Below are positions 1 through 64,000 of a DNA stretch of 64,000 nt, piece by piece. Each line of letters opens with the position of its first letter. Within the stretch, counting starts at the first letter, position 1. This stretch comes from Aurantiochytrium sp. KH105. Taxonomy: Eukaryota > Sar > Bigyra > Thraustochytrida > Thraustochytriidae. The stretch lies in assembly GCA_003116975.1 (NCBI GenBank), contig BGKB01000214.1, forward strand, positions 1 to 64,000. The letters are read 5' to 3'. The notes beneath the pieces were generated by a model that did not search any database, was not told where the DNA came from, and saw only the letters and a list, made by a program, of their open reading frames with translations. The position numbers were made by a program, and so were the translations under genes.

Positions 1-208
1 CACCGCAAAACACGTCCGACCCACGCAAGATCGAGGTCGGGACGGACGACTTTGGCAGAAACAGATTCGCAGTTGGCGCCGTCGAGTAGCGTGCAGTGCT
101 TTCGCAGCCGCGCTCGGACGCGTCGCAAGTCGTCGCTCCTCGTGGCGTCGCAAGTCGTCGCGCAAGTCGCAGAAGCCGCGTGCAGGCCGAACGGTACAGG
201 GAGCAAAG

Positions 209-1561
209 ATGGGGACCGAGGGCGCGCCGCCGCTCACGGACGCAGCCAAGGCGCAGCTGGCGCGGCACGCGTCGCGGAAACACCTCGCGTCCGACGGATT
301 TCAGGACGAGGTCGTCGCGCCGCCAAAGGAGAAGAAGAAGGCGATCAAGACCAAGCTTGCAGGCTGGAAGCATTTCGTCGCGTAAGTTGGAAAATGATCC
401 CTCGTTCGTCCTTGCATACACTTGCTGAACTGACAGTGACCTCGCCCACGCTCTTACATTTTCAACAGCGGCGGCGTTGCCGGGGCATGCGAGGTTATCG
501 GCACGATGCGTACGTTTCACACGCATACAAGCGAGAGGAACGAGACTTGTGTCCTTTTTGTTTTTGTTGTTGTTGTTGTTGTTGTTTTTGTTTTACTAAT
601 TTTTGCTTGTTGTTGCAGCGCTTGACGTGGCCAAGACGCAGATGCAGATTAATCCAGGCAAATATGCCAACCCTCTCGATGCACTCGTCAAAATTGGACA
701 CAGCGCGGGTCTTCCGGGCCTTTACTATGGTATGCCAGCCTTTCTCACGCAGACTAGCGCCAAGGCCGCCATTCGTTTCTTTGGGTTTGCACAGTGCAAG
801 GAGCTTACCACACTCATGATTGGCGAAAAGACTGCGGCCGAAAACCCTACTGCCGTTAATTTTGTGTCAGGTCTTGGTGCTGGCGCAATGGAGGCAGCCA
901 TTTGGACTACCCCGATGGAAAAGCTCAAGGTTGTGCGTCAGGCGGAGGCCAACAAGGAAGGCCCAAAGCGATTCAACTCCATGATTGGAACGACGCGAAT
1001 TATCATTCAGGAAGAGGGTGTGGCGGGCCTCTTTTCTGGTCTCACGGCCTGCGTCTTGCGACAGGCTAGCTCTGTTGGCTTCCGCTTCATGTGCTATGAT
1101 CCCGTCAAGAATCTCATCATGCGTGCCTCTGGAACCGAGGAGAGTGTTGCCACCTTTATGCTTGCTGGTGGAACCGTTGGTGCCATCAGCGTTGTTCTCA
1201 ACAACCCGTACGTTTCACTTCGACTTTATCGTTTTTGGTTCAAAAACCAGGGGCCCACTGACTCACTTACGATACGCCTCTCGTTTCCCTCGCGCACAAC
1301 GTGATTTCGCCTTTCGTTCTTGTTCATGCATGCCTAAATAATTCTCAATACCAATTGCATAATAGCTTCGACGTCGTCAAGAGCCGACAGCAGTCCGGCC
1401 AGGCTGGAACCATGGTTGGCATGATGCGCGACATCATGGCAAAGGACGGCGTCAAGGGCTTTTCTCGCGGTCTCTCTGCGCGCGTCCCTCGCGTCTTCGC
1501 TGGTCAGGCCATCACCTTTGCCGTGTACGAGCAGGCGGCCAAGTTTCTCCTTACCATTTAG
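209..1561 (+). CDS. Mitochondrial tricarboxylate/citrate-type carrier (SLC25A1-like), four exons
   Basis: Inner-membrane carrier expected to exchange citrate or related tricarboxylates. I read four exons: 209-381, 469-509, 619-1207 and 1366-1561, with GT-AG introns (donors GTAAGT, GTACGT, GTACGT). Together they give 999 nt, or 332 residues. Splicing restores the three mitochondrial-carrier signatures, PLDVAKTQMQ, TPMEKLKVVRQ and PFDVVKSRQQ, and the first and third each span an exon junction, which strongly supports the model. Three roughly 100-residue repeats follow a basic N-terminal extension of about 55 residues, longer than in typical carriers. The subfamily rests on resemblance to CTP proteins around the second signature and the Arg-Phe in the helix after the first repeat (AAIRFFGF). 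The start at 209 is the first ATG in frame. An oxoglutarate or other di/tricarboxylate carrier is possible. Confidence 0.87.
557..596 (+). repeat. (TTG)n microsatellite in carrier intron 2
   Basis: A T-rich run of TTG/TGT triplets lies just upstream of the acceptor of the second intron and probably acts as an extended polypyrimidine tract. Confidence 0.7.
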
Positions 1562-2278
1562 CTCGCATGCTCCACTCCCAAACGACATTCTTCAATCGTC
1601 GAGTCGAGTCAAGTCGAGTCGAGCCTTTTCATTTTTCACTTTTATCAATCATAAAACTTATCATGTCTTGACCCAGGTTCTCCTTTCGTTTCGCTTACAA
1701 ATGAGTGAGCTCAGCACGCTTCGTTCTCGTTTGCAATCTTCCTTCGAATATTGATTTTCGAACTAAAATGTGAGAGCCAAAGCCTTTTTTTTTTCAGATG
1801 CGTTCTGCAATCTGATGTTTCCGAGACTTAGCCTCATGAGATTTGGCCCAACATCAACGTTAACACAAGCAAACGGTGAAATGAATGGGCCTCGTGAGTA
1901 GACGTAGACGTAGGCTAAGCCCTGAACGAAACATCCCCCAAGAATATATGAAAGGGTGTATTGTTGGCCCACGTCCAAGCGCTTTCATTATTACCGCTTC
2001 AAGCTTCGTTTGAAATTTGAATAAAAGACTCCTCGCGTGCCCCTCCCCCCTTCCACCCAAAACTAACTAACGCCCGAAGCAAGGACCCAAACCAAGAAGA
2101 AGCCCAAACCAAGAAAGCCCAACTTGAAGGAACGAGGTCGATTGGCCGGCCGGCTTCACGCACGCACGTGCGCACGTGCGCTCCCAGACACCCGCGCCGA
2201 CCCAGCCTTGCGCCAGCTGAGCTAGCGGTGCAAAAGGCAGAAGACTAGTTAGTTAGTTGGTTAGTTAGCTGGTTCGAC
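1562..2278. other. Intergenic spacer, 717 bp
   Basis: This spacer holds the 3' end of the carrier gene and the promoter of the 879-residue protein gene. A (GTTA)-rich run (about 2249-2272) lies immediately before the next ATG. I see no convincing coding region or RNA gene. Confidence 0.6.
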
Positions 2279-4918
2279 ATGGCCGCCATGGATCCGCGGC
2301 ACAACACCGAGGACGCCGACCTGGAGGAACAGTGGCGCAAGCTCCTGGGCAGATTCCAGGATGACCTTCGCGCATGGTCAGAAGCCGCAGACGCTGGCGC
2401 GCCAACGACGGATCTTGAAGCTCTCGTGAAAAAACACATGACTACTGTCGAAAACGCGAGCGATGGCGACCTTGGCAAATGTGAACCCAACATCGTTGCA
2501 AGCATATGTCTCGGTGTGGGCCGACTCAGCGAGTTCCTCGTATCTCTTTCAACAGACAATTTTGAGGTCGACGCTCGAGCTTGGAAGGTCGTCACGAAGC
2601 TTCTACAACGGCACCATGCGCGCCTCGCCGGCGTTCTCGAGGAGGCTGTCCTCCTCGACGTTGCATTGCATGCTCTCGAAGATGGCCTTGCAACCTTGCA
2701 AATGGCGGCAGACGACCCTCAAGGTATAGGCCCCAAGGCTCGCACTCCGTTGCGCTCTGCAAAGTTCATCAAGGCAAGTGCCAGCCGACTTGCCATGGTA
2801 ATTCGGCTCAGCAAAAAACTCCAATCTCTGCGAGATGATCCCGCGCGCGCATCCGAAGAACTTCACTTTCGCGTTGCACGTACGGCTGTAACGCTTCCGA
2901 CCTTGACGGAAACTGCAGCACAATGCCAAATTTTTGAGCCTCCCGCGTCCGAGCTCGTGCGCCAAGCCGCTGACACCATTGCTCACGTCCTCGTCGCAAC
3001 TGCCTCGCCGCAGTTCGACTTTGGCATCCTCGTGCTCGAATCACTTTGCCGCCAGCGCCATGTCGAAGCTGCTTGCACAATTTGGGCCAAGCTCGCCGTA
3101 TCTGAGGCAGCTGCGTCTGCATCGTCAAAAGCTTGCGACACGAGTAGCACAAATACTCTTGCACGAGCCATTGACGCTCTCGCAAGCCTCGCCGCACGCC
3201 CTGGCTCGCTGGAGGCGTTCTCGCAACTGTGCCATGACAAAAACATTACCAAGGTTGCGGACGGTGTTGTCAGTGTCTTCTCTGTGCTGACCATGGACAA
3301 CGGAACGGATTCAATGCGCAAGGACAGGCAAAATACCAGCCAAGAGTGTGCATCTCCTCTTGACGCACTCCTTGCGGCGGCACTTTCGCCGTGCTGCCCT
3401 CGTCAAGCCTTTTGGGCGGCTGCAGTCCTCGAAAAATCTGCTGATCGCGCAAATACCAAAAAACTTTTTCAGGTCACCGATGCATTGGCACTCCGTACAG
3501 CTCGCAACATGCTGCGGCTTGCCATGAGCGCAACGAGGTCCACCTTATTTGCATCCAAGGCAGACAAGGAGAATGGCGCTGCGGACGGAATTTTCTTTGG
3601 AGCTTTTCCAACTCGCAAAACGCCACGACCCTTTTATGAGTCGCTTCTCGCTCATCTTGCGCTTTGTGCCGGACCTCAAAGTTTTGTGGCAAGTCTTTTG
3701 CTCGATCGCTTTCCAGGAGGAGGCAAAGCAGCGTCTTTGACGATGCGAGACCTTTGCTGCGCACGCGTATTGGCGTCGTTACCTCGGGCGAAACACCCCG
3801 CTGCAGATATCGCCATCATCGCTTGTTCAGAAATGGCTACATCGCTTCTCGTGACCATTTCCAAGCCCGATGAAAACAAACCAGCACTTGTCGAGGCCAA
3901 ACGCCTCGCCCAGCATGCCCTCTTGGGTATAATTCGCATTCTCCACTTCTTTTCCGCTTCAAGCACAAACGGTCCTCAACTCGCGACGCTTGGCGCCAAG
4001 ATCCTTCACACATGCTCTTCGAATCCAGCATTCAGCAAAGCGTCACCTCTTTCCGTCCAGAACGCTGTACTGCTTGAAGTTTGTGATCTCATGTGCGTGC
4101 CCGAGGTCGCAAGGCTTCTTGGGCCCTCCCAAACAAGAGCCATGATGCTTTCTTTGGGGAAATTGGCAAGAAACATCCAGGACGATGCGATGAATGCACG
4201 TGTTGCCATGAAAACGAGAACAACGCTCGCCATTCTTGCTCTTCTGGCTGCAGCTGCTCGCTTCAATTCCACTGCGCTCAAGGACGAAGCTTTTGTAAAG
4301 CATGCACACGAATCATGGAACGTGCTTCTCTCCTCCTGTACATGTGACCCCGTCTTACTCTCCTTGGCCTTGGCGGCCTTTGAGCGTTTCATCAAGACAC
4401 TTCCATCCGAATGCACCTCGCAGCTTGCCTCTTTTTTGCCAACGGCCCATCGCGATGCCTTTGGCAAGCATCTCAAGCGTAAAAGGGAACTCGTCGAGGC
4501 TCAAGAGTCCCCTCTCGCTGCCTCGTGGCTTTCACAAGCTGCCATTGCCACAGACTGGGATCTCCAGGCACCATATCCGGCTGCGTCTCTTCGCAAACGT
4601 CAAGCGTTGCCCAAAAAAGAATCTGCGCTTTCGGCGCCTCACAAGGCCATCCTTCGGGCGACGCTGGGAGCACTTGAATTCGCTCTTATTGACTCTACCT
4701 CCATCGCGAGCAATTGCAATATAAGCGACAGTGATATCTCGAAAGCTTCATCGTCGCCCAAGAACGAAGCCTTCGCGCGCTTTCAGACACATCTGTTGGC
4801 ACTTCGTCAAGAATGGGCTCATCTTCGAGCTGCTGAATCTGAAATTGCAAACACAGACTTGCAGTCTCGTGCGCGGACACAAGTAAATCAGCTTTTGCGC
4901 GAATTTGTGCCATACTAG
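2279..4918 (+). CDS. Unrecognised 879-residue helical protein
   Basis: A single uninterrupted frame of 879 codons, starting at an ATG in good context (cgacATGG). The product is Ala/Leu-rich and appears almost entirely helical, with repeated amphipathic segments like HEAT/ARM-type solenoids. There is no signal peptide or membrane span. Cys and Ser/Thr are scattered and no catalytic motif is visible. The length, helical character and a Trp-Lys motif followed by a Phe-Ile-Lys helix near residues 100-180 only vaguely recall the FIRRM/FLIP (DUF4487) family of recombination regulators; I cannot assign it. Codon use matches its neighbours, so the gene is probably real. It converges on the VPS13 gene with 300 bp between stops. 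Confidence 0.75.
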   Translation: MAAMDPRHNTEDADLEEQWRKLLGRFQDDLRAWSEAADAGAPTTDLEALVKKHMTTVENASDGDLGKCEPNIVASICLGVGRLSEFLVSLSTDNFEVDARAWKVVTKLLQRHHARLAGVLEEAVLLDVALHALEDGLATLQMAADDPQGIGPKARTPLRSAKFIKASASRLAMVIRLSKKLQSLRDDPARASEELHFRVARTAVTLPTLTETAAQCQIFEPPASELVRQAADTIAHVLVATASPQFDFGILVLESLCRQRHVEAACTIWAKLAVSEAAASASSKACDTSSTNTLARAIDALASLAARPGSLEAFSQLCHDKNITKVADGVVSVFSVLTMDNGTDSMRKDRQNTSQECASPLDALLAAALSPCCPRQAFWAAAVLEKSADRANTKKLFQVTDALALRTARNMLRLAMSATRSTLFASKADKENGAADGIFFGAFPTRKTPRPFYESLLAHLALCAGPQSFVASLLLDRFPGGGKAASLTMRDLCCARVLASLPRAKHPAADIAIIACSEMATSLLVTISKPDENKPALVEAKRLAQHALLGIIRILHFFSASSTNGPQLATLGAKILHTCSSNPAFSKASPLSVQNAVLLEVCDLMCVPEVARLLGPSQTRAMMLSLGKLARNIQDDAMNARVAMKTRTTLAILALLAAAARFNSTALKDEAFVKHAHESWNVLLSSCTCDPVLLSLALAAFERFIKTLPSECTSQLASFLPTAHRDAFGKHLKRKRELVEAQESPLAASWLSQAAIATDWDLQAPYPAASLRKRQALPKKESALSAPHKAILRATLGALEFALIDSTSIASNCNISDSDISKASSSPKNEAFARFQTHLLALRQEWAHLRAAESEIANTDLQSRARTQVNQLLREFVPY

Positions 4919-5218
4919 GCCCGGCAAGCAAACAAGCAAGCAAGCAAACAAGCAAGCAAACAAGCATAAACTACAAATTCCTCTTTCTCTTCTTCTTCTG
5001 CCACTGCTGCTGCTGCTGCTGCTGCTGCTTCCTTCATCTCTTTGTCATCGTCAATTGCCATCTTCTGTCTATTTTTCTTGATGGCATTTTGTGTATGTGC
5101 AAGTCTTGACAGGTAGACCGACAGACTGTTCTCGCCTTTTCTCGTCATCGATCCAAACTTAGAGATTATAGTCACATAGTTTATCATCATCGTGCGCCAC
5201 ACAAAGAACAGAGTGCAC
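4919..5218. repeat. Convergent spacer with (CAAG)n and (CTG)n microsatellites
   Basis: This region separates two convergent stop codons. It holds a CAAG/CAAA run (about 4922-4967) and a CTG run (about 5004-5030). Both 3' UTRs must lie here or overlap. Confidence 0.7.
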
Positions 5219-8200
5219 TCATGAGTTCAGTCTGTCTCGAGTACCGCCACCACCAGAGGTAGTACCACCACCACCACCATCACCACTAACACCAACACCA
5301 ACACCACCCAAGAGACGGTCATTCTCCTCAGACTCGGGGTCACCCTCTTCATTTCGTGCCTGCGCAAATTCGTACTGTAGCGAAACCAGCGTGTCTCGAA
5401 TAGAGGCCATCCAGCGATCAAAGAGATTGCCGCGCTCATGGCGAAGTCGGTTATTCATGTATTCTCTTGGGTCAAATTCCTGCAAAATCTGACCTCGTGC
5501 CTTAGCCTCTTGCCTCAGCTTCTTGCGCAGCCTCCAAGTGTCGTGCACAAAGTGGAACACAGCCGCAGCTGCGCGCTGTGTTGGCAAGTCCTGCTGGATT
5601 GGACGATTACCTGGGCCATAGAGAATCATTTCGCCCGAGCGCGTAAAAAGTCGAGGCGTGCGAATCTGCTCAATGCGATCCACCGGGTTAAGCAGCTCAT
5701 TTGCAATCTTGTGTGACGAGACAGAAATTGCCGATGTTACGTTGCGAAATGCAGCCGTGGTGAGTGTGAGCGGTCGAGCCACCAAATCATACTGGTTCGC
5801 ATTCGCCACGTTCTCCAAACCCATGACGACAAAATCCGTATAAGCATGAACGAGGTCTGTCATGCCTGCCGATAAGCTCGCAATGAAGGCAGCCAAGCCA
5901 TGCTGACACCCGCTGCACACACCTCCACACCCACGATGCCGCTGCATGTATGGCTGGTGGACCATTTCATACGCGCCAATTGCAATGGTTTTGCATGCGG
6001 GAAACGGATTCAACGAGAAGTTGGTCTGTGTCAGCGCAGTTTGCAGATTTCGAGAAATCGCCTCCTGGACAAAGAACATCGTCATGACGCGGTAGAACTC
6101 GTCAACCGAGGTAAATTCGTTCGAGCGTGAGAAATCCGAGATTCGAAGCCGAAAGTCCTGGATCCACATCGTCGGCACGTATTGCTTAATGGCCATCGAG
6201 ACCTGGTCCTCCGCAACAATCTTCTTGCCACCATCCAAATGGCACTGAAAGATCATCTGAATTGTTCCAATCTTGAACCAGTACACATACATAAAGTCCG
6301 CCAGGGCTTGGACTTGCAGGATAAAGTGCGCCGTCGAGGCGGGCGGATGCTCAATATCCCGTGCATCGAGGCCAGACGCTCCGTCCTGATTCGTGCTCTC
6401 CAGCACCTTGGCCCACATGCTCAACACATTGCCCAGAAAGGACTCCTCAAAATTCACCACCAAACGCGAAAGGTCTAGCTCAAAGGTTTCGAGCTCCAGG
6501 TAAGGCTCCTCACTCTGTCGCACAATCATCTCCAGCGAGAGACAATCCTCGCGCGGGTACGGGTACCTTGACTTCGGATTTACGGGGGGGCGCTTCTCAG
6601 GAACCACCATTACATCGTACTGTGCATTGGGGTCGTGGTTGTCGACCTGCAAGTGCCCAAGTCGTACACTCAGCTGCAGGTTACCGGGCGAAAGCTCAGA
6701 AAACACATGAACCCGCTGCATGATTGAGTAGCAAATCTCCAGACGTTGCGATGCGTGAACCAGAGATAGTCCCACAGAGGATAAAAAGACCCTCACTTTA
6801 AGCGTTGCCGCCTCGCCCAGCTCCAAAACAGCCTGCGTGGCTTTTCCCTCTTTGCCTTGATTCTCCTGAGATGGCTCCACGGCCTCGCAACGAATCTGCA
6901 TCCACGCCTGAGACCTTGACGTGCTTGCCCCGCTCTCTGTCTCGTCGCTCTCCTCTTGCTTTTCGCCACCTTTTCGCTTTGCGAGGTTCGAAATGCTAGA
7001 CGGGACAAGATGCCGCGCCGTCTGTGAGGACTCGGAGTCAGGATCGCGGAGCTCAAAAAGAGGCACCGGTTCCGCACTTGCACGCTCCTCCTCCTCCTCT
7101 GTAAATGTTGGCTGCCGTGTTCGCATTGGCAAGAACGGCAGACTCCGCGTCCCGAAGGGGCTCGAGGCCCCAGACCTGTAGCTGGGTTGTGACGCAGTCT
7201 CGTCGGCCCGGCTCTCCCGACTCAGCGTCGACATGAGCGACTTTTCTCGCTCCAGAATCGACATGCTGTTGGCAACACTTAGATTCGTAGAGCTTTGTGC
7301 ATACTTTCGCGACTCGCTCGCCTGGTCATTGCTTGCGCCGTCATCTTCATTCGCCGCCTGGGCCTCACTCTCGTTGGAGAGGCGCATCGCGCGATCCCGA
7401 AGCGACTTGGTGAAGCCGTCGTCAAGCAGCGCCTGCACCCGGCGACGTTCTTCCCTCTCCATCTCGGCCAAATCCTCCTTGCACTTTTGCCACTCTGGAC
7501 TGTTCACCTCGAGCCAGGACTCCGCATGTTTGCCGGCCCAGAGCTGTTTCACAAGATCAATTGTTCCCGCTCGCAACAATTCGCGCTTGTCCATCGAGTT
7601 TGTCACGTACACGAGAATAAAGACCTGCGTCGGTTTCGTATCCAGGCTAAAGTGCAAGTCTTCGGCGATTCCTTCTAAATCTCTCGTTGTCTTGCGTGGA
7701 GATCCGGGCAGAGCCACGACGCTACCGCTAAATTCACGACTCTTTCCACCCACGCGCACCACGACCTTGTATTTACCTCGATGTTCAGCACTGCTTCGCG
7801 TCTGAAAAACGGCATCTGCTTTGAGAACCAAGCGCAAAAATACATTGTACTTGCGGTGCCCTGACGACAACTTGGCTCCAGCTTTGGAAACTGCCGACGC
7901 CCTCTTCGAAGCACGTGAGGCTGGAAGTTGGCCCTCTTCGCCTCGTGGCCTGCACGGAGCCCGCTTTGCCTCAGCGACTGTCACCGAACCACCTCCTGCA
8001 AGGTCTTGCTCATCCTCATCATCTTCAGCCTCTTTGCCCCCTGCATCAGCTAACTCATTGTTGCTATCCTCGCCGTCGCCAACCTTGTCCTCGTCATCTG
8101 AAAGCGTACCTTCGCTTCCAGGAGGCGAAGCGAAAAATCCCAAGGTAGCGAGACCCAGGCTTCCGCTCGTCGTTGCAGCTTCGATTGCTCGCGCACTGTC

Positions 8201-11200
8201 CAAACGAAAGGCGAGAGTCTTACTGCTCTCCTCGATGAATCCCTCCACAGAAACAAACAACGGCGTCTTGAAGAGTCGTGGCTCAACCACGCAGAGATCG
8301 TCAAACTGCTTCACCGCGTCAATCGGAAACAGACCCTCGAGAGAAAGACCCTTGTATGCCGTTGCCGGGCCCTCTGCAGATATTTCATGGCTCTCATACC
8401 TTTCTAGCGTCGACTGAAGCTGCCGGCGCAGCGCTTCCTGCTGGCGTCTTCGCTTGTGGCCCCCCTGGTGAGTCAAATGTCGATGCCCGTGCTTACTTGT
8501 TGCCTCCTTGAGGTCCTGGACCTTTCGCGCGAGCTCGTCACTGCTTTCGAAGGCCAAGTCACCCAAGTTCACGTCGGCGAGCTGATCTTCGCGAAAGAGG
8601 GGCCACAGAATACGTGCACGAATGTCCTGCGAGAGATTTGGGTTGTCCCAAGCGTGCGCAAAGTCCTCCCCTGGATAGACAATCGTATTGAAATGGACGC
8701 GCGCCATACGGTCCTGCCACACTTCAAGGGGAAAAGGCGTCCGATTGCGGATCACGTAAAACGGCCGCGGATGCGAGCTCATGCTCAAGTCACGCGAAAA
8801 AATGATAAAGGTTGTGCCCCGCTCTTTGCGAATCGCGACGCGAACGCGATGCGCGCCCAAACGCTCGCGCGAACTGCCACTCTTCGAACGAAGAAGCAAG
8901 CTGTACTCGGACTCCTTGGCCGCTGATATCACGGCGCTCTCATGCGTCATGTCCTCGAGCTTACCGTCCACAATGCCAATGCGAAATCCTGACTCATATC
9001 CAACAAATTCCTTTTGGAATCCTCCGAAATGGAAGGGCTGGCAGTGACTGGGATTTGGACCCAGGTACAAGTCTTTGATCGTCTTGCCTGCATGCACGCC
9101 GTGCACGCGTAACGCAGTTGTCACTTCGTCTTCATCTTCATTCTCCTCCTCCTCCTCCTCCTCCTTGCTCGAAGCGTTGTCTTCCGCCGCTTCGCCGGCA
9201 CGACCATTCATTTCATTATCGAGACTTTCCTCGTGACGACTTTCTCCGTCCTTGGTCTCTTGATCAGCATCATCGCTGCCGGCACCTTCCTCTTCGCGAG
9301 CAAGGTCATCACCGCCTTCCGGCGCTGGCATGTAATTGCGCCCGTCCCCTTCCAAATCTCTTCCGTTGGCAGGTTCACCACCGTTTGATGTTGACTTTTG
9401 TCGCCTTAAAAACTGCGACATTTTCGTGCGCTGGATCTGCTTCACGTTGTATTCTTGCAGACCCTGCGCAAAGGCGCCTTGCGACTCCACGCGAGGAACG
9501 CTTTGCGTGAAGTGTAAGATTGTGTCCGGGACCCGATTCACAAGCAAATACTTGCTGCGAAAGATGACTTGAACGGATCGCGTAAAAGCATTCACACCGC
9601 CCGTGACGATTTCAATCCCAATCTCACGCCGCAATATTGTGATCGCGTTGAGTACGAAGCGGAACGAACGCCATTGGATATTTTCCGAGGTCGACTGCAC
9701 CTTGACTGGCCTGGACCAATTACTCACAAAGTAGTCCTGATGCTCATTCTCGAAATCTGTGAGCCAATTGTTGCGCACAGCTTGTACACGTCGCGCGGTT
9801 TCACCGCCCGCTTCCATTTCTGGTTTCCACGCATTAGGGTTCTGAGCCGCGGTTGGACCTTGCTTGCCCACTCCTTGCAACTCAGTCTGGGACAACGCGA
9901 CTGCAATGCTCACCTTCGCCTTGCCGTCCATGTTCCGTAAGTGAGGGAGCACGTGGACACCCTTGGTTTGCTCCGAGTTGTCGGGCAAAAAATTTGGCTC
10001 CAAGAAAACATCCTTCGACTCGTCGCCAGGCGATAAAAAGGAGTCTCGAGGAATTGCCAAGAGATTCAAGTCGCTGTAGTTGTAGAACCAAAACGGCGCA
10101 TACAGGACCACGTACAAGGGACCCGTGGGGTCTCGCGAGCGGTCAATTTTGGCCTCCGCAGCCACATTCTTCAAATATTGACGGTTGGACCCTCGTTTCC
10201 AGAATTGGACCGGCGTTCCAGAGTTCAGTTGCTGCTGTCGTTGCGACGAGTGGCCAAATGTTTTGCGTGCCGAGTCTTGGAAATAGGAAAGGGACTCCAG
10301 CCTCTGCCGGTCGGTCCACTCCGTGTCCAATGCAGGAATACGGAATTGCGCCTCCTCATCGCGCCGAATTTTGCACATGTTGATCTCTTGTCCCGGCGCA
10401 ATCGTGTGCTGCCCGGCCTCTTCCGTGCTTTTAAATCGAACTTCAACCGAGTACGGAAGCGCATTGATCACGCGCACCCATGCTCGGATGGTAATCTCTA
10501 CGCGCGGTATAAGCTTCGAGGTTCCTTCCGTAGAGGGCGAATCATCCAAACCCGAGTGGTGACCCTTCAGAAATCGTTTGGTAAACGCCGCACTAAAGCT
10601 AAACGGCGTCATTTCCAGCTTGCTCTCGCGCAGCACACGTTCCGAGTACTTGAACGGCTCGCACGCCAAATCCGGGATCACGTTGTCTACACTGTCTTCG
10701 AATCGAAGGATCTGAGCAGAAATGTGATCCAGAACCTGCGCCCAATGCACCTGAACCTGGCCCACATTTGTATCGGGGCGAATAAAGAGCGACCACTTTC
10801 GCGTCGAGTAAATAAAGTTGAGAGGGATCGAAAACTCCTCCCCGGGCCGGACAAGTCGACGCATGCCAGTGAACTCCTCCACTTCGATTACCTTGCCCTG
10901 GTGTCGCCGACGCAGTCGCTTAAGAATGGACTCGATGGCGTCAAACCAGCGACGGAAGGTCTCGCGGTGGTCAAAGCGTAACAAAACGCCTCCATCGAGA
11001 CTCAGCCCGCCTCGGGTGGAATGCGGGCGATTGACCCCCGCCTTGGAACCCCTCTGAGGCGTGATGAGACGCATCGTCAGCCGTTGCGACTTGACCACCT
11101 GGACAACCGTCTCTGCTGCCATATTAAGCTCCAGGGTCTCATAATCGAGCGATGTGGATCGTCGTCGCAACGGTGACGACGATCCCGCCACGAAGCCAGG

Positions 11201-14200
11201 AGTGTCTGAGTCCAGGCTATCGACATCGCTAGAATTACTTCGCGCATCGTCTTGCTCCGATTGATTTGCGACTCGGCGGCCAATCTGCCGGTACAGAAGA
11301 TTTCTACCAAGCTCTTTTGTGTTGCGCGGTTTCTCCACACTAAGGCTCTCGAGCGTCAGGTGCACGCGTCTCGTTCGAAACCGAGCCCCTCCTCGAACAG
11401 ATCCAGCGTCACTCGCGACAGCGACCTTGCCAGACATCTTGTCGAGTTCAATCGCTTTCGCAAACGCATTGTCATCCTCCAAGGCCGCATCGTTCCCAGA
11501 CGTCTTGGAAGATGTCCGTGATCCTGCCGTTGTCGACATGTGTCTTTGCGCGCTCCGCCTCGCCATGTCTTCAATGGCGCGAGACCGGCGTTTTCGGGCC
11601 TGCTCGGCCTGATCGCTCGTCACCGTGTCTGGGTCCTCAATGTCTTGAGCGAAAACATCCGTCTCCACCACATCGCGCACCTCCGGCCGCGTCGTGCCAC
11701 ACAGCTTGCAGGTCGCATCACCGCCCACGTTGAAAATTTCGCAGGTGGGGCACGTCCATTCCGCACTCGAACGGTGCCGAGACTCCTCCAAAGCCTCTTC
11801 GTCGTCAAAGTCCAGCATATTTGATTCGTCCCCGGGAGACACCAGGCCAGAGGCCACGAGCACCCGCATGCGTCGCGCCAACAACCGTTCTTGAAACAGC
11901 TCGATGCAAGAGAGAGCGATAGGAACAGAGTCTTTTGGGCCACATGAGGCTCGGGCGAGGTCGATTTCTTCCTCATAGGGTCGCGCCTTGGCGGCCCCTT
12001 GGCGTTCCATTGCGCTGAACGTACACCCACTCGAGAGCTCGATGCGATAGCAATGAAAGCTTCCTACTTGTGGGAGAAAGTATTCTCGTGGGCGCCTTTC
12101 CCGGTCGAATGCAATACCGCTGCGCTCATCAAGCAAAACCCATGGCGTCTCGACGGGCTCGAGGTCTCCAGCCTGCCCAGTCACAGCTCTCCCTGTTGCT
12201 GCGTTTGCTGCGGCACTTGTTGATGCCGCCTTTTCTTTGTTGCGGCCAGCATCCTCATTGTCATCCGGGATCGAATCTGAAGCTGACGATTCCTGTTGCA
12301 ATAACTTGCCATAGACGCGCCACTGCACCGGATCCAGGCCCAGCCTTGAGGCATCAACCTGCTTGTCGCTATCGAAGGGCGTGGCGTGCGCATCGCGCAC
12401 CACGGCGTCAAGCGCCGGGGTCAGACGGTATAAACAAATCTGCACTGGCTGGGCAAAGGTCCACTCCACATAGGAATCCAAGGCAAATCCCGCACCTTCC
12501 TCTTCGTTCACCGCTTGCAGCATTTCAGCATCTTCAGCTACCTCGTCACTCTGCTCGCTGAGGCGGTGACCGCCGTCCACCCACTTTGTCGAAGAACGTC
12601 GGTCGAAAAGGCAATTCATGTCCATTCCGTAACGAGCGAGATGTCGCCCGCTTGACTTACACTCTGCATGCTCCAAAGACATGGGCTCCAGGCTTGGATA
12701 CACGTCTTTGCGATTTTCCTGTTCTGCAATTGTGCCCTTTTCGCAGATTAACACCTCAAGCGTGTGATCGACGGCGTTCATGAGCTTGAAGGGGGACTCG
12801 AGGAAAATGACGCGTCGCTTTTGGTCCCGCATAGCACTTACGGCAAAGACATTGAACGAAAAGCTTGCATCCGCTGGCATGTGATCGTCCGAACCGTTCG
12901 TTTCTTTGCGGGACTTCTTTCCAAAGAGAGACAGACCATCTTTGCCGCCAAGTCCAATGTCGTTCCCAAGACTTACAATGCTCGTCGCAGAGGCCTCTCG
13001 CTCCTCCACTGGCCCGCCCCTGTCCAATCCTTCATAAGGTGGCTTGGCAACCCCGATGGCTTCGCGCTGACCGGGGACCCGTGCGTCGGAAACAGCCCTT
13101 GTCGTTAACATGGTCTCCCCGGCCTCGTCGACGGGGAACACCATCAACAAAGGTTTGTGCGGGCTGGCAAAATCCAAACCCCGCGAAAAGTCGACTGCCA
13201 CGGCACGCAGCTTTGTGTATTGCTTGGTGGAGATACTCTTGTTGATCTCGTATCGATTAATGTTCTTGTACCAGTGCTTCTTTGGCAGAGCCTGGAAATT
13301 CATGGGAATCATCGCTCCAGAAGCCATGCGGAAGGGTTCGATTGCTGCCTGACGATCCCCGTGCACCTCACGTAGCGCCGACTTGGGGTCAGCGTTCAAG
13401 TCCTCGTGCAGGTCAAATTCGATCGAAAGCATAAGCTCCGCGCCGCGAGGCGTGTCGAGCTTGGCGCCGTCCGAGCGCAGCCGGAACCACTCTGCGGACC
13501 CTTGGTTGGGAAAAAGTATGTACGGAACAAGATCCACCGACGTTTGGTAGTACGCCCCAGTCGCGTCTTTCACTTCCACGAGCAAGTGCGGAACCTCCGC
13601 AGAGCGCGAACCTTCGTACGGCAGCACATACTTGTTGCCGTCTTGATACGGTCGGACAACGTGAGACGTGTCGCTCCGAGAATCGCTTGTGTCAGAATCT
13701 AAGGCGCTGCTCGCAGAATCATCAAAGTCGTCATCCTCCGGGTGACGCTCGGATGAGCCGATGGGAATCGCGCGCGCGTCACCCCCGTCATTCCCAAGAC
13801 TTCCCACGGTGCCCCGTCGCCGATATGGCAATAACGTGATTCGCATCAAAGGACGCTTGTTCCAACGCTCATGCGTGGGAAGGTACCAGCCGTCCCGATA
13901 TGAAACCGTGATGATTCCGCGATAGTCGTAGCCGACTTGATACAGATCGTGCATAACAAGCTCAATACCCGTGTTGTTGATGAGCCAATGTTGAGCCTCC
14001 CGCCGAGCTACTGTTTTCTTCGATCTGCGTCCGCCCTTGCGGCTTCGCTGCCGATGAATGCGCCGCCGTCGCCTCGAGCGCAAGGTCCGTTGCACAGTCG
14101 ACACTTGCTTCGATACGGTCACCGAGGGGCCCTTTGAAAGTGCAACGCTCTTTCCATCATTAACAGTCGTCGCTTCATTTCGCTCGTCCATCACTGCCCT

Positions 14201-17200
14201 TGTCACAGGATCCTCACTCAATGAGGAAGACGCTCTCTCGAGATCTGATTGGAGCTTGAGCAAGAGCGCCAAGAGATCCTCTGAGACATTAATGTTCAAA
14301 CGATTGAGCGCCTCAAGATTCACGCTAATGTTCTGATCGGCCTCCGAGACCAACACGCTCGCCTTGGTGCGTGTCCACGGTTCCATGATGAACTCCCAAG
14401 ATCCAATACGACGGTTGTAAAACTTTGCCTCCATGTCCACGTATGTTGCTAAAACAAAGTCTTTAGAGAATTGCGAGAATGACTCGCCCCGAAGCTCAAT
14501 CTTTTCTGCGCCGAACCGGAGCACAGGTAAGAAGGTCTCCACCCGAGTTTCGGATCGCAGCACTTCCTGGACGAGCTCTACGCCCATGCCACTCACACTG
14601 AGCTTGATGCGATCGTGTAGGATATCCATCTCTTCACGTGTAAATAGTTCCGTCTGCCGTGCCTCAACCGCTGCGCGATGCTCCGCGTGCCTGTCTGAGA
14701 CCTCGAGCAAATTCGAGTCGCCAATGTAGTGCGCCCCGCTGGGGTTCTCGCTATCATCGGTATCGCTCGCCATAATGTCTTTGTCGTCTTCAATCAGAGG
14801 AGAGAGGACGCTGTTCCCCTCGTACAATTGACCCATTCCCCGAGGGGGCGAGCTTGGTTGGCGCCTAATACTGTAGCCCAGAGGCGATTGCTCAGTCGTG
14901 TCCCTCGACGTATCCACGCCTTGTAAAAGGTCTATTTTCTCGGTGGAGAAATGCGCTCCATTCCGTGCCACAGCAACCACAAGTGAGTCCAGCCAGCGGA
15001 CGACCACAGGCACACTTGCGAACAATTCTGCATTACGTTCCATAAACCATGCCGCCTGAGCGCAGGCCTCGAGATGCCGTCCGTAAGATGGATCGTCTGC
15101 AATCACCAAGCCTTTGTCCATGGCCATGCCAAGAACAGAAACGCCTTGCGCCTTAAAAATCATGACACGGATAGCCCCTCCATCGGGATTCGTCGCTTCG
15201 ATTTGCTTGTGCTGCTCTGCCTGCGAACAGCCGTTTTCACCTTCCTTGTCACCCTCGGGTGCACCGGCCCCTCCCGTGACCTTCTCCGCAGCTCTTGCCA
15301 CCGACTCGGCGATTTCTCCGAGCTCGCTCCCGGCTTGCGTGAGTACACTGACATCTGTCGTCCAAAGAGAGAGCTGGAGGTTCCCCATCGAGCCGGATAC
15401 GAGACGAGTGATTTCCCGTGGCTTGTTCATGTCTCGCCGGAGGACGTACTCCAAAGACGCGTCCCAGGGTTTGAGTACTGCGTGAGTGACGGTCACAGAC
15501 GGCGAAACGGCCTGCCGCGACCAACGACGCTGCTGGCGCCGTCTGAGCAGCGTCGTTGTACGGTCATACGTAATTGAGATCGTAGTTCGCGACATCTTGA
15601 GCTCGCATTCTTCCACACACTGGTGTGCAACGTACACCAAGGCGACATTCAGTCCAATGTCAACAAAGATGTCGTTAAAGGACTGACGCGCGAGCTCTGC
15701 GCCCGACATCGCGCTGGGGACGTCGAGAGTGGTCAAGTCGCCCATAAGTGAAGACCCCTCAGTGACGCTACCCACATGCGAGCCACGTCGCGAATCTGTA
15801 GACTTGATACGCTTCTGGCCATCGTCTTTTCCTCCGGGCGCCGGGCCAAAAGGCCGGTCACGACTTGTTTTGACCCGAATAATGACTCCCTGCATCTCCG
15901 TCGAGAACTCGACGCCGCTCAACACGGTAGGATTCCCGGGTCTCTCTTCCTCCGTCTGATGCATTGACCCACTTTGTCCCGATTGCACCGATGCTTCAGA
16001 TGGACTTGATCCGGCAACAGCTTTTTGGACAGTGTCGAGAAGTTCGAGCCCCGTGAGCGCAAGCCGCTCAGATATCTCCACCACGAGATCTCGTACAACA
16101 AGTGTGACAGACACGGCTGGAATACTTGTCTCGCGTTCGAGCGTCGTAGTGGGCCCTACAAGCTTTACGATTTGCTTGACACAACTATAAAGCGTCGTTG
16201 CTGCCTCGTCATCAAGTATTTCGAGCGTCGAGGCATCTACTGTCTCGCTGCGTTGTCGGCCGCGGCCCACGCTGCGGCTCCGGCTTCGACTGCGAGCGTG
16301 CCTGCGGCTCTCATGCCGATCGGAGTCCAGATGATGCGTTCTTGATCGCGATAAGCCAAGCTGCGACCTGTGCAGCGCCTGTAAAGATCGTCGATTGTCG
16401 TGTGCACGACGCGCCTCCAAGCTCTCATCGTCGGCCGTCCTCGCCAGCGTACGCTGACGCTGGCGAAGGACGCGTCCCAGCGAGCGGCCAGTATCGGAAA
16501 GAGATTTACGTGAGGTCTGCGCTTCCCAGAGAAGGGCCCCACAACCACGTTGTGCGAGTGTCGAGCGGAATCGCGTTCCACTCGCCTCGCGAGAACGAAT
16601 TACTTGCTCTTCCTGCCGACGCACACGCGCGCGTGCGCGCTGGGCCATGTCGAGTGCACCTTGCAATGATTCCACTTCCTTTTTCGGACTCTTGAAGGTT
16701 TGCCGATGAATACGCGCAATGGCCTTTTCGACGGCTGCTGGACCGTCGGAGGCCTCCTCGAGCCTCTTGCGCAGCGCCCGTAGACTCTTGTCATCATCTT
16801 CGCCGCCGTCGTCATCGCTTGATCCAGAGGTCGACATGGCCCCGACACCTTCGTGAGTTGAGTCCGATGACGTGCGCCGACCCCGCAAATAGTCTTCTCC
16901 GCCTTCATCCGAAGCGTCTCCCAAGCCCTCGGTCTGCATTTCATCCTCCGAGTCTCCCTCAGACGAGCTCGTTTCCGTGTCCGAGTCGCTGGCATCAGCG
17001 GCTGGAAGAAGGCCGTTCTCTGCATCCGATTGACGCAAAGCTTGCTGCAAAGTGTCTGAAATCAGTACAATGTAAAAGGAAAGGCAGTACATGCGCTCTG
17101 AGCGTGCAGCGTCCGTCTCCTCGACCGTCGGTTGAATCACCATTGGATTCTCGCCGTCACGACTCCGAAAGTTCACCATCGTGACCGTGCCGACGTGCAC

Positions 17201-20200
17201 ACCAACCCGCGCCAAGCTGTTCGAGGTACTCGTTGCACAATGCACGTCAATCGAGCTGAATGAGAGCTGAAAGGTGGTAAAGAGGTCAGCACGGACATTT
17301 GTCACATGGAGATCCAGACGAAGCGTCACCCACGAGCTGGCAGGCGGTGTCGCGACCGCACGCTTTGCGTCATGCGCTCTCGTGAGATGCCCGCTGCGAC
17401 TATGCGCGTCAGTCGCGTGGGACAGTGCCCTTGACCGCGTTCGCGGACCCGAGCGCGAGCGACGGTCTCCGGCTGATGTTCTCTTCCCCTTTGCTATCGG
17501 AGACCGAACGCTCGTTCGAGCTCCGCCAGAAGCCTCGGGGCTCCCGAATGTACCCTTGAGGCGCTCAGACTGGACCCAAAGATCCCCATAGAAAAAGGCG
17601 ACAGTCCGCGAGACGGCTTCTTTTGGGCCCACAGCTGCCACCCAGGGAGGCGCCACCTTGCTGTTAAGCTCACGAGCGAGCACTGGGCCGAGCACGTCGC
17701 ATATACGTTCAAATACCCCGGTCGCCTCCTGAGGGCGGAGCACAAAGTCGTCTGCGCCATAGACTTCGCTTTCCACACCAAGTGCATGCTCCACGGCCTG
17801 CGTTAGCCCTTGCTGCATGTTGCCCATGGCGCTAACAACATCCCCGGCTCCGCCAAATTTGTCAATGACTGCATCCAATGTATCCTCGGCGGCAGCGTCC
17901 GCGTCAATGGCAGCTCCAACGGAGTGCGATTCAATCGAAGCACGGTCACCAGGACGCCATGCGGCGTCTTTCGGCAACATGTCTTGAGAGTCGTCCATGT
18001 TTTGCATCGTCTTTTGCAACACGTCGATGAGGTCAAGCAAAAGCGTCACGTGCGACTCTGTCACAAGAAGATTGAGATCTCCCAGAACCAAACCCACTTC
18101 GACTGGCTGCACGCCATAAGGGGCTCCCCGAAATGACACGCGCAAAATGTTCAAGTACATTTCAAGCAAACTGACGCTGCTTGGTCCATCCATCGTCTGT
18201 TCAGCAGCTTCGTCAATTGGGTCGGCGCCTTCGCCGCCTGTCACCGCTCCGACGGACGACGAGGACCGGCGTCTCGCCCAGCTTACCTGTCGCCGCAAGG
18301 TGTCCGAGGCACCATCATCATTCTCGTCGTCGTCATCGTCATCTGCTTGGGAGAATGCATCTTGAAATTGAGTGTCTTCATCAGCGTCAGAGGATGCCGA
18401 AGCGGAACCTTCATTGATACGGCCGCCCAGGTCGGACCGTACGGATTGCTGAGCGTCAAAGAATCTGACATCGCCCTCAACTTCGCTCTCAGAATCTCGT
18501 TCAGCGATCGGCCGCGGCAAGAGGGACGGGCGTTGAAGCGCGTCCTTCATCGACATTGGCGTCTTGTATTGTAACAACATCGTTGCGTCCTGGTCTTGGG
18601 GATCTATTGGCGCTGACGTCGAGTGTTCACCATCCGTTGTCGAGGCCAACGCGTTACCGCGACAGACAACGACTGCGCGAATGCGGTCCACACGCAGAAA
18701 GATACTGTCAAGAACCTTTTTGTGAGGTCGGAGATAGTCGAGAGCCGTCGCCGCTTCTTCGGGAAGCTCATTGCGAGGGTAAATGCCGATGGGTCCCACG
18801 ACGACCATTGCGCGGAGTAACGACTTTGATTCAACCATGGCAGCATCGGGCAGAATCGCACGCAAAATGCCAATCTGCACGGCGACCTCGTAGCGCACCC
18901 ATGACAATGAACTCAGATCGCCAAAGTCCGGGGGAGGTTGCGTCTCGATGGGCACCTCGTGGCCCTGAAAAGGAGCAATGCGCGCACTCAGCGAGCTCGA
19001 AAATTCACCGAGTTTGGCCAGCACAGCATCTTGCATGCACACTTCAATGTCGCTGATAGACCCTCGAAAGGTGACCATCGTGATGGGAACTTCGGACTTC
19101 GCCGCGGGAGAAGGTCTCTTCTGAGTCGACTCCATATCGGACGCTCCGTCGAAGTTTCCGACATTAACGCCGTCGTCAACGTCGTCGCCATTGTCATCCT
19201 CGCGCAGGGAAGTCACCTCCAAGGACCGATCTGGGAGGACGAGCGAGAGTTCCACATTTAGAAAGGGGCGCTCCCGACAGAGAGCGAGCGCATTGGCAAG
19301 ACGTTGAAAACGTAGATTGTACTCCAGCAATGGAGGTAGGTCCTCGGTAGCGACTGCACTCCAGTGTGCAGCCGTTGCCTGGGCTGACGCCATGCTTGCA
19401 AGACGCTCCCCGCTACGAACAAGTTCCTGCCACGTCCGTGTAGACTGCGCAGTCCACTTTTCAAAGTCGCCGAGCTCTTCGTACAGGCTAATAAAGTCTC
19501 GTGGCAAAGCCTCGTTCTCGGCTTCTTTGCGCTCTCCTGAGCCCTCAAAGTGGAGCCTCCTACGGTTCCACAAGAGCGTCGCTGTAGCAAAGCAGGAAAA
19601 TACCCATCGTGGATCCTCAAGAAGAGAAGCGACAGAGGTCTCGTGCGTACGGCCAAAGGGGTTCCAGTCAATATCGTGTTCATAAGCAGGAGGTATTGCG
19701 CCATCAAGGGCGTGATGCTCCCGCATGCCATCCTGATCAAACTCGCACGCGCTACTCATGAGATGAATGGGGGCCCATACCTCGCTTGAGACGGACGACG
19801 GCAGCGCACTGATTACATCCGCGTGCAAAATTCCAAGCCCGAGGTCCAAGTCTACAATGTGCGCGAGGCGTTCGAGCGGACCCACTGCAGCGCCTGCAGA
19901 CTTGGCATCGAGAGAGCATCCAACGCCAATGAGACGTGTCACGCACAAGGACTGCTCGCCAGGTCCCGCAAATAGAGTGACATCGAGAGCGTCAAGAGCC
20001 ACAATGGCCCGAACAAAGTTTACGACACTCCCTCGTACGTAATTTGCGGCGACGCGAGCCGCATTGACGGATCCTTTGAAGCGAACTCGCAGAGGCCGCC
20101 TCCCACGACGAAGCTTGGAAAGGGTTTCTTCCACTGAGAGGTCCGTGACGTCGTAGTTCCCGATAGCCGTGATGACCATGCCCGGCTCAATGAGACGGGT

Positions 20201-21871
20201 GCGCGCTGCGGGAGACCCGGCGATGCACGAAGCAACAACCACAGAGTCATTTTGAAAGTTATGGTCAAGCACCAGTCCGAGGCTGCCCTCAGAGAACGTG
20301 ATCTCGATCTCGTCGGGGTCCAATCCTGGTTTGGCAAGACGACCGTAAGAGGTTTCCGCCCCGGCAAGTTCCGACTCGAGTGTTGTCGCGAGTTCCTTTT
20401 GCCATCCTGTGCCAGAAACGACTGCCTCCTGCGCTCTCGAAGCGCGGCTTCGCGGCGAGTGTTGCATTGCATGAACAGGCTCACCTTCGCTCAACGTCGA
20501 GTCTTGGGAATGGAAGGGCTGCAATTTGAAGTTCCGCGTTTCCTGAGCATCTCTACCAGCCATCTCGATCGCGTGCTTAAGGACGTCCAGAGGAAGATGA
20601 GCTTCGAGGTCAACGAGGTCCTGGTCCTTCAAAAGTGCCTCGAAGCGCTGCTTTCGCTCTGCCGCGTCTGTGATCCGGGTCAGGATGCGTGCTCTCCTGT
20701 TGCACAGGGCATGGTATTCCTCTTCTGGTTCAGAGGGATGGGTTTTCCTCCGCTCCGCCACCCATGCTTCGCTCTTGCGCCGCTCGCGTGCCTCGATACG
20801 CTCAAGCCACTGGCCATGACGTGAGAGGTGCGAAAGAATCTGCATGAGGAAAACGAGCTCGTCCTCTCCAATAGCAAGCACGATGGGTGTCAGCTTGATT
20901 TGTGCGTCCGCGCGATGGGGCTCGCCAGCCCCCACGGAAAACGCCGTGTTTAGCTTGACGCGCATCTCCAAATTCAGAGGACTTAGCATCGGCCGCACAC
21001 CACCAGATCGCGCGCGGTGTCGTAGGTAGTGTTCATAGTAGGCCTTGACAGAGAGCTCCTTGGCTCCCGCAGGTCGGGCTTCGTCGCTCACGCGCCGCAT
21101 CGCCCGATCCCTGTGGGCAAAAGTGGCTTCCAGCGCAACGATTCTCAGCACCTTGAAGACAATGTAATCGCAATCGTCATCAAAGTGTCGATCCCAGTTC
21201 TCGTCCGTTGTGAAAACTTGTGCGTTTGCAATTGTGAGGTCTAATGCCGACACGTCTTGCAAACGAAGATCCCAGTGCTGCACCAAGCCACCATGGTATA
21301 GACCTTCTGAAACGGCGTCCGAGGCGTTGAGCGAGAGATCCTGATCGTGGATACAAGGCGTCTCGACGCGAACACTGATATTCTCCAGAGAGACCTCGAG
21401 GTTATCAACAATTCTCGTAATTGTACGATTCAACATGCCTTCGCTTGAAAAGTATAATCCCGGGTTCTCAGAGAGTCTAGTCACTTCTGACTCGGGGTGC
21501 ATTGTCTCAAGAAGAGCCACAATAGCGGCTTTGACAGCAGCCTTGAGATCGTCTCGAGCCGTCGTCTCATTCCATGCGGCTTCAAGATGCATATTTGCCA
21601 CAACGAGAACGTTTTTGATGCTCACCTTGACGGGCCTCGATCCAAGGTGCGAAAAGGGAATATCTACCAGAACGTGGCCCACGTAAACTCTTTCGAGTCG
21701 GAGCGGAATGCCCTCTCTGAAGATCATGTCGTTGAGCGTGCTGGACTTGACCTCGAGATGCTCGAGATCAAGGGCATGTTTCCCAAACAAGCTGATCCCG
21801 ACATCGAATTCGCCTTCCACGTACTCGTTCAGAAACCTGTTGACAAGGTTTTTCACCAGCCCCGACAGCAT
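5219..21871 (-). CDS. VPS13: Giant VPS13-family bridge-like lipid transfer protein with extra domains
   Basis: Single-exon gene of about 5550 residues, expected to carry bulk lipids between organelles at membrane contact sites. I chose the ATG at 21871 because it begins a classic chorein N-terminal domain (MLSGLVKNLVNRFLNEYVEG). The frame stays open upstream to 22387, but that part is GC-rich repeat sequence without family similarity. Segments in order: chorein domain (about 1-115); PDZ-like domain (about 520-600, SLGLVLD and GMVITAIG); acidic run (about 1180); Arg-Ser-rich stretch (about 1860); VAB/SHR-BD adaptor repeats (about 2630-4450, NNTGIEL and NRTPFPLEV); discoidin-like module (about 3130-3330); RanBP2-type zinc finger (about 3370-3395); PH-like segment (about 3500-3660); C2-like segment (about 4670-4790); and the C-terminal VPS13 region with the TPRLFTRSGEMILY motif near 5405. 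The length exceeds yeast Vps13 (about 3100) because of disordered inserts and added domains. Confidence 0.92.
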   Translation of the reverse strand: MLSGLVKNLVNRFLNEYVEGEFDVGISLFGKHALDLEHLEVKSSTLNDMIFREGIPLRLERVYVGHVLVDIPFSHLGSRPVKVSIKNVLVVANMHLEAAWNETTARDDLKAAVKAAIVALLETMHPESEVTRLSENPGLYFSSEGMLNRTITRIVDNLEVSLENISVRVETPCIHDQDLSLNASDAVSEGLYHGGLVQHWDLRLQDVSALDLTIANAQVFTTDENWDRHFDDDCDYIVFKVLRIVALEATFAHRDRAMRRVSDEARPAGAKELSVKAYYEHYLRHRARSGGVRPMLSPLNLEMRVKLNTAFSVGAGEPHRADAQIKLTPIVLAIGEDELVFLMQILSHLSRHGQWLERIEARERRKSEAWVAERRKTHPSEPEEEYHALCNRRARILTRITDAAERKQRFEALLKDQDLVDLEAHLPLDVLKHAIEMAGRDAQETRNFKLQPFHSQDSTLSEGEPVHAMQHSPRSRASRAQEAVVSGTGWQKELATTLESELAGAETSYGRLAKPGLDPDEIEITFSEGSLGLVLDHNFQNDSVVVASCIAGSPAARTRLIEPGMVITAIGNYDVTDLSVEETLSKLRRGRRPLRVRFKGSVNAARVAANYVRGSVVNFVRAIVALDALDVTLFAGPGEQSLCVTRLIGVGCSLDAKSAGAAVGPLERLAHIVDLDLGLGILHADVISALPSSVSSEVWAPIHLMSSACEFDQDGMREHHALDGAIPPAYEHDIDWNPFGRTHETSVASLLEDPRWVFSCFATATLLWNRRRLHFEGSGERKEAENEALPRDFISLYEELGDFEKWTAQSTRTWQELVRSGERLASMASAQATAAHWSAVATEDLPPLLEYNLRFQRLANALALCRERPFLNVELSLVLPDRSLEVTSLREDDNGDDVDDGVNVGNFDGASDMESTQKRPSPAAKSEVPITMVTFRGSISDIEVCMQDAVLAKLGEFSSSLSARIAPFQGHEVPIETQPPPDFGDLSSLSWVRYEVAVQIGILRAILPDAAMVESKSLLRAMVVVGPIGIYPRNELPEEAATALDYLRPHKKVLDSIFLRVDRIRAVVVCRGNALASTTDGEHSTSAPIDPQDQDATMLLQYKTPMSMKDALQRPSLLPRPIAERDSESEVEGDVRFFDAQQSVRSDLGGRINEGSASASSDADEDTQFQDAFSQADDDDDDENDDGASDTLRRQVSWARRRSSSSVGAVTGGEGADPIDEAAEQTMDGPSSVSLLEMYLNILRVSFRGAPYGVQPVEVGLVLGDLNLLVTESHVTLLLDLIDVLQKTMQNMDDSQDMLPKDAAWRPGDRASIESHSVGAAIDADAAAEDTLDAVIDKFGGAGDVVSAMGNMQQGLTQAVEHALGVESEVYGADDFVLRPQEATGVFERICDVLGPVLARELNSKVAPPWVAAVGPKEAVSRTVAFFYGDLWVQSERLKGTFGSPEASGGARTSVRSPIAKGKRTSAGDRRSRSGPRTRSRALSHATDAHSRSGHLTRAHDAKRAVATPPASSWVTLRLDLHVTNVRADLFTTFQLSFSSIDVHCATSTSNSLARVGVHVGTVTMVNFRSRDGENPMVIQPTVEETDAARSERMYCLSFYIVLISDTLQQALRQSDAENGLLPAADASDSDTETSSSEGDSEDEMQTEGLGDASDEGGEDYLRGRRTSSDSTHEGVGAMSTSGSSDDDGGEDDDKSLRALRKRLEEASDGPAAVEKAIARIHRQTFKSPKKEVESLQGALDMAQRARARVRRQEEQVIRSREASGTRFRSTLAQRGCGALLWEAQTSRKSLSDTGRSLGRVLRQRQRTLARTADDESLEARRAHDNRRSLQALHRSQLGLSRSRTHHLDSDRHESRRHARSRSRSRSVGRGRQRSETVDASTLEILDDEAATTLYSCVKQIVKLVGPTTTLERETSIPAVSVTLVVRDLVVEISERLALTGLELLDTVQKAVAGSSPSEASVQSGQSGSMHQTEEERPGNPTVLSGVEFSTEMQGVIIRVKTSRDRPFGPAPGGKDDGQKRIKSTDSRRGSHVGSVTEGSSLMGDLTTLDVPSAMSGAELARQSFNDIFVDIGLNVALVYVAHQCVEECELKMSRTTISITYDRTTTLLRRRQQRRWSRQAVSPSVTVTHAVLKPWDASLEYVLRRDMNKPREITRLVSGSMGNLQLSLWTTDVSVLTQAGSELGEIAESVARAAEKVTGGAGAPEGDKEGENGCSQAEQHKQIEATNPDGGAIRVMIFKAQGVSVLGMAMDKGLVIADDPSYGRHLEACAQAAWFMERNAELFASVPVVVRWLDSLVVAVARNGAHFSTEKIDLLQGVDTSRDTTEQSPLGYSIRRQPSSPPRGMGQLYEGNSVLSPLIEDDKDIMASDTDDSENPSGAHYIGDSNLLEVSDRHAEHRAAVEARQTELFTREEMDILHDRIKLSVSGMGVELVQEVLRSETRVETFLPVLRFGAEKIELRGESFSQFSKDFVLATYVDMEAKFYNRRIGSWEFIMEPWTRTKASVLVSEADQNISVNLEALNRLNINVSEDLLALLLKLQSDLERASSSLSEDPVTRAVMDERNEATTVNDGKSVALSKGPSVTVSKQVSTVQRTLRSRRRRRIHRQRSRKGGRRSKKTVARREAQHWLINNTGIELVMHDLYQVGYDYRGIITVSYRDGWYLPTHERWNKRPLMRITLLPYRRRGTVGSLGNDGGDARAIPIGSSERHPEDDDFDDSASSALDSDTSDSRSDTSHVVRPYQDGNKYVLPYEGSRSAEVPHLLVEVKDATGAYYQTSVDLVPYILFPNQGSAEWFRLRSDGAKLDTPRGAELMLSIEFDLHEDLNADPKSALREVHGDRQAAIEPFRMASGAMIPMNFQALPKKHWYKNINRYEINKSISTKQYTKLRAVAVDFSRGLDFASPHKPLLMVFPVDEAGETMLTTRAVSDARVPGQREAIGVAKPPYEGLDRGGPVEEREASATSIVSLGNDIGLGGKDGLSLFGKKSRKETNGSDDHMPADASFSFNVFAVSAMRDQKRRVIFLESPFKLMNAVDHTLEVLICEKGTIAEQENRKDVYPSLEPMSLEHAECKSSGRHLARYGMDMNCLFDRRSSTKWVDGGHRLSEQSDEVAEDAEMLQAVNEEEGAGFALDSYVEWTFAQPVQICLYRLTPALDAVVRDAHATPFDSDKQVDASRLGLDPVQWRVYGKLLQQESSASDSIPDDNEDAGRNKEKAASTSAAANAATGRAVTGQAGDLEPVETPWVLLDERSGIAFDRERRPREYFLPQVGSFHCYRIELSSGCTFSAMERQGAAKARPYEEEIDLARASCGPKDSVPIALSCIELFQERLLARRMRVLVASGLVSPGDESNMLDFDDEEALEESRHRSSAEWTCPTCEIFNVGGDATCKLCGTTRPEVRDVVETDVFAQDIEDPDTVTSDQAEQARKRRSRAIEDMARRSAQRHMSTTAGSRTSSKTSGNDAALEDDNAFAKAIELDKMSGKVAVASDAGSVRGGARFRTRRVHLTLESLSVEKPRNTKELGRNLLYRQIGRRVANQSEQDDARSNSSDVDSLDSDTPGFVAGSSSPLRRRSTSLDYETLELNMAAETVVQVVKSQRLTMRLITPQRGSKAGVNRPHSTRGGLSLDGGVLLRFDHRETFRRWFDAIESILKRLRRRHQGKVIEVEEFTGMRRLVRPGEEFSIPLNFIYSTRKWSLFIRPDTNVGQVQVHWAQVLDHISAQILRFEDSVDNVIPDLACEPFKYSERVLRESKLEMTPFSFSAAFTKRFLKGHHSGLDDSPSTEGTSKLIPRVEITIRAWVRVINALPYSVEVRFKSTEEAGQHTIAPGQEINMCKIRRDEEAQFRIPALDTEWTDRQRLESLSYFQDSARKTFGHSSQRQQQLNSGTPVQFWKRGSNRQYLKNVAAEAKIDRSRDPTGPLYVVLYAPFWFYNYSDLNLLAIPRDSFLSPGDESKDVFLEPNFLPDNSEQTKGVHVLPHLRNMDGKAKVSIAVALSQTELQGVGKQGPTAAQNPNAWKPEMEAGGETARRVQAVRNNWLTDFENEHQDYFVSNWSRPVKVQSTSENIQWRSFRFVLNAITILRREIGIEIVTGGVNAFTRSVQVIFRSKYLLVNRVPDTILHFTQSVPRVESQGAFAQGLQEYNVKQIQRTKMSQFLRRQKSTSNGGEPANGRDLEGDGRNYMPAPEGGDDLAREEEGAGSDDADQETKDGESRHEESLDNEMNGRAGEAAEDNASSKEEEEEEENEDEDEVTTALRVHGVHAGKTIKDLYLGPNPSHCQPFHFGGFQKEFVGYESGFRIGIVDGKLEDMTHESAVISAAKESEYSLLLRSKSGSSRERLGAHRVRVAIRKERGTTFIIFSRDLSMSSHPRPFYVIRNRTPFPLEVWQDRMARVHFNTIVYPGEDFAHAWDNPNLSQDIRARILWPLFREDQLADVNLGDLAFESSDELARKVQDLKEATSKHGHRHLTHQGGHKRRRQQEALRRQLQSTLERYESHEISAEGPATAYKGLSLEGLFPIDAVKQFDDLCVVEPRLFKTPLFVSVEGFIEESSKTLAFRLDSARAIEAATTSGSLGLATLGFFASPPGSEGTLSDDEDKVGDGEDSNNELADAGGKEAEDDEDEQDLAGGGSVTVAEAKRAPCRPRGEEGQLPASRASKRASAVSKAGAKLSSGHRKYNVFLRLVLKADAVFQTRSSAEHRGKYKVVVRVGGKSREFSGSVVALPGSPRKTTRDLEGIAEDLHFSLDTKPTQVFILVYVTNSMDKRELLRAGTIDLVKQLWAGKHAESWLEVNSPEWQKCKEDLAEMEREERRRVQALLDDGFTKSLRDRAMRLSNESEAQAANEDDGASNDQASESRKYAQSSTNLSVANSMSILEREKSLMSTLSRESRADETASQPSYRSGASSPFGTRSLPFLPMRTRQPTFTEEEEERASAEPVPLFELRDPDSESSQTARHLVPSSISNLAKRKGGEKQEESDETESGASTSRSQAWMQIRCEAVEPSQENQGKEGKATQAVLELGEAATLKVRVFLSSVGLSLVHASQRLEICYSIMQRVHVFSELSPGNLQLSVRLGHLQVDNHDPNAQYDVMVVPEKRPPVNPKSRYPYPREDCLSLEMIVRQSEEPYLELETFELDLSRLVVNFEESFLGNVLSMWAKVLESTNQDGASGLDARDIEHPPASTAHFILQVQALADFMYVYWFKIGTIQMIFQCHLDGGKKIVAEDQVSMAIKQYVPTMWIQDFRLRISDFSRSNEFTSVDEFYRVMTMFFVQEAISRNLQTALTQTNFSLNPFPACKTIAIGAYEMVHQPYMQRHRGCGGVCSGCQHGLAAFIASLSAGMTDLVHAYTDFVVMGLENVANANQYDLVARPLTLTTAAFRNVTSAISVSSHKIANELLNPVDRIEQIRTPRLFTRSGEMILYGPGNRPIQQDLPTQRAAAAVFHFVHDTWRLRKKLRQEAKARGQILQEFDPREYMNNRLRHERGNLFDRWMASIRDTLVSLQYEFAQARNEEGDPESEENDRLLGGVGVGVSGDGGGGGTTSGGGGTRDRLNS

Positions 21872-22820
21872 CCTCCTTGGCCCCCTTCCCCTCCTCGCCG
21901 AGCGCTGGTGAGAGAGACTGCAAGCCAAAAGTCGTCTGCCCCGTATCGCAAGTCGTATCCCGCCGCCGCCCCGTTCTGCGTCCGCACGGGCCAGCCCGCG
22001 AGAGGCTGCTGCCGCCGAGCTCGAGCAGGCAGGCCCGCAGGCCGTCCCGCCGAGGCGCCCCGCGCGACGCGCTCCGGAGCGGGGTCCGGCGAGGCCGCCG
22101 CGCCGCGCCGAGGGTCCGGGCCTCGAGGCTTCGAGGTTTGCCACGGGCAAAAGGTCGCAAAAGGTCGCAAAAGGTCGCAAAAGGTCGCAAAAGGCCGCAA
22201 AAAGCAGAGCGCAAAAAGCGGCAAAAAGCGACAAAAGGTCGCAAAAAGCAGAGCAGCGCAAAGCCGCTTCGCGCACTCGAGGCCGAGGCGCCAGACCCCG
22301 AACCCTCTGCCGCGCGACGCGGACGAAGACGGGCCAGGGCGGCCGGCGGAAAGCGCGCGCAGAGCTAGTCCGCGAGCGGGCGGACACGGACGGGCGGCCG
22401 GCCTGCCTGCCTGGCTGGCTCGGTGTGATCCATCGACCGATCGATCACGTGCCCAAACCTGCAGAACGACCGACCGTGCGTGCGCGAGAGCGGCGCAGGG
22501 AAGGACGCGGGTTGAAGCAAAGCCCTCGGCGTGCTCGTTTGGGCTTTTGGCGGAGAAAGGCCTGCGAGAAGGGAATGCTCGGATCCGGTCGTCGAGACAG
22601 CGTCGCAGTTCTTGTGCGAGGTTGAGCAGAAGGACGAAAGAGGAGCGAAACGGAGCTCGGGGTGTTCTCGTCGTTGTCCGGAAAAGGTGGTGGCGGGCTC
22701 GCGTAATTTTTCTCTTCGTAAACCCACGTGCGCGAGGGTGCTTTTTCTCTGAGCTGAACGATCCCCAAGTGTCACTACTGCTTGCGCTGCCGATTTGTCC
22801 AGCTACACCTCGACAAAGGG
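21872..22820. other. Divergent promoter region between VPS13 and the SET gene
   Basis: GC-rich spacer of about 950 bp. Long open frames on both strands here have compositional rather than protein-like sequence. It contains a decanucleotide tandem repeat, listed separately. Confidence 0.6.
22147..22256. repeat. Tandem decanucleotide repeat GCAAAAGGTC
   Basis: Four perfect head-to-tail copies of GCAAAAGGTC are followed by degenerate copies (GCAAAAGGCC, GCAAAAAGCG, GCGACAAAAGGTC). They lie in the divergent promoter about 275-385 bp upstream of the VPS13 start. Confidence 0.85.
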
Positions 22821-24602
22821 ATGATGGAGCAAGCGACTGCAAATTCGGCGACAAGGGCTGTGATGAAGGTGAAGCTCGATGCCACAGATCCGAGCACAGA
22901 CGCCATTTCGGGAGGCACACAGCCGCCTCGAAGACATGGATGGGGAAAGATCTGCCTTGTGGCATTACGCGCATGCAAGGCTGGCGAAGTCTTGCTGCTG
23001 GATCACGAACCGCTGGCCTATGCTGTAACGCATGTTGGCGAGGGTCGCTGCAAATGGTGCGGATCAAGCGAGCACAGCTCAGCGCGCTGCTCAGAGCTGC
23101 GTTGCGCATACCCTTCGCCCGTTAGTGAGCACTCCGATTGTCTGCTGAGTGATATCAAAGACTCTCTGTCGAGTTCTACGACATCTTGTAACTTACCGGA
23201 GCTCCTCCTGAATACGATAGCCTCCCTCCTCGACAAAAACACAGAAAATGCGATGCGCCGTCAAAATGCTATCCAGAGCCTCGTGGCGGCCATGGGCGAC
23301 CCGTTGCCTCGTCGCGCAGAGGCACAGAAACTTCTGGAGCACGGACTCATTCGTCGCGCTCTCCCCTCGAGTCTGTGTAACGAAGACGAGCTTGCTGGGC
23401 TCTTGCATGTGCTCGCGCAATTTGAGATCCAAGAGCGCGTTCCACCGGGGGGTGAATTCGAGTCACAGGGAAAGCGATTCGGGGTTTTTGGACTCAGCAA
23501 CTTTTGTCGCCATAGTTGCTCACCGAATGCCGTGCAAAGCATGCAGGGAAAATCCCTCGCGCTCGTCGCGCTGGAGCCAATTGCTGCGGGCCAGGCCATT
23601 TGCCTCGATTTTTGTGGAAATGCAGGACTTCGCCCTGCTCGTGATCGCGCACACGCGCTTCGCGATGCATTTGGGATTGATTGTCGCTGCAGGCTATGCA
23701 CCACGCAGCCAGATCGCTGCCGTGCCTTTGTGTGTCCTGCCGAAACAGGTCGATTCCGCGTTGACCTTGCCGGAGTCGAGGACAGCGACTCGGAGGCAGC
23801 AGGGCAAAGAGTTCTTGACGCTGTAAAGGAGGGATTGGAGGGATTTACGGCTGCCTCTTCGCCATTATACCACGCAGTTTGTCCCCTTGGCTCAGGATCG
23901 AGCCCTGATCGCTGGCGCTGCATTGCATGTAAGTGGACTCTCTCCGAGAAGGAATGGGCGCGCTGTATTCGGCAAGAGGAAACGCTGCGGTCTCGCGCTC
24001 CGCTCACGCTCAGTGACGCCGATGACTTGTTACGCAACTGTTTCATTCGCAAGGAACACTTCCTCATTGTTGAGACTTACTTTCGTATTGCTAAAGCCCT
24101 GGCCATGGAACTCGCTGGCGCTCAGGCCAGTTTATCGAATGCTCCGTCTGCTCAGCCTTATCGGGAAGCAGCAGGTCATGGCGAGCAACTGCAAAGGGGC
24201 TCGACCACTTGGCAGAGACCTGAACTACCTGTGAGCACCGCAATGTCTGGAAATTCAGCATCACGAGGCCTACAATCTCAGCCAGAGCCAACACCAACAC
24301 CAACACTTTTGAGAGAGAGCGGCCATACAACAAGTGCTGCGTCCCAAATTGAACTCGTTGCGGAGCTGTGGCTTGCCGTTATCGAGGGGATCGATGTGTC
24401 GGCACCACGCGCGATCGACGCTCGCGTTGACCTTCGCGTGCAGCTTGCTCAGGTGCTTGAGGGCCTTAAGTTTATGAAATCGGCAATGCTGAACGAGCTG
24501 TACAAGGTGGCAGCACAACTTTCAAGAGAGGCGTACGGACCACGAGAAACCTCCACATTCACTCGGTGGCTTGAAGAACGTTGTCGAATGCAAAAAAAAT
24601 GA
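22821..24602 (+). CDS. SMYD-like SET-domain protein (putative protein lysine methyltransferase)
   Basis: A 593-residue protein starting at the ATG at 22821. It opens with a split-SET beginning (residues about 34-65, GWGKICLVALRACKAGEVLL), the usual 'charged loop, then KAGE' of SMYD proteins. The SET core has the cofactor/substrate motif NFCRHSCSPNAV near residue 225 and AGQAICLDFCGNA further on, followed by the post-SET zinc motif CRCRLC near 287. The MYND zinc finger normally lying between the SET halves is reduced: CKWCGSSEHSSARC is present but later MYND Cys/His ligands are not evident. The C-terminal third is helical with a low-complexity Gln/Thr/Pro stretch. It presumably methylates lysines using S-adenosylmethionine; the substrate is unknown. 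Its stop lies only 7 bp from that of the convergent channel gene. Confidence 0.82.
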   Translation: MMEQATANSATRAVMKVKLDATDPSTDAISGGTQPPRRHGWGKICLVALRACKAGEVLLLDHEPLAYAVTHVGEGRCKWCGSSEHSSARCSELRCAYPSPVSEHSDCLLSDIKDSLSSSTTSCNLPELLLNTIASLLDKNTENAMRRQNAIQSLVAAMGDPLPRRAEAQKLLEHGLIRRALPSSLCNEDELAGLLHVLAQFEIQERVPPGGEFESQGKRFGVFGLSNFCRHSCSPNAVQSMQGKSLALVALEPIAAGQAICLDFCGNAGLRPARDRAHALRDAFGIDCRCRLCTTQPDRCRAFVCPAETGRFRVDLAGVEDSDSEAAGQRVLDAVKEGLEGFTAASSPLYHAVCPLGSGSSPDRWRCIACKWTLSEKEWARCIRQEETLRSRAPLTLSDADDLLRNCFIRKEHFLIVETYFRIAKALAMELAGAQASLSNAPSAQPYREAAGHGEQLQRGSTTWQRPELPVSTAMSGNSASRGLQSQPEPTPTPTLLRESGHTTSAASQIELVAELWLAVIEGIDVSAPRAIDARVDLRVQLAQVLEGLKFMKSAMLNELYKVAAQLSREAYGPRETSTFTRWLEERCRMQKK

Positions 24603-24609
24603 ACAGACA

Positions 24610-27600
24610 TTAGATTTCAGCTGGACTAAAGGGTTGGAAGCCTTCTCGGCTTTCGATTCGTGCGACTTGTTTCAAAGCTTGGTCTCGGACCTGCTCGCGC
24701 ACCTCCACAGAAAGACGCTGCAGGATGTCATCGAGCTTAGCAAACGCCACAACATACACCTCGCATATCGTGAGTGCAACTGGTGTGGCTGTCATGGCTT
24801 GATCCACGAGAATTTCAATCCCCACCAGGTCATTCGTTGGGATTTCCTTGCATAGGCACTGACCTAGGATCATCATGTCGTCGTGCATGCCATCAACATG
24901 GCCAATTTCCGGAGGAATTGGACTGAGTCCTGAAAGGTGTTCGCCGTCAAGTTCGTGTCCACTCTGCGGCGCCCAAGCGGGGTGTGCTGCAAGACCCACG
25001 GGCGGCGAGCCCTGACGCGCAACGTCCCTTTCGGTATTCTGGCGTACCAGCATGCGGGCATTAGCGCGAAGAATGTCAGGAAGTTCACATGAAGACAGCT
25101 GTAGAGCAACATATTGCATTTTGCCCGAGACGTGCAAGGCAAGTTCGATTGCCACCGAACCTTCGCAACCGAGCGTGTCGCCTGTCACCAATGTGCGATG
25201 TCTCATGCCAGCCGCAATCTCCAAAATAACGGCATTGGGAAGTCCGAGGAAGCACGGCGCCTGACCTAGCTTGGCACCGTGCATGTAGCCTCGGATCTCG
25301 CGCTGTATGGCGTCGGGTAAGCTCTCCATAAGATCGGGCTCCGAGATGCCAAAGCGCGCGAGCAAGGTTTGCGAGTCAAGAAACTCATTCACGGTATGCA
25401 TAATCGCAGGTGGAGTATTCTTGTCACGAAGATTGCGCCGCACAGCCTCGCGTATTGTCTTTTGCCGTGCAGCAGCAGAGTCGAGATTCGAGATGACAGT
25501 CGTCACATTTGCAACAATGTCCACGTACATGTATAAGCTGACAAGAAGGACGGCGACCGCAAAGAGAGTTTCTAACATGGTCTTGGGCACGATATCGCCG
25601 TACCCAATTGTCGTTAGCAGGGTGACGGACCAGTAGAGTGAACGTAGATAAGCATGACCAGATGTGATCTCGACAAGGCTTTGATCAAGTTGACCTTCTT
25701 CCAAATGCGCCCAGGATGTCGGCAACCCTTCGCAGTACGCGAGAAAGTACCATGTACACGCCACCCAGTGCGCCACAAGAAGCAAACTGAACACCTTGAA
25801 GATGATGCGCATCACGGCAGCGCTCATCTTGACCTTGATGGCATGGAGGTGAAAGTCAACAAGAGGATAAAAGTATCCGCTCACGCGGCGAAGTCGCGCC
25901 AGAGTTAAAAGCCGACCCATACTCCAAACCTGGAAAAGGTTTACGCTGCTCTCCTGGGGGAAAGAGTTTGTGAACGTAACCATGACAATGATAATGTCAC
26001 AGGGAATCAGTGCGACAAGATCTGTCATGAACCAGGTGGCTCGGTAGTGAGGCCAGAGCTCTTCAGCCTCGCTGACAATCGAGCCTTCCTTAAAAAAAGC
26101 AAAGCGGCGCGCGTGCAAGTACATGTCCAAGGCGCACATGCTGTTGACCAGAACTGTTTCTGTCACAGCCCATGCCAGCAAAGCGCCGGACATTTCGTAC
26201 TGCTTTGCGGATGCGAGTATCCCCACGCGAAAGGGCACGGTGAAGGCTACGTAAGCTGTCATCGCAAGCACAGCGTACTCCCAGGCAACACGCCAGGGCA
26301 CGTGAGGTTGTACAGGTTGCCTCGTGCGGTTCTTGTGCAGACCTGAGATATCAGTCGTCATCATCTTTGTCACCTTGCGGTTTTTCAGGTTGTTGGCCAG
26401 TTTCAACGTCGCAGACGTGGCCTTGAGCAGCTCGACGTTTTCCAAAATCGTCGTCTCAGCGCCAGGAAACTTGTCGAGGGCCTCGAGAAATTCGTCCTGT
26501 CGCAGCACAAGCACAGTGCAAAACGTCTGCGCCACGAGAGACGTATTCATGACCAGCTGCTCAAAAAATTCATCAAAGCCAAAGACACCTTTACCCGAGT
26601 ACTTGTCGACTGTCGTTACGCCGTCCTCGGCAAGAACGGAAACGTCGCCCGCGCTGAGAACGTACATTGCGGAAGAAGGCTGGCCGGCACGGAAGATGAA
26701 GTCTCCTGGGGCACAGGTCGTGGGTGTCAAGCGCGAGATGAGCGAATCGACGAGGACTGGTTGTACACCCTGGAAGAGCGACACCTTGGCAAGCTGGCCG
26801 TCGTCCATGCTCCTGAGGAGCTCCGTTTGCAGGTTACGAGGTATGAAGCGAACAACCTCCTCGAGACTGCCCCCACGCTGAGAACGCCACATTTGGTCAG
26901 CATACGACAAAATTTTGTCGCGAAGGTATTGAGGGAGCTCACGGGCCGCCACGAGACGCTGAAGATCCTCGCGCCAACGCTTGTGTGTCGTTGCGGTCTG
27001 ATCGAGGTTCGCAACGATACTCGCCAAAATAGCGATGAGCAAAGCGTACATGGCTGCGCCCAGAATCATAACGAGAATCACAAAAACAGTTTCTTTGTCG
27101 GAGCGCGCAACCACGTCGCCGAATCCAACAGTGTTCAGGGTCACGAGAACCCAATACAAACCCCGCAGGTACAGAGCGCTCGGTTCAAATCGAACACACG
27201 ATGTGCTGGAATTCGCAGACATGTCTCCAAAGCACGTTCCGGAAAGAGTGCAGTCGCCCACAGCCCAGCTGTTGGCGGGGTCAACGTTCGCAAAGCGAAC
27301 CCAAATGCATGCAAGCCAGTGCGCAAAGATCATGAGCACCAGCAAAACCCGAAGAAGCTCTGCGTGCGTCTGCTTGACCTGCAACCTGTCCATGACCTGG
27401 CGGAGCCGATCAAGATGGACTCGAAGCTCAAAGACGCGTACGAGTTTGAAGAGACGAAGGGCCAGCGCCATGTGCAAGTTGCCCGAGCTGCCTGCGGCAG
27501 CAAGGTATATCCAGTCTACGGGGAAGGAGGCGACTGCATCCACAACCATGGCCTTGCTCTGGACGTATCTCGCGCACAGGCGTCTGGCGTCGACAATTAG

Positions 27601-30600
27601 GGCGCCTTTCTCGCGTTCTGCGTAAAAGAATCCTTGCAAGCCCATTTGCAGGATCGAAAAGGCGTCCCCAATCGCGTTTAGAATGAGAATGGCCTTGATC
27701 CAGCCGTCTGTGCTCAGCGTGCACGCGCTGTTTGCGACAAGCCCGAGTCCGAGTGCAATGAGTAGGTGAATTGAAAGAGCCACGCACGTTGAAAGCGTGT
27801 CGAGTGCCCGGCGCAGCGGGGTGAGCGGTAGAATGACGTATTTACGCTTGTTGATGTGAGCAAAAAGGCTTGCGTGAAAGGTGACGTTGGCTTCGCTGCA
27901 GCGTCTGTGTTGCGTTCCCACGGCCATCGGGGGTGCTTCTTGGCCCTTTTTGCTTCGATGGCGCGGCCCTGGTGATCCTGTGGTGGTATTTGTCATGTTT
28001 GTCACGTTTGAGCCCGACGACTGCGTACTCAGACCACGTGCCACATCGCTTCCCCTTCTGCGAAGTAGATTGCAGCCAGACTGAATAAGTAAGGCGTCTT
28101 CCGGAAAAAGCTCCAATGCGCGAGAAAAGTCAGCAGCTGAGATGCAGAGAAACATCGATTGCTCCAGGACCTGCACAGAGGACGTGTATGGGTTATCGCA
28201 GACGATGTCCTCGAATCCAAAGTACGACCCCGGTCCTCCGAAACCCTTGAGACCTTTCTCAGTTGCCTGGACCAGGCCATCGAGAAGAAAGTAGGCATGC
28301 GTGGCCTCCTGACCAGTGGTGATAAGCGGGGAATGCGCGATGCCCAGCTCAACGCGCAAGTGCATGCAGACTTCGGAAAGAAAAGCTGAGCTCGTTCCCT
28401 TGAAGAGTTTGTTTCCAGGCGTCGTCTTTTGCAGTGAATGGCCCATTGGCATCACGCGGGCATGACCTCGACCGCCCGAACCTTCATCGCAGCGAGCGTT
28501 GCCACGGAGAAGAGGCCCGTACAGCTCGTACGCAACCTTTTTCGCAAGCCAAGGCGGCATCTCGGCAAAGAAGTCCTGAGGTTCAAAGTCTTGCTCCTCC
28601 ACGTGAGACAGATAGGCTCGTATTCCTGAAACAAGGTTTTCCTGTGTCGCAAGGATTTTGCAGGCCTTGGTACGCTCGACGAGAACATCCTTGGAAGGCT
28701 TATCTTTGAGAGCGCGCTTGCAAATTCTGCCAGACTCCGACGGTTCTCCTTGCATGACGGAGATATTGGCCACAATCACAGGGTAAAGACCAAGTGAAGC
28801 AAAGAAAATGGCAACAACTGCAAAGAGACTCTCTGCCGTCGTAATCGCGGCGACGTCTCCATAGCCAACGGTGGTTAGTGTCATGATGGCCCAGTAGATG
28901 CTCTGCTCCATGTGGGTATCCTCGCGCAAAGAAGACGCCCACGCTCCTATTCCCAGCTCCTTGAGGTCGTCGTTTGCGAATAGCGCCCACAACGATGCTA
29001 GCCATATGCTTGAGATAGCACTAAAGATGGCAAGCTCTGCAGAACTTCGCCGGGATGCGTCGATGCGAATACCACGTCGTTCCAAAGCCGCGGAACATTT
29101 GCGAGAGTACGTGGGAATGCGCGTGATACACAAACATCTGATAATGCGCAGCGTGGCCCACAGTGTCCAGTCTGGCTCCGTGGATATGAGCAGCAGCACA
29201 ACGTCGATAGGTGCAAGAGAAAGAAGATCAAAAACGGAGCGTCGAAAGAACTTGCGCTTGGCTTCAGCAGAGAGCAACTCTCGAAGCTCGTAGCGCCGAT
29301 AGATGCGTGAGACGAGGTCGGTGGCACAGAATATGTCAAGCGCGTATGCCATGACAATTGTCGCTCGCTGACGCGCCAATTCTTCCTTCCAGGAATGCAG
29401 GCCAATGGCGAGCGGCACCATGACCAAGTAGCCTGCAGCTACGACGAGGCGCATGCAGGCCCACACAAGGACGGAAATGGAGCGAGACGCTGCAGCGTTG
29501 GCTGCTTGGCCAAAGCTTCCCAGCTTTTGCACGAGGGCCTCGGTCACAATGGCGTCGACGGCAACCGAAGCCGACCGGCTCCGATGCTTTTGCACGGGAA
29601 ACTCTCGTCTGGCACTTCCTGAGCTCGCAGCGCTGTTGGGACTTCGAAGCCTCGATGTCACCTGGGCGCGTCCGATCTTAAATGACGAGAGAGTGGCTTC
29701 TGCCCCTGGAAGCTGATACGATGTGGTATCAATACGAAGCGCCTCACCTTCCTTGATGACGCCTCCTGTATTGTGATTTGCCTTTTTGGCTTCGACTTCC
29801 ATACGAGCCCGAATTTTGTCCACGTCTTCTGGCTGGAGTCGCTCTTTCGACCTGAGCCTGTACGGTCTCATCCAGTCTCCTGACTCAAGCGACTGCTCAC
29901 ATTTTTCTCGAATTTCTTCAAGAGAGAGAAAGCACTGGGCGACGGACTGAAACGTCGTCATGTCGATGCAAAAGATTTCGGAGAGACCACTGCTCTTGAC
30001 AACAGCAGACACCAAATAGGGCTTTTGTGCAATGGCCTCAGCATGCCCTAGCAGAACGCCCGTGTTTGCCTCGAGTGAAATACGCTCTGCGTGGGTCACG
30101 TCCTCATACACCATGGAAACGGACCCCTTGCAGATGCCATAGAAGGCGAGAGCGGTCTGCCCACTGTGGAAAATGTGCTCTTCGGCCACAAATGTGATAA
30201 TGTTGGCGTCCTGCAGAAGCGCCCGGACCATGTTGAGGTCGGCATTTTCGAATGCAGGGTCGTTAATGATAATGTCGCCGTGGAGCATGAAAAGCACTGA
30301 GGCGCGCAGCTTTCGAGGAAGCTGCTCAAGCAAGAGGTCCTCTTCGAATCCTTGCGACTGTTGCCAAATGAGCTCGAAATAACGCAAAACCTTGACGCCC
30401 GACTGGTCTGCAATTCCGTAAGCTTGGCAGAATCTGCTCAGCTGGTGGACCTTGCGATTGTACGCAAGTCGAGCCGCGTCCTTGTTACTCACAAACGAGG
30501 TTACACTCGAAAGGAGAAGTACATACAAAGCAATGCCGAGAAGCTCTGCGAAAACGGCAAAGACCGTCTCTGAGGGGCGTATCGGCACAATATCGCCATA

Positions 30601-31692
30601 ACCGACCGTGGAAATCGTTGCCACCGCCCAGTACAGGCTTCGAACATACATGCAGGCTACGCAATCACGTACCTGACAGCTAGCGATGTCGGCGTTTGTC
30701 CAGGAACTCGAAAGGGGCGCGTTACCATAATAATGATCCAGCCCGATGTGTTCGCATGAATGCAGCGTTGTAGTGTCAGCGAGGTGATGCCAGCCGCAAG
30801 CTAGCACATGCGCGACAGCAAAGCCGGCGCCAATAAGATAGATACAACGTCGACTTGCTCTTGCATCAGCAGGACCGAGACTGTCTAACACGGAGTAGTA
30901 CTCTGTAGCCCTGGCCAGCTGAAGCATCTTGAGAAGTCGCATCCTTGCCCAGACCTGAAATGCAAGACGACTATCGACCGCAAAGACAATCCAGCAGGCA
31001 ATATCAAAGGGAACGACACCGATAATACGAAGTGCGCGTCGGAAGAAGCTCAAACAAGTCATTTGCCGGCGCGCATTGAATAAATCGATCATTGCTGGAA
31101 GGTCGAGGACGAGTAGCTCCAAGAGCATCCATCCTGCAAGAAACCTTGGCGCAAGGTTAATATTGGCCTGAGGAGTGATGAAAGCAATTTTTGCAGGGAC
31201 GAGGATAACATGTGCGAGAGTCACCATGGACATGCAAAGCGTCATAAAGTGGTAGTCTTCAAGCCATTTGGGTTTTGCGCGGGGAATCCTTGGGCCATAG
31301 AGTGCGACATAGGAGACATTGAGATTGCTGCCGGACCGCGTGCGTGATAATTTGCTTACATCGATGCGGTTAATCGTTCTTCGAATCGCGTCAGGCACCG
31401 AGAGCGCGACAGCGCGTCCATGGCCGCTGTCTGCGGAAACTGATACTCGACCGGAAGCATGATCGTCTGCACTATTGCGCGACGCTGACAATCCTTGTCG
31501 AGACACGCTCTCCTTGGGCGTGGCGTCCGGACCTCCCTGCGATGGGGCTACTTGCGCCTCGGGCATGGCCCTTCGTGCGCTGGCGCGCAAATCGCAACTG
31601 CCTTTGCGCGCGTCCTTGTGGCGCGCGCCACGGCAGGTCGCTGCAGATGCAAAAGAATGTTGTATGCGTTGTGCATTTGCGGGCAACGACAT
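24610..31692 (-). CDS. Four-repeat K+ channel with cyclic-nucleotide-binding-like domains (CNGK-like)
   Basis: One uninterrupted 2360-residue chain containing four consecutive voltage-gated/CNG-type channel repeats. Each has S1-S6, a pore loop, a C-linker and a cNBD-fold region. The selectivity filters are TVGYGD (362-367), TVGYGD (941-946), TVGFGD (1521-1526) and TIGYGD (2028-2033), all K+-selective. S4-like helices with spaced Arg/Lys precede each pore (for example RMRLLKMLQLARA and LRLFKLVRVFELR). Four repeats in one polypeptide would fold as a pseudotetramer. This is the layout of CNGK channels, the cGMP-gated K+ channels of sea urchin and fish sperm. The phosphate-binding cassettes are poorly conserved: repeats 2 and 3 keep a GxxFGF-type turn but none shows the canonical Arg that binds the cyclic phosphate, and repeat 4's cNBD has a long insert. 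Plasma or ciliary membrane location is inference. Confidence 0.9.
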   Translation of the reverse strand: MSLPANAQRIQHSFASAATCRGARHKDARKGSCDLRASARRAMPEAQVAPSQGGPDATPKESVSRQGLSASRNSADDHASGRVSVSADSGHGRAVALSVPDAIRRTINRIDVSKLSRTRSGSNLNVSYVALYGPRIPRAKPKWLEDYHFMTLCMSMVTLAHVILVPAKIAFITPQANINLAPRFLAGWMLLELLVLDLPAMIDLFNARRQMTCLSFFRRALRIIGVVPFDIACWIVFAVDSRLAFQVWARMRLLKMLQLARATEYYSVLDSLGPADARASRRCIYLIGAGFAVAHVLACGWHHLADTTTLHSCEHIGLDHYYGNAPLSSSWTNADIASCQVRDCVACMYVRSLYWAVATISTVGYGDIVPIRPSETVFAVFAELLGIALYVLLLSSVTSFVSNKDAARLAYNRKVHQLSRFCQAYGIADQSGVKVLRYFELIWQQSQGFEEDLLLEQLPRKLRASVLFMLHGDIIINDPAFENADLNMVRALLQDANIITFVAEEHIFHSGQTALAFYGICKGSVSMVYEDVTHAERISLEANTGVLLGHAEAIAQKPYLVSAVVKSSGLSEIFCIDMTTFQSVAQCFLSLEEIREKCEQSLESGDWMRPYRLRSKERLQPEDVDKIRARMEVEAKKANHNTGGVIKEGEALRIDTTSYQLPGAEATLSSFKIGRAQVTSRLRSPNSAASSGSARREFPVQKHRSRSASVAVDAIVTEALVQKLGSFGQAANAAASRSISVLVWACMRLVVAAGYLVMVPLAIGLHSWKEELARQRATIVMAYALDIFCATDLVSRIYRRYELRELLSAEAKRKFFRRSVFDLLSLAPIDVVLLLISTEPDWTLWATLRIIRCLCITRIPTYSRKCSAALERRGIRIDASRRSSAELAIFSAISSIWLASLWALFANDDLKELGIGAWASSLREDTHMEQSIYWAIMTLTTVGYGDVAAITTAESLFAVVAIFFASLGLYPVIVANISVMQGEPSESGRICKRALKDKPSKDVLVERTKACKILATQENLVSGIRAYLSHVEEQDFEPQDFFAEMPPWLAKKVAYELYGPLLRGNARCDEGSGGRGHARVMPMGHSLQKTTPGNKLFKGTSSAFLSEVCMHLRVELGIAHSPLITTGQEATHAYFLLDGLVQATEKGLKGFGGPGSYFGFEDIVCDNPYTSSVQVLEQSMFLCISAADFSRALELFPEDALLIQSGCNLLRRRGSDVARGLSTQSSGSNVTNMTNTTTGSPGPRHRSKKGQEAPPMAVGTQHRRCSEANVTFHASLFAHINKRKYVILPLTPLRRALDTLSTCVALSIHLLIALGLGLVANSACTLSTDGWIKAILILNAIGDAFSILQMGLQGFFYAEREKGALIVDARRLCARYVQSKAMVVDAVASFPVDWIYLAAAGSSGNLHMALALRLFKLVRVFELRVHLDRLRQVMDRLQVKQTHAELLRVLLVLMIFAHWLACIWVRFANVDPANSWAVGDCTLSGTCFGDMSANSSTSCVRFEPSALYLRGLYWVLVTLNTVGFGDVVARSDKETVFVILVMILGAAMYALLIAILASIVANLDQTATTHKRWREDLQRLVAARELPQYLRDKILSYADQMWRSQRGGSLEEVVRFIPRNLQTELLRSMDDGQLAKVSLFQGVQPVLVDSLISRLTPTTCAPGDFIFRAGQPSSAMYVLSAGDVSVLAEDGVTTVDKYSGKGVFGFDEFFEQLVMNTSLVAQTFCTVLVLRQDEFLEALDKFPGAETTILENVELLKATSATLKLANNLKNRKVTKMMTTDISGLHKNRTRQPVQPHVPWRVAWEYAVLAMTAYVAFTVPFRVGILASAKQYEMSGALLAWAVTETVLVNSMCALDMYLHARRFAFFKEGSIVSEAEELWPHYRATWFMTDLVALIPCDIIIVMVTFTNSFPQESSVNLFQVWSMGRLLTLARLRRVSGYFYPLVDFHLHAIKVKMSAAVMRIIFKVFSLLLVAHWVACTWYFLAYCEGLPTSWAHLEEGQLDQSLVEITSGHAYLRSLYWSVTLLTTIGYGDIVPKTMLETLFAVAVLLVSLYMYVDIVANVTTVISNLDSAAARQKTIREAVRRNLRDKNTPPAIMHTVNEFLDSQTLLARFGISEPDLMESLPDAIQREIRGYMHGAKLGQAPCFLGLPNAVILEIAAGMRHRTLVTGDTLGCEGSVAIELALHVSGKMQYVALQLSSCELPDILRANARMLVRQNTERDVARQGSPPVGLAAHPAWAPQSGHELDGEHLSGLSPIPPEIGHVDGMHDDMMILGQCLCKEIPTNDLVGIEILVDQAMTATPVALTICEVYVVAFAKLDDILQRLSVEVREQVRDQALKQVARIESREGFQPFSPAEI

Positions 31693-32812
31693 ATAGAACG
31701 TGAGGCGTCTCGCTCCCTTTGTTGATTCACCTGAACCCGGTATAGCACCTACCCTTTTTCCACTTGCGGACTTTTATGCCTTTGACCAGCCAAGCTTCTT
31801 CGCGCAACAAAAAAAGCTTTTCTTGCTTCTTTCTACTGACTTTGGGCGAGAAAAGCCAAGCCTCCAAGGCTCTCCGTCGAGTCTGGCCGGCAGAGCAAAG
31901 TGGCCTGTTGCTTGCAAGATCAAAGCAAAGCTATGCCGGCCACAAGGCATCAGCTTCTTCGACAGGCGTTTTGCTTCTTTGCGTCAGGGGGGCAGCACGA
32001 AACCGTCATTTCTCAATGAGCGACCCTTTTACCACACTTCATCCTCCTTCCTTGAACTTGCTGTTGATCGACACGTCCGAGGCGCGAGAAGGGTGTGTCT
32101 TGACGGAAGATTACCACCGCCAGCATTTGCTCCGGCAGAATACTTCTTCCAGTTCATCGGCTATCCAGAGAAAGGAAGCCCTTCGTCGATCATCTTGTCC
32201 CCATCTCCCCCGCTTCGTCGGACGCCATCCGTGGTGCCAGCGGGCGGGTGAATGCCAGTGGGCGTTGAAAAGTTGATCGGGTCCTCATGATGTAGGCCGC
32301 CACACCTTCCCATGTCACGGCATTGGCGACCTGACTCGACTCGGAGAGCACAGTTTCAACGGTTCTCTGAGCAACCCCAAAATGTACTAGGCCTAAAACT
32401 TTTTTACACCACATTTTATCAAGCCGGACTTTCGTGCCATTGCCTTCGGCGTGTGGTGGTGGTGGACGCAGAGCTTCGGGATCGATCGGCCAGTGCCACG
32501 TACAGAGGCAGACCGTGATAGGCAGACCTTTTGGCGCAACGCTACGCACTCGGGAAGCGCTAGCAAACCTTTTCGCTCGCTTGCTGGAAAAGGAACGACT
32601 CAGCTACAACGCGAGAAGCAAAGTTGAGATTGAGATTTCGCTCGAACCGGGCCGTAAGCGGGACCCTTTGGAGAAAGCAAAAGCGAGCAAGCAAGCAAGC
32701 GACTGACTGACGTGGTTGGTAAACAGAAAAGAAAAGAGATCGTGTCCTCTCGTCATACATTCAAGTAACAACTGCAGCGTCAAAGCACGGGTGGCGTTAG
32801 AATACTGGATCT
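31693..32812. other. Divergent promoter region, channel / ketohexokinase
   Basis: This 1.1-kb spacer lies between two divergent starts. A short (CAAG)n-like run is found at about 32686-32701. Open frames here lack recognisable protein features and none is supported as a gene. Confidence 0.55.
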
Positions 32813-33892
32813 ATGTCGACGCCTGTTGGACCTGCGAGCAATTGTGATACTCGCCCAGAGCTCGCGCTCGTCCGAGGCCCCTTCCAGGAGCGCGTGACTA
32901 GATCCAGCATTGCCGCCTGGGAAAATGTTCTCTGCGTTGGGATTGCATGTGTAGATATCGTCGATGAGTTGGCCAGCTTTCCTGCCGAGGACTCTGAACA
33001 GCGAAGCCTCGGGCGAATCCGGCGTCTCGGTGGCAACGGAGCAAACATGCTCTGCACACTGAGTCAATTTGACGGCGCCAAGTCCTCACTCATGTTTGCA
33101 AGTGCACCGAGAGAATCCGATCCCAACGTTGCATTTGTAGGGGACGAGCTGTGCAGATTCAACGTGACACAGGTACCTGTGCTCATCAAGGAATGGAAGG
33201 GGACGGTGCAGATGCCAACCTCTTACATTTTGCAGTCGCGCTTGACAGGCTCTCGCACAATAATTCACTATCGCAACATCCCTGAACTGACTTGCGCGGA
33301 TATGACAGGGAACGTTGATCTGAGCACATACACCTGGGTCCACTTTGAAGGTCGATCTGGGCCAGACTTGGAAGAAATGCTCAGGGCGTCAGTTCATGCA
33401 GGGTGCACAATCTCACTTGAGATCGAAAAGCCGCGTCCTCCCTTTGACATGCTGACTTTGCTGCGGTATTGCAATGTGGTGATGATTGGCAAGGACTTTG
33501 TCAAGGCGCAAGGTTTCGCTCACGCACGAGAGTTTCTGGTAAACTTGTGGTCGCAGCGCCAAACTCTAGGAATAAAGCTCCATGCAAAGATTGTTTTGCC
33601 ATGGGGTGAGGAAGGAGCCTTTGGTATTGCCTTTGGAGAAAATGTGATGAGAGACGAGGCAGAACCTGGGCCGGAAATCATTTACGCGCCGGCAGCGACA
33701 CTGGACAAGCCGATTCTTGACTCTGTGGGTGCTGGCGACGTCTTTAACGGGAGCCTTGTCGTAGGACTGCTGCGCGGACAGCCGCTTCGCGAGGCCATGC
33801 GCTTCGCCTGCAACATTGCAGGCGGCAAGTGCACGCAGCAAGGTCTCGAGCATCTTGCAAAGTTTGTATCGGAGGATAAAAGGGGCTTGTAG
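32813..33892 (+). CDS. Ketohexokinase-like pfkB/ribokinase-family sugar kinase
   Basis: A 359-residue intronless protein expected to phosphorylate fructose (or a related ketose) with ATP to give fructose 1-phosphate in the cytosol. It has the pfkB N-terminal glycine motif (RLGGNGANMLCTLS, near residues 68-82) and the C-terminal signature LDSVGAGDVFNGS with the catalytic Asp near 309. The KHK-specific pattern is strong: CVGIACVDIVDE at the N-terminus, HFEGRSGPD in the middle, then SLEIEKPRPPFDML and GKDFVKAQGF, each in the same order as in animal ketohexokinase. The length is slightly greater than human KHK (298) owing to an N-terminal extension and a short insert. ATG at 32813 is the first in frame. 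Other pfkB substrates cannot be excluded. Confidence 0.87.
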   Translation: MSTPVGPASNCDTRPELALVRGPFQERVTRSSIAAWENVLCVGIACVDIVDELASFPAEDSEQRSLGRIRRLGGNGANMLCTLSQFDGAKSSLMFASAPRESDPNVAFVGDELCRFNVTQVPVLIKEWKGTVQMPTSYILQSRLTGSRTIIHYRNIPELTCADMTGNVDLSTYTWVHFEGRSGPDLEEMLRASVHAGCTISLEIEKPRPPFDMLTLLRYCNVVMIGKDFVKAQGFAHAREFLVNLWSQRQTLGIKLHAKIVLPWGEEGAFGIAFGENVMRDEAEPGPEIIYAPAATLDKPILDSVGAGDVFNGSLVVGLLRGQPLREAMRFACNIAGGKCTQQGLEHLAKFVSEDKRGL

Positions 33893-34207
33893 TAACCCTC
33901 GCACCGACAACCAAACGTCAGAATGTCAGGTTGTGAATCGTCAAACCCCACTTAATTGTGAAGCGGGCAACGAGAAACATGAATATCTTTTCATTAATGA
34001 AAACAACGATGTGGGCGGTCGAAGCGATTGAAATGTCGAAAACTAAAAAAATCAATATAATTCATGGAAAAAGGGCTGAGGTTTTAGAGGCCAGTAAAGT
34101 TGACTTCGTCACACAGAAGTCGAGAGACCCGGGTTCAGCCAATGCATCGAGCCTTCGCCAATGCACCCACGAAGAATGGGACGTAAAAGTTCTGCAAACT
34201 CATAGGA
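33893..34207. other. Convergent spacer, ketohexokinase / LRR gene
   Basis: This 315-bp AT-richer spacer lies between two convergent stop codons. I see nothing else in it. Confidence 0.6.
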
Positions 34208-36081
34208 TCATGGTATCACCAAAATCCAAAATACGGCCACAAATGCACCAGTCACAGGACCCACGGTAAGCGCCAGCGGCGTAGCCGACGACTCGCCATC
34301 GATAATCGCTGTCGGCCCGGTCGAAGGGGACTGCGTAGTAGGGGAACACGCGTCGAATTCCCCCGTTCCGTTATAGGGCCTATTTGCCCCGGTGAGGGAG
34401 GCAGGAAGAATTGGCTGTGGGCCGCAGAGAGGAACGCTATCAATTTCACTGCGCATCGGAATCGTGTGAGCTTCCTTGCACCGCTGATATCTCGCGAAGG
34501 ACTTACAGCCTCGAAAGACTTGTCATGCTACTGACCGCTTGAGGAAGCTTCGTAAAATTTGTGTCGGTGATATATCTATTCGATTGATTGTGAGTATGCT
34601 TAGTCAATCTCTGCTTCTAATGAGTGAGTGCGATGAACGTACAGATACCTAAGCTTTGTGAGTGCGGACAGACTTTCTGGGAGGGAGGTGAGAGGGTTGC
34701 CACGAAAGGATCTATAACAAGGAACAACGAAAGTTAGTGGCAACTCTTTCAGGTCTCGTCAACCATTCGATGGCATCATCTGACCTACAGGACGGTAAGT
34801 TCGGAAAGTCCCAAAATGCTCTCGGGGAGGGACGTGGGCAGATTGTATCCTGAAGCGCTGTTGTGCGCATGTTTGTGCTCGTGAGCTTGCTTGCACTTTT
34901 TTGCAGTCAAAGGGGAAGGCCAGCTTCGGCCCGTGTAACGTACAACCAACGGAGCTTGGTCAAAGCCCCAATCGAATAAGGAAGTGTCGTGATGCTGTTG
35001 TGATTGATAAGTCTGCAGTGAGATATTTTCGAAAGGCGAATGTTAGTGACAATTCTTTTTGGTCTCGTCGACCATTCGATGATATCATCGGACTTACAGG
35101 CCAGTAAGTTCGGAGAGTCCCGAAATGTTCTCGGGGAGGGAGGTGAGCTCGTTGTTGAAACAAGTTCTGTTTTGCTCGTGTTCAAGCAAGTGTAAGAGTC
35201 ATATCACTAGAATTCTGGGAGAACAATCAGCTTTGGCCACTCTCACGTACAAGGCAGTCAGCTTGGTCAAAGTTCCGATCGAAACGGGCAATTCAGTGAG
35301 GTTGTTATGGGAGAGAAATCTGCAACAAAGTAGTTTTCGAAAGGCAGATGTAAGTGGCAACTCTTTTCTGTCTCAACAACCCATTCAATGACATCATCTG
35401 ACTTACAGGTGGGTAAGTTCGGAGAGTCCCGAAATGTTCTCGGGGAGGGACGTGAGCTGGTTGCCGTCGAGGGCACTGTTTTTGCTCGCGTTCAAGAGTA
35501 AGTGTCATCTTTCTAATAATAGAGGAGCACGGCCAGCTTCGGCCCCTTTCACGTACAAGTCTCGCAGCTTGGTTAAAGCCCCGATCGAAGAGGGCAAACC
35601 GGTGAGGTTGTTGAAGTCAAATATTCTGCAATAAGGTATTTTTCAAGCAGCGAAAGTTAGTGGCAGCTCTTCTTGTCTCCTCAACCATTCGATGACATCA
35701 TCTGACTTACAGGCGGGAAAGTTCGGAAAGTCCCGAAATGCTTTCGGGGAGGGACGTGAGCTGGTTGATTGATAAAGAGCTGTTGTACGCATGCTTGTGC
35801 TCGTGAGTTTGATTTCACTATTCTTGCAGTCAAAGATTATGGCCAGCGTTGGCCATTTTCACGTACAAGTCAGTCAGCTTGGTCAAAGCCCCAATCGAAG
35901 AGGGCAAACCGGTGAGCTTGTTGCTATAGAGATCTCTGCGATGAGTTGAAAGGCGCATGTTAGGGGCAACTCTTTAGGTCTCATCAATCATTCGACGACA
36001 TCATCTGACTTACAGGTTGGTAAGTTCGGAAAGCCCGAAATGCTCTCGGGGAGAGAAGTGAGCTGATTATACCTTGAATCA
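34208..36081 (-). CDS. Multi-exon leucine-rich-repeat protein, 5' end unresolved
   Basis: Transcribed right to left. I read twelve exons: 36014-36081, 35867-35935, 35711-35779, 35557-35625, 35407-35475, 35251-35319, 35098-35166, 34944-35012, 34789-34857, 34643-34711, 34507-34575 and 34208-34448. Exons 2-11 are each exactly 69 nt (23 codons), encode one LRR apiece (for example LYSNKLTGLPSSIGALTKL and NQLTSLPENISGLSEL), and are separated by 58-87-bp GT-AG introns all in the same phase. The last exon gives a Ser/Thr/Pro-rich stretch and a hydrophobic tail (LALTVGPVTGAFVAVFWIL) at the very C-terminus, which looks like a GPI-anchor signal. Exon 1 lacks one base relative to its sister exons, so normal splicing into exon 2 creates a stop; a second AG two bases downstream would restore frame. 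No clear start or signal peptide fits in the short space below the Pumilio stop. It may be a 5'-truncated gene or pseudogene. Confidence 0.75.
34789..36081 (-). repeat. Tandem genomic repeat of a two-exon LRR module, about 306-bp unit
   Basis: Equivalent exons recur at 36014, 35711, 35407, 35098 and 34789, a spacing of 303-309 bp. Each unit holds two LRR exons plus two introns, and the introns themselves are similar between units, including conserved stretches after the donor (gtaagtcagatgatg). The array therefore arose by duplication of genomic DNA, not only of coding sequence. Confidence 0.85.
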
Positions 36082-36317
36082 CTGTTGTGCGCGTGCTTGT
36101 ATTCGTGAGCGTGCTTGTATTCGTGAGCGTGCTTGCAGTTCTCTTGTAGTCTCATCGAAAAGAGTTGTCTTCTGGTCGCCCGAGATCTCTCGTAACTGCA
36201 AGGTCCCTGGGGATATGTTTGCAAGTCTGCAAAAGCCAAGATCGCTTTATCTCCAAGAAACGACACACAAAAAAGCCCGTGGGCCATATGAAAACATGCA
36301 CTCACTGTCAGTCAAAG

Positions 36318-39300
36318 TTAGGGCACAGATTTGGGATCACGCTGGAGAAAAGAGCTAAAGAGCGGATCGCTGGCAAGGTTGGGGAAGCGCTTGACGACGC
36401 GCGAGGAGACGCGACGCGCGCACGAAGCATTGGAAGTCGCGAGACTCGTCATGTGAGGCCGAAACGCCGCGACAAGACGCAGCCCCTGCGCATCACTCGC
36501 AACATGAAGGGCCCGCTGCGCGACGTAGTTCCCGTACGAGTCGTTGAGGAGCTCGCGAGTGACCTCGCGCTGGCAAAGCTCTTCGATGAGCGGCTCGAGC
36601 AGAACGGGCGATGCATGCTGCAAGCACTTTTCGACCACGTTACTTGAGAATTTCTGGGTGGAAAGCTCCACGAGGCGGCTCTTGAGCTGATGCACGATAC
36701 GGTCACCCTCATCGGCGCGCGCCTTTTCGAGCACGTATTGCACGACATAGTTGGAGAAAGGGTCCTGCATAAGGTCAATGGCGTGTTCGATGACCTTGTC
36801 AACGAGCGCGGCGCGTTGTTTGTCGTCCGCAGCGTCTAGGCAACGCTGAAAGACGCAGCACCCATGGCGATGGCGAGTGATGACGAGGACGTCTTTGATG
36901 ACGGTCTCGTAGACAAAGCCAACGCGATCGTGTGGGATGTATTGCAAGCAGCGTTGAATGACGTGGTTTCCGTTGGTGTCCATGCTAAGGCGCGTCACGT
37001 GAGGCGTGAGGGCTTTAACAATGAGGTCAAGCTGGTCATAGGTGGGGGCGTTGCCGCCAGTAACCTCGATGAACTTTTGGACGGAGCGAGTGCCGTGCAA
37101 GTTGAGGGCGGCCTCGATGAGCTTGCTTTCGACTTCCTCCAACATGAGAGCGCGCTGCGCGACTGTGGCTCGCTCCAAAAGTTTCTGGAAGAGGTAATTT
37201 CCAAAAGGATCAAGCATGAGCAGCACAAGACGGCTGCGCACCTCATCGAGGATGACCTGACAAGCACGGTCGCCGTCGGCGTCGACCTTGACCTGGAGAA
37301 ACCTACATCCTTGCTGTTCCTTGGAGAGCTGAAAGATGGAATCGCGCATTTCCTCTAGAGGGGCCTGCAGACTCGGACCGCCAAGGCCCTCGAGGCGGCT
37401 GCCCATGGGCGCTCCCCCTCCAACGCTGGGACCGCCGGCGCCGCGGCCGCCGCGCTTGCCACCAAGAGCACCTCCGCCGCGCCGTCCACCTCCGGTCCCG
37501 GTGCCAGGTCCGCCGTTGCTAATTCCACCCTTGCGGCCCCCACGTCCACGAGAGGCGTCGAGTTTGGCCCCGTGTCCATTGTTGGCATGACCCGACGTGG
37601 AGCCGAGCGGGTCCCCGTGATGGGCCGTGAGGGCACCCGGTGGAATCATGGCACCTTGATCGTGGTTCATGTGCTGGTGCTGGTGCCGAGGATGCTGGTG
37701 CTGTTGTTGTTGTTGTTGTTGGTGCTGGTGCTGGTGCTGTTGTTGTTGTTGGTGATGGGCGTGCTGCTGGTGCGGCTGCAGGTGATGATGCTGCACATGA
37801 TGATGGTGTTGTTGCGCCGCCGTCGCTTGGTGGGCAAGAGAGGAATGGTGCATCGACATATCCGAGGGGGGCGGACCCGGTGGCGGAGGAGGAATTCCCG
37901 CGACCGGTGTCCAATGGCCGCCGTGAGACATCATGGGCATCATCATCGTTTCTACACCGTTGGCAAGAACAACCTTTTGCGGCGCAGCGTTTGAAGCGTT
38001 CGAGCCGCTGTAATAAGGGTTTGCTGCAGATGGGTACATGGACGCATGCTGACCGTAACCACCATCATAAGAACCTTGCATATACAGTCCTTGCTGTTGA
38101 TCGTAGCCGACAGAGTACATGGGCAGACCGCCCGCAGAGGTTTGCTGCGCGTGGCTCGAAAGGTGTTGATGTTGATGCAGCTGGTGGCCAGAAGACGTTT
38201 GTGCGGTTCCGTCATCGAAATGGTACATGGGAGCCGCAGCTGTCGCGTCAAAGGGGGAAGACTTCGAGCTCACTGAATCTTGCATTCTTGCGTGACCCTG
38301 AGCTTGCACGTCCGAAGGAGCTTGCGCATGGTGCAGTGTCAGTGGGGGAGGAGCGCCGCCCGCGGAAGTGGGGACTCCCGAGCCAGGGGAGACGGGGGAA
38401 GCCCCAGCGAGCTCATCTCCAATAGGGGTGAAGATGCTAGCAACATGCTGCGCGTCTTGCTGGGAGGACTCGTTGTGTCCATTTTGCCGAACATTATGTT
38501 GGTGCTGTTCCGGGGAGTTTGCAGATTGATGGGAGCGCTGCTGTTGCTCCTCCTCTTGCTGCTGCATCTGGTACTCTTGATAGTCGGTGTTGAGGTCGAG
38601 TTCGTCGATGCGCTTGCGAAGACTCTTCAGAGAATGCCCGGGGCTTTCCATATTGATGAACTGCATGGCATCGTCTTCGTTGGCAGAGGTTGTCGTGCGC
38701 AACGCCGTGCGCGGAACGCCATTAGAGTTTTCGACGTATTTCTTGCGCGGGGCGAGGATGCTGCCGGGACTCTGGGCAAGGAATTTTTCGATACTCTGTG
38801 TGCGCCTTCGCGCATCGCGAGCATCGCGGTGTTCCATGGGGTCGTACGAGCCAAAAGTCGACGAGGCCTGCGAGAAGGCGCCACCCATGGAGCTCCCCGA
38901 AACGGGTGATGATGACCCAAAGTTATCTTCAAAGGTGTCCTCGGCCTCCGCTGCAAGTTGCTGGTGCTGGTCCTGCTGGTGTTGATGATGATGGTGTGAG
39001 GAAGACTGGTCCGAGGGAGACAGCGAGGTAGCGTTCGACAAGAACGCGCTCTCGGAGCCTTGGAGCACGGACACGCCCGAGTGGCTTGGAGGCGACGAAG
39101 ACGTGAGGTTTGAATCGCGCCTAGGCTCGTTGCCAGCAGCCGCAGTGGCAGCGGCTGCAGCTTCTTCCATCCACGAAAAGAGGGCTCCATCCGCAATATC
39201 AATCTTTGGTGGCGCTGACGTAGGCCGCTCGGGGCTATCTTCGCTGCTCCCGCCCCCTTGGTGGACGTCTGCCGCGGCGGCGGCGGCGGCAGCAGCAGCA

Positions 39301-39380
39301 GCAGCAGCAGCCTCGTCGGCTGCGCCTAGCCGTTGCGTTTCCGCGGCGTAGCGGGCGAGATCGTCCTCAATGTCGTCCAT
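36318..39380 (-). CDS. Pumilio-family (PUF) RNA-binding protein
   Basis: A 1020-residue intronless protein expected to bind 3' UTRs and repress translation or stability of target mRNAs. Residues about 1-670 are disordered, with poly-Ala near the start, His/Gln-rich runs encoded by CAG/CAC repeats, and a Gly/Arg-rich (RGG-like) segment at about 610-650. The C-terminal Pumilio homology domain (about 675-1000) has eight PUF repeats. Their base-contacting cores read, repeats 1 to 8: CRFLQ, NYLFQ, TRSVQ, NHVIQ, CCVFQ, NYVVQ, SNVVE, NYVAQ. By the known PUF code this predicts an 8-nt site of the UGUANAUA type. Repeat 5 has Cys where Arg usually stacks. ATG at 39380 begins MDDIEDDLARYAAETQ. Confidence 0.93.
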   Translation of the reverse strand: MDDIEDDLARYAAETQRLGAADEAAAAAAAAAAAAAADVHQGGGSSEDSPERPTSAPPKIDIADGALFSWMEEAAAAATAAAGNEPRRDSNLTSSSPPSHSGVSVLQGSESAFLSNATSLSPSDQSSSHHHHQHQQDQHQQLAAEAEDTFEDNFGSSSPVSGSSMGGAFSQASSTFGSYDPMEHRDARDARRRTQSIEKFLAQSPGSILAPRKKYVENSNGVPRTALRTTTSANEDDAMQFINMESPGHSLKSLRKRIDELDLNTDYQEYQMQQQEEEQQQRSHQSANSPEQHQHNVRQNGHNESSQQDAQHVASIFTPIGDELAGASPVSPGSGVPTSAGGAPPPLTLHHAQAPSDVQAQGHARMQDSVSSKSSPFDATAAAPMYHFDDGTAQTSSGHQLHQHQHLSSHAQQTSAGGLPMYSVGYDQQQGLYMQGSYDGGYGQHASMYPSAANPYYSGSNASNAAPQKVVLANGVETMMMPMMSHGGHWTPVAGIPPPPPGPPPSDMSMHHSSLAHQATAAQQHHHHVQHHHLQPHQQHAHHQQQQQHQHQHQQQQQQQHQHPRHQHQHMNHDQGAMIPPGALTAHHGDPLGSTSGHANNGHGAKLDASRGRGGRKGGISNGGPGTGTGGGRRGGGALGGKRGGRGAGGPSVGGGAPMGSRLEGLGGPSLQAPLEEMRDSIFQLSKEQQGCRFLQVKVDADGDRACQVILDEVRSRLVLLMLDPFGNYLFQKLLERATVAQRALMLEEVESKLIEAALNLHGTRSVQKFIEVTGGNAPTYDQLDLIVKALTPHVTRLSMDTNGNHVIQRCLQYIPHDRVGFVYETVIKDVLVITRHRHGCCVFQRCLDAADDKQRAALVDKVIEHAIDLMQDPFSNYVVQYVLEKARADEGDRIVHQLKSRLVELSTQKFSSNVVEKCLQHASPVLLEPLIEELCQREVTRELLNDSYGNYVAQRALHVASDAQGLRLVAAFRPHMTSLATSNASCARRVSSRVVKRFPNLASDPLFSSFLQRDPKSVP

Positions 39381-40064
39381 GGCGCGCGAGTCTCTAGCTA
39401 GAATAAATGACTTCCTGGTCTACCAAAGCGTCGCCCTTGCTTGCGAGCTGCGTCGGCGACTTTCTTCTCCAATGACCAAAAAAAAGCACGCCGGTCGTAG
39501 CCAAGCCAGCTCTGGCAAAGCCGGGCCTCGTCCCTCCCGGGAAGCCGCCGCGGTGGCGGCGTAGCTAGCTAGCTAGCGCGCCGCCGCGCCGTGTGCCCGG
39601 CCTTGGGACGTCGCCCGAGTCTTTCGGTCCCGGTCGGCCGGCCTCGCGCAGCAGGCAAGCAAGCTGCTTTTCGCAAAGTCCGCTCGCCCCAGACTCCGCC
39701 TCGCTTCGCCTCGCGCGACCTCCGCGCGGCCACGCGGCGCGCGCTCGCTCGCTGGCGAGGTCCCTGCGCCACGATTTCTGGTCGCACCAACTCCGGAAAT
39801 GACGGAGAGGGGCGGGTCGACGCCCCCGCCGGCAGGCAGGCAGGCGGGCAGGCAGGCCGGCACGCAGGCTGGCGCGCCGGCAGGCAGGACAGACGCCGGC
39901 CGCCCGCGCTCCGCGCTCGCCGCTCGCGCAGGCAGGGCCCGGCCTCGCGCGCGGGCTCGTGGTCGCTCCTGTCGCGCCTTCTTTCTTTGCTTCGCCCTGG
40001 AGCCACAAGAAGCCGCCCGCCTTAAACGCCCCCCGCCGCCGCCCCCTTCAGCTTAAGGCGGAAG
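39381..40064. other. Divergent GC-rich promoter, Pumilio / coiled-coil gene
   Basis: This 684-bp GC-rich spacer contains a (GGCA)n-like run at about 39832-39868. Long open frames on both strands reflect base composition and are not supported as genes. Confidence 0.6.
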
Positions 40065-42179
40065 ATGGGCCACTTCGAGCGCCCGAAAAGAGGCGCAAAC
40101 GGCCCCGGCGGAAAAACCGTTTCGCGAATTGGGGTTGCGCACTCGTGCTTTGCGCGCGCGGCTCTGGAGGGGAGGGCAGCACGGGGAGTTCTCTTCGAGC
40201 TCGAGCTCGAGCTCGCAGCGCTGCAGCGCGGCGCGCGGGAGGGCGGAAGCGGCATGCGCGCCGCGAAGAGAGAGGACGGAGCCGAGGGCGAGGTCTCCTG
40301 CTGCGCGGAGGCTGATGGAGAAGAGAGGTTGAGCAGAGAGGACCTCGCGATGGAGGACGACGCCGGGACCGCGCACGTGCGCGACACGGACGGCGACAGC
40401 GAGCTTGCTGGAGGAGGCAAAGCGGAGCCCCAAGACGACGATGCGCAGCAGCAAGAGCAGCAGGTATCGCGAGTGGAAGAGGTCTTTGGAATCAATGACG
40501 ATGCAATCGTGCCTTTTCCTACGAGCCCAGCAGCATCGTTTGCAGCAGCTTCAATCACACCAAGGCCGGGAAATGACAGCAAACGACGACCCGCGCCATG
40601 TCTGGACATTGTCACTGGAGAAGAGGACATGGCGCGATCTAAACGAAGCGAGAGCGCACGCTCATCGACGTCGAAAGGAAAGAGAGCAGCGCCATTTATG
40701 TACAAAAGTGCCCGCTCGCCCATGTCAACAAGCACGCTGACCGCCCCAGAGACCGCCGTCGAAGACATGGACGAGGAACTGGAGGATATATTAGGCCGCG
40801 TTGACGCGTGTGCAAAACTGTCAAGGTCGCTCATTAGTGAGCATGACAGTACGAGGCATGGCCGTGGCATCACCGAGGATGCTGACACATTGCTGCGCCG
40901 AAGTCTCGACGTGAGCATGGAACTCCAGATGGTTGCGGCACGATTCTCGGCCATGTGGGGATCACAAGTTCGCGCTCGCGTGGGGCCAGAGGGCTGGCCT
41001 CGCGACGCCTCGGCTGCGTCCGTGTCTGCCGCGGAGGCGGCGCGAAGTCGGCGGCTGAGTCTCGGCAAGGCGACCAAGGCAGTGCAAAAGTGCTTTGAAG
41101 CGGAGCGAGAGGGACTTTTGCGCGAAATTCGTGCTCTCGAAGCAAGGAATCGCAAATGCGGACTCACGATCCGTGGGCTAGAAACGCGCAAGGAGCGAGA
41201 AGAACACCTGGCCAAGAGGTGTCGCACGCTTCAAGAGCGGGTTGACGATGGGCGTGCAAACCTCGACGCCGTCAAGCGGCAGCTGGAGCGCAGTCAAACG
41301 CATGCTGCTGATACGGATCGAGTGCGGCACCTTTTGGAGGATGAAGTCGTGCAGCTTCGGCGCGAAAAGCAAGAGCTCGATGCGCGACTCGAGGCGCAGG
41401 AACACGAGGCAGCGCGAACCCTACGCGAGCAGACTCGTCAGCTGGCCCGTGACCTCGAGGCCGAACGCGAGGCCCACGCAGCCGCGCGCGAGTCGTGGCA
41501 TCAAAGCAAATTGGAGGCAGACCTTATTCGGCGCCAGGTGGATATCAAAGAGTCCGCCTTGCGCGAGAAGGACAGACACGCCGAAGAGGCTGGCGACATT
41601 CTGCGTGAGACGACCGGGACGTTGCGCACCAAGCTCAAGCAGGCCGAAAACCGAGCCTTTGCAGCAGAAGATGCAATTGCCGGAGCACGCGCCGAGGCAG
41701 ACGGGGTGCGAGCAGAGCTCACGGAGCAGCTCAACGATTTGCGCGCAAAACTCGCGCGCACGGAGGATTTGCGGCAAGATGCCGTGCTCGAAACGCGAGA
41801 TTTGCGAGAACAGCTCGCTCGACGGCACAGTGGCAGCGAGGACACGGATACCCTTTCTTTGCAGCGACAAGTTGCCCGCCTCTGCGAGGCAAACACAGCT
41901 TTGCGCGCGGAAAGAGATCGTGCGGAGCGTACGTCGGAGCGCGCGCTCGGAGCGCTGCGCCAGGCGCGATTGCTGGAGGAGACTGTCTCGCAGCTTCGCG
42001 CACAAATTCGCGATCGGGACGAGACCATACACCAGCTCACGGTGCACTATCGTTCGCCCGAGCAGCACGAGCAACTCGCAATCGTCGCGGCTGAGTCTTC
42101 GAATTTGACCACAATGAATGATGCACCATCGTGCACTGGGGGAGATGCTGTTGATCTCTCTTTTACCTTGTCGCCGTAA
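40065..42179 (+). CDS. Coiled-coil protein of unknown function
   Basis: Single frame of 704 codons. Residues about 335-685 are a long, nearly continuous coiled coil rich in Arg, Glu, Ala and Leu (for example LEARNRKCGLTIRGLETR). Before it lie a disordered Ser/Thr/Asp-rich stretch and a short conserved-looking acidic helix (DMDEELEDILGRVDACAK, near 231-248). The start is uncertain: ATG 40065 is the first, but ATGs at 40254 (residue 64) and 40350 (residue 96) are in frame, and the first 60 residues look compositionally like the GC-rich leader. There is no motor, kinase or membrane motif. Long coiled coils of this type occur in centrosomal, ciliary and Golgi tethering proteins, but nothing here decides between them. 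Confidence 0.72.
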   Translation: MGHFERPKRGANGPGGKTVSRIGVAHSCFARAALEGRAARGVLFELELELAALQRGAREGGSGMRAAKREDGAEGEVSCCAEADGEERLSREDLAMEDDAGTAHVRDTDGDSELAGGGKAEPQDDDAQQQEQQVSRVEEVFGINDDAIVPFPTSPAASFAAASITPRPGNDSKRRPAPCLDIVTGEEDMARSKRSESARSSTSKGKRAAPFMYKSARSPMSTSTLTAPETAVEDMDEELEDILGRVDACAKLSRSLISEHDSTRHGRGITEDADTLLRRSLDVSMELQMVAARFSAMWGSQVRARVGPEGWPRDASAASVSAAEAARSRRLSLGKATKAVQKCFEAEREGLLREIRALEARNRKCGLTIRGLETRKEREEHLAKRCRTLQERVDDGRANLDAVKRQLERSQTHAADTDRVRHLLEDEVVQLRREKQELDARLEAQEHEAARTLREQTRQLARDLEAEREAHAAARESWHQSKLEADLIRRQVDIKESALREKDRHAEEAGDILRETTGTLRTKLKQAENRAFAAEDAIAGARAEADGVRAELTEQLNDLRAKLARTEDLRQDAVLETRDLREQLARRHSGSEDTDTLSLQRQVARLCEANTALRAERDRAERTSERALGALRQARLLEETVSQLRAQIRDRDETIHQLTVHYRSPEQHEQLAIVAAESSNLTTMNDAPSCTGGDAVDLSFTLSP

Positions 42180-44317
42180 TGCTAATTGCTGCTTTATTGT
42201 CGATCCTTTCCGATGTTTGCAATGCTTTGCTTGCACGCTGCACCAAATTTGGTGTGTCTATGTGTGTTTTGAGTAGTTGTCAGCCATGAATTTCTCTCCA
42301 AAAGACCATGTTGATTTTCTACGAGCCCGCATGCATCATCATAGTCCTCCTCGACAACCTGACTCTTGCGATCCGCTGCCGACAACAAACTCGAACTTGA
42401 CATGAAACCATGTTTGTTTCTCTTTACTATACCCATCGTCGAAGAAGAAGAAGACGAAGAAGAAGAGGATGATGATGATAAAGCCTATACAAACATTCGA
42501 GTCTTGACCTTTGCGGCGGCCCTAGAGCGTGCGTGCGCAACCCCAAATGCACACCTGTGATTGGATGACGCTCAGCTTTTTCTCACAGCCTGCCGCACCG
42601 CTCGCTGCCACACCACCGACTCGACAAAGCGAGTGAAGCGCTGCGTTCGCGCCGGCGCTCGCGGCGCGAAGGTCGTGCTTCTCGAAGGCCTTCTTGGCCC
42701 CGCTCTCGCGCGTCTTGTCGGCAGGCCTGGGCGTCTTCCGCGCCAGCGTCCACCCATTCCCCCCCCGGCGCCGCGCGCCACCTTACCCTGGCCGGCGCCT
42801 ACCCAGCTTTAGCCATAGTCTCCGCCTCGCTTTAAGGCGGTACACGCCGCTCCATCCACACGTGCCTCGCGAAACAAAAGAAAACAAAAGAAAAGAATAC
42901 AAAAGAAAAGAAAAAGTAAAAAGGACGAGAAAAGGAAAGTATAAAAAAGAAAAAAGGCGCGACCTCGACTGCCACTGCTCGATTTCGATTGACTTGATTG
43001 GTTGGTTGATTTGGTTGACTTGATTGATTGACTGTGAGCGATTTTAAGATTGATTGATTGACCTCGCGTCGCGCGTCCCGTCGCCGCCGGCGCAGCGGCT
43101 GCTGCCGTCGCGACCACGGCAGCGCCGCCGGCTGCGCTGCCGTCGGCCCCCTCGCGCACGTCGCAGCCGCTGCCGCCCGCCCCCCCGCCCGCGCGAGCGA
43201 AGCACGCCCGCGCGCCCGCGCGGCTCGGCGCCCTCTCCGGCCAGCTGGCGGCGGGGAGGCGCAATAGACGGTGTGCGGCGGGGCCTCCTCCCCTTGGATG
43301 CCAGCAAGTGCAGTATCCGCCATTCCCCACTTGCGGCCCGCGATTGCGCACTTGCGGTCGGCGGAGGGCAGTCGGCCCAGGTTGGCTGGCTGGCCGGCCG
43401 CGCGCGCGTGAAAGCGTTTGCGCGGGGCGCCGCAACACAAGTATGCGGCTGCAGCCAAGTCGACAAAGGCGGCTCACAAGTGAAGCGCCGGGCAGTTGCC
43501 GCCCGCGCAAGAGGAACAAAGAAATGGGTGGCAGCAGCTTCTCGCAAACTACTATCGCAGACCGCATCACGACAAGGTACGTGCCCACGCCCTCTGCCGC
43601 CCGCCCGCCCGCCCGCCCGCCCGCGCGGGGCCCGCCTGCGCGGCCGCCGCCGCGGCCGCCGCGCCGCGCCGCGCGGAGGAGGAACGCGCCGCGCTCGCGC
43701 CCGCGCGCGCCCGCGCGCGTAGGCAAGAGCGGAGGAACGGGATGGAAATCGATGGGGCCTGCGTTTCGAACGAGCGGCGAACGAACCGAGGCACGTCTTC
43801 GCCTCGCGCTCGCGCCCGCGCCCACGCTCGCGCCCGCGCCCGCGCGGTCCGTGGAGCCTGGACTCTGCGCGGCTGCGTGACCGCGCTGCCCGGCTGATCG
43901 CCTCTGCGTGTATGCGTGTATTCGAGCGAGCGTCGAGGAGCCCGTGCGTTCGCCCCGGCGCTCAGGGAGAAGAAAAGGGGAGTGAAGCTGGCGACGGCCC
44001 CGCGTCACCCTTTCTTTATCCCTCTCGCTCGGTTGTGCATCAGGCAGGCTTCCCCATCCATCCGAACCCATCCATTTGTCCATCTGTCGATGAATCGATT
44101 GATTCATTTGATTTACTCTCCTCCTTCGTTCCTGTAGGCACCTGCTTGGAAACCGGCGGAGAGTTGAGTTGACAGACGCCGTGGCGAGGTGCACAGCACA
44201 ACACACGTGAAGCAGCAAACCACTAACGCGAGAGACTCTTGTACTGCACTTACACCGAACAGGTTCCACACTTCGCATCCTTAACTTTACCCTTCCGTAA
44301 CCACCAAGACAGCAAAA
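42180..44317. other. GC-rich spacer upstream of eIF5A with low-complexity runs
   Basis: 2.1-kb spacer. It holds a GAA/GAT run (42439-42482), an AAAAG-rich run (42876-42955), a TTGAT/TTGGT run (about 42985-43062) and a (CCCG)n run (about 43597-43625). A plausible 5'-UTR intron of eIF5A runs from a GTACGT donor at 43577 to a pyrimidine-rich AG near 44138. The long antisense frames over eIF5A and this spacer lack protein features. Confidence 0.5.
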
Positions 44318-44803
44318 ATGGCTGAGGTCGAGACGTTCGAGTCTGCCGGCGAGGTCGCCGAGAAGACGTACCCCATCCGTGCCGGTGAGGTCAAGAAGGG
44401 CATGATCGTCATGCTCAAGGGCTTCCCCTGCAAGGTGATCGAGGTGACCACCTCGAAGACCGGCAAGCACGGTCACGCTAAGGCCAACATCACCGGCCTC
44501 GACATTTTCACCGGCGCCAAGAAGGTCGATATCTCCCCCACGTCGCACAACATGACGGCCCCCTTTGTGACCGTCTCCACGTTCACCCTTCTTGACGTGT
44601 CCGAGGATGGCTTCTGCTCCCTCATGGACGAGGCCGGCGAGACCCGCGAGGATCTCAAGTGCCCCGACTCGAACTCCCCGGACTCTGAGCTCGGTGATAA
44701 GATCCGCGCCGCCCTTGATGCCGGCAAGGACGTCTCTGTCACCGTCACCAAGGCCATGGACTCCGAGGTCATCACCGACTACAAGGAGCAGGATGCCGCC
44801 TAA
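44318..44803 (+). CDS. EIF5A: Eukaryotic translation initiation factor 5A
   Basis: A 161-residue protein of canonical length. eIF5A binds the ribosomal E site and rescues stalled peptide-bond formation, notably at proline runs. The hypusine loop TSKTGKHGHAK is intact, with the modified lysine at residue 50 as in human eIF5A, so deoxyhypusine synthase should act on it. The N-terminal SH3-like domain (about 17-83) and C-terminal OB-fold domain (about 84-155) are both complete. The codon bias is stronger and more C/G-ending than in its neighbours, as expected for a highly expressed gene. The ATG is preceded by AAAA (agcaaaaATGG), a strong context. Confidence 0.98.
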   Translation: MAEVETFESAGEVAEKTYPIRAGEVKKGMIVMLKGFPCKVIEVTTSKTGKHGHAKANITGLDIFTGAKKVDISPTSHNMTAPFVTVSTFTLLDVSEDGFCSLMDEAGETREDLKCPDSNSPDSELGDKIRAALDAGKDVSVTVTKAMDSEVITDYKEQDAA

Positions 44804-45471
44804 GTTGCGTGTGCTGTTGACCCGTAGTAGCATGTAGGACCATTTGGGCCATTGGGAACTTTTCGTCTCTGAAGTGGGTTGCATGGACCTCGCCTGCGTT
44901 GTAATGCCGTGGGTCTGGGTAAGGGGGTTTAAGCCAGGTCTTCTTCTTTGTCTGTGGCGCCTCTTTTCTCTGTCCTAGAATGGAGCTCATCGCGGCTCTA
45001 AGTAACCTCGAAGAATTCAGCGAAAGGCAAAGCAAAATTACAAGAAAAAAAATTAAGTCCAGACTAATGGGTGGTATTCACGTTCTGTTCGTTTTCTATT
45101 TTCTCATTCGTTCAGTCTTTCATACATTCATACATTCGTTCATTCACATGTCAGCCACTTGATCGATCAGTCTATCCGTCTGTCAGCCCATACAGACAGA
45201 AAAAAGCGACTTGTTGCAATCCTTCAACAAAAAAACGACTTGGGTGGTGGTGTCTCTCTTTTGCAGTATACATTTTCCGTGATCACCGTCGATCACCGCA
45301 GGTTGTCTTCTTTGGGTCAGAGTAGAAAAGAAAAGAAAAGCAAAAAAAAGGAAGAAGTTCACCCTAGAACATTCTTCACCTTGCGGGGCCTTGACGCCGA
45401 AGACAAAAAGATGCATTCGCGTGTCTCTCATAATATGTCTCCCCACAGCAAGCGATGCTCGTTGCTCAGTA
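44804..45471. other. Convergent spacer, eIF5A / GABA-B-like receptor
   Basis: This 668-bp spacer contains CATT-rich (45105-45145) and AAAAG-rich (45326-45354) runs and the 3' UTRs of both genes. I see nothing else. Confidence 0.55.
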
Positions 45472-48129
45472 TTAGGCAATGGAAAGGGCGAGCTGGCTTC
45501 CGCTCGTGCCGTCAGCATCCCTGTCATGGCTGTCCCTGCCGGTGTTGTCGGTGCTGGCCTCATCGTCACCATCGTCACCATCCTCTTCGTTGTCCGTAAC
45601 GTTGCCAGAGTCTTCAGTCGCCACAGATGCTTCTACGATCGTTTGCACAAAGGAGCTCGGCTCCTCATCGTCATCATCGTCGGGTGCATCGACAGGCGCG
45701 CTCCCGCTACCACTGCTTGCGTCTTCGTCTGCTTCGTGCAAGATGGATTCCGGAAAGAGTTGCGTCTGCACGTCAGACTCGAGATGGCCCGAATGAAAGC
45801 AAACCTGAACAGACGCGTCGCGTCGGTTGAAGCCTTCGAGACTCGATGGATAATGACGCAGTTCGTACAGAGGGGGGCTTGCTCCGGACTGCACCTCGGA
45901 GCGGACCAAATCCGTGGCGGAGGAACGCTGAGGCTTGATGCGAGACGAGGGACCGATTGCCTTTGCCCGATGATGCTGCTGAGAGGTTGCATGCTGCTGC
46001 GAAAAGGAGTTGAGAGAGTTGGCGCGGTTTGTGTTGTTGTACATGGCCACGAACTTTGGCACATATATGACCAGAGTCAGTAGCAGATTGTTGAAAAAGA
46101 TGACCAGCGTCATCACCATGAAGCGCGCGAGCGAATTCATTTTGGGGAAAATGAAGAGAATAAGGAATCCAAGGCAGTACAGCTGCACTTGCGAGACCAA
46201 ACTGATGACGATATGCGTGCTTTCCTGAAACTCGGACGGCGTATTGCGCACCATGAACGAGAAGACGGCCCCCACAATAAAGAGCGCAAAGGTGTAGGTG
46301 AAAAGGATGGCCATGAAGATGGTCTCCCGCTCCGAGGTACACTGCCCGTAGGTTATAGTAGGGTTGTTGAACCTGTCCTCCGACTGCACCGCGCGCTCCC
46401 ACGTAAGCGGGTCGACAGCTGTCCACACGGTGAGAATGAGAACGTCCACGGCGACAACAACGCCTAATGCTGTATATAGGTGCATGTTGGTAATGTGAAT
46501 TCTGCGGAGGGCCTTGTTGTGAAATATACGATAAATGCGGTACAACTTGGCAGTAAGCGCCCCAAACGTGAGCACGGTGCCAATACTCCAGAACCAAAAA
46601 ACAGCCATGCAGGAAAAGTTTTGAAACTCTTGGCTAAAGCCATCCACATCCTCGATGCCAACGAAAAAGAGACTGCACGAGCTTATTGCGACGCCCATGA
46701 GAAAGCTGATGAGTATGGTCGGCTGCGCGCGGGAAAGGATACGCGTCTTGCGCTTCAACCACGTAAAGACAATGAGCCCCAGACTCCAAAGAATGAGCAG
46801 GACGGCCAGCGCTACGGATGCCCCATTCGCGCCAGCTGTGATGAAATTTGCCTCCAGATGGACGTCCACGTCCGGTGGCAGCGTGAGGTTCGCGGAGGTC
46901 TCAAAGGCCCAACCGTCGCTGCCGAAATAATACGCAGCCGGCACCGCCGCAATGCTGCTACCGATACTGAAACGCTCCATCACAAAGTTCGAGGAATCAA
47001 CGTTGCGAGTGCCCGTTTCTGCGTCGATGCGCACGTTGCCCGAAACGCCGGCAAACTCATTATCCACAATGCTCTGCCAGAGCGCAGTCCCGGCCTCAAC
47101 TTTGCTTTTCCAGTCGGCCTGCCGGACCGATGAGGAATTGAGTATTGAGGAGCAAACGGTACGGCTTGCGTCGTACGCGAATGGAATGTAGCCATGCATG
47201 CCGTCGAGGGTTTCATTGAAGAAGGCGGCATCCACGAGTGAGGCGTTGGCGCTCGCCAGTTTTTCGTTGAAGAACTCCAGCAAGGTCGCATTCTCTGCCA
47301 GCTTGGTCCAGCGCGCCTCCATGTCCTTGTATGCCTGACCTTCGTTGTACCCAGTGGCCTGGATGCGCATGACCTTGCTCTCCACGAATGCGCCCCAGTA
47401 CTCGGGGTCTTCCGCGACCAAGGTCTCGAGTCCGTCGATGGTGACGGCATCGCTTCCGATGAAAACTTGCTCGTCTGAGGCCTTGTGGTCAAAGATTTCT
47501 TTGAGCGACTCTGAAAAGGCGACCGTAATAACAATATTGAGACCCAGGCCCTTGATGTAGTCCATTGCAAACTTGATTGAGGTATCAGATCCCTGCTGGA
47601 AACTGGTTGCGAAAACGTTGATATCGAGGCTAGTGCATGCATCATCGAGCGCGTCGCGGTAAGCCGTTCCGTAGTCGTCGTCAGTGAAAACAAGAGCCAC
47701 GTTGCCGACGCCTTTCTTGTTGAGCATGGCGCAGAGGGCGATGGCTGTCTCTGCGTCTGATGGCAGCACGCGTGCAAAGAGCGAGTCTGGGCTGAGGTCG
47801 CGAGACGTGGCGCTAAAGGAGATCGTCGGGACGCCACGCACGCCGGCCAGCGTGGAGAGCGGCACGGCAACGGCCGAAAGCGAGGGGCCCACGATGGCAT
47901 CGATGCCCCCCTCATCATCGAGCTCCACTTTGAGGAATTTGTCGATGGCGTCTCCAGGATTACTCCCCGTATCCCTCAGGAGAATGTTCACCCCGTCGCC
48001 GTCCGGGCCGCAGTGCTCAAAGAGGCCCAGAAGACTGCTCACCACGAGCGCCCGCCAGTAGTCTTCCGCCTCTTCGCCGCCCTCGAGACTCAACCTCGAA
48101 AAGAGAGCCACCGTCTTCGACGCCGCCAT
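45472..48129 (-). CDS. GABA-B-like family C G-protein-coupled receptor
   Basis: An 885-residue intronless receptor. Residues about 1-415 form a Venus-flytrap ligand-binding domain of the ANF-receptor type (GIDAIVGPSLSAVAVPLSTL, then RGVPTISFSATSRDLS). Seven membrane helices follow (about 430-695): among them ASVALAVLLILWSLGLIVF (TM1), FWFWSIGTVLTFGALTAKLY (TM3 region) and FMVMTLVIFFNNLLLTLVIY (TM7). TM3 continues into LYRIYRIFHNK, the basic intracellular end typical of GABA-B receptors. No cysteine-rich domain lies between the flytrap and TM1, which is the GABA-B rather than glutamate or calcium-sensing layout. The C-tail (about 700-885) is disordered and very acidic near the end. The ATG at 48129 sits right at the flytrap start, so no signal peptide is encoded from it. 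Confidence 0.9.
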   Translation of the reverse strand: MAASKTVALFSRLSLEGGEEAEDYWRALVVSSLLGLFEHCGPDGDGVNILLRDTGSNPGDAIDKFLKVELDDEGGIDAIVGPSLSAVAVPLSTLAGVRGVPTISFSATSRDLSPDSLFARVLPSDAETAIALCAMLNKKGVGNVALVFTDDDYGTAYRDALDDACTSLDINVFATSFQQGSDTSIKFAMDYIKGLGLNIVITVAFSESLKEIFDHKASDEQVFIGSDAVTIDGLETLVAEDPEYWGAFVESKVMRIQATGYNEGQAYKDMEARWTKLAENATLLEFFNEKLASANASLVDAAFFNETLDGMHGYIPFAYDASRTVCSSILNSSSVRQADWKSKVEAGTALWQSIVDNEFAGVSGNVRIDAETGTRNVDSSNFVMERFSIGSSIAAVPAAYYFGSDGWAFETSANLTLPPDVDVHLEANFITAGANGASVALAVLLILWSLGLIVFTWLKRKTRILSRAQPTILISFLMGVAISSCSLFFVGIEDVDGFSQEFQNFSCMAVFWFWSIGTVLTFGALTAKLYRIYRIFHNKALRRIHITNMHLYTALGVVVAVDVLILTVWTAVDPLTWERAVQSEDRFNNPTITYGQCTSERETIFMAILFTYTFALFIVGAVFSFMVRNTPSEFQESTHIVISLVSQVQLYCLGFLILFIFPKMNSLARFMVMTLVIFFNNLLLTLVIYVPKFVAMYNNTNRANSLNSFSQQHATSQQHHRAKAIGPSSRIKPQRSSATDLVRSEVQSGASPPLYELRHYPSSLEGFNRRDASVQVCFHSGHLESDVQTQLFPESILHEADEDASSGSGSAPVDAPDDDDDEEPSSFVQTIVEASVATEDSGNVTDNEEDGDDGDDEASTDNTGRDSHDRDADGTSGSQLALSIA

Positions 48130-48907
48130 GGTGCTTGCCGCCGCTCGCTCCTCCCCTCCCCGGGCCCCTGTGCTCGCCCCGCCCGGCTCCGCGGCCCCGC
48201 CGCGCAGCCGGCTTCGCGCGCGCGAGCCCGCCGCCCCGCACGCGCGCCGACGCGGTTCGCCGCCGCCCGGGCCTGGCCGGCGCTCTGGCGGCCTTCCCGC
48301 TCCCGGCCTGCGTCTCCTGCCCGCCTGCCTGCGTCTCCTGCCTGCCTGCCCGCGCCGCGCCCGCGCTCGCCCGCGCCCGCGCGCGCGCCTGTCTGCGCCG
48401 CGCCGCGCCCTCCGGCTCGCGACCGGGGCCTGGCTGGACCCTCCCTGCCTGCCTCTTCCTTTCGCGCTCTGCCGCGGGGGTGAAGGCGAGTCTTTGTCCG
48501 CTGCGCCGAGGCGAGGCGAGGCGAGGCGAGCCTGGGCCCCTTCCCTGACTGTGAGCAGTGTTTGGGTGTTTGGCTGGGTGTTTATTTGTTTGTTTGTGCG
48601 CGGCCTGCGTGTTTACGGCGTGCCTGGCCGGCCGGCCCTTCTCCTTCTTGGCGCGCGAGCCGCGGCGGTTCAAACGTGCCCGCGCCTTGGTCTCCGCGTC
48701 CTCGCGACGGCGGCTGCCTGCCGGGCCGGCGAGGCCGCTCCGCTGAGCAGCGAACGCGCGATGCGAGCTGCTGCCTCGTTTCGGATGGGCGGACGGATGG
48801 AATGTTTGAACCTGGATGGTTGGATGGGTGGAGGAATGGATGGATGATGATGATGCCCTGCGCTGCGCTCGCTCCAAGTCCGGGCTCCGGCTCGGCCGTG
48901 CTGCCCG

Positions 48908-48939
<32 letters not shown>

Positions 48940-51130
48940 GCCCGCCCGGACCGCCGCGTTCCGCGCCGGTCCCTGCGCCGCGCCTGCCGAGCGAGCGAGC
49001 GAGCACGCAAGCAAGCCAGGCCAGAGGAGCCGGAGGTCTCCGGAGTGCTCCGGGTCTGCTCTCCGCTGCTTTGACCTGGCGCGGGAGCTAGGCCACGCGC
49101 GGCGCAAAGGGCAAACAAGCACCCGAGGGCCGCGGCGCCGCAGACTTGCAGCTTCGCCGCGGGTGGGCTTTGGCGGCGAGCGCCAAGGCGTCGTCGGTCG
49201 CGCGGCGCTCTCTGCGCTGCGCTGCGCAGGCTAGCAGCAGCAGCAGCAGCAGCAGCTGTACTGCTTGCTTGCTGCTGCTGCTCCGGGGCGCGTGCAGTGG
49301 ATGCGCGTGTGTACGGGTCCTTACTTCTCCAGCGAGCGGGGACAACGGGACGAGGGGGGCGCGGAGCGAGAGTCCTGCCGTAGCCCCTTTCGGGACACGC
49401 GCTGCGGTGGTACAAGTTGGCGGTGGCGGTGCACACCAGGGCAGGAAAGGGAGTGCGAAGACAGCGGGGGAGGCGCCTTCCACGCTGTTTGGGCGAGTGT
49501 GAGCGGGCGAGTGGGGCCGCGCAGGGACGCGGAGATGGCAGTTTGCGAGCGAGCAAGCGAGCGCTGCCTGCCTGCCTGCCTGCCTGCCTGGGCGTTACGT
49601 CTGCTGGCTGCTGGGCCACGAAATGAGAGATTGCTGCGCATTCGTGCGAGGCCATCTTGCACCAAATGGACGGAACGGATGGATCAAGCAATGCGTGAAC
49701 GGGGGTATAGAGAAAATGGTCGTATGGACCCCCCCCCCCCCCCTCTTTCTTCCCCTCTCCCCCCACCCTCTCAAACTATCTTGACTCGTGCCAAGGCTAG
49801 TAGAGTGCAGCTTCGAAGGTCGCGTTATCACATCTAGAGCCGTCTGACAGCCAGATGCCTCGCCTCGCGCGTGGATGCTTTTGGTCCATCTCATGAGAAG
49901 TGATCAACGCGCGACTCTTGATCCGGTAGGGCGATGGCCTGCGAGGAAAACCCCGCATTGGCCACCGGCGGCCATACTCGCGAGATTTACGGGGTCGGCC
50001 TGACATCACTCCATGAAATCTTTGTCTAGACGCTTGTCCCTCTATAGATTTCGTTTAGCTGCCGTTCTGCCCGCCTGCCCACACGTTGCACACAGACGAT
50101 GTAAGATTGATCGCACTATGCCTCGGGCTGAGGTAGTTGTGCAATTACAAGGGATCCTACCCCCTTCTTCCCCCTTCCTTGTCATTGACGATGAATCACT
50201 TGAAAGTTCGTATCTATCTTGCAACCATGAGCATGCGCATGCGCATGCGCATGAGAAGAATGAAGATGTTCTCACGCGCGCACAGAGACGGGCATCATCA
50301 TAACGCGTCTTGCGGATGATCGATTCGCACTACTTTGTAGTCCTTTGTTACTTGACTGCATTGCCCTTTTTGGCAACGATCGATGTTGATGCAACTACTC
50401 TTCGCATTCAGTACAAAGTTTAGTTAAGGGACTATGTTTGAAACGATGCGGGCAAATGCTTCTCGGAAAAATCCACCTCCAGTGTCATTTTGATAAGACT
50501 CTTGTGATCGAAAGTTATAAAGTCGCATCCTATTCTTAAGTGAAAGCGGTTACTTTAACAAGCTGCGACCCTGCATGCGCATATCGTTAGAGTATCGTAT
50601 GCACAAATGCTCCTTCATCGCTGCGCATCCTTGCAAGCAAGCAAACAAACAAACAAGCAAGCAAGAAAGAAGACTGCTTGCAGATAGACGTGTGCGCTTG
50701 TGATCGATTCCTTTCACTCTCTGACTGTATGTTCGAGTCTCAACGTATCGAGACGAAGATTGCCACGTTGTCATCTGGCCTCGAGGTGACTTTGCTCGGC
50801 CAACAAGGACATCATCCACATCTGTGCTGTATCTAAACAAGAAATGACACCAAACAAAAGACAGCTCCTTTTCTTTTTTCCACGAGCCAGCGGCATGCCA
50901 GTCTCAGAAGGTAGCCAGGTTCACCGGAGAGCTTTCCTGGACCCACTATCAGCTCAGTCTTGCAGCTTTAAAGAAAAAGTAACAAGGCTGTGCAGACTTT
51001 TATGTTTCTGTTTATGTTCTTGTTGTCAGCCCTCAGCCTGAGCCGCCGGAACCTAACGACCGCGGCCCAAAGAACAAACAAACAATCAAACAGAGACGAA
51101 ACGCGCAACCTAACGGTGAGGTAACAGACG
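48130..51130. other. 3-kb spacer, GC-rich in its left half, with many microsatellites
   Basis: This holds the promoters of the divergent GABA-B-like receptor and primase genes. Simple repeats are (CTGC)n at 48905-48939 and 49565-49590, (CAG)n near 49231-49258, a 15-C run at 49729-49743, and (GCATGC)-type repeats near 50229-50252. The composition shifts from very GC-rich to about even near 49.8 kb. Open frames in the GC-rich half are on both strands and overlap each other, so I do not call any. Confidence 0.55.
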
Positions 51131-52648
51131 ATGCAGCTCGGGAGCGCGCGCAAGAGCGTGCGCACGGCCGGCGGCGCAGCCGTAGGCGGCTGGAAGCGCA
51201 GCAAGTTCGAAGGCGGGGTGCCTGCGCTCGGCGGCAACAACGATGGCAACGTGAGCGGGTTGACGCTGTACAAGTACCCGCCGGAACACGCCATCTCGCT
51301 CGACGACTTTGAAGGCCTCGCCGTAGAGCGTCTGCGCGCACTAAGCAAGGTGGAGGACGCACAGGCACGAGGTGCGAGTGACCTCGGTGCCATCATGCGC
51401 GAAGCTATTCGCGATACTCACATGGACGTGCGTTCCCAGGATGACCTACGCCTGGACAATATCTCGCACTGGGTCTTGCGACTCGCGTTTAGCGCCACCG
51501 AGGATCTGCGTCGGCGCTTTCTCAATTTTGAACTTGCCCTCTTTCGCCATAGGTTTGCGCAGCGCCACAATATGAAGGAAGTCCAGGCGTTTATGAATGA
51601 GAATGGCCTCGGCTTCTCCGTCATGTCCCCCACTGAACGCGAAACCCATCGTACGCCGCTCGAGCGCGTCTACATGGCCGGACATGCGTGGCGTGGCGCG
51701 CAAGTCAAGGCCTTTGACCGCGTGCAGTACTTTAAGGTTCCTTTCACTGAAGTCCTCGACCTCGTCAGCAAACGGGCCGTGTATCTGCATCGAGGCATCG
51801 CCTTTGTGCCAGAGACAGATTTGGTGTCCATTCTTTCGTCGCGCTTTCGAGCAGCCATGTCGCAAAAGCTCGCGGTGGCATACAAATCTCTCCCTTATGT
51901 ACGCCAAGAGGAGCGGATCCGTCCGATTTTGAAAAAGCTCGAAAATGCCTACCTGGGCCCAAGCTATGGTTTAGGCAACGGCAATGGTGCTGATGGGTCG
52001 GCTTCGCTCACGCTGGAAAACATTGACGAGCTTGCCCCGCGCTCGTTTCCCCTGTGCATGCGAAACTGTCACGCTCACATCAAGCGCGAACACCACCTCA
52101 AGCATTTTGGACGACTCCAGTTCCAGCTCTTCCTCAAGGGTGCCGGGCTCACTATGCAAGACTGTCTCAATTTCTTTGCTCGCGAATTCACGAAGAAACC
52201 CATGTCTCATGAAGAGTTCAACAAAAAGTACGCGTACAACGTTCGACACGCTTATGGCCAGGAGGGTAAGCGCACCAACTACACACCACGCAACTGCGTA
52301 CAAATTGTCACGGGGCAGCAACCAACGGCACAGGGCGAGGTCCACGGCTGCCCATTCCGCTCCACCTCGGAGCACACTCTTCGTGCGCAGCTCGCGCGTC
52401 AGCTTGGTACGGGGGCCTCTGATAAGATCGAGCCGATTCTCGCCAAGGTGCGCGAGAAGCAGCCCCAAATTGCTTGCCGCATGCATTTCGAGGCTGCTCA
52501 TCCGGGAGTCGTCTCCCGCGAGGCTGGTAATCATCCCAATTCATGGTTTCAAGAGAGTGTTGAGTACTTTCAGAAACAAGCAGACGGTCAGCCTCAACCT
52601 TCCGCCACATCCACCGCCACCTCTGCGCCAGTTCCTCCGTCTTCTTGA
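51131..52648 (+). CDS. PRIM2: DNA primase large subunit (PRIM2/Pri2)
   Basis: A 505-residue intronless subunit of the nuclear DNA polymerase alpha-primase complex, needed for RNA primer initiation and hand-off. The N-terminal half (about 30-290) is the helical domain that contacts the small subunit, with FKVPFTEVLDLVSKR and a PYVRQEERIRPILKKL helix. The C-terminal iron-sulphur domain (about 300-460) keeps all four 4Fe-4S ligands: Cys309 (FPLCMRN), Cys389 (PRNCVQIV), Cys407 (HGCPFR) and Cys449 (IACRMHFE). It also keeps the primer/template-binding block GKRTNYTPRNC. Length matches human p58 (509). The start at 51131 is the first ATG of the frame. Confidence 0.96.
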   Translation: MQLGSARKSVRTAGGAAVGGWKRSKFEGGVPALGGNNDGNVSGLTLYKYPPEHAISLDDFEGLAVERLRALSKVEDAQARGASDLGAIMREAIRDTHMDVRSQDDLRLDNISHWVLRLAFSATEDLRRRFLNFELALFRHRFAQRHNMKEVQAFMNENGLGFSVMSPTERETHRTPLERVYMAGHAWRGAQVKAFDRVQYFKVPFTEVLDLVSKRAVYLHRGIAFVPETDLVSILSSRFRAAMSQKLAVAYKSLPYVRQEERIRPILKKLENAYLGPSYGLGNGNGADGSASLTLENIDELAPRSFPLCMRNCHAHIKREHHLKHFGRLQFQLFLKGAGLTMQDCLNFFAREFTKKPMSHEEFNKKYAYNVRHAYGQEGKRTNYTPRNCVQIVTGQQPTAQGEVHGCPFRSTSEHTLRAQLARQLGTGASDKIEPILAKVREKQPQIACRMHFEAAHPGVVSREAGNHPNSWFQESVEYFQKQADGQPQPSATSTATSAPVPPSS

Positions 52649-52840
52649 GCTGTTTTTTTCAACAAGGCGTCTGAAGCGATTATACCCCAAATCAGATCAA
52701 CATAAACATTTTAACCCCATCAAAGCAAAAAGATTGTGAGCAAAGCCCTTTGGGCAACACCGAGCGATAGCATAGGGCCATAGGCCACAGTCTCCCACGT
52801 CAACGTTCACGTTCACGGGAACAAAAAAAAAAAAAGGGAA

Positions 52841-52910
52841 GCGCTGGCCGGGAATCGAACCCGGGGCAGCCGCATGGCAAACAGCTATTTTACCACTAAA
52901 CCACCAGCGC
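52841..52910 (-). tRNA. tRNA-Gly(GCC), copy 1
   Basis: On the minus strand this reads GCGCTGGTGG... and ends ...CCAGCGC. The acceptor stem is 7 bp, the anticodon stem GCUGU/GCGGC, and the loop UUGCCAU has anticodon GCC. Box A (TGGTTTAGTGG) and box B (GGTTCGATTCC) are intact, and a T run follows as terminator. The base after the acceptor stem is T. Confidence 0.95.
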
Positions 52911-53020
52911 TTGCTTCCGAAGCAAGGTCCTTCCCTGCTTGGATTGGTGGACCACGATACTTCGCTTACTCTTGAGAGAACGAAACAACAACAAGGATGA
53001 GGCAGCCAAAAAAAAAGAAA

Positions 53021-53090
53021 GCGCTGGCCGGGAATCGAACCCGGGGCAGCCGCATGGCAAACAGCTATTTTACCACTAAACCACCAGCGC
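53021..53090 (-). tRNA. tRNA-Gly(GCC), copy 2
   Basis: Its 70 nt are identical to copy 1, with a T-rich terminator downstream on the minus strand and T at the discriminator position. Confidence 0.95.
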
Positions 53091-53200
53091 TTGCTACCGA
53101 GGCAGGATTGTTCCTGCTTGGATTGGTGGACGACGGCACTGTGTCCACACTTGAGAGACTGCAACAGACAAAAGGTGACAAATGAAAAAAAAAAAGGAAA

Positions 53201-53270
53201 GCGCTGGCCGGGAATCGAACCCGGGGCAGCCGCATGGCAAACAGCTATTTTACCACTAAACCACCAGCGC
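53201..53270 (-). tRNA. tRNA-Gly(GCC), copy 3
   Basis: Identical to copy 1; this is the innermost copy of the left inverted-repeat arm. A T run (seen as poly-A on the plus strand at 53184-53195) follows. Confidence 0.95.
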
Positions 53271-53299
53271 AAGCTTCCGAAGCGAGGTCATTCCTGCTT

Positions 53300-53959
53300 G
53301 GATGTAAGGCAGTGTTGAATGGTATTCATAAAGCAATTTTGACGCTCTAATTGTGGCACGTCTCCTTCAACCTCGAATTCAAGTGATGCTTTGCATTGAT
53401 GGTAGAGAGGTGACTTTCGATTTTGCCTGTGCGCAAGGTGCGCGAACCTTGATCACCACTTGTGGGTCTCCAATGGATCATTATTCGTGTTGCTCAATGA
53501 TGAAGACCTCCGCGCTGCATCCACTTTCAAAATTTTACGGAAGATGGTAGATTCTTTATTTGGGTACAGGATGATGATTGGCATGCGTGCCATGCATAGT
53601 AAGGAAAAAATGGAGATGAGGGAAAGGTTGGAAAGGGGAACGGAAACAAACGCTTCAGTCATTCGAAATAATGCCTGACCGTCACCGATCCACGATAGTA
53701 AAAAAAGTGATCTACTTTCAATGTTAAAGGTCAAACGAGGTGTTTCTAGATTACCTGCTACAAGAGTCAAAACGCCTACATACAGATGTAACGAATCCCT
53801 GAGAATACTTGTCACTGTTTTCTCCTGCTCCACTCACGTTGACATACAAGTCTCGTCGTGAAAGGAACTCATTGTAAACATGCATCAGAGTGCCTAAACA
53901 TAACAAAGGAAATACACTCACTATCTTATATATGTTACAAAGACCCAAACCCAGCACCG
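53300..53959. other. Spacer between inverted-repeat arms
   Basis: 660 bp, AT-richer than the rest of the window, with no recognisable gene. The longest frame (minus, about 53453-53833) shows no family features. Confidence 0.5.
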
Positions 53960-53988
53960 AAGCAGGAATGACCTCGCTTCGGAAGCTT

Positions 53989-54058
53989 GCGCTGGTGGTT
54001 TAGTGGTAAAATAGCTGTTTGCCATGCGGCTGCCCCGGGTTCGATTCCCGGCCAGCGC
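53989..54058 (+). tRNA. tRNA-Gly(GCC), copy 4
   Basis: Identical 70-nt gene on the plus strand. A long T run (54063-54074) is the Pol III terminator. Confidence 0.95.
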
Positions 54059-54169
54059 TTTCCTTTTTTTTTTTTCATTTGTCACCTTTTGTCTGTTGCA
54101 GTCTGTCAAGTTTGGACACAGTGCCGTCGTCCACCAATCCAAGCAGGAAAGATGCTGCCTCGATAGCAA

Positions 54170-54239
54170 GCGCTGGTGGTTTAGTGGTAAAATAGCTGTT
54201 TGCCATGCGGCTGCCCCGGGTTCGATTCCCGGCCAGCGC
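54170..54239 (+). tRNA. tRNA-Gly(GCC), copy 5
   Basis: Identical gene, followed by a T run at about 54246-54255. The upstream element CCAATCCAAGCAGGAA is present. Confidence 0.95.
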
Positions 54240-54313
54240 TTCTTCTTTTTTTTTTGCTGCCTCATCCTTGTTGTCGTTTCGTTCTGTCAAGTGTGAGCGA
54301 AGTATCGTGGTCG

Positions 54314-54351
54314 ACCAATCCAAGCATGGAAGGACCTTGCTTCGGAAGCAA
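54314..54351 (+). promoter_or_regulatory. Shared upstream element of the tRNA-Gly genes (example at copy 6)
   Basis: ACCAATCCAAGC(A)GGAA...GACCTTGCTTCGGAAGCAA precedes the tRNA by 1-38 bp. Full or partial versions precede copies 1-7, 10 and 11, but not clearly 8 and 9. It may be an external Pol III promoter element or simply duplicated flank. Confidence 0.45.
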
Positions 54352-54421
54352 GCGCTGGTGGTTTAGTGGTAAAATAGCTGTTTGCCATGCGGCTGCCCCG
54401 GGTTCGATTCCCGGCCAGCGC
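54352..54421 (+). tRNA. tRNA-Gly(GCC), copy 6
   Basis: Identical gene; the outermost copy of the right arm. A T run follows at about 54428-54435. Confidence 0.95.
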
Positions 54422-54426
54422 TTCCC

Positions 54427-54936
54427 CTTTTTTTTTCCCTCTCTCCTTATATAATCACCGACACTGCAATCTCGAAGGCAACGCCCGAGCGACACTCTCC
54501 AGATCAAGAGGAAGAATGAACCGTCGTCTTCACACTGTGAAGCCTCTTTGGTTGATGGCCTCACCAGCTTGCTTTCTTTTTTCTCCCGGCCGCTGGCGAT
54601 ACCATGCGCAGCAGTCTGGCTCTCAAGATCCTCACACGAACGATGGATTCAAGCCACGGCAAGCAAGCAATCGAGCTGCTGTTGCTGCTGATGATAACCC
54701 GACTGGGCTTCTCACTTTTTCCTCTCTTCCCTCTGTCCTTCTCTCTCCCACTGATTGACTCGGGAGAACCTATCAGGCAGTGAGAACCTGCGGCTAAGAT
54801 CTCATGGTGCACACGTTCTTTCGGCCCACCACGCCAGCTTGCGTTAGTAGAATCCCGTCACTCTGAGATCGTGAGCCGCGAGCAGACCACTTCAAATTCG
54901 TTTCTGCAGCAGGAACTCAGCGGCCAGACTACTACC
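54427..54936. other. Spacer, tRNA copy 6 to the TPR gene
   Basis: 510 bp containing the presumed promoter and 5' UTR of the TPR gene. I see no other feature. Confidence 0.5.
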
Positions 54937-56940
54937 ATGTCAATCGTGCCGACGAAGCACGCGAGCTTGCGTGAGAGTCCGCGCAATCTCACGCGCTCAT
55001 CCGCGGTCGCGGGTAGGGATGGAGGCATTTGCAACGAGCCCGCAATCGATGGAGACGCTCACATCGACGACCTTTGCCGCAACGGCGACGAGGGTCACAA
55101 GAGCGACAAATCCATCGACAACGACGACAACGACGACAACGACGACAACGACGACAACAATGTCGGGAACAATGACGGCAACAACAATGACAAAAACGAC
55201 GACATCGACTTCGACAACGAGGACGACCTCAGTAACGACATCATCTGCTACCGTGGCATCAGCGTCGCGGCACTTCAAAAGATCTGGCAAGATGTTCTCC
55301 ACGAAATCCTCGCGCCTGGCATTCAGCTGCACGTCCTCCAAAGAAATGTAAAGGCAGTCGCAAAAGATCTGAAGGAAGGGGCTACCACGAGTAAAGTCAA
55401 TGCCGAGAGATTCGTAGTCGTAGAGAAGGGCAAGTGGGAAGGGCAAGTAGGAAAATTTGATGGTAATGGTCGCGTTAGGCCCGGCTGGCAAGCCAAAGCC
55501 CAAGCCAAAGCCCAAGCCAAAGCCCGAAAAGACTGGACCGTCGAGGACGTCTGTGCCAATGTTGTCCTGTCCCCCGAAAACTCGCAAAAACCGGGCTTCT
55601 ACCTTGACGTCCTCCGCGAGGAAAGCAACGACAAAGCGTGCGTCGGTCCTCCCTTTCGCGGCGCTTTCATCAGCCAAGCGCGCAAGTGCAGCTTTGGAGA
55701 GCTTGTGGAGTCCATCGTCGCACATTATTTAAGACAAGGTCGTGACCTGACGCGCACATACGTTTGGCTTGACCTCTTCTCTGCCAACCAGCCCAAGCTC
55801 ACTGCCAAGGAGTGCGATCTTGTGGACGGTGGCAAAGCGCAGTACGAGGAACTGCTCAAGAACGGCCTTCACGTTGCCATCGAGCGCTTCGACGAGCGCC
55901 TCATCTTCTTTGACAAGTGGGAAAAACCGTCGCCCCTCGAGCGCATGTGGTGCGTGTGGGAGATCTACGGCGCCATCAAGTGTGGCAAAAGTTTCCAGCC
56001 CATTTTCGCTGCTGGCGAGGATGAACGCTTTGTCCAGCTATTGGAAGATGAAACGCCGAGAGCCATTACTAAAGCTTTTGCGGTGATAGACTTGGCAAAT
56101 GCAGAGTGCTTCTGGCCAAAGGATCGAGACATGATTGACGAGGCAGTGAAGAGCATTGACGGCGGGTATTCGGCGCTCAACGCTGCAGTTCTCGTAGAAA
56201 TTCGCCAGTGGCTCGTGCAAACATCGTATAGAATCGTCGATGCGCGAAAGGTTGCCGAGGGTTTGACTGTCAAGGTTGCCTTTTTAATGGTTCATGTTGC
56301 ATGGCTGCTTCACGACCAAGGCCAGTACAGCGCAGCGCTTACGCTGCACCAGGAAGTTTTCGAGATCAGGAAGGTAAAGCTCGGGCCCAAGCACCTTGAC
56401 ACGGCGTTTGCGATGGGCGGCATTGCCATTGTGCTCTTTTCCCAGGGCAAATACGATGCCGCACTTGATCTGTTGCAGGAAGTCCTCAAGATTAGAAAGG
56501 AAAAGCTTGGGCTCAAACACGAGCTCGTGGCCGCAGCGCGATATTGGATGTCCTTTACATTCTCTGGCATCGGCCGTTACGTGGAGGCTCTCGAAGCTGC
56601 GGATGACGCCTTGGAGATACTTCGACATATCTTTCCATCAGATGACATGGACCCTCGCTTTGGCTCTGCATGGCTTGCCAAAGGCCAAGCATTGTTGGGT
56701 TTCGGAAAGCCCGCTCACGCAGAGGCTGTAATCGCGCTCGAAACGTCCGTGGAGATTCGATCGACGCGACTGGGCCCGGAGCATGATTCTACCGCAGAAT
56801 CACTTTACTGGCTTGCGTTGGCGACGCAGGACGCTGGCATGGCTCAGCGGGCACTCGACATTCAATGCCAGAAACTCGGTGATACTCACCCATTGACGGT
56901 GAAATCGCAGGAGCAAGTCCGAGTCTTGACTGCGAAATAA
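54937..56940 (+). CDS. HET/TIR-like region plus kinesin-light-chain-type TPR protein
   Basis: A 667-residue protein from the ATG at 54937 (the frame is open a little further upstream without ATG). Residues about 50-95 are an Asp/Asn tract from a GACGACAAC-type codon repeat. At about 185-200 there is a short (Ala-Lys-Ala-Gln)n run. The middle (about 235-440) has TYVWLDLFSANQPKL, then FFDKWEKPSPLERMWCVWEI, a 'WxDxFxxNQ ... LxRxWCxWE' layout like HET/TIR-related domains of algal and protist proteins. The C-terminus (about 460-660) has TPRs of the kinesin-light-chain type (ALTLHQEVFEIRKVKLGPKH, ALDLLQEVLKIRKEKLGLKH). This suggests a signalling or incompatibility/immune-like scaffold; the function is inference. 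It sits between tRNA copies 6 and 7. Confidence 0.8.
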   Translation: MSIVPTKHASLRESPRNLTRSSAVAGRDGGICNEPAIDGDAHIDDLCRNGDEGHKSDKSIDNDDNDDNDDNDDNNVGNNDGNNNDKNDDIDFDNEDDLSNDIICYRGISVAALQKIWQDVLHEILAPGIQLHVLQRNVKAVAKDLKEGATTSKVNAERFVVVEKGKWEGQVGKFDGNGRVRPGWQAKAQAKAQAKARKDWTVEDVCANVVLSPENSQKPGFYLDVLREESNDKACVGPPFRGAFISQARKCSFGELVESIVAHYLRQGRDLTRTYVWLDLFSANQPKLTAKECDLVDGGKAQYEELLKNGLHVAIERFDERLIFFDKWEKPSPLERMWCVWEIYGAIKCGKSFQPIFAAGEDERFVQLLEDETPRAITKAFAVIDLANAECFWPKDRDMIDEAVKSIDGGYSALNAAVLVEIRQWLVQTSYRIVDARKVAEGLTVKVAFLMVHVAWLLHDQGQYSAALTLHQEVFEIRKVKLGPKHLDTAFAMGGIAIVLFSQGKYDAALDLLQEVLKIRKEKLGLKHELVAAARYWMSFTFSGIGRYVEALEAADDALEILRHIFPSDDMDPRFGSAWLAKGQALLGFGKPAHAEAVIALETSVEIRSTRLGPEHDSTAESLYWLALATQDAGMAQRALDIQCQKLGDTHPLTVKSQEQVRVLTAK

Positions 56941-57264
56941 TGTGGCCTCAGCTCACCACTTGGGTTGGCATGACCATTATTCCTTTCGTTACATCGTCGT
57001 GCCATCCAATTCCTCGCCGTCATCCATCATGGCACGAGCACTGGTCGCCTCTTCATCGAAATCCCTTGCCCGCCCGCAAGAGAGACCTTCTCCCGTCGTG
57101 CTTCAAGCAGCCACCGCCGTTGTTCCCTGCCCGCCTCGATTCTCAGAAAGGAGGTGTGCGCGCAAAAAGGGAACCCGGCCAATACGACGATCGTTCTGGT
57201 CTGTCAAATGAGATCGAGGGAGCCCTTACCACCAATCCAAGCAGGAAGGATGCTTCGGAAGCAA
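56941..57264. other. Spacer, TPR gene to tRNA copy 7
   Basis: 324 bp, ending in the tRNA upstream element (ACCAATCCAAGCAGGAAGGATGCTTCGGAAGCAA, 57231-57264). Nothing else is recognised. Confidence 0.5.
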
Positions 57265-57334
57265 GCGCTGGTGGTTTAGTGGTAAAATAGCTGTTTGCCA
57301 TGCGGCTGCCCCGGGTTCGATTCCCGGCCAGCGC
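57265..57334 (+). tRNA. tRNA-Gly(GCC), copy 7
   Basis: Identical 70-nt gene, with a T run at about 57338-57344 as terminator and the upstream element present. Confidence 0.95.
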
Positions 57335-57453
57335 TTCTTTTTTTGAATTTTTGGGGGTTGATCTGGCTCTTCGTGTAGCTCTGAAATTTTCAAGAAGGAG
57401 CGTTGCGGACTCATTCACCACTCCGAGTCGCGAAAAATTCGGGTCGACAGCAA

Positions 57454-57523
57454 GCGCTGGTGGTTTAGTGGTAAAATAGCTGTTTGCCATGCGGCTGCCC
57501 CGGGTTCGATTCCCGGCCAGCGC
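57454..57523 (+). tRNA. tRNA-Gly(GCC), copy 8
   Basis: Identical gene, T run at about 57529-57533. The upstream flank is unrelated to the other copies apart from the final GCAA. Confidence 0.95.
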
Positions 57524-58128
57524 TTCTCTTTTTGCTCGCTGTTGCGCACGTTCAGCGATGAAATCTCTATGGCTCAGGACCTCGGCATCTATTTATCGTG
57601 CGAGAATGTATGCGCAAACATGCTCGCAACAAGTAAATGCAGGGTCACAAGATGTTTTTTTTGGGGCGACGAAACGCAGATTAAACCTGGATTCGGAAAA
57701 GCGAGCTCAGCAAATTTCAATTCCGCGACCAACCATGGTATAGGCCAAGGCTTAGAGTTTGCGTTTGCCATTGCTGCTTAAGTGTTCACAACGTGTCCTC
57801 GTATGTTGTGGCAGCATACGATGTTGCTGTCATGACCCCGAAAGAGTCAGGTCAGCAAAAGACTCAATATTCTTTCTGTGTTTTGACGAATTTCCTCGAA
57901 AGAATCAACTCTTTTTATACTTGGTGTATTTTATCGAGCTGCTATGCTCATGCTCCGGGCGCATAAGCTAGTCTCGCCAAATTCTCTTATTCTAGACATG
58001 ACAGCACATCAATCATGTCCCAAGCGGGTCAGACAGGACGTAGACAATAACCCCTGTGCAAGCCTAGTCAATATACCTGCCTATGAGCTTTGTAGGGCAA
58101 GAAGCGTTCTCAGAAGCTCCTACAACTT
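57524..58128. other. Spacer, tRNA copies 8 to 9
   Basis: 605 bp, rather AT-rich. No supported gene. Confidence 0.5.
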
Positions 58129-58198
58129 GCGCTGGTGGTTTAGTGGTAAAATAGCTGTTTGCCATGCGGCTGCCCCGGGTTCGATTCCCGGCCAGCGC
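58129..58198 (+). tRNA. tRNA-Gly(GCC), copy 9
   Basis: Identical gene, followed by TATC and a T run (58203-58213). The upstream element is not evident. Confidence 0.95.
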
Positions 58199-59018
58199 TA
58201 TCTTTTTTTTTTTGGCTGTCTTCTTATTTTTTTACTTTATGAAGACTAACTGACTTCCTGCGTGGCCGGTTTCTCCACTGCAGATGGTCGGTCTGCCCTG
58301 GCTGCTTACTTGCTTGTAAGAAGGGCCCTCATGACTTCTATCTCTCGTGCATGAGAGAACTAGAGTCGGTCGTGATGTTGGCTTCTTTTTCTTATACGCT
58401 ATGAAATGAGGAGGTGTCGCCTTTGTGCAAAGTAGACGGTGGTCAGGAATGTGATAAACTCATGAGCTTGTAGTAGATTCTTAGAATTATCGAAATTTCG
58501 CCAATTTGAGTTTTCTAGGTGATCGAGTACTGCTAAGCATGTCTGCAAAGCTCTGTTTGAAGAGGCACGAATTCCGGGTGATCGCGATACACTGTGCACT
58601 CCTATCCTATTCAGCAAAGACCGTCTTATGAAACTCGATCCAGACCAGTCCGGACGTACTTTTGCCTCCCTCTAAGTTTGTTTTCGATTCCTTATCAAGA
58701 ATAGCAACAAGACGAGTAACACGCTTTTGCCAGAAGTCATACTTTCTCAGTACCTCCATTATTCTGCCCAAGATTGGCTCACTGGCTGACTGATGGCTGA
58801 CGATCTTACAGGCCGGTTGGCTGACTCGTAATTACTAGCCAGCTAGCTGTCTGTTTGATCGGCTGCCTGTTTGATTGGCTGCCTGTTTGATTGGCTGCCT
58901 GTTTGATTGGCGTTTGAGTGCCCGTCGGTATTGGCATAGATACTTTGCCGTCGTAGTATATGTATTCCAGCATGCGGATGCGGCTCAAGAAGCGTCAATG
59001 ACTTCGCTTCAGTAGCTA
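58199..59018. repeat. Spacer with a 16-bp tandem repeat
   Basis: 820 bp without a supported gene. A 16-bp unit, GGCTGCCTGTTTGATT, occurs three times head to tail at about 58860-58909. Confidence 0.6.
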
Positions 59019-59088
59019 GCGCTGGTGGTTTAGTGGTAAAATAGCTGTTTGCCATGCGGCTGCCCCGGGTTCGATTCCCGGCCAGCGC
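59019..59088 (+). tRNA. tRNA-Gly(GCC), copy 10
   Basis: Identical gene with T runs from 59092. A partial upstream element (CAATGACTTCGCTTCAGTAGC) precedes it. Confidence 0.95.
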
Positions 59089-59584
59089 TTCCTTTTTTTG
59101 GTTAGCTCTTTTTTTTTTTTTCCTTTTCCTTTTTATATCAGAACAAATCAAATCAAATAATCTCAAACCAAATCTATTCAATTCGAATCACATCGTTGCA
59201 ACCTTACGCACCGCCGCCGCTGTCGAGGCCGCTTTACCCTGCACTCTTCGTCCTCGTCCTCATCCTTGACCTCGTTCTTGTCCTCGTCCTTGACCTCGTC
59301 ATTTGCCTCGTCCTCCTTCTTCATGGTCACCAAGGAGCAACCGCTCACGGCACGACCCTTGTGCTCCATGAGCAGCTCAACGATCAGACGCAGATCCATG
59401 CGGCGCTCCGCCTGCCACATGGCTGCACTTTTTGCAGGTCTGCACAACCTGCGGATCGCTTTCGTTTTTTCAATCTTTCGATAAAAAAAACAACTTAGGT
59501 TTGATGTTCACATGTCAATTTCCTTTTTTTTTCCCAAAATTTTTGAAAAAACTAAGAAGGAAGGAAAAAAAAAAAAAAGAGTAA
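59089..59584. other. Spacer, tRNA copies 10 to 11
   Basis: 496 bp. A Lys/Glu/Asp-rich short frame on the minus strand (about 59178-59430) is compositional and not called. A-rich and T-rich runs flank both tRNAs. Confidence 0.5.
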
Positions 59585-59654
59585 GCGCTGGCCGGGAATC
59601 GAACCCGGGGCAGCCGCATGGCAAACAGCTATTTTACCACTAAACCACCAGCGC
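59585..59654 (-). tRNA. tRNA-Gly(GCC), copy 11
   Basis: Identical gene on the minus strand; a long T run follows (poly-A at about 59565-59578 on the plus strand). On the minus strand AAGCAGGAAAGACCTT lies upstream. Confidence 0.95.
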
Positions 59655-60320
59655 AATTAGAAGGTCTTTCCTGCTTCTTGAGTGGCAAACCTCGAAAGGT
59701 GTTCATATAGCAATAACGTACTCCTCTCAATGTGCGCCGCTGGCTGTTCGCTAACTTGGATCTCGGCGTCATCATGCAGATCGTCGGTCTCATATGAAGC
59801 AGATCGTCGGTCTCATATGAAGCAGATCGTCGGTCTCATATGAAGCAGATCGTCGGTCTCATATGAAGCAGATCGTCGGTCTCATATGAAGAAGATCGTC
59901 GGTCTCATATGAAGCAGATAGTCGGTCTCATATGAAGAAGATCGTCGTCGTCGGTATCAGATCATGAAGACTGCCAAAACCACTCCAGCTCAGCAAAAAG
60001 TATAAATTTGATGAGGCGTGGCGAAGTGCGGTAAGGTCCGCGTCCGTGAGCACGTCCCGGGCAAATCTTCCAGAGCACCCGTGGCCGGAACTTGTCGAAG
60101 GAACACAGGATTTCTTCATCGCGTTGTCTCTCCGTTTCAGATCGTCGGCGGAAAACGAGTGCTCGAAAGGATCAGCGGACTTCAATCTTACGCCGATTCT
60201 GTCATTTCGGACATTCTTTCCTGTTGGTTTAATTTAAAAAAAAAAAGTATAGGATTTTGTTTGTAACATGCGACATACAATTCAAGTGCGCCGAGATCCG
60301 GGCACATGTCGATCATGTCC
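59655..60320. other. Spacer, last tRNA to the LRR gene
   Basis: About 666 bp, including the 23-bp tandem repeat listed separately. No supported gene. Confidence 0.5.
59776..59950. repeat. 23-bp tandem repeat, about 7-8 copies
   Basis: The unit GCAGATCGTCGGTCTCATATGAA is repeated head to tail with very few substitutions (GAAGATCG and GCAGATAG variants in the last copies), followed by a degenerate GTCGTCGTCGG end. Confidence 0.9.
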
Positions 60321-61916
60321 CTAAGTCGCAACGACCCGCCGCACGACGGACGCCGACCTAGTGTCGACACGCATGGAAAAGGGTTTTTCGGCCTGAATAA
60401 GAAGTTGAACGCCTTCCGGGGAAAGAAAGTTGTCAGCCAGCCCCAAATACAAGAGCTTCGAAGCAGCGAGAAGTGGGGCAAGTGTTACAGAGGCCTCAAA
60501 CTCGACGCCGTTAAAGGCAAAGTTGAGCCTGCGCAGTCGAGACGTCTGAGAAGATATGCAAGCGGCAAAAGCTTGGACGCCTGTCGTACCAGCTCGATTG
60601 CAGCGCAATTCAAGCTCGTGGAGCGTCTTATTATTTTCTAGAGCGCGCGCCAGGGCCTCGGCGCCTTGAGGCCCGATTCGATTATCTGAAAGGTCCAACA
60701 CACGCACGCTCGTGTTTTCTTCGAGAGCCTTTGCCAAGACCACGGCACCTCGACTTCCGAGAAGATTTCCCGCGAGACGGAGCGCCACGAGTCCAGGCAT
60801 GCAGGCTGCCAGAGGGCGCGCGGCATCCTCATCTTCGAGATTACAATGCGCCAAATTCAAATCCAGCAAAGCGGGTGGGATACCGACGAGACTCTCGTCT
60901 AGACGAGAAGGAACGAGCCCTGCCACAAAACGCTGTAGCGAGTTCTCTCCACTCCACTCGGCACCCGTAACGTCGAGGCGTCGCAAACGTAGCGATGTCG
61001 ACGAGAGTGTCTCGTCAATGTGCCCGAGCTGATTGTGCCCAAGCACTAGCTCGCGCAAATGGTTTGCTTCAGCAGCGACAATACGGGTCGCTCCCTGTGC
61101 GCCGAGATGATTATGCGAAATATCGAGAAATTCTAGCTTTGAGAGCGTACGCAAGCCGTCGAGACGGTCTCCGGGGATCCCATTGCGTGAAATCCATAGT
61201 TTGCGCAATGTCCACTGCGATGAAAGTTCTACAAGAGCATCGGCGCCATCGCGTCGCAAGGCATTGCCGCTGAGGTCGAGGGCGTCCAGGGTTGTACAGG
61301 AAAGCAAGGCACGTGCACCTTCGGCTCCAACTTGAGCTCGCGCGAGAAAGAGTTCCTGCAGACAACCGCCCCGTGAAGCAAGATCTGCCAAGAGCTTGGC
61401 ACCCGAGGCGTACACGTGGTTGCCGCTCAGGTTCAGGGAGCGGAGGCGGAAAATGCCTCGCAAGCTCTCGACCTTGGAGAGATTGTTCTCGCGCAAGTCG
61501 AGCTCGCGAATCGACACGGCCAGTCGCGACACGGAAAGTGTTTGCAAGCCGACCGAGCAGAGTTTGACGCGACGCAGACGCTTCGTGTCTTGGAGGAGAG
61601 CCTGCTCGCGCGCTTTGTTCAGGCGCAGACTGTCGACTTCGACTTGCATAATGGACGAGGTCTCCTCGCCGACGGCGCGGCAGAGCGCGTCGAGGCGCCC
61701 GGCGCCATGCCTGCCGACGAGCGCGACCTCGCGCAGGTCTCCGAGCACGGCGCGGTCTGCCGCCACGCACACCGCCGATTCACTCACGCGCGCACATCCG
61801 ACGCCGAGCTCGCGACGCCATGCCAGCGCTAGCTCGAGGTCGTTCCCGGCCTCGAGCACGCCCACGAAGTCAAGCACCACCTCGCGCACGGGGGCTGGCA
61901 GTCGCAGCAGCGCCAT
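60321..61916 (-). CDS. Ribonuclease-inhibitor-type leucine-rich-repeat protein
   Basis: A 531-residue intronless protein. A helical N-terminal region of about 80 residues (LLRLPAPVREVVLDFVGVLE) resembles the start of F-box/LRR proteins but lacks a clear F-box. From about residue 100 the protein is LRRs, including 27-29-residue RI-type repeats such as LDLSDNRIGPQGAEALARAL and LRLAGNLLGSRGAVVLAKAL. There is no signal peptide, transmembrane helix, NACHT or CARD segment, so it is probably a cytosolic protein-interaction scaffold. This LRR class differs from the plant-like 23-residue repeats of the multi-exon gene at 34-36 kb. Start ATG 61916; the stop is at the left edge of the frame. Confidence 0.88.
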   Translation of the reverse strand: MALLRLPAPVREVVLDFVGVLEAGNDLELALAWRRELGVGCARVSESAVCVAADRAVLGDLREVALVGRHGAGRLDALCRAVGEETSSIMQVEVDSLRLNKAREQALLQDTKRLRRVKLCSVGLQTLSVSRLAVSIRELDLRENNLSKVESLRGIFRLRSLNLSGNHVYASGAKLLADLASRGGCLQELFLARAQVGAEGARALLSCTTLDALDLSGNALRRDGADALVELSSQWTLRKLWISRNGIPGDRLDGLRTLSKLEFLDISHNHLGAQGATRIVAAEANHLRELVLGHNQLGHIDETLSSTSLRLRRLDVTGAEWSGENSLQRFVAGLVPSRLDESLVGIPPALLDLNLAHCNLEDEDAARPLAACMPGLVALRLAGNLLGSRGAVVLAKALEENTSVRVLDLSDNRIGPQGAEALARALENNKTLHELELRCNRAGTTGVQAFAACISSQTSRLRRLNFAFNGVEFEASVTLAPLLAASKLLYLGLADNFLSPEGVQLLIQAEKPFSMRVDTRSASVVRRVVAT

Positions 61917-62515
61917 TGTGCTGCCGCTCCGCGCGGCCTCGTTTCGCTTTCGCTTTCGCTTTTGCCTTCGCTCGGAGCAGGTTCCGGGCTTCCGGGCTTC
62001 CTTCGGTCTTGGCTGGCCGGCCGGAGGCTAGAATCGGCATAGGGGGCTTCTGTTTTATCAATGAGCTCTATCAACCATCATGATGCTGAGTTGACGCGGA
62101 CCGTGCGATCGACACAGACGGTCGGCCAGCCACGTGCCTAGTTGGGTACTGACTTCTTCTTTGGCAAGCCATCAACGAATGACAGGGAATGCAGGTCCAG
62201 GCGCTTGGACCGCATTTGATTCTTGGTCTTGTAGAGGGGATGACGGACGTGGGAAAGGAACATTTGGGAGCCTGCCACGTGCGCAATGGGTTTTTCTCTA
62301 CCTTTTATCTGATCTGACTCCTGTCAGTCCGAGATGCCAATGCGAAAATAAGGCTGCCATCAGGCCTAAAACCATGAATTTCCCCACAAAATGCTCTCGA
62401 GGAGGAAGAGAGAAAGAAGGACGCCACAGAAGAATCGCCTCTGCGTCCACTCTCTCACTTTTTTAGCCCTCACAAATAAGCCCACTATTCTGCAAACAAT
62501 ACCCAAGGGAAATCT
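61917..62515. other. Spacer upstream of the LRR gene
   Basis: 599 bp, with a short (GCTTTC)n-like run at about 61945-61973 close to the LRR start. Nothing else is recognised. Confidence 0.5.
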
Positions 62516-62956
62516 TCATGCGTCCTTTTTGGTTTCCATTGATGCAGCAGCGGGTAGAGAAGGTCCGGCTTGATCTGGAGGAACAAAATCAGGGTGAAGC
62601 TTCAAGTAGCGCGCGCGTGCTTCCTCCTTAAGCGCATCCATGCGCTGGTTCTTCGCCTGCGCCTGCTTTGAGCCAGAAGCGCCTCCACTGCTTGCCGCAG
62701 ATGCGGGCTTTCTCCTGCTTGCAACCCCTGACGTTGATCCGTCTGCGCTCGCCCTGGCAGAGCTCGAGGTGGCCGCGCCGTTTACCCGAGCACCATTTCT
62801 CGCTCCTGCTCCTGCTGATGACGATCTTGCAGACGAGGATGCCCCCGCTCTTGCGCTCGAAGTCCTTGACGAGGACTGCAGCGGCCCCGCAAAGAGGACG
62901 AATACGAGCAGGACCACGACAGCGACGGCGAGCACCGTCGCCCAGAACGGGTGCAT
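62516..62956 (-). CDS. Small N-terminally anchored membrane protein of unknown function
   Basis: A 146-residue protein starting at the ATG at 62956 (gcgccATGC). The frame is open further upstream, but that part is GC-rich and not protein-like. Residues about 4-25 form one hydrophobic helix (FWATVLAVAVVVLLVFVLFA), a signal-anchor or signal peptide. A low-complexity Ser/Ala/Arg/Gly stretch follows (about 30-100). The C-terminus has a helix RMDALKEEARARYLKLHPDF and a Pro-rich end. I do not recognise the family. It is divergent from the rhamnose-synthase gene with about 490 bp between starts. Confidence 0.55.
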   Translation of the reverse strand: MHPFWATVLAVAVVVLLVFVLFAGPLQSSSRTSSARAGASSSARSSSAGAGARNGARVNGAATSSSARASADGSTSGVASRRKPASAASSGGASGSKQAQAKNQRMDALKEEARARYLKLHPDFVPPDQAGPSLPAAASMETKKDA

Positions 62957-63449
62957 GGCGCTGGCCGCCTCGTCGTGGACGCCGACTCGACGCAGCAGGC
63001 GCACGCGAACCCAATCGACACCGAGTCGAGTCTTGCGCAGAATACGCGCGCGCGCGCGTCCTCGCTGCCTCCCCTCGCTCGAGGCGTCTCCGTCCCCGCC
63101 GAGTTCAACTTGTGCTGCGGAGCGAGCGACTGTGAAGTGGCACCTGGAGCTGATTACAGGTCCGTCCACCCGTGAACCGAAGCAGACAGGGCGAAAAGAT
63201 CGAAGGCTTCGACAGTCAATCGATCGAGCACTGTGAACGTTGGCGGGTCCAAGTCGGCTGAGACGCGGAAACAAAACGTTCAAAACGTTCGAACGAGCCC
63301 CTTTGTTCGTCGCAGGCGCGGGGATTCTTTGAGCGCGACGTCGCCACGACCTTGCTGGGCTCGTGCTGGTTGTCCAGACGCTCGTGCGCCGACCGGCCAG
63401 CCAGTCAGCCAGCCAGCCAGCGAGCGCGAGAGGGAGACCGCGAGCGACC
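62957..63449. other. Divergent promoter region
   Basis: 493 bp between the small membrane protein and the rhamnose-synthase start. GCCAGCCA repeats lie at about 63400-63420. No gene is called. Confidence 0.5.
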
Positions 63450-64000
63450 ATGGCTGCCATGAGAGATGCCCACTCGAGCCTCGCAGAGGAAGACTGCCGC
63501 GACCTCCGCTTCCTGGTCTTTGGCGGCAAGACCGGCTGGCTGGGACAGTCGCTCGTCAAGATTATCGCAGATCAGGCACCTGCTTGCAAGGTGATCGTCG
63601 CGCAGAGTCGCATGGAAGACCGCGCCCAGGTCAAGAAAGAGCTCGCCGAAACGAAACCCACCCACGTCCTCTGCGCCGCTGGAGTCACAGGGAGACCCAA
63701 TGTTGACTGGTGCGAAGACCATCGCAAAGAGACCGTTCGCGCCAACGTCCTTGGTACCTTGACTCTTTGCGACGTTTGTGACGAGGTTGGCATCCATCTC
63801 ACCATCTATGCCACAGGCTGCATTTACTCGTATGACGCAGAACACCCATTGGGGGGAGCTCGCGGCTTCACCGAGGAAGACGCGCCCAATTTTCACGGAT
63901 CTTACTACTCTAAAACCAAGGGCATGGTCGAGGAACTTGTGCAGCCCTTCCTCAACAACACCTTGCTGCTACGAGTCCGCATGCCACTCTCGGAGGACAT
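63450..64000 (+). CDS. Bifunctional NDP-4-keto-6-deoxyglucose 3,5-epimerase/4-reductase (NRS/ER-like), 3'-truncated by the window
   Basis: Only the first about 183 residues are inside the window. They match the NRS/ER (UER1) family, which converts UDP- or dTDP-4-keto-6-deoxyglucose to the L-rhamnose nucleotide sugar with NADPH. Visible features are the Rossmann motif GGKTGWLGQ (about residues 30-38), KPTHVLCAAGVTGRPNVDWC with the family-typical TGRPNVDWCE block, the ATGCIYSYDAEHP segment, and the catalytic YxxxK in YYSKTKG. The start ATG at 63450 has a good context (gaccATGG). The enzyme supplies rhamnose for cell-surface polysaccharide or glycan synthesis and acts in the cytosol. It has the form found in plants, algae and protists rather than separate bacterial RmlC and RmlD. 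Confidence 0.92.
   Translation, partial: MAAMRDAHSSLAEEDCRDLRFLVFGGKTGWLGQSLVKIIADQAPACKVIVAQSRMEDRAQVKKELAETKPTHVLCAAGVTGRPNVDWCEDHRKETVRANVLGTLTLCDVCDEVGIHLTIYATGCIYSYDAEHPLGGARGFTEEDAPNFHGSYYSKTKGMVEELVQPFLNNTLLLRVRMPLSED

Follow-up and report, generated by a model that had tools for sequence, protein, structure and literature searches.

Gene content and repeat structure of the channel locus

The window, by which we mean the whole 64,000-nucleotide stretch of DNA that was analysed, carries on its minus strand a single uninterrupted frame of 2360 codons, running from ATG to stop. The encoded product, protein A, contains four successive repeats, each with S1-S6, a C-linker and a cyclic-nucleotide-binding domain (CNBD), the latter degenerate in repeat 4.

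24610..31692, minus strand: gene A, predicted four-repeat CNBD-type K+ channel, 2360 aa (frame, Pfam, second haplotype copy L009)
29773..31290, minus strand: repeat 1 (aa 135-640), S1-S6, C-linker, CNBD (Pfam, local profile, hydropathy)
28009..29490, minus strand: repeat 2 (aa 735-1228), S1-S6, C-linker, CNBD (Pfam, local profile, hydropathy)
26323..27855, minus strand: repeat 3 (aa 1280-1790), S1-S6, C-linker, CNBD (Pfam, local profile, hydropathy)
24613..26313, minus strand: repeat 4 (aa 1794-2360), S1-S6, C-linker, degenerate CNBD with insertion (Pfam, local profile, hydropathy)

Pfam matches cover four stretches with Ion_trans, four with Ion_trans_2 and three with cNMP_binding. CNBD 4 lies outside the three recognised by Pfam; it was picked up solely by a local CNBD profile that was built partly from CNBD 4 itself, and its aligned cassette region is longer by about 40 residues. 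At E values up to 0.1, Pfam gave no other domain in protein A, PAS included. A 6TM pore unit followed by a C-linker and CNBD is the layout of the CNBD-channel superfamily, and this order in protein A bears out the placement made by the sequence-only reading. Its claim of four S1-S6/pore repeats in one 2360-residue frame likewise agrees with the frame, the Pfam matches and the second haplotype described below.

A simple hydropathy scan gave peaks for S1, S2, S3, S5 and S6 in all four repeats, for the pore helix in repeats 1-3 and for S4 in repeat 3 only. Seven extra peaks fall outside the expected segments (one in the linker between repeats 1 and 2, six in cytoplasmic parts), so the scan alone is no proof of topology. 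Pairwise identity among the repeats is about 18-28%, varying with the alignment, which indicates that the duplication is not recent. The linkers, with borders that we set ourselves, are about 109, 51 and 25 residues long.

Downstream, a SET-domain gene (22821-24602, plus strand) converges on the channel gene (window 24602-24610). The two ends lie 7 nt apart, so the SET-domain and channel transcripts probably overlap.

A second haplotype carries the same frame

The host assembly (76 Mb in 367 contigs) appears to contain two haplotypes. A second copy of gene A (L009, contig C59) has an equal 2360-aa frame, in register with the first. The two proteins are identical at 2306 of 2360 residues, and the 7083 nt coding sequences are 2.6% apart with 0 indels. 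Codon differences comprise 125 synonymous and 54 non-synonymous changes (dS 0.079, dN 0.0105, dN/dS 0.13). Among the four repeats, dN/dS is lowest in repeat 3 (0.07); for the N-terminus and linkers pooled it is 0.19. Gap openings number 8 in 1070 columns of the upstream flank, 1 in 1310 columns of the downstream flank, which is mostly the neighbouring gene, and 0 in the 7083 of the coding sequence. All repeats of A are constrained, as are the linkers taken together.

The absence of indels and the low dN/dS indicate one long coding frame under selection, and the earlier claim of one intact gene is upheld. An assembly join of separate channel genes is rejected, since both haplotypes share the frame with no indel. 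The broader idea that channel genes were fused by assembly error or that the frame represents several transcripts is extremely improbable given two haplotype contigs 2.6% apart that share the frame, low dN/dS extending over the pooled linkers, and three other four-repeat frames in this genome, each present in two haplotypes.

Selectivity filters and voltage sensors

Every repeat of A has a K+-type filter with GYG or GFG, and none has a filter of the Ca2+ or Na+ type.

30592..30609, minus strand: selectivity filter 1, TVGYGD (aa 362-367)
28855..28872, minus strand: selectivity filter 2, TVGYGD (aa 941-946)
27115..27132, minus strand: selectivity filter 3, TVGFGD (aa 1521-1526)
25594..25611, minus strand: selectivity filter 4, TIGYGD (aa 2028-2033)
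30910..30948, minus strand: S4 charged core of repeat 1, located in the alignment by eye
29119..29151, minus strand: S4 charged core of repeat 2, placed by eye
27421..27459, minus strand: S4 charged core of repeat 3, placed by eye
25885..25917, minus strand: S4 charged core of repeat 4, placed by eye

All four filters are as the sequence-only reading had given them. It should be noted that a filter motif of this kind is no proof of K+ selectivity, HCN being the example given in an excerpt of PMC7576140. The S4 stretches of repeats 1-4, taken to slightly past S4, contain 3, 5, 4 and 3 Arg or Lys residues in register (every third residue), against 6, 8 and 8 in three comparators from the same genome that were picked by hand. 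With so few in-register charges, A may have only weak voltage dependence.

The ligand cassette has no canonical arginine in any repeat

In the CNBD family the cassette Arg contacts the cyclic phosphate, and the roles of the cassette Glu and Arg are well established. The corresponding positions in protein A are occupied by other residues.

29998..30060, minus strand: CNBD 1, phosphate-cassette region (Glu position His, Arg position Tyr)
28168..28230, minus strand: CNBD 2, phosphate-cassette region (Glu position Phe, Arg position Tyr)
26530..26592, minus strand: CNBD 3, phosphate-cassette region (Glu position Phe, Arg position Met)
24772..24831, minus strand: CNBD 4, phosphate-cassette region (Glu position ambiguous, Arg position Met)

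At the Glu column of CNBD 4 the aligned Glu sits inside the insertion, and direct reading gives Ile. In an alignment of 35 repeats, the cassette Arg is found in 0 of 4 repeats of A (Y, Y, M, M), in all nine bacterial rows and in 5 of the 7 same-genome single-repeat rows with a complete CNBD; of the roughly 15 single-match loci, 8 were taken into the alignment, and one of these is truncated. Gating by cyclic nucleotides in its canonical, CNGK-like form, as proposed beforehand, is therefore not borne out. The description of A as "CNGK-like" stands for the four repeats, the K+ filters and the single chain, and fails for the cassette Arg, which is absent from all four CNBDs. We infer that A is without the usual means of sensing cyclic nucleotides. 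The genome has 37 matches to the nucleotide cyclase family PF00211 (both haplotypes and weak matches counted), so the organism itself very probably has cyclic nucleotides.

Three further four-repeat channels in the same genome

Besides A, the genome has three frames with four CNBD-type repeats (B, C and D) and one with two (E), which brings the four-repeat channels of this protist to at least four.

Protein B, four repeats: contigs C104/C113, 2565/2564 aa
Protein C, four repeats: contigs C33/C110, 2597/2583 aa
Protein D, four repeats: contigs C49/C90, 2878/2864 aa
Protein E, two repeats: contigs C64/C40, 1723/1713 aa

Two cut copies of D (L014 and L015) were replaced by L029 and L030, and L031 and L032 were left out of the analysis. 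Single-match CNBD-channel loci number at least about 15. The genome also has separate frames with several Ion_trans matches, some of 1792-1816 aa and some of 2170-2280 aa; no K+ filter motif is present in the pieces read from the 1792-1816 aa frames. Between haplotypes, dN/dS is 0.06 for B, 0.17 for C and 0.09 for D, indicating purifying selection.

The filters of these proteins differ. D has TVGYGD in all four repeats; C has TVGYGG, TTGFGD, AVGFGD and TIGFGN; B has TVGLGD, TVGYGD, a broken VVVIGD in repeat 3, and SVGYGD. In the second repeat of C (C2) the pore and CNBD are visible with no clear S1-S3, and the last CNBDs of C and of D are cut or not alignable. The cassette Arg is present in three of the four repeats of B, in neither repeat of E, and in 0 of 3 repeats with an alignable site in C and likewise in D. 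Since it is also gone from two single-repeat channels and from E, its loss is not peculiar to A. B (L010, contig C104) has canonical cassettes in repeats 2-4 together with the broken filter in repeat 3. It is apparently the mirror image of A, with ligand sites retained and one filter broken. In the tree the two repeats of E (L021, contig C64), which are 35% identical, are most closely related to one another, marking E as a separate, younger tandem fusion.

Repeat phylogeny and topology tests

A maximum-likelihood tree was inferred from 35 repeat rows and 443 columns under LG+F+R3, with no animal sequences included. Nine bacterial rows were used, from at least 80 loci, 11 of which had long matches (L101 and L106 were dropped). 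Repeat borders of B-E were set by us, and C2, C4, D2 and D4 are poorly aligned. The repeats are near saturation, at about 20% identity.

The tree pairs C2 with D2 (89.1/85), C3 with D3 (97.7/94) and C4 with D4 (73.1/92), and leaves C1 and D1 unpaired. E1 and E2 are joined (97.4/100). A4 falls with C4 and D4 (71.7/77), A3 with D1 (87.9/63), and A1, A2, A4, C1, C2, C4, D2 and D4 are united (94/98). When repeats of two proteins were matched by position, the true order ranked first of 24 permutations for C and D by two distance measures. For the five other protein pairs the true order ranked only 4 to 18 of 24; in the three pairs that include A it came 6th to 14th, which amounts to no signal.

Topology tests were run four times, one of the re-tests with two models; constraint trees were inferred under LG+F+R3 and only re-scored under C20. 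In all four runs the top tree was the one with C and D orthologous by position (AU p 0.60-0.86), and the two proteins are consistent with descent from one four-repeat ancestor. Two histories were rejected each time, one in which each of A, B, C and D was concatenated entirely on its own (AU p <= 0.0042) and one in which all four proteins are orthologous repeat for repeat (AU p <= 0.0097). A history with the repeats of A orthologous by position to those of C and D was not rejected (AU p 0.067-0.096), and A may thus descend from the four-repeat ancestor of C and D. A single clade of A1-A4 (AU p 0.27-0.34) and a single clade of all sixteen A-D repeats (AU p 0.26-0.56) were also not rejected.

Pairing of repeat 1 with 3 and of 2 with 4 gave a mixed outcome. 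With A-D pooled, AU rejects it (p 0.010-0.025), whereas SH, the more conservative test, does not (p-SH 0.11-0.14). It was borderline for A alone (AU p 0.0495, 0.060, 0.053 and 0.063) and was not rejected for C and D together (AU p 0.35 and 0.23). In A, pairing of 1 with 2 and of 3 with 4 fits better than 1 with 3 and 2 with 4, though not decisively (AU 0.36 and 0.43).

Comparison with known channels

Four-repeat chains are a textbook hallmark of Na+ and Ca2+ channels. Nav and Cav channels share with A the four 6TM repeats per chain; A differs from them in its K+ filters and CNBDs. KCNH (EAG/ERG) channels have a CNBD-like domain (CNBHD) that is without the cNMP cassette Arg and is not gated by cyclic nucleotides. 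In this they resemble A, whereas they have one repeat per chain instead of four, and no PAS domain was found in A. Bacterial CNBD K+ channels follow the same order of S1-S6, C-linker and CNBD as A; they have a single repeat and, in the rows used here, a canonical cassette. Among the solved-structure matches listed for the repeats of A, KCNH1 is the best for repeat 4 and SthK the best for repeat 3, SthK and bacterial CNBD K+ channels stand high over repeat 1, and no chain is named CNGK.

CNGK (tetraKCNG), known from animal sperm and choanoflagellates, is a single chain of four 6TM-CNBD repeats with a K+ filter in each (excerpts of PMC4749565 and PMC7576140). A has the single chain, the four 6TM repeats and the four filters as well, and a CNBD that Pfam recognises in three of the four repeats. 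The excerpted text of the latter, a 2020 survey, places CNGK in metazoans and choanoflagellates, and the host of A is probably not a holozoan. The same text gives the repeats of CNGK as pairing 1 with 3 and 2 with 4, a pattern that is borderline in A. CNGK is further described, in an excerpt of PMC6259924, as having near-identical repeats and equally short linkers, in contrast to the 18-28% identity and unequal linkers of A. Sea urchin CNGK operates through CNBD 3 and zebrafish CNGK is gated by pH (excerpt of PMC4749565), while A has no cassette Arg in any repeat. This residue is not a strict criterion, however, as zebrafish CNGK has largely regular CNBDs and is itself not gated by cyclic nucleotides, making the link between residue and gating a loose one.

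Within SAR protists, concatenated CNBD channels are described in the excerpted survey from oomycetes and dinoflagellates (PMC7576140). Compared by description, these have two repeats, some with reduced CNBDs, as opposed to four in A. The same excerpt reports tandem channels as not identified in labyrinthulomycetes, phaeophytes or diatoms. In the literature covered, some of it as excerpts, four-repeat chains among K+ channels are described only for animal and choanoflagellate CNGK. For stramenopiles, the open-licence PMC literature, which was surveyed in part, yielded no report of a four-repeat CNBD channel, and the excerpted parts of PMC4820453, PMC6660944, PMC8835908 and PMC2572835 contained nothing about four-repeat K+ channels of protists. 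An excerpt of PMC3879662 calls three K+ channels of Ectocarpus male gametes similar to TetraKCNG, with the repeat number unstated, and these could reduce the novelty of A-D.

Origin of the four-repeat channels

With a tree that holds no animal CNGK and repeats that are near saturation, we lean towards independent fusion. Concatenation in the stramenopile or labyrinthulomycete lineage, once or more and convergent with animal CNGK, has in our view about an even chance of being correct. C and D match position by position, the sister repeats of E suggest that tandem fusion recurs in this genome, a single clade of A1-A4 is compatible with the tests, and two-repeat CNBD channels are reported from oomycetes and dinoflagellates. 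Against it, C1 and D1 stand apart in the tree, four fully separate origins are rejected, and the tests allow A to be orthologous by position to C and D. We hold more tentatively, at slightly under even, a fuller version in which an independent stramenopile origin was followed by radiation to at least four channels, A giving up four ligand sites and keeping four K+ filters and B keeping three sites and losing one filter. If true, this radiation would be an example from nature of a K+ channel whose repeats specialised one by one.

It is unlikely, though not negligibly so, that A is a true CNGK orthologue, that is, an ancient eukaryotic four-repeat K+ channel that was retained in animals, choanoflagellates and this protist and widely lost, its CNBDs decaying later. 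Architecture and filters are alike, zebrafish CNGK shows that gating by cyclic nucleotides can be lost, and the tests leave room both for one clade of all sixteen repeats and, in C and D and by SH in the pooled set, for the CNGK-type pairing. Against this, AU rejects that pairing for the pooled repeats and is borderline for A alone, CNBD 3 of A is without cassette residues although CNBD 3 is the working one in sea urchin CNGK, and the excerpted 2020 survey has labyrinthulomycetes without tandem channels. With the cassette Arg absent from all four repeats and the pairing borderline, we do not file A as a member of CNGK. Four such channels in a distant protist make the choice between ancient origin and repeated concatenation directly testable.

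Proposed working of protein A

We consider A probably to be a single-chain K+ channel with KCNH-like, structural CNBDs that is gated by voltage or another signal. From what is known of the family, the four linked 6TM repeats would fold around one pore as a pseudotetramer, with each repeat supplying one quarter of a canonical K+ filter. Judging from their residues, the four CNBDs would form an intracellular ring resembling the KCNH-type CNBHD, with no canonical binding of cAMP or cGMP. Opening may be set by the voltage sensors, with their few charges, or by some other signal such as pH, and the channel would mainly stabilise or hyperpolarise the membrane. Fusion into one chain may permit the repeats to diverge separately, as suggested by the four filters and no canonical cNMP site of A and the three sites and one broken filter of B. 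Such proteins offer ready-made natural constructs, the quarters of a K+ pore and the ligand sites having each evolved on their own.

That A is still gated by cyclic nucleotides, through a non-canonical pocket in at least one repeat, seems doubtful to us. Pfam does recognise a CNBD core in three repeats, paralogue B retains canonical cassettes in repeats 2-4 and cyclases are encoded in the genome; the cassette Arg is nevertheless missing from every repeat of A.

Other features of the window and genome

Elsewhere in the window, a 5722-aa single frame (5219-22387, minus strand) has matches to the VPS13 N-terminal domain, below the Pfam cut-off, and to VAB, and is possibly a bridge-like lipid transfer protein. 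A class C GPCR-like protein with 7tm_3 and ANF_receptor domains is encoded at 45472-48129 (minus strand), here in a protist. Between 52837 and 59654 there are eleven copies of tRNA-Gly(gcc) with equal Rfam score, on both strands and partly in threes spaced about 180 nt apart.

In the rest of the genome, a PfaA-type PUFA-synthase match spans positions 6-1035 of a 2582-position profile and reaches 930 bits, short of the curated cut-off. Together with long open frames and the size of the genome, it points to a labyrinthulomycete as the probable host, in agreement with the probable stramenopile of the sequence-only reading. PUFA-synthase-like pieces are split over contigs C72/C155 and C290/C61, possibly broken at tandem acyl-carrier repeats. 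The labyrinthulomycete primer LABY-A gave no hit at 0 or 2 mismatches; the usual eukaryotic form of its site differs from it at two positions, so that stretch of the 18S is probably absent from the assembly. Outside this genome, a scan of the viral_contigs set gave at least 54 loci, mostly short pore matches. In the assembly itself, an 18S 5' end lies on contig C322.
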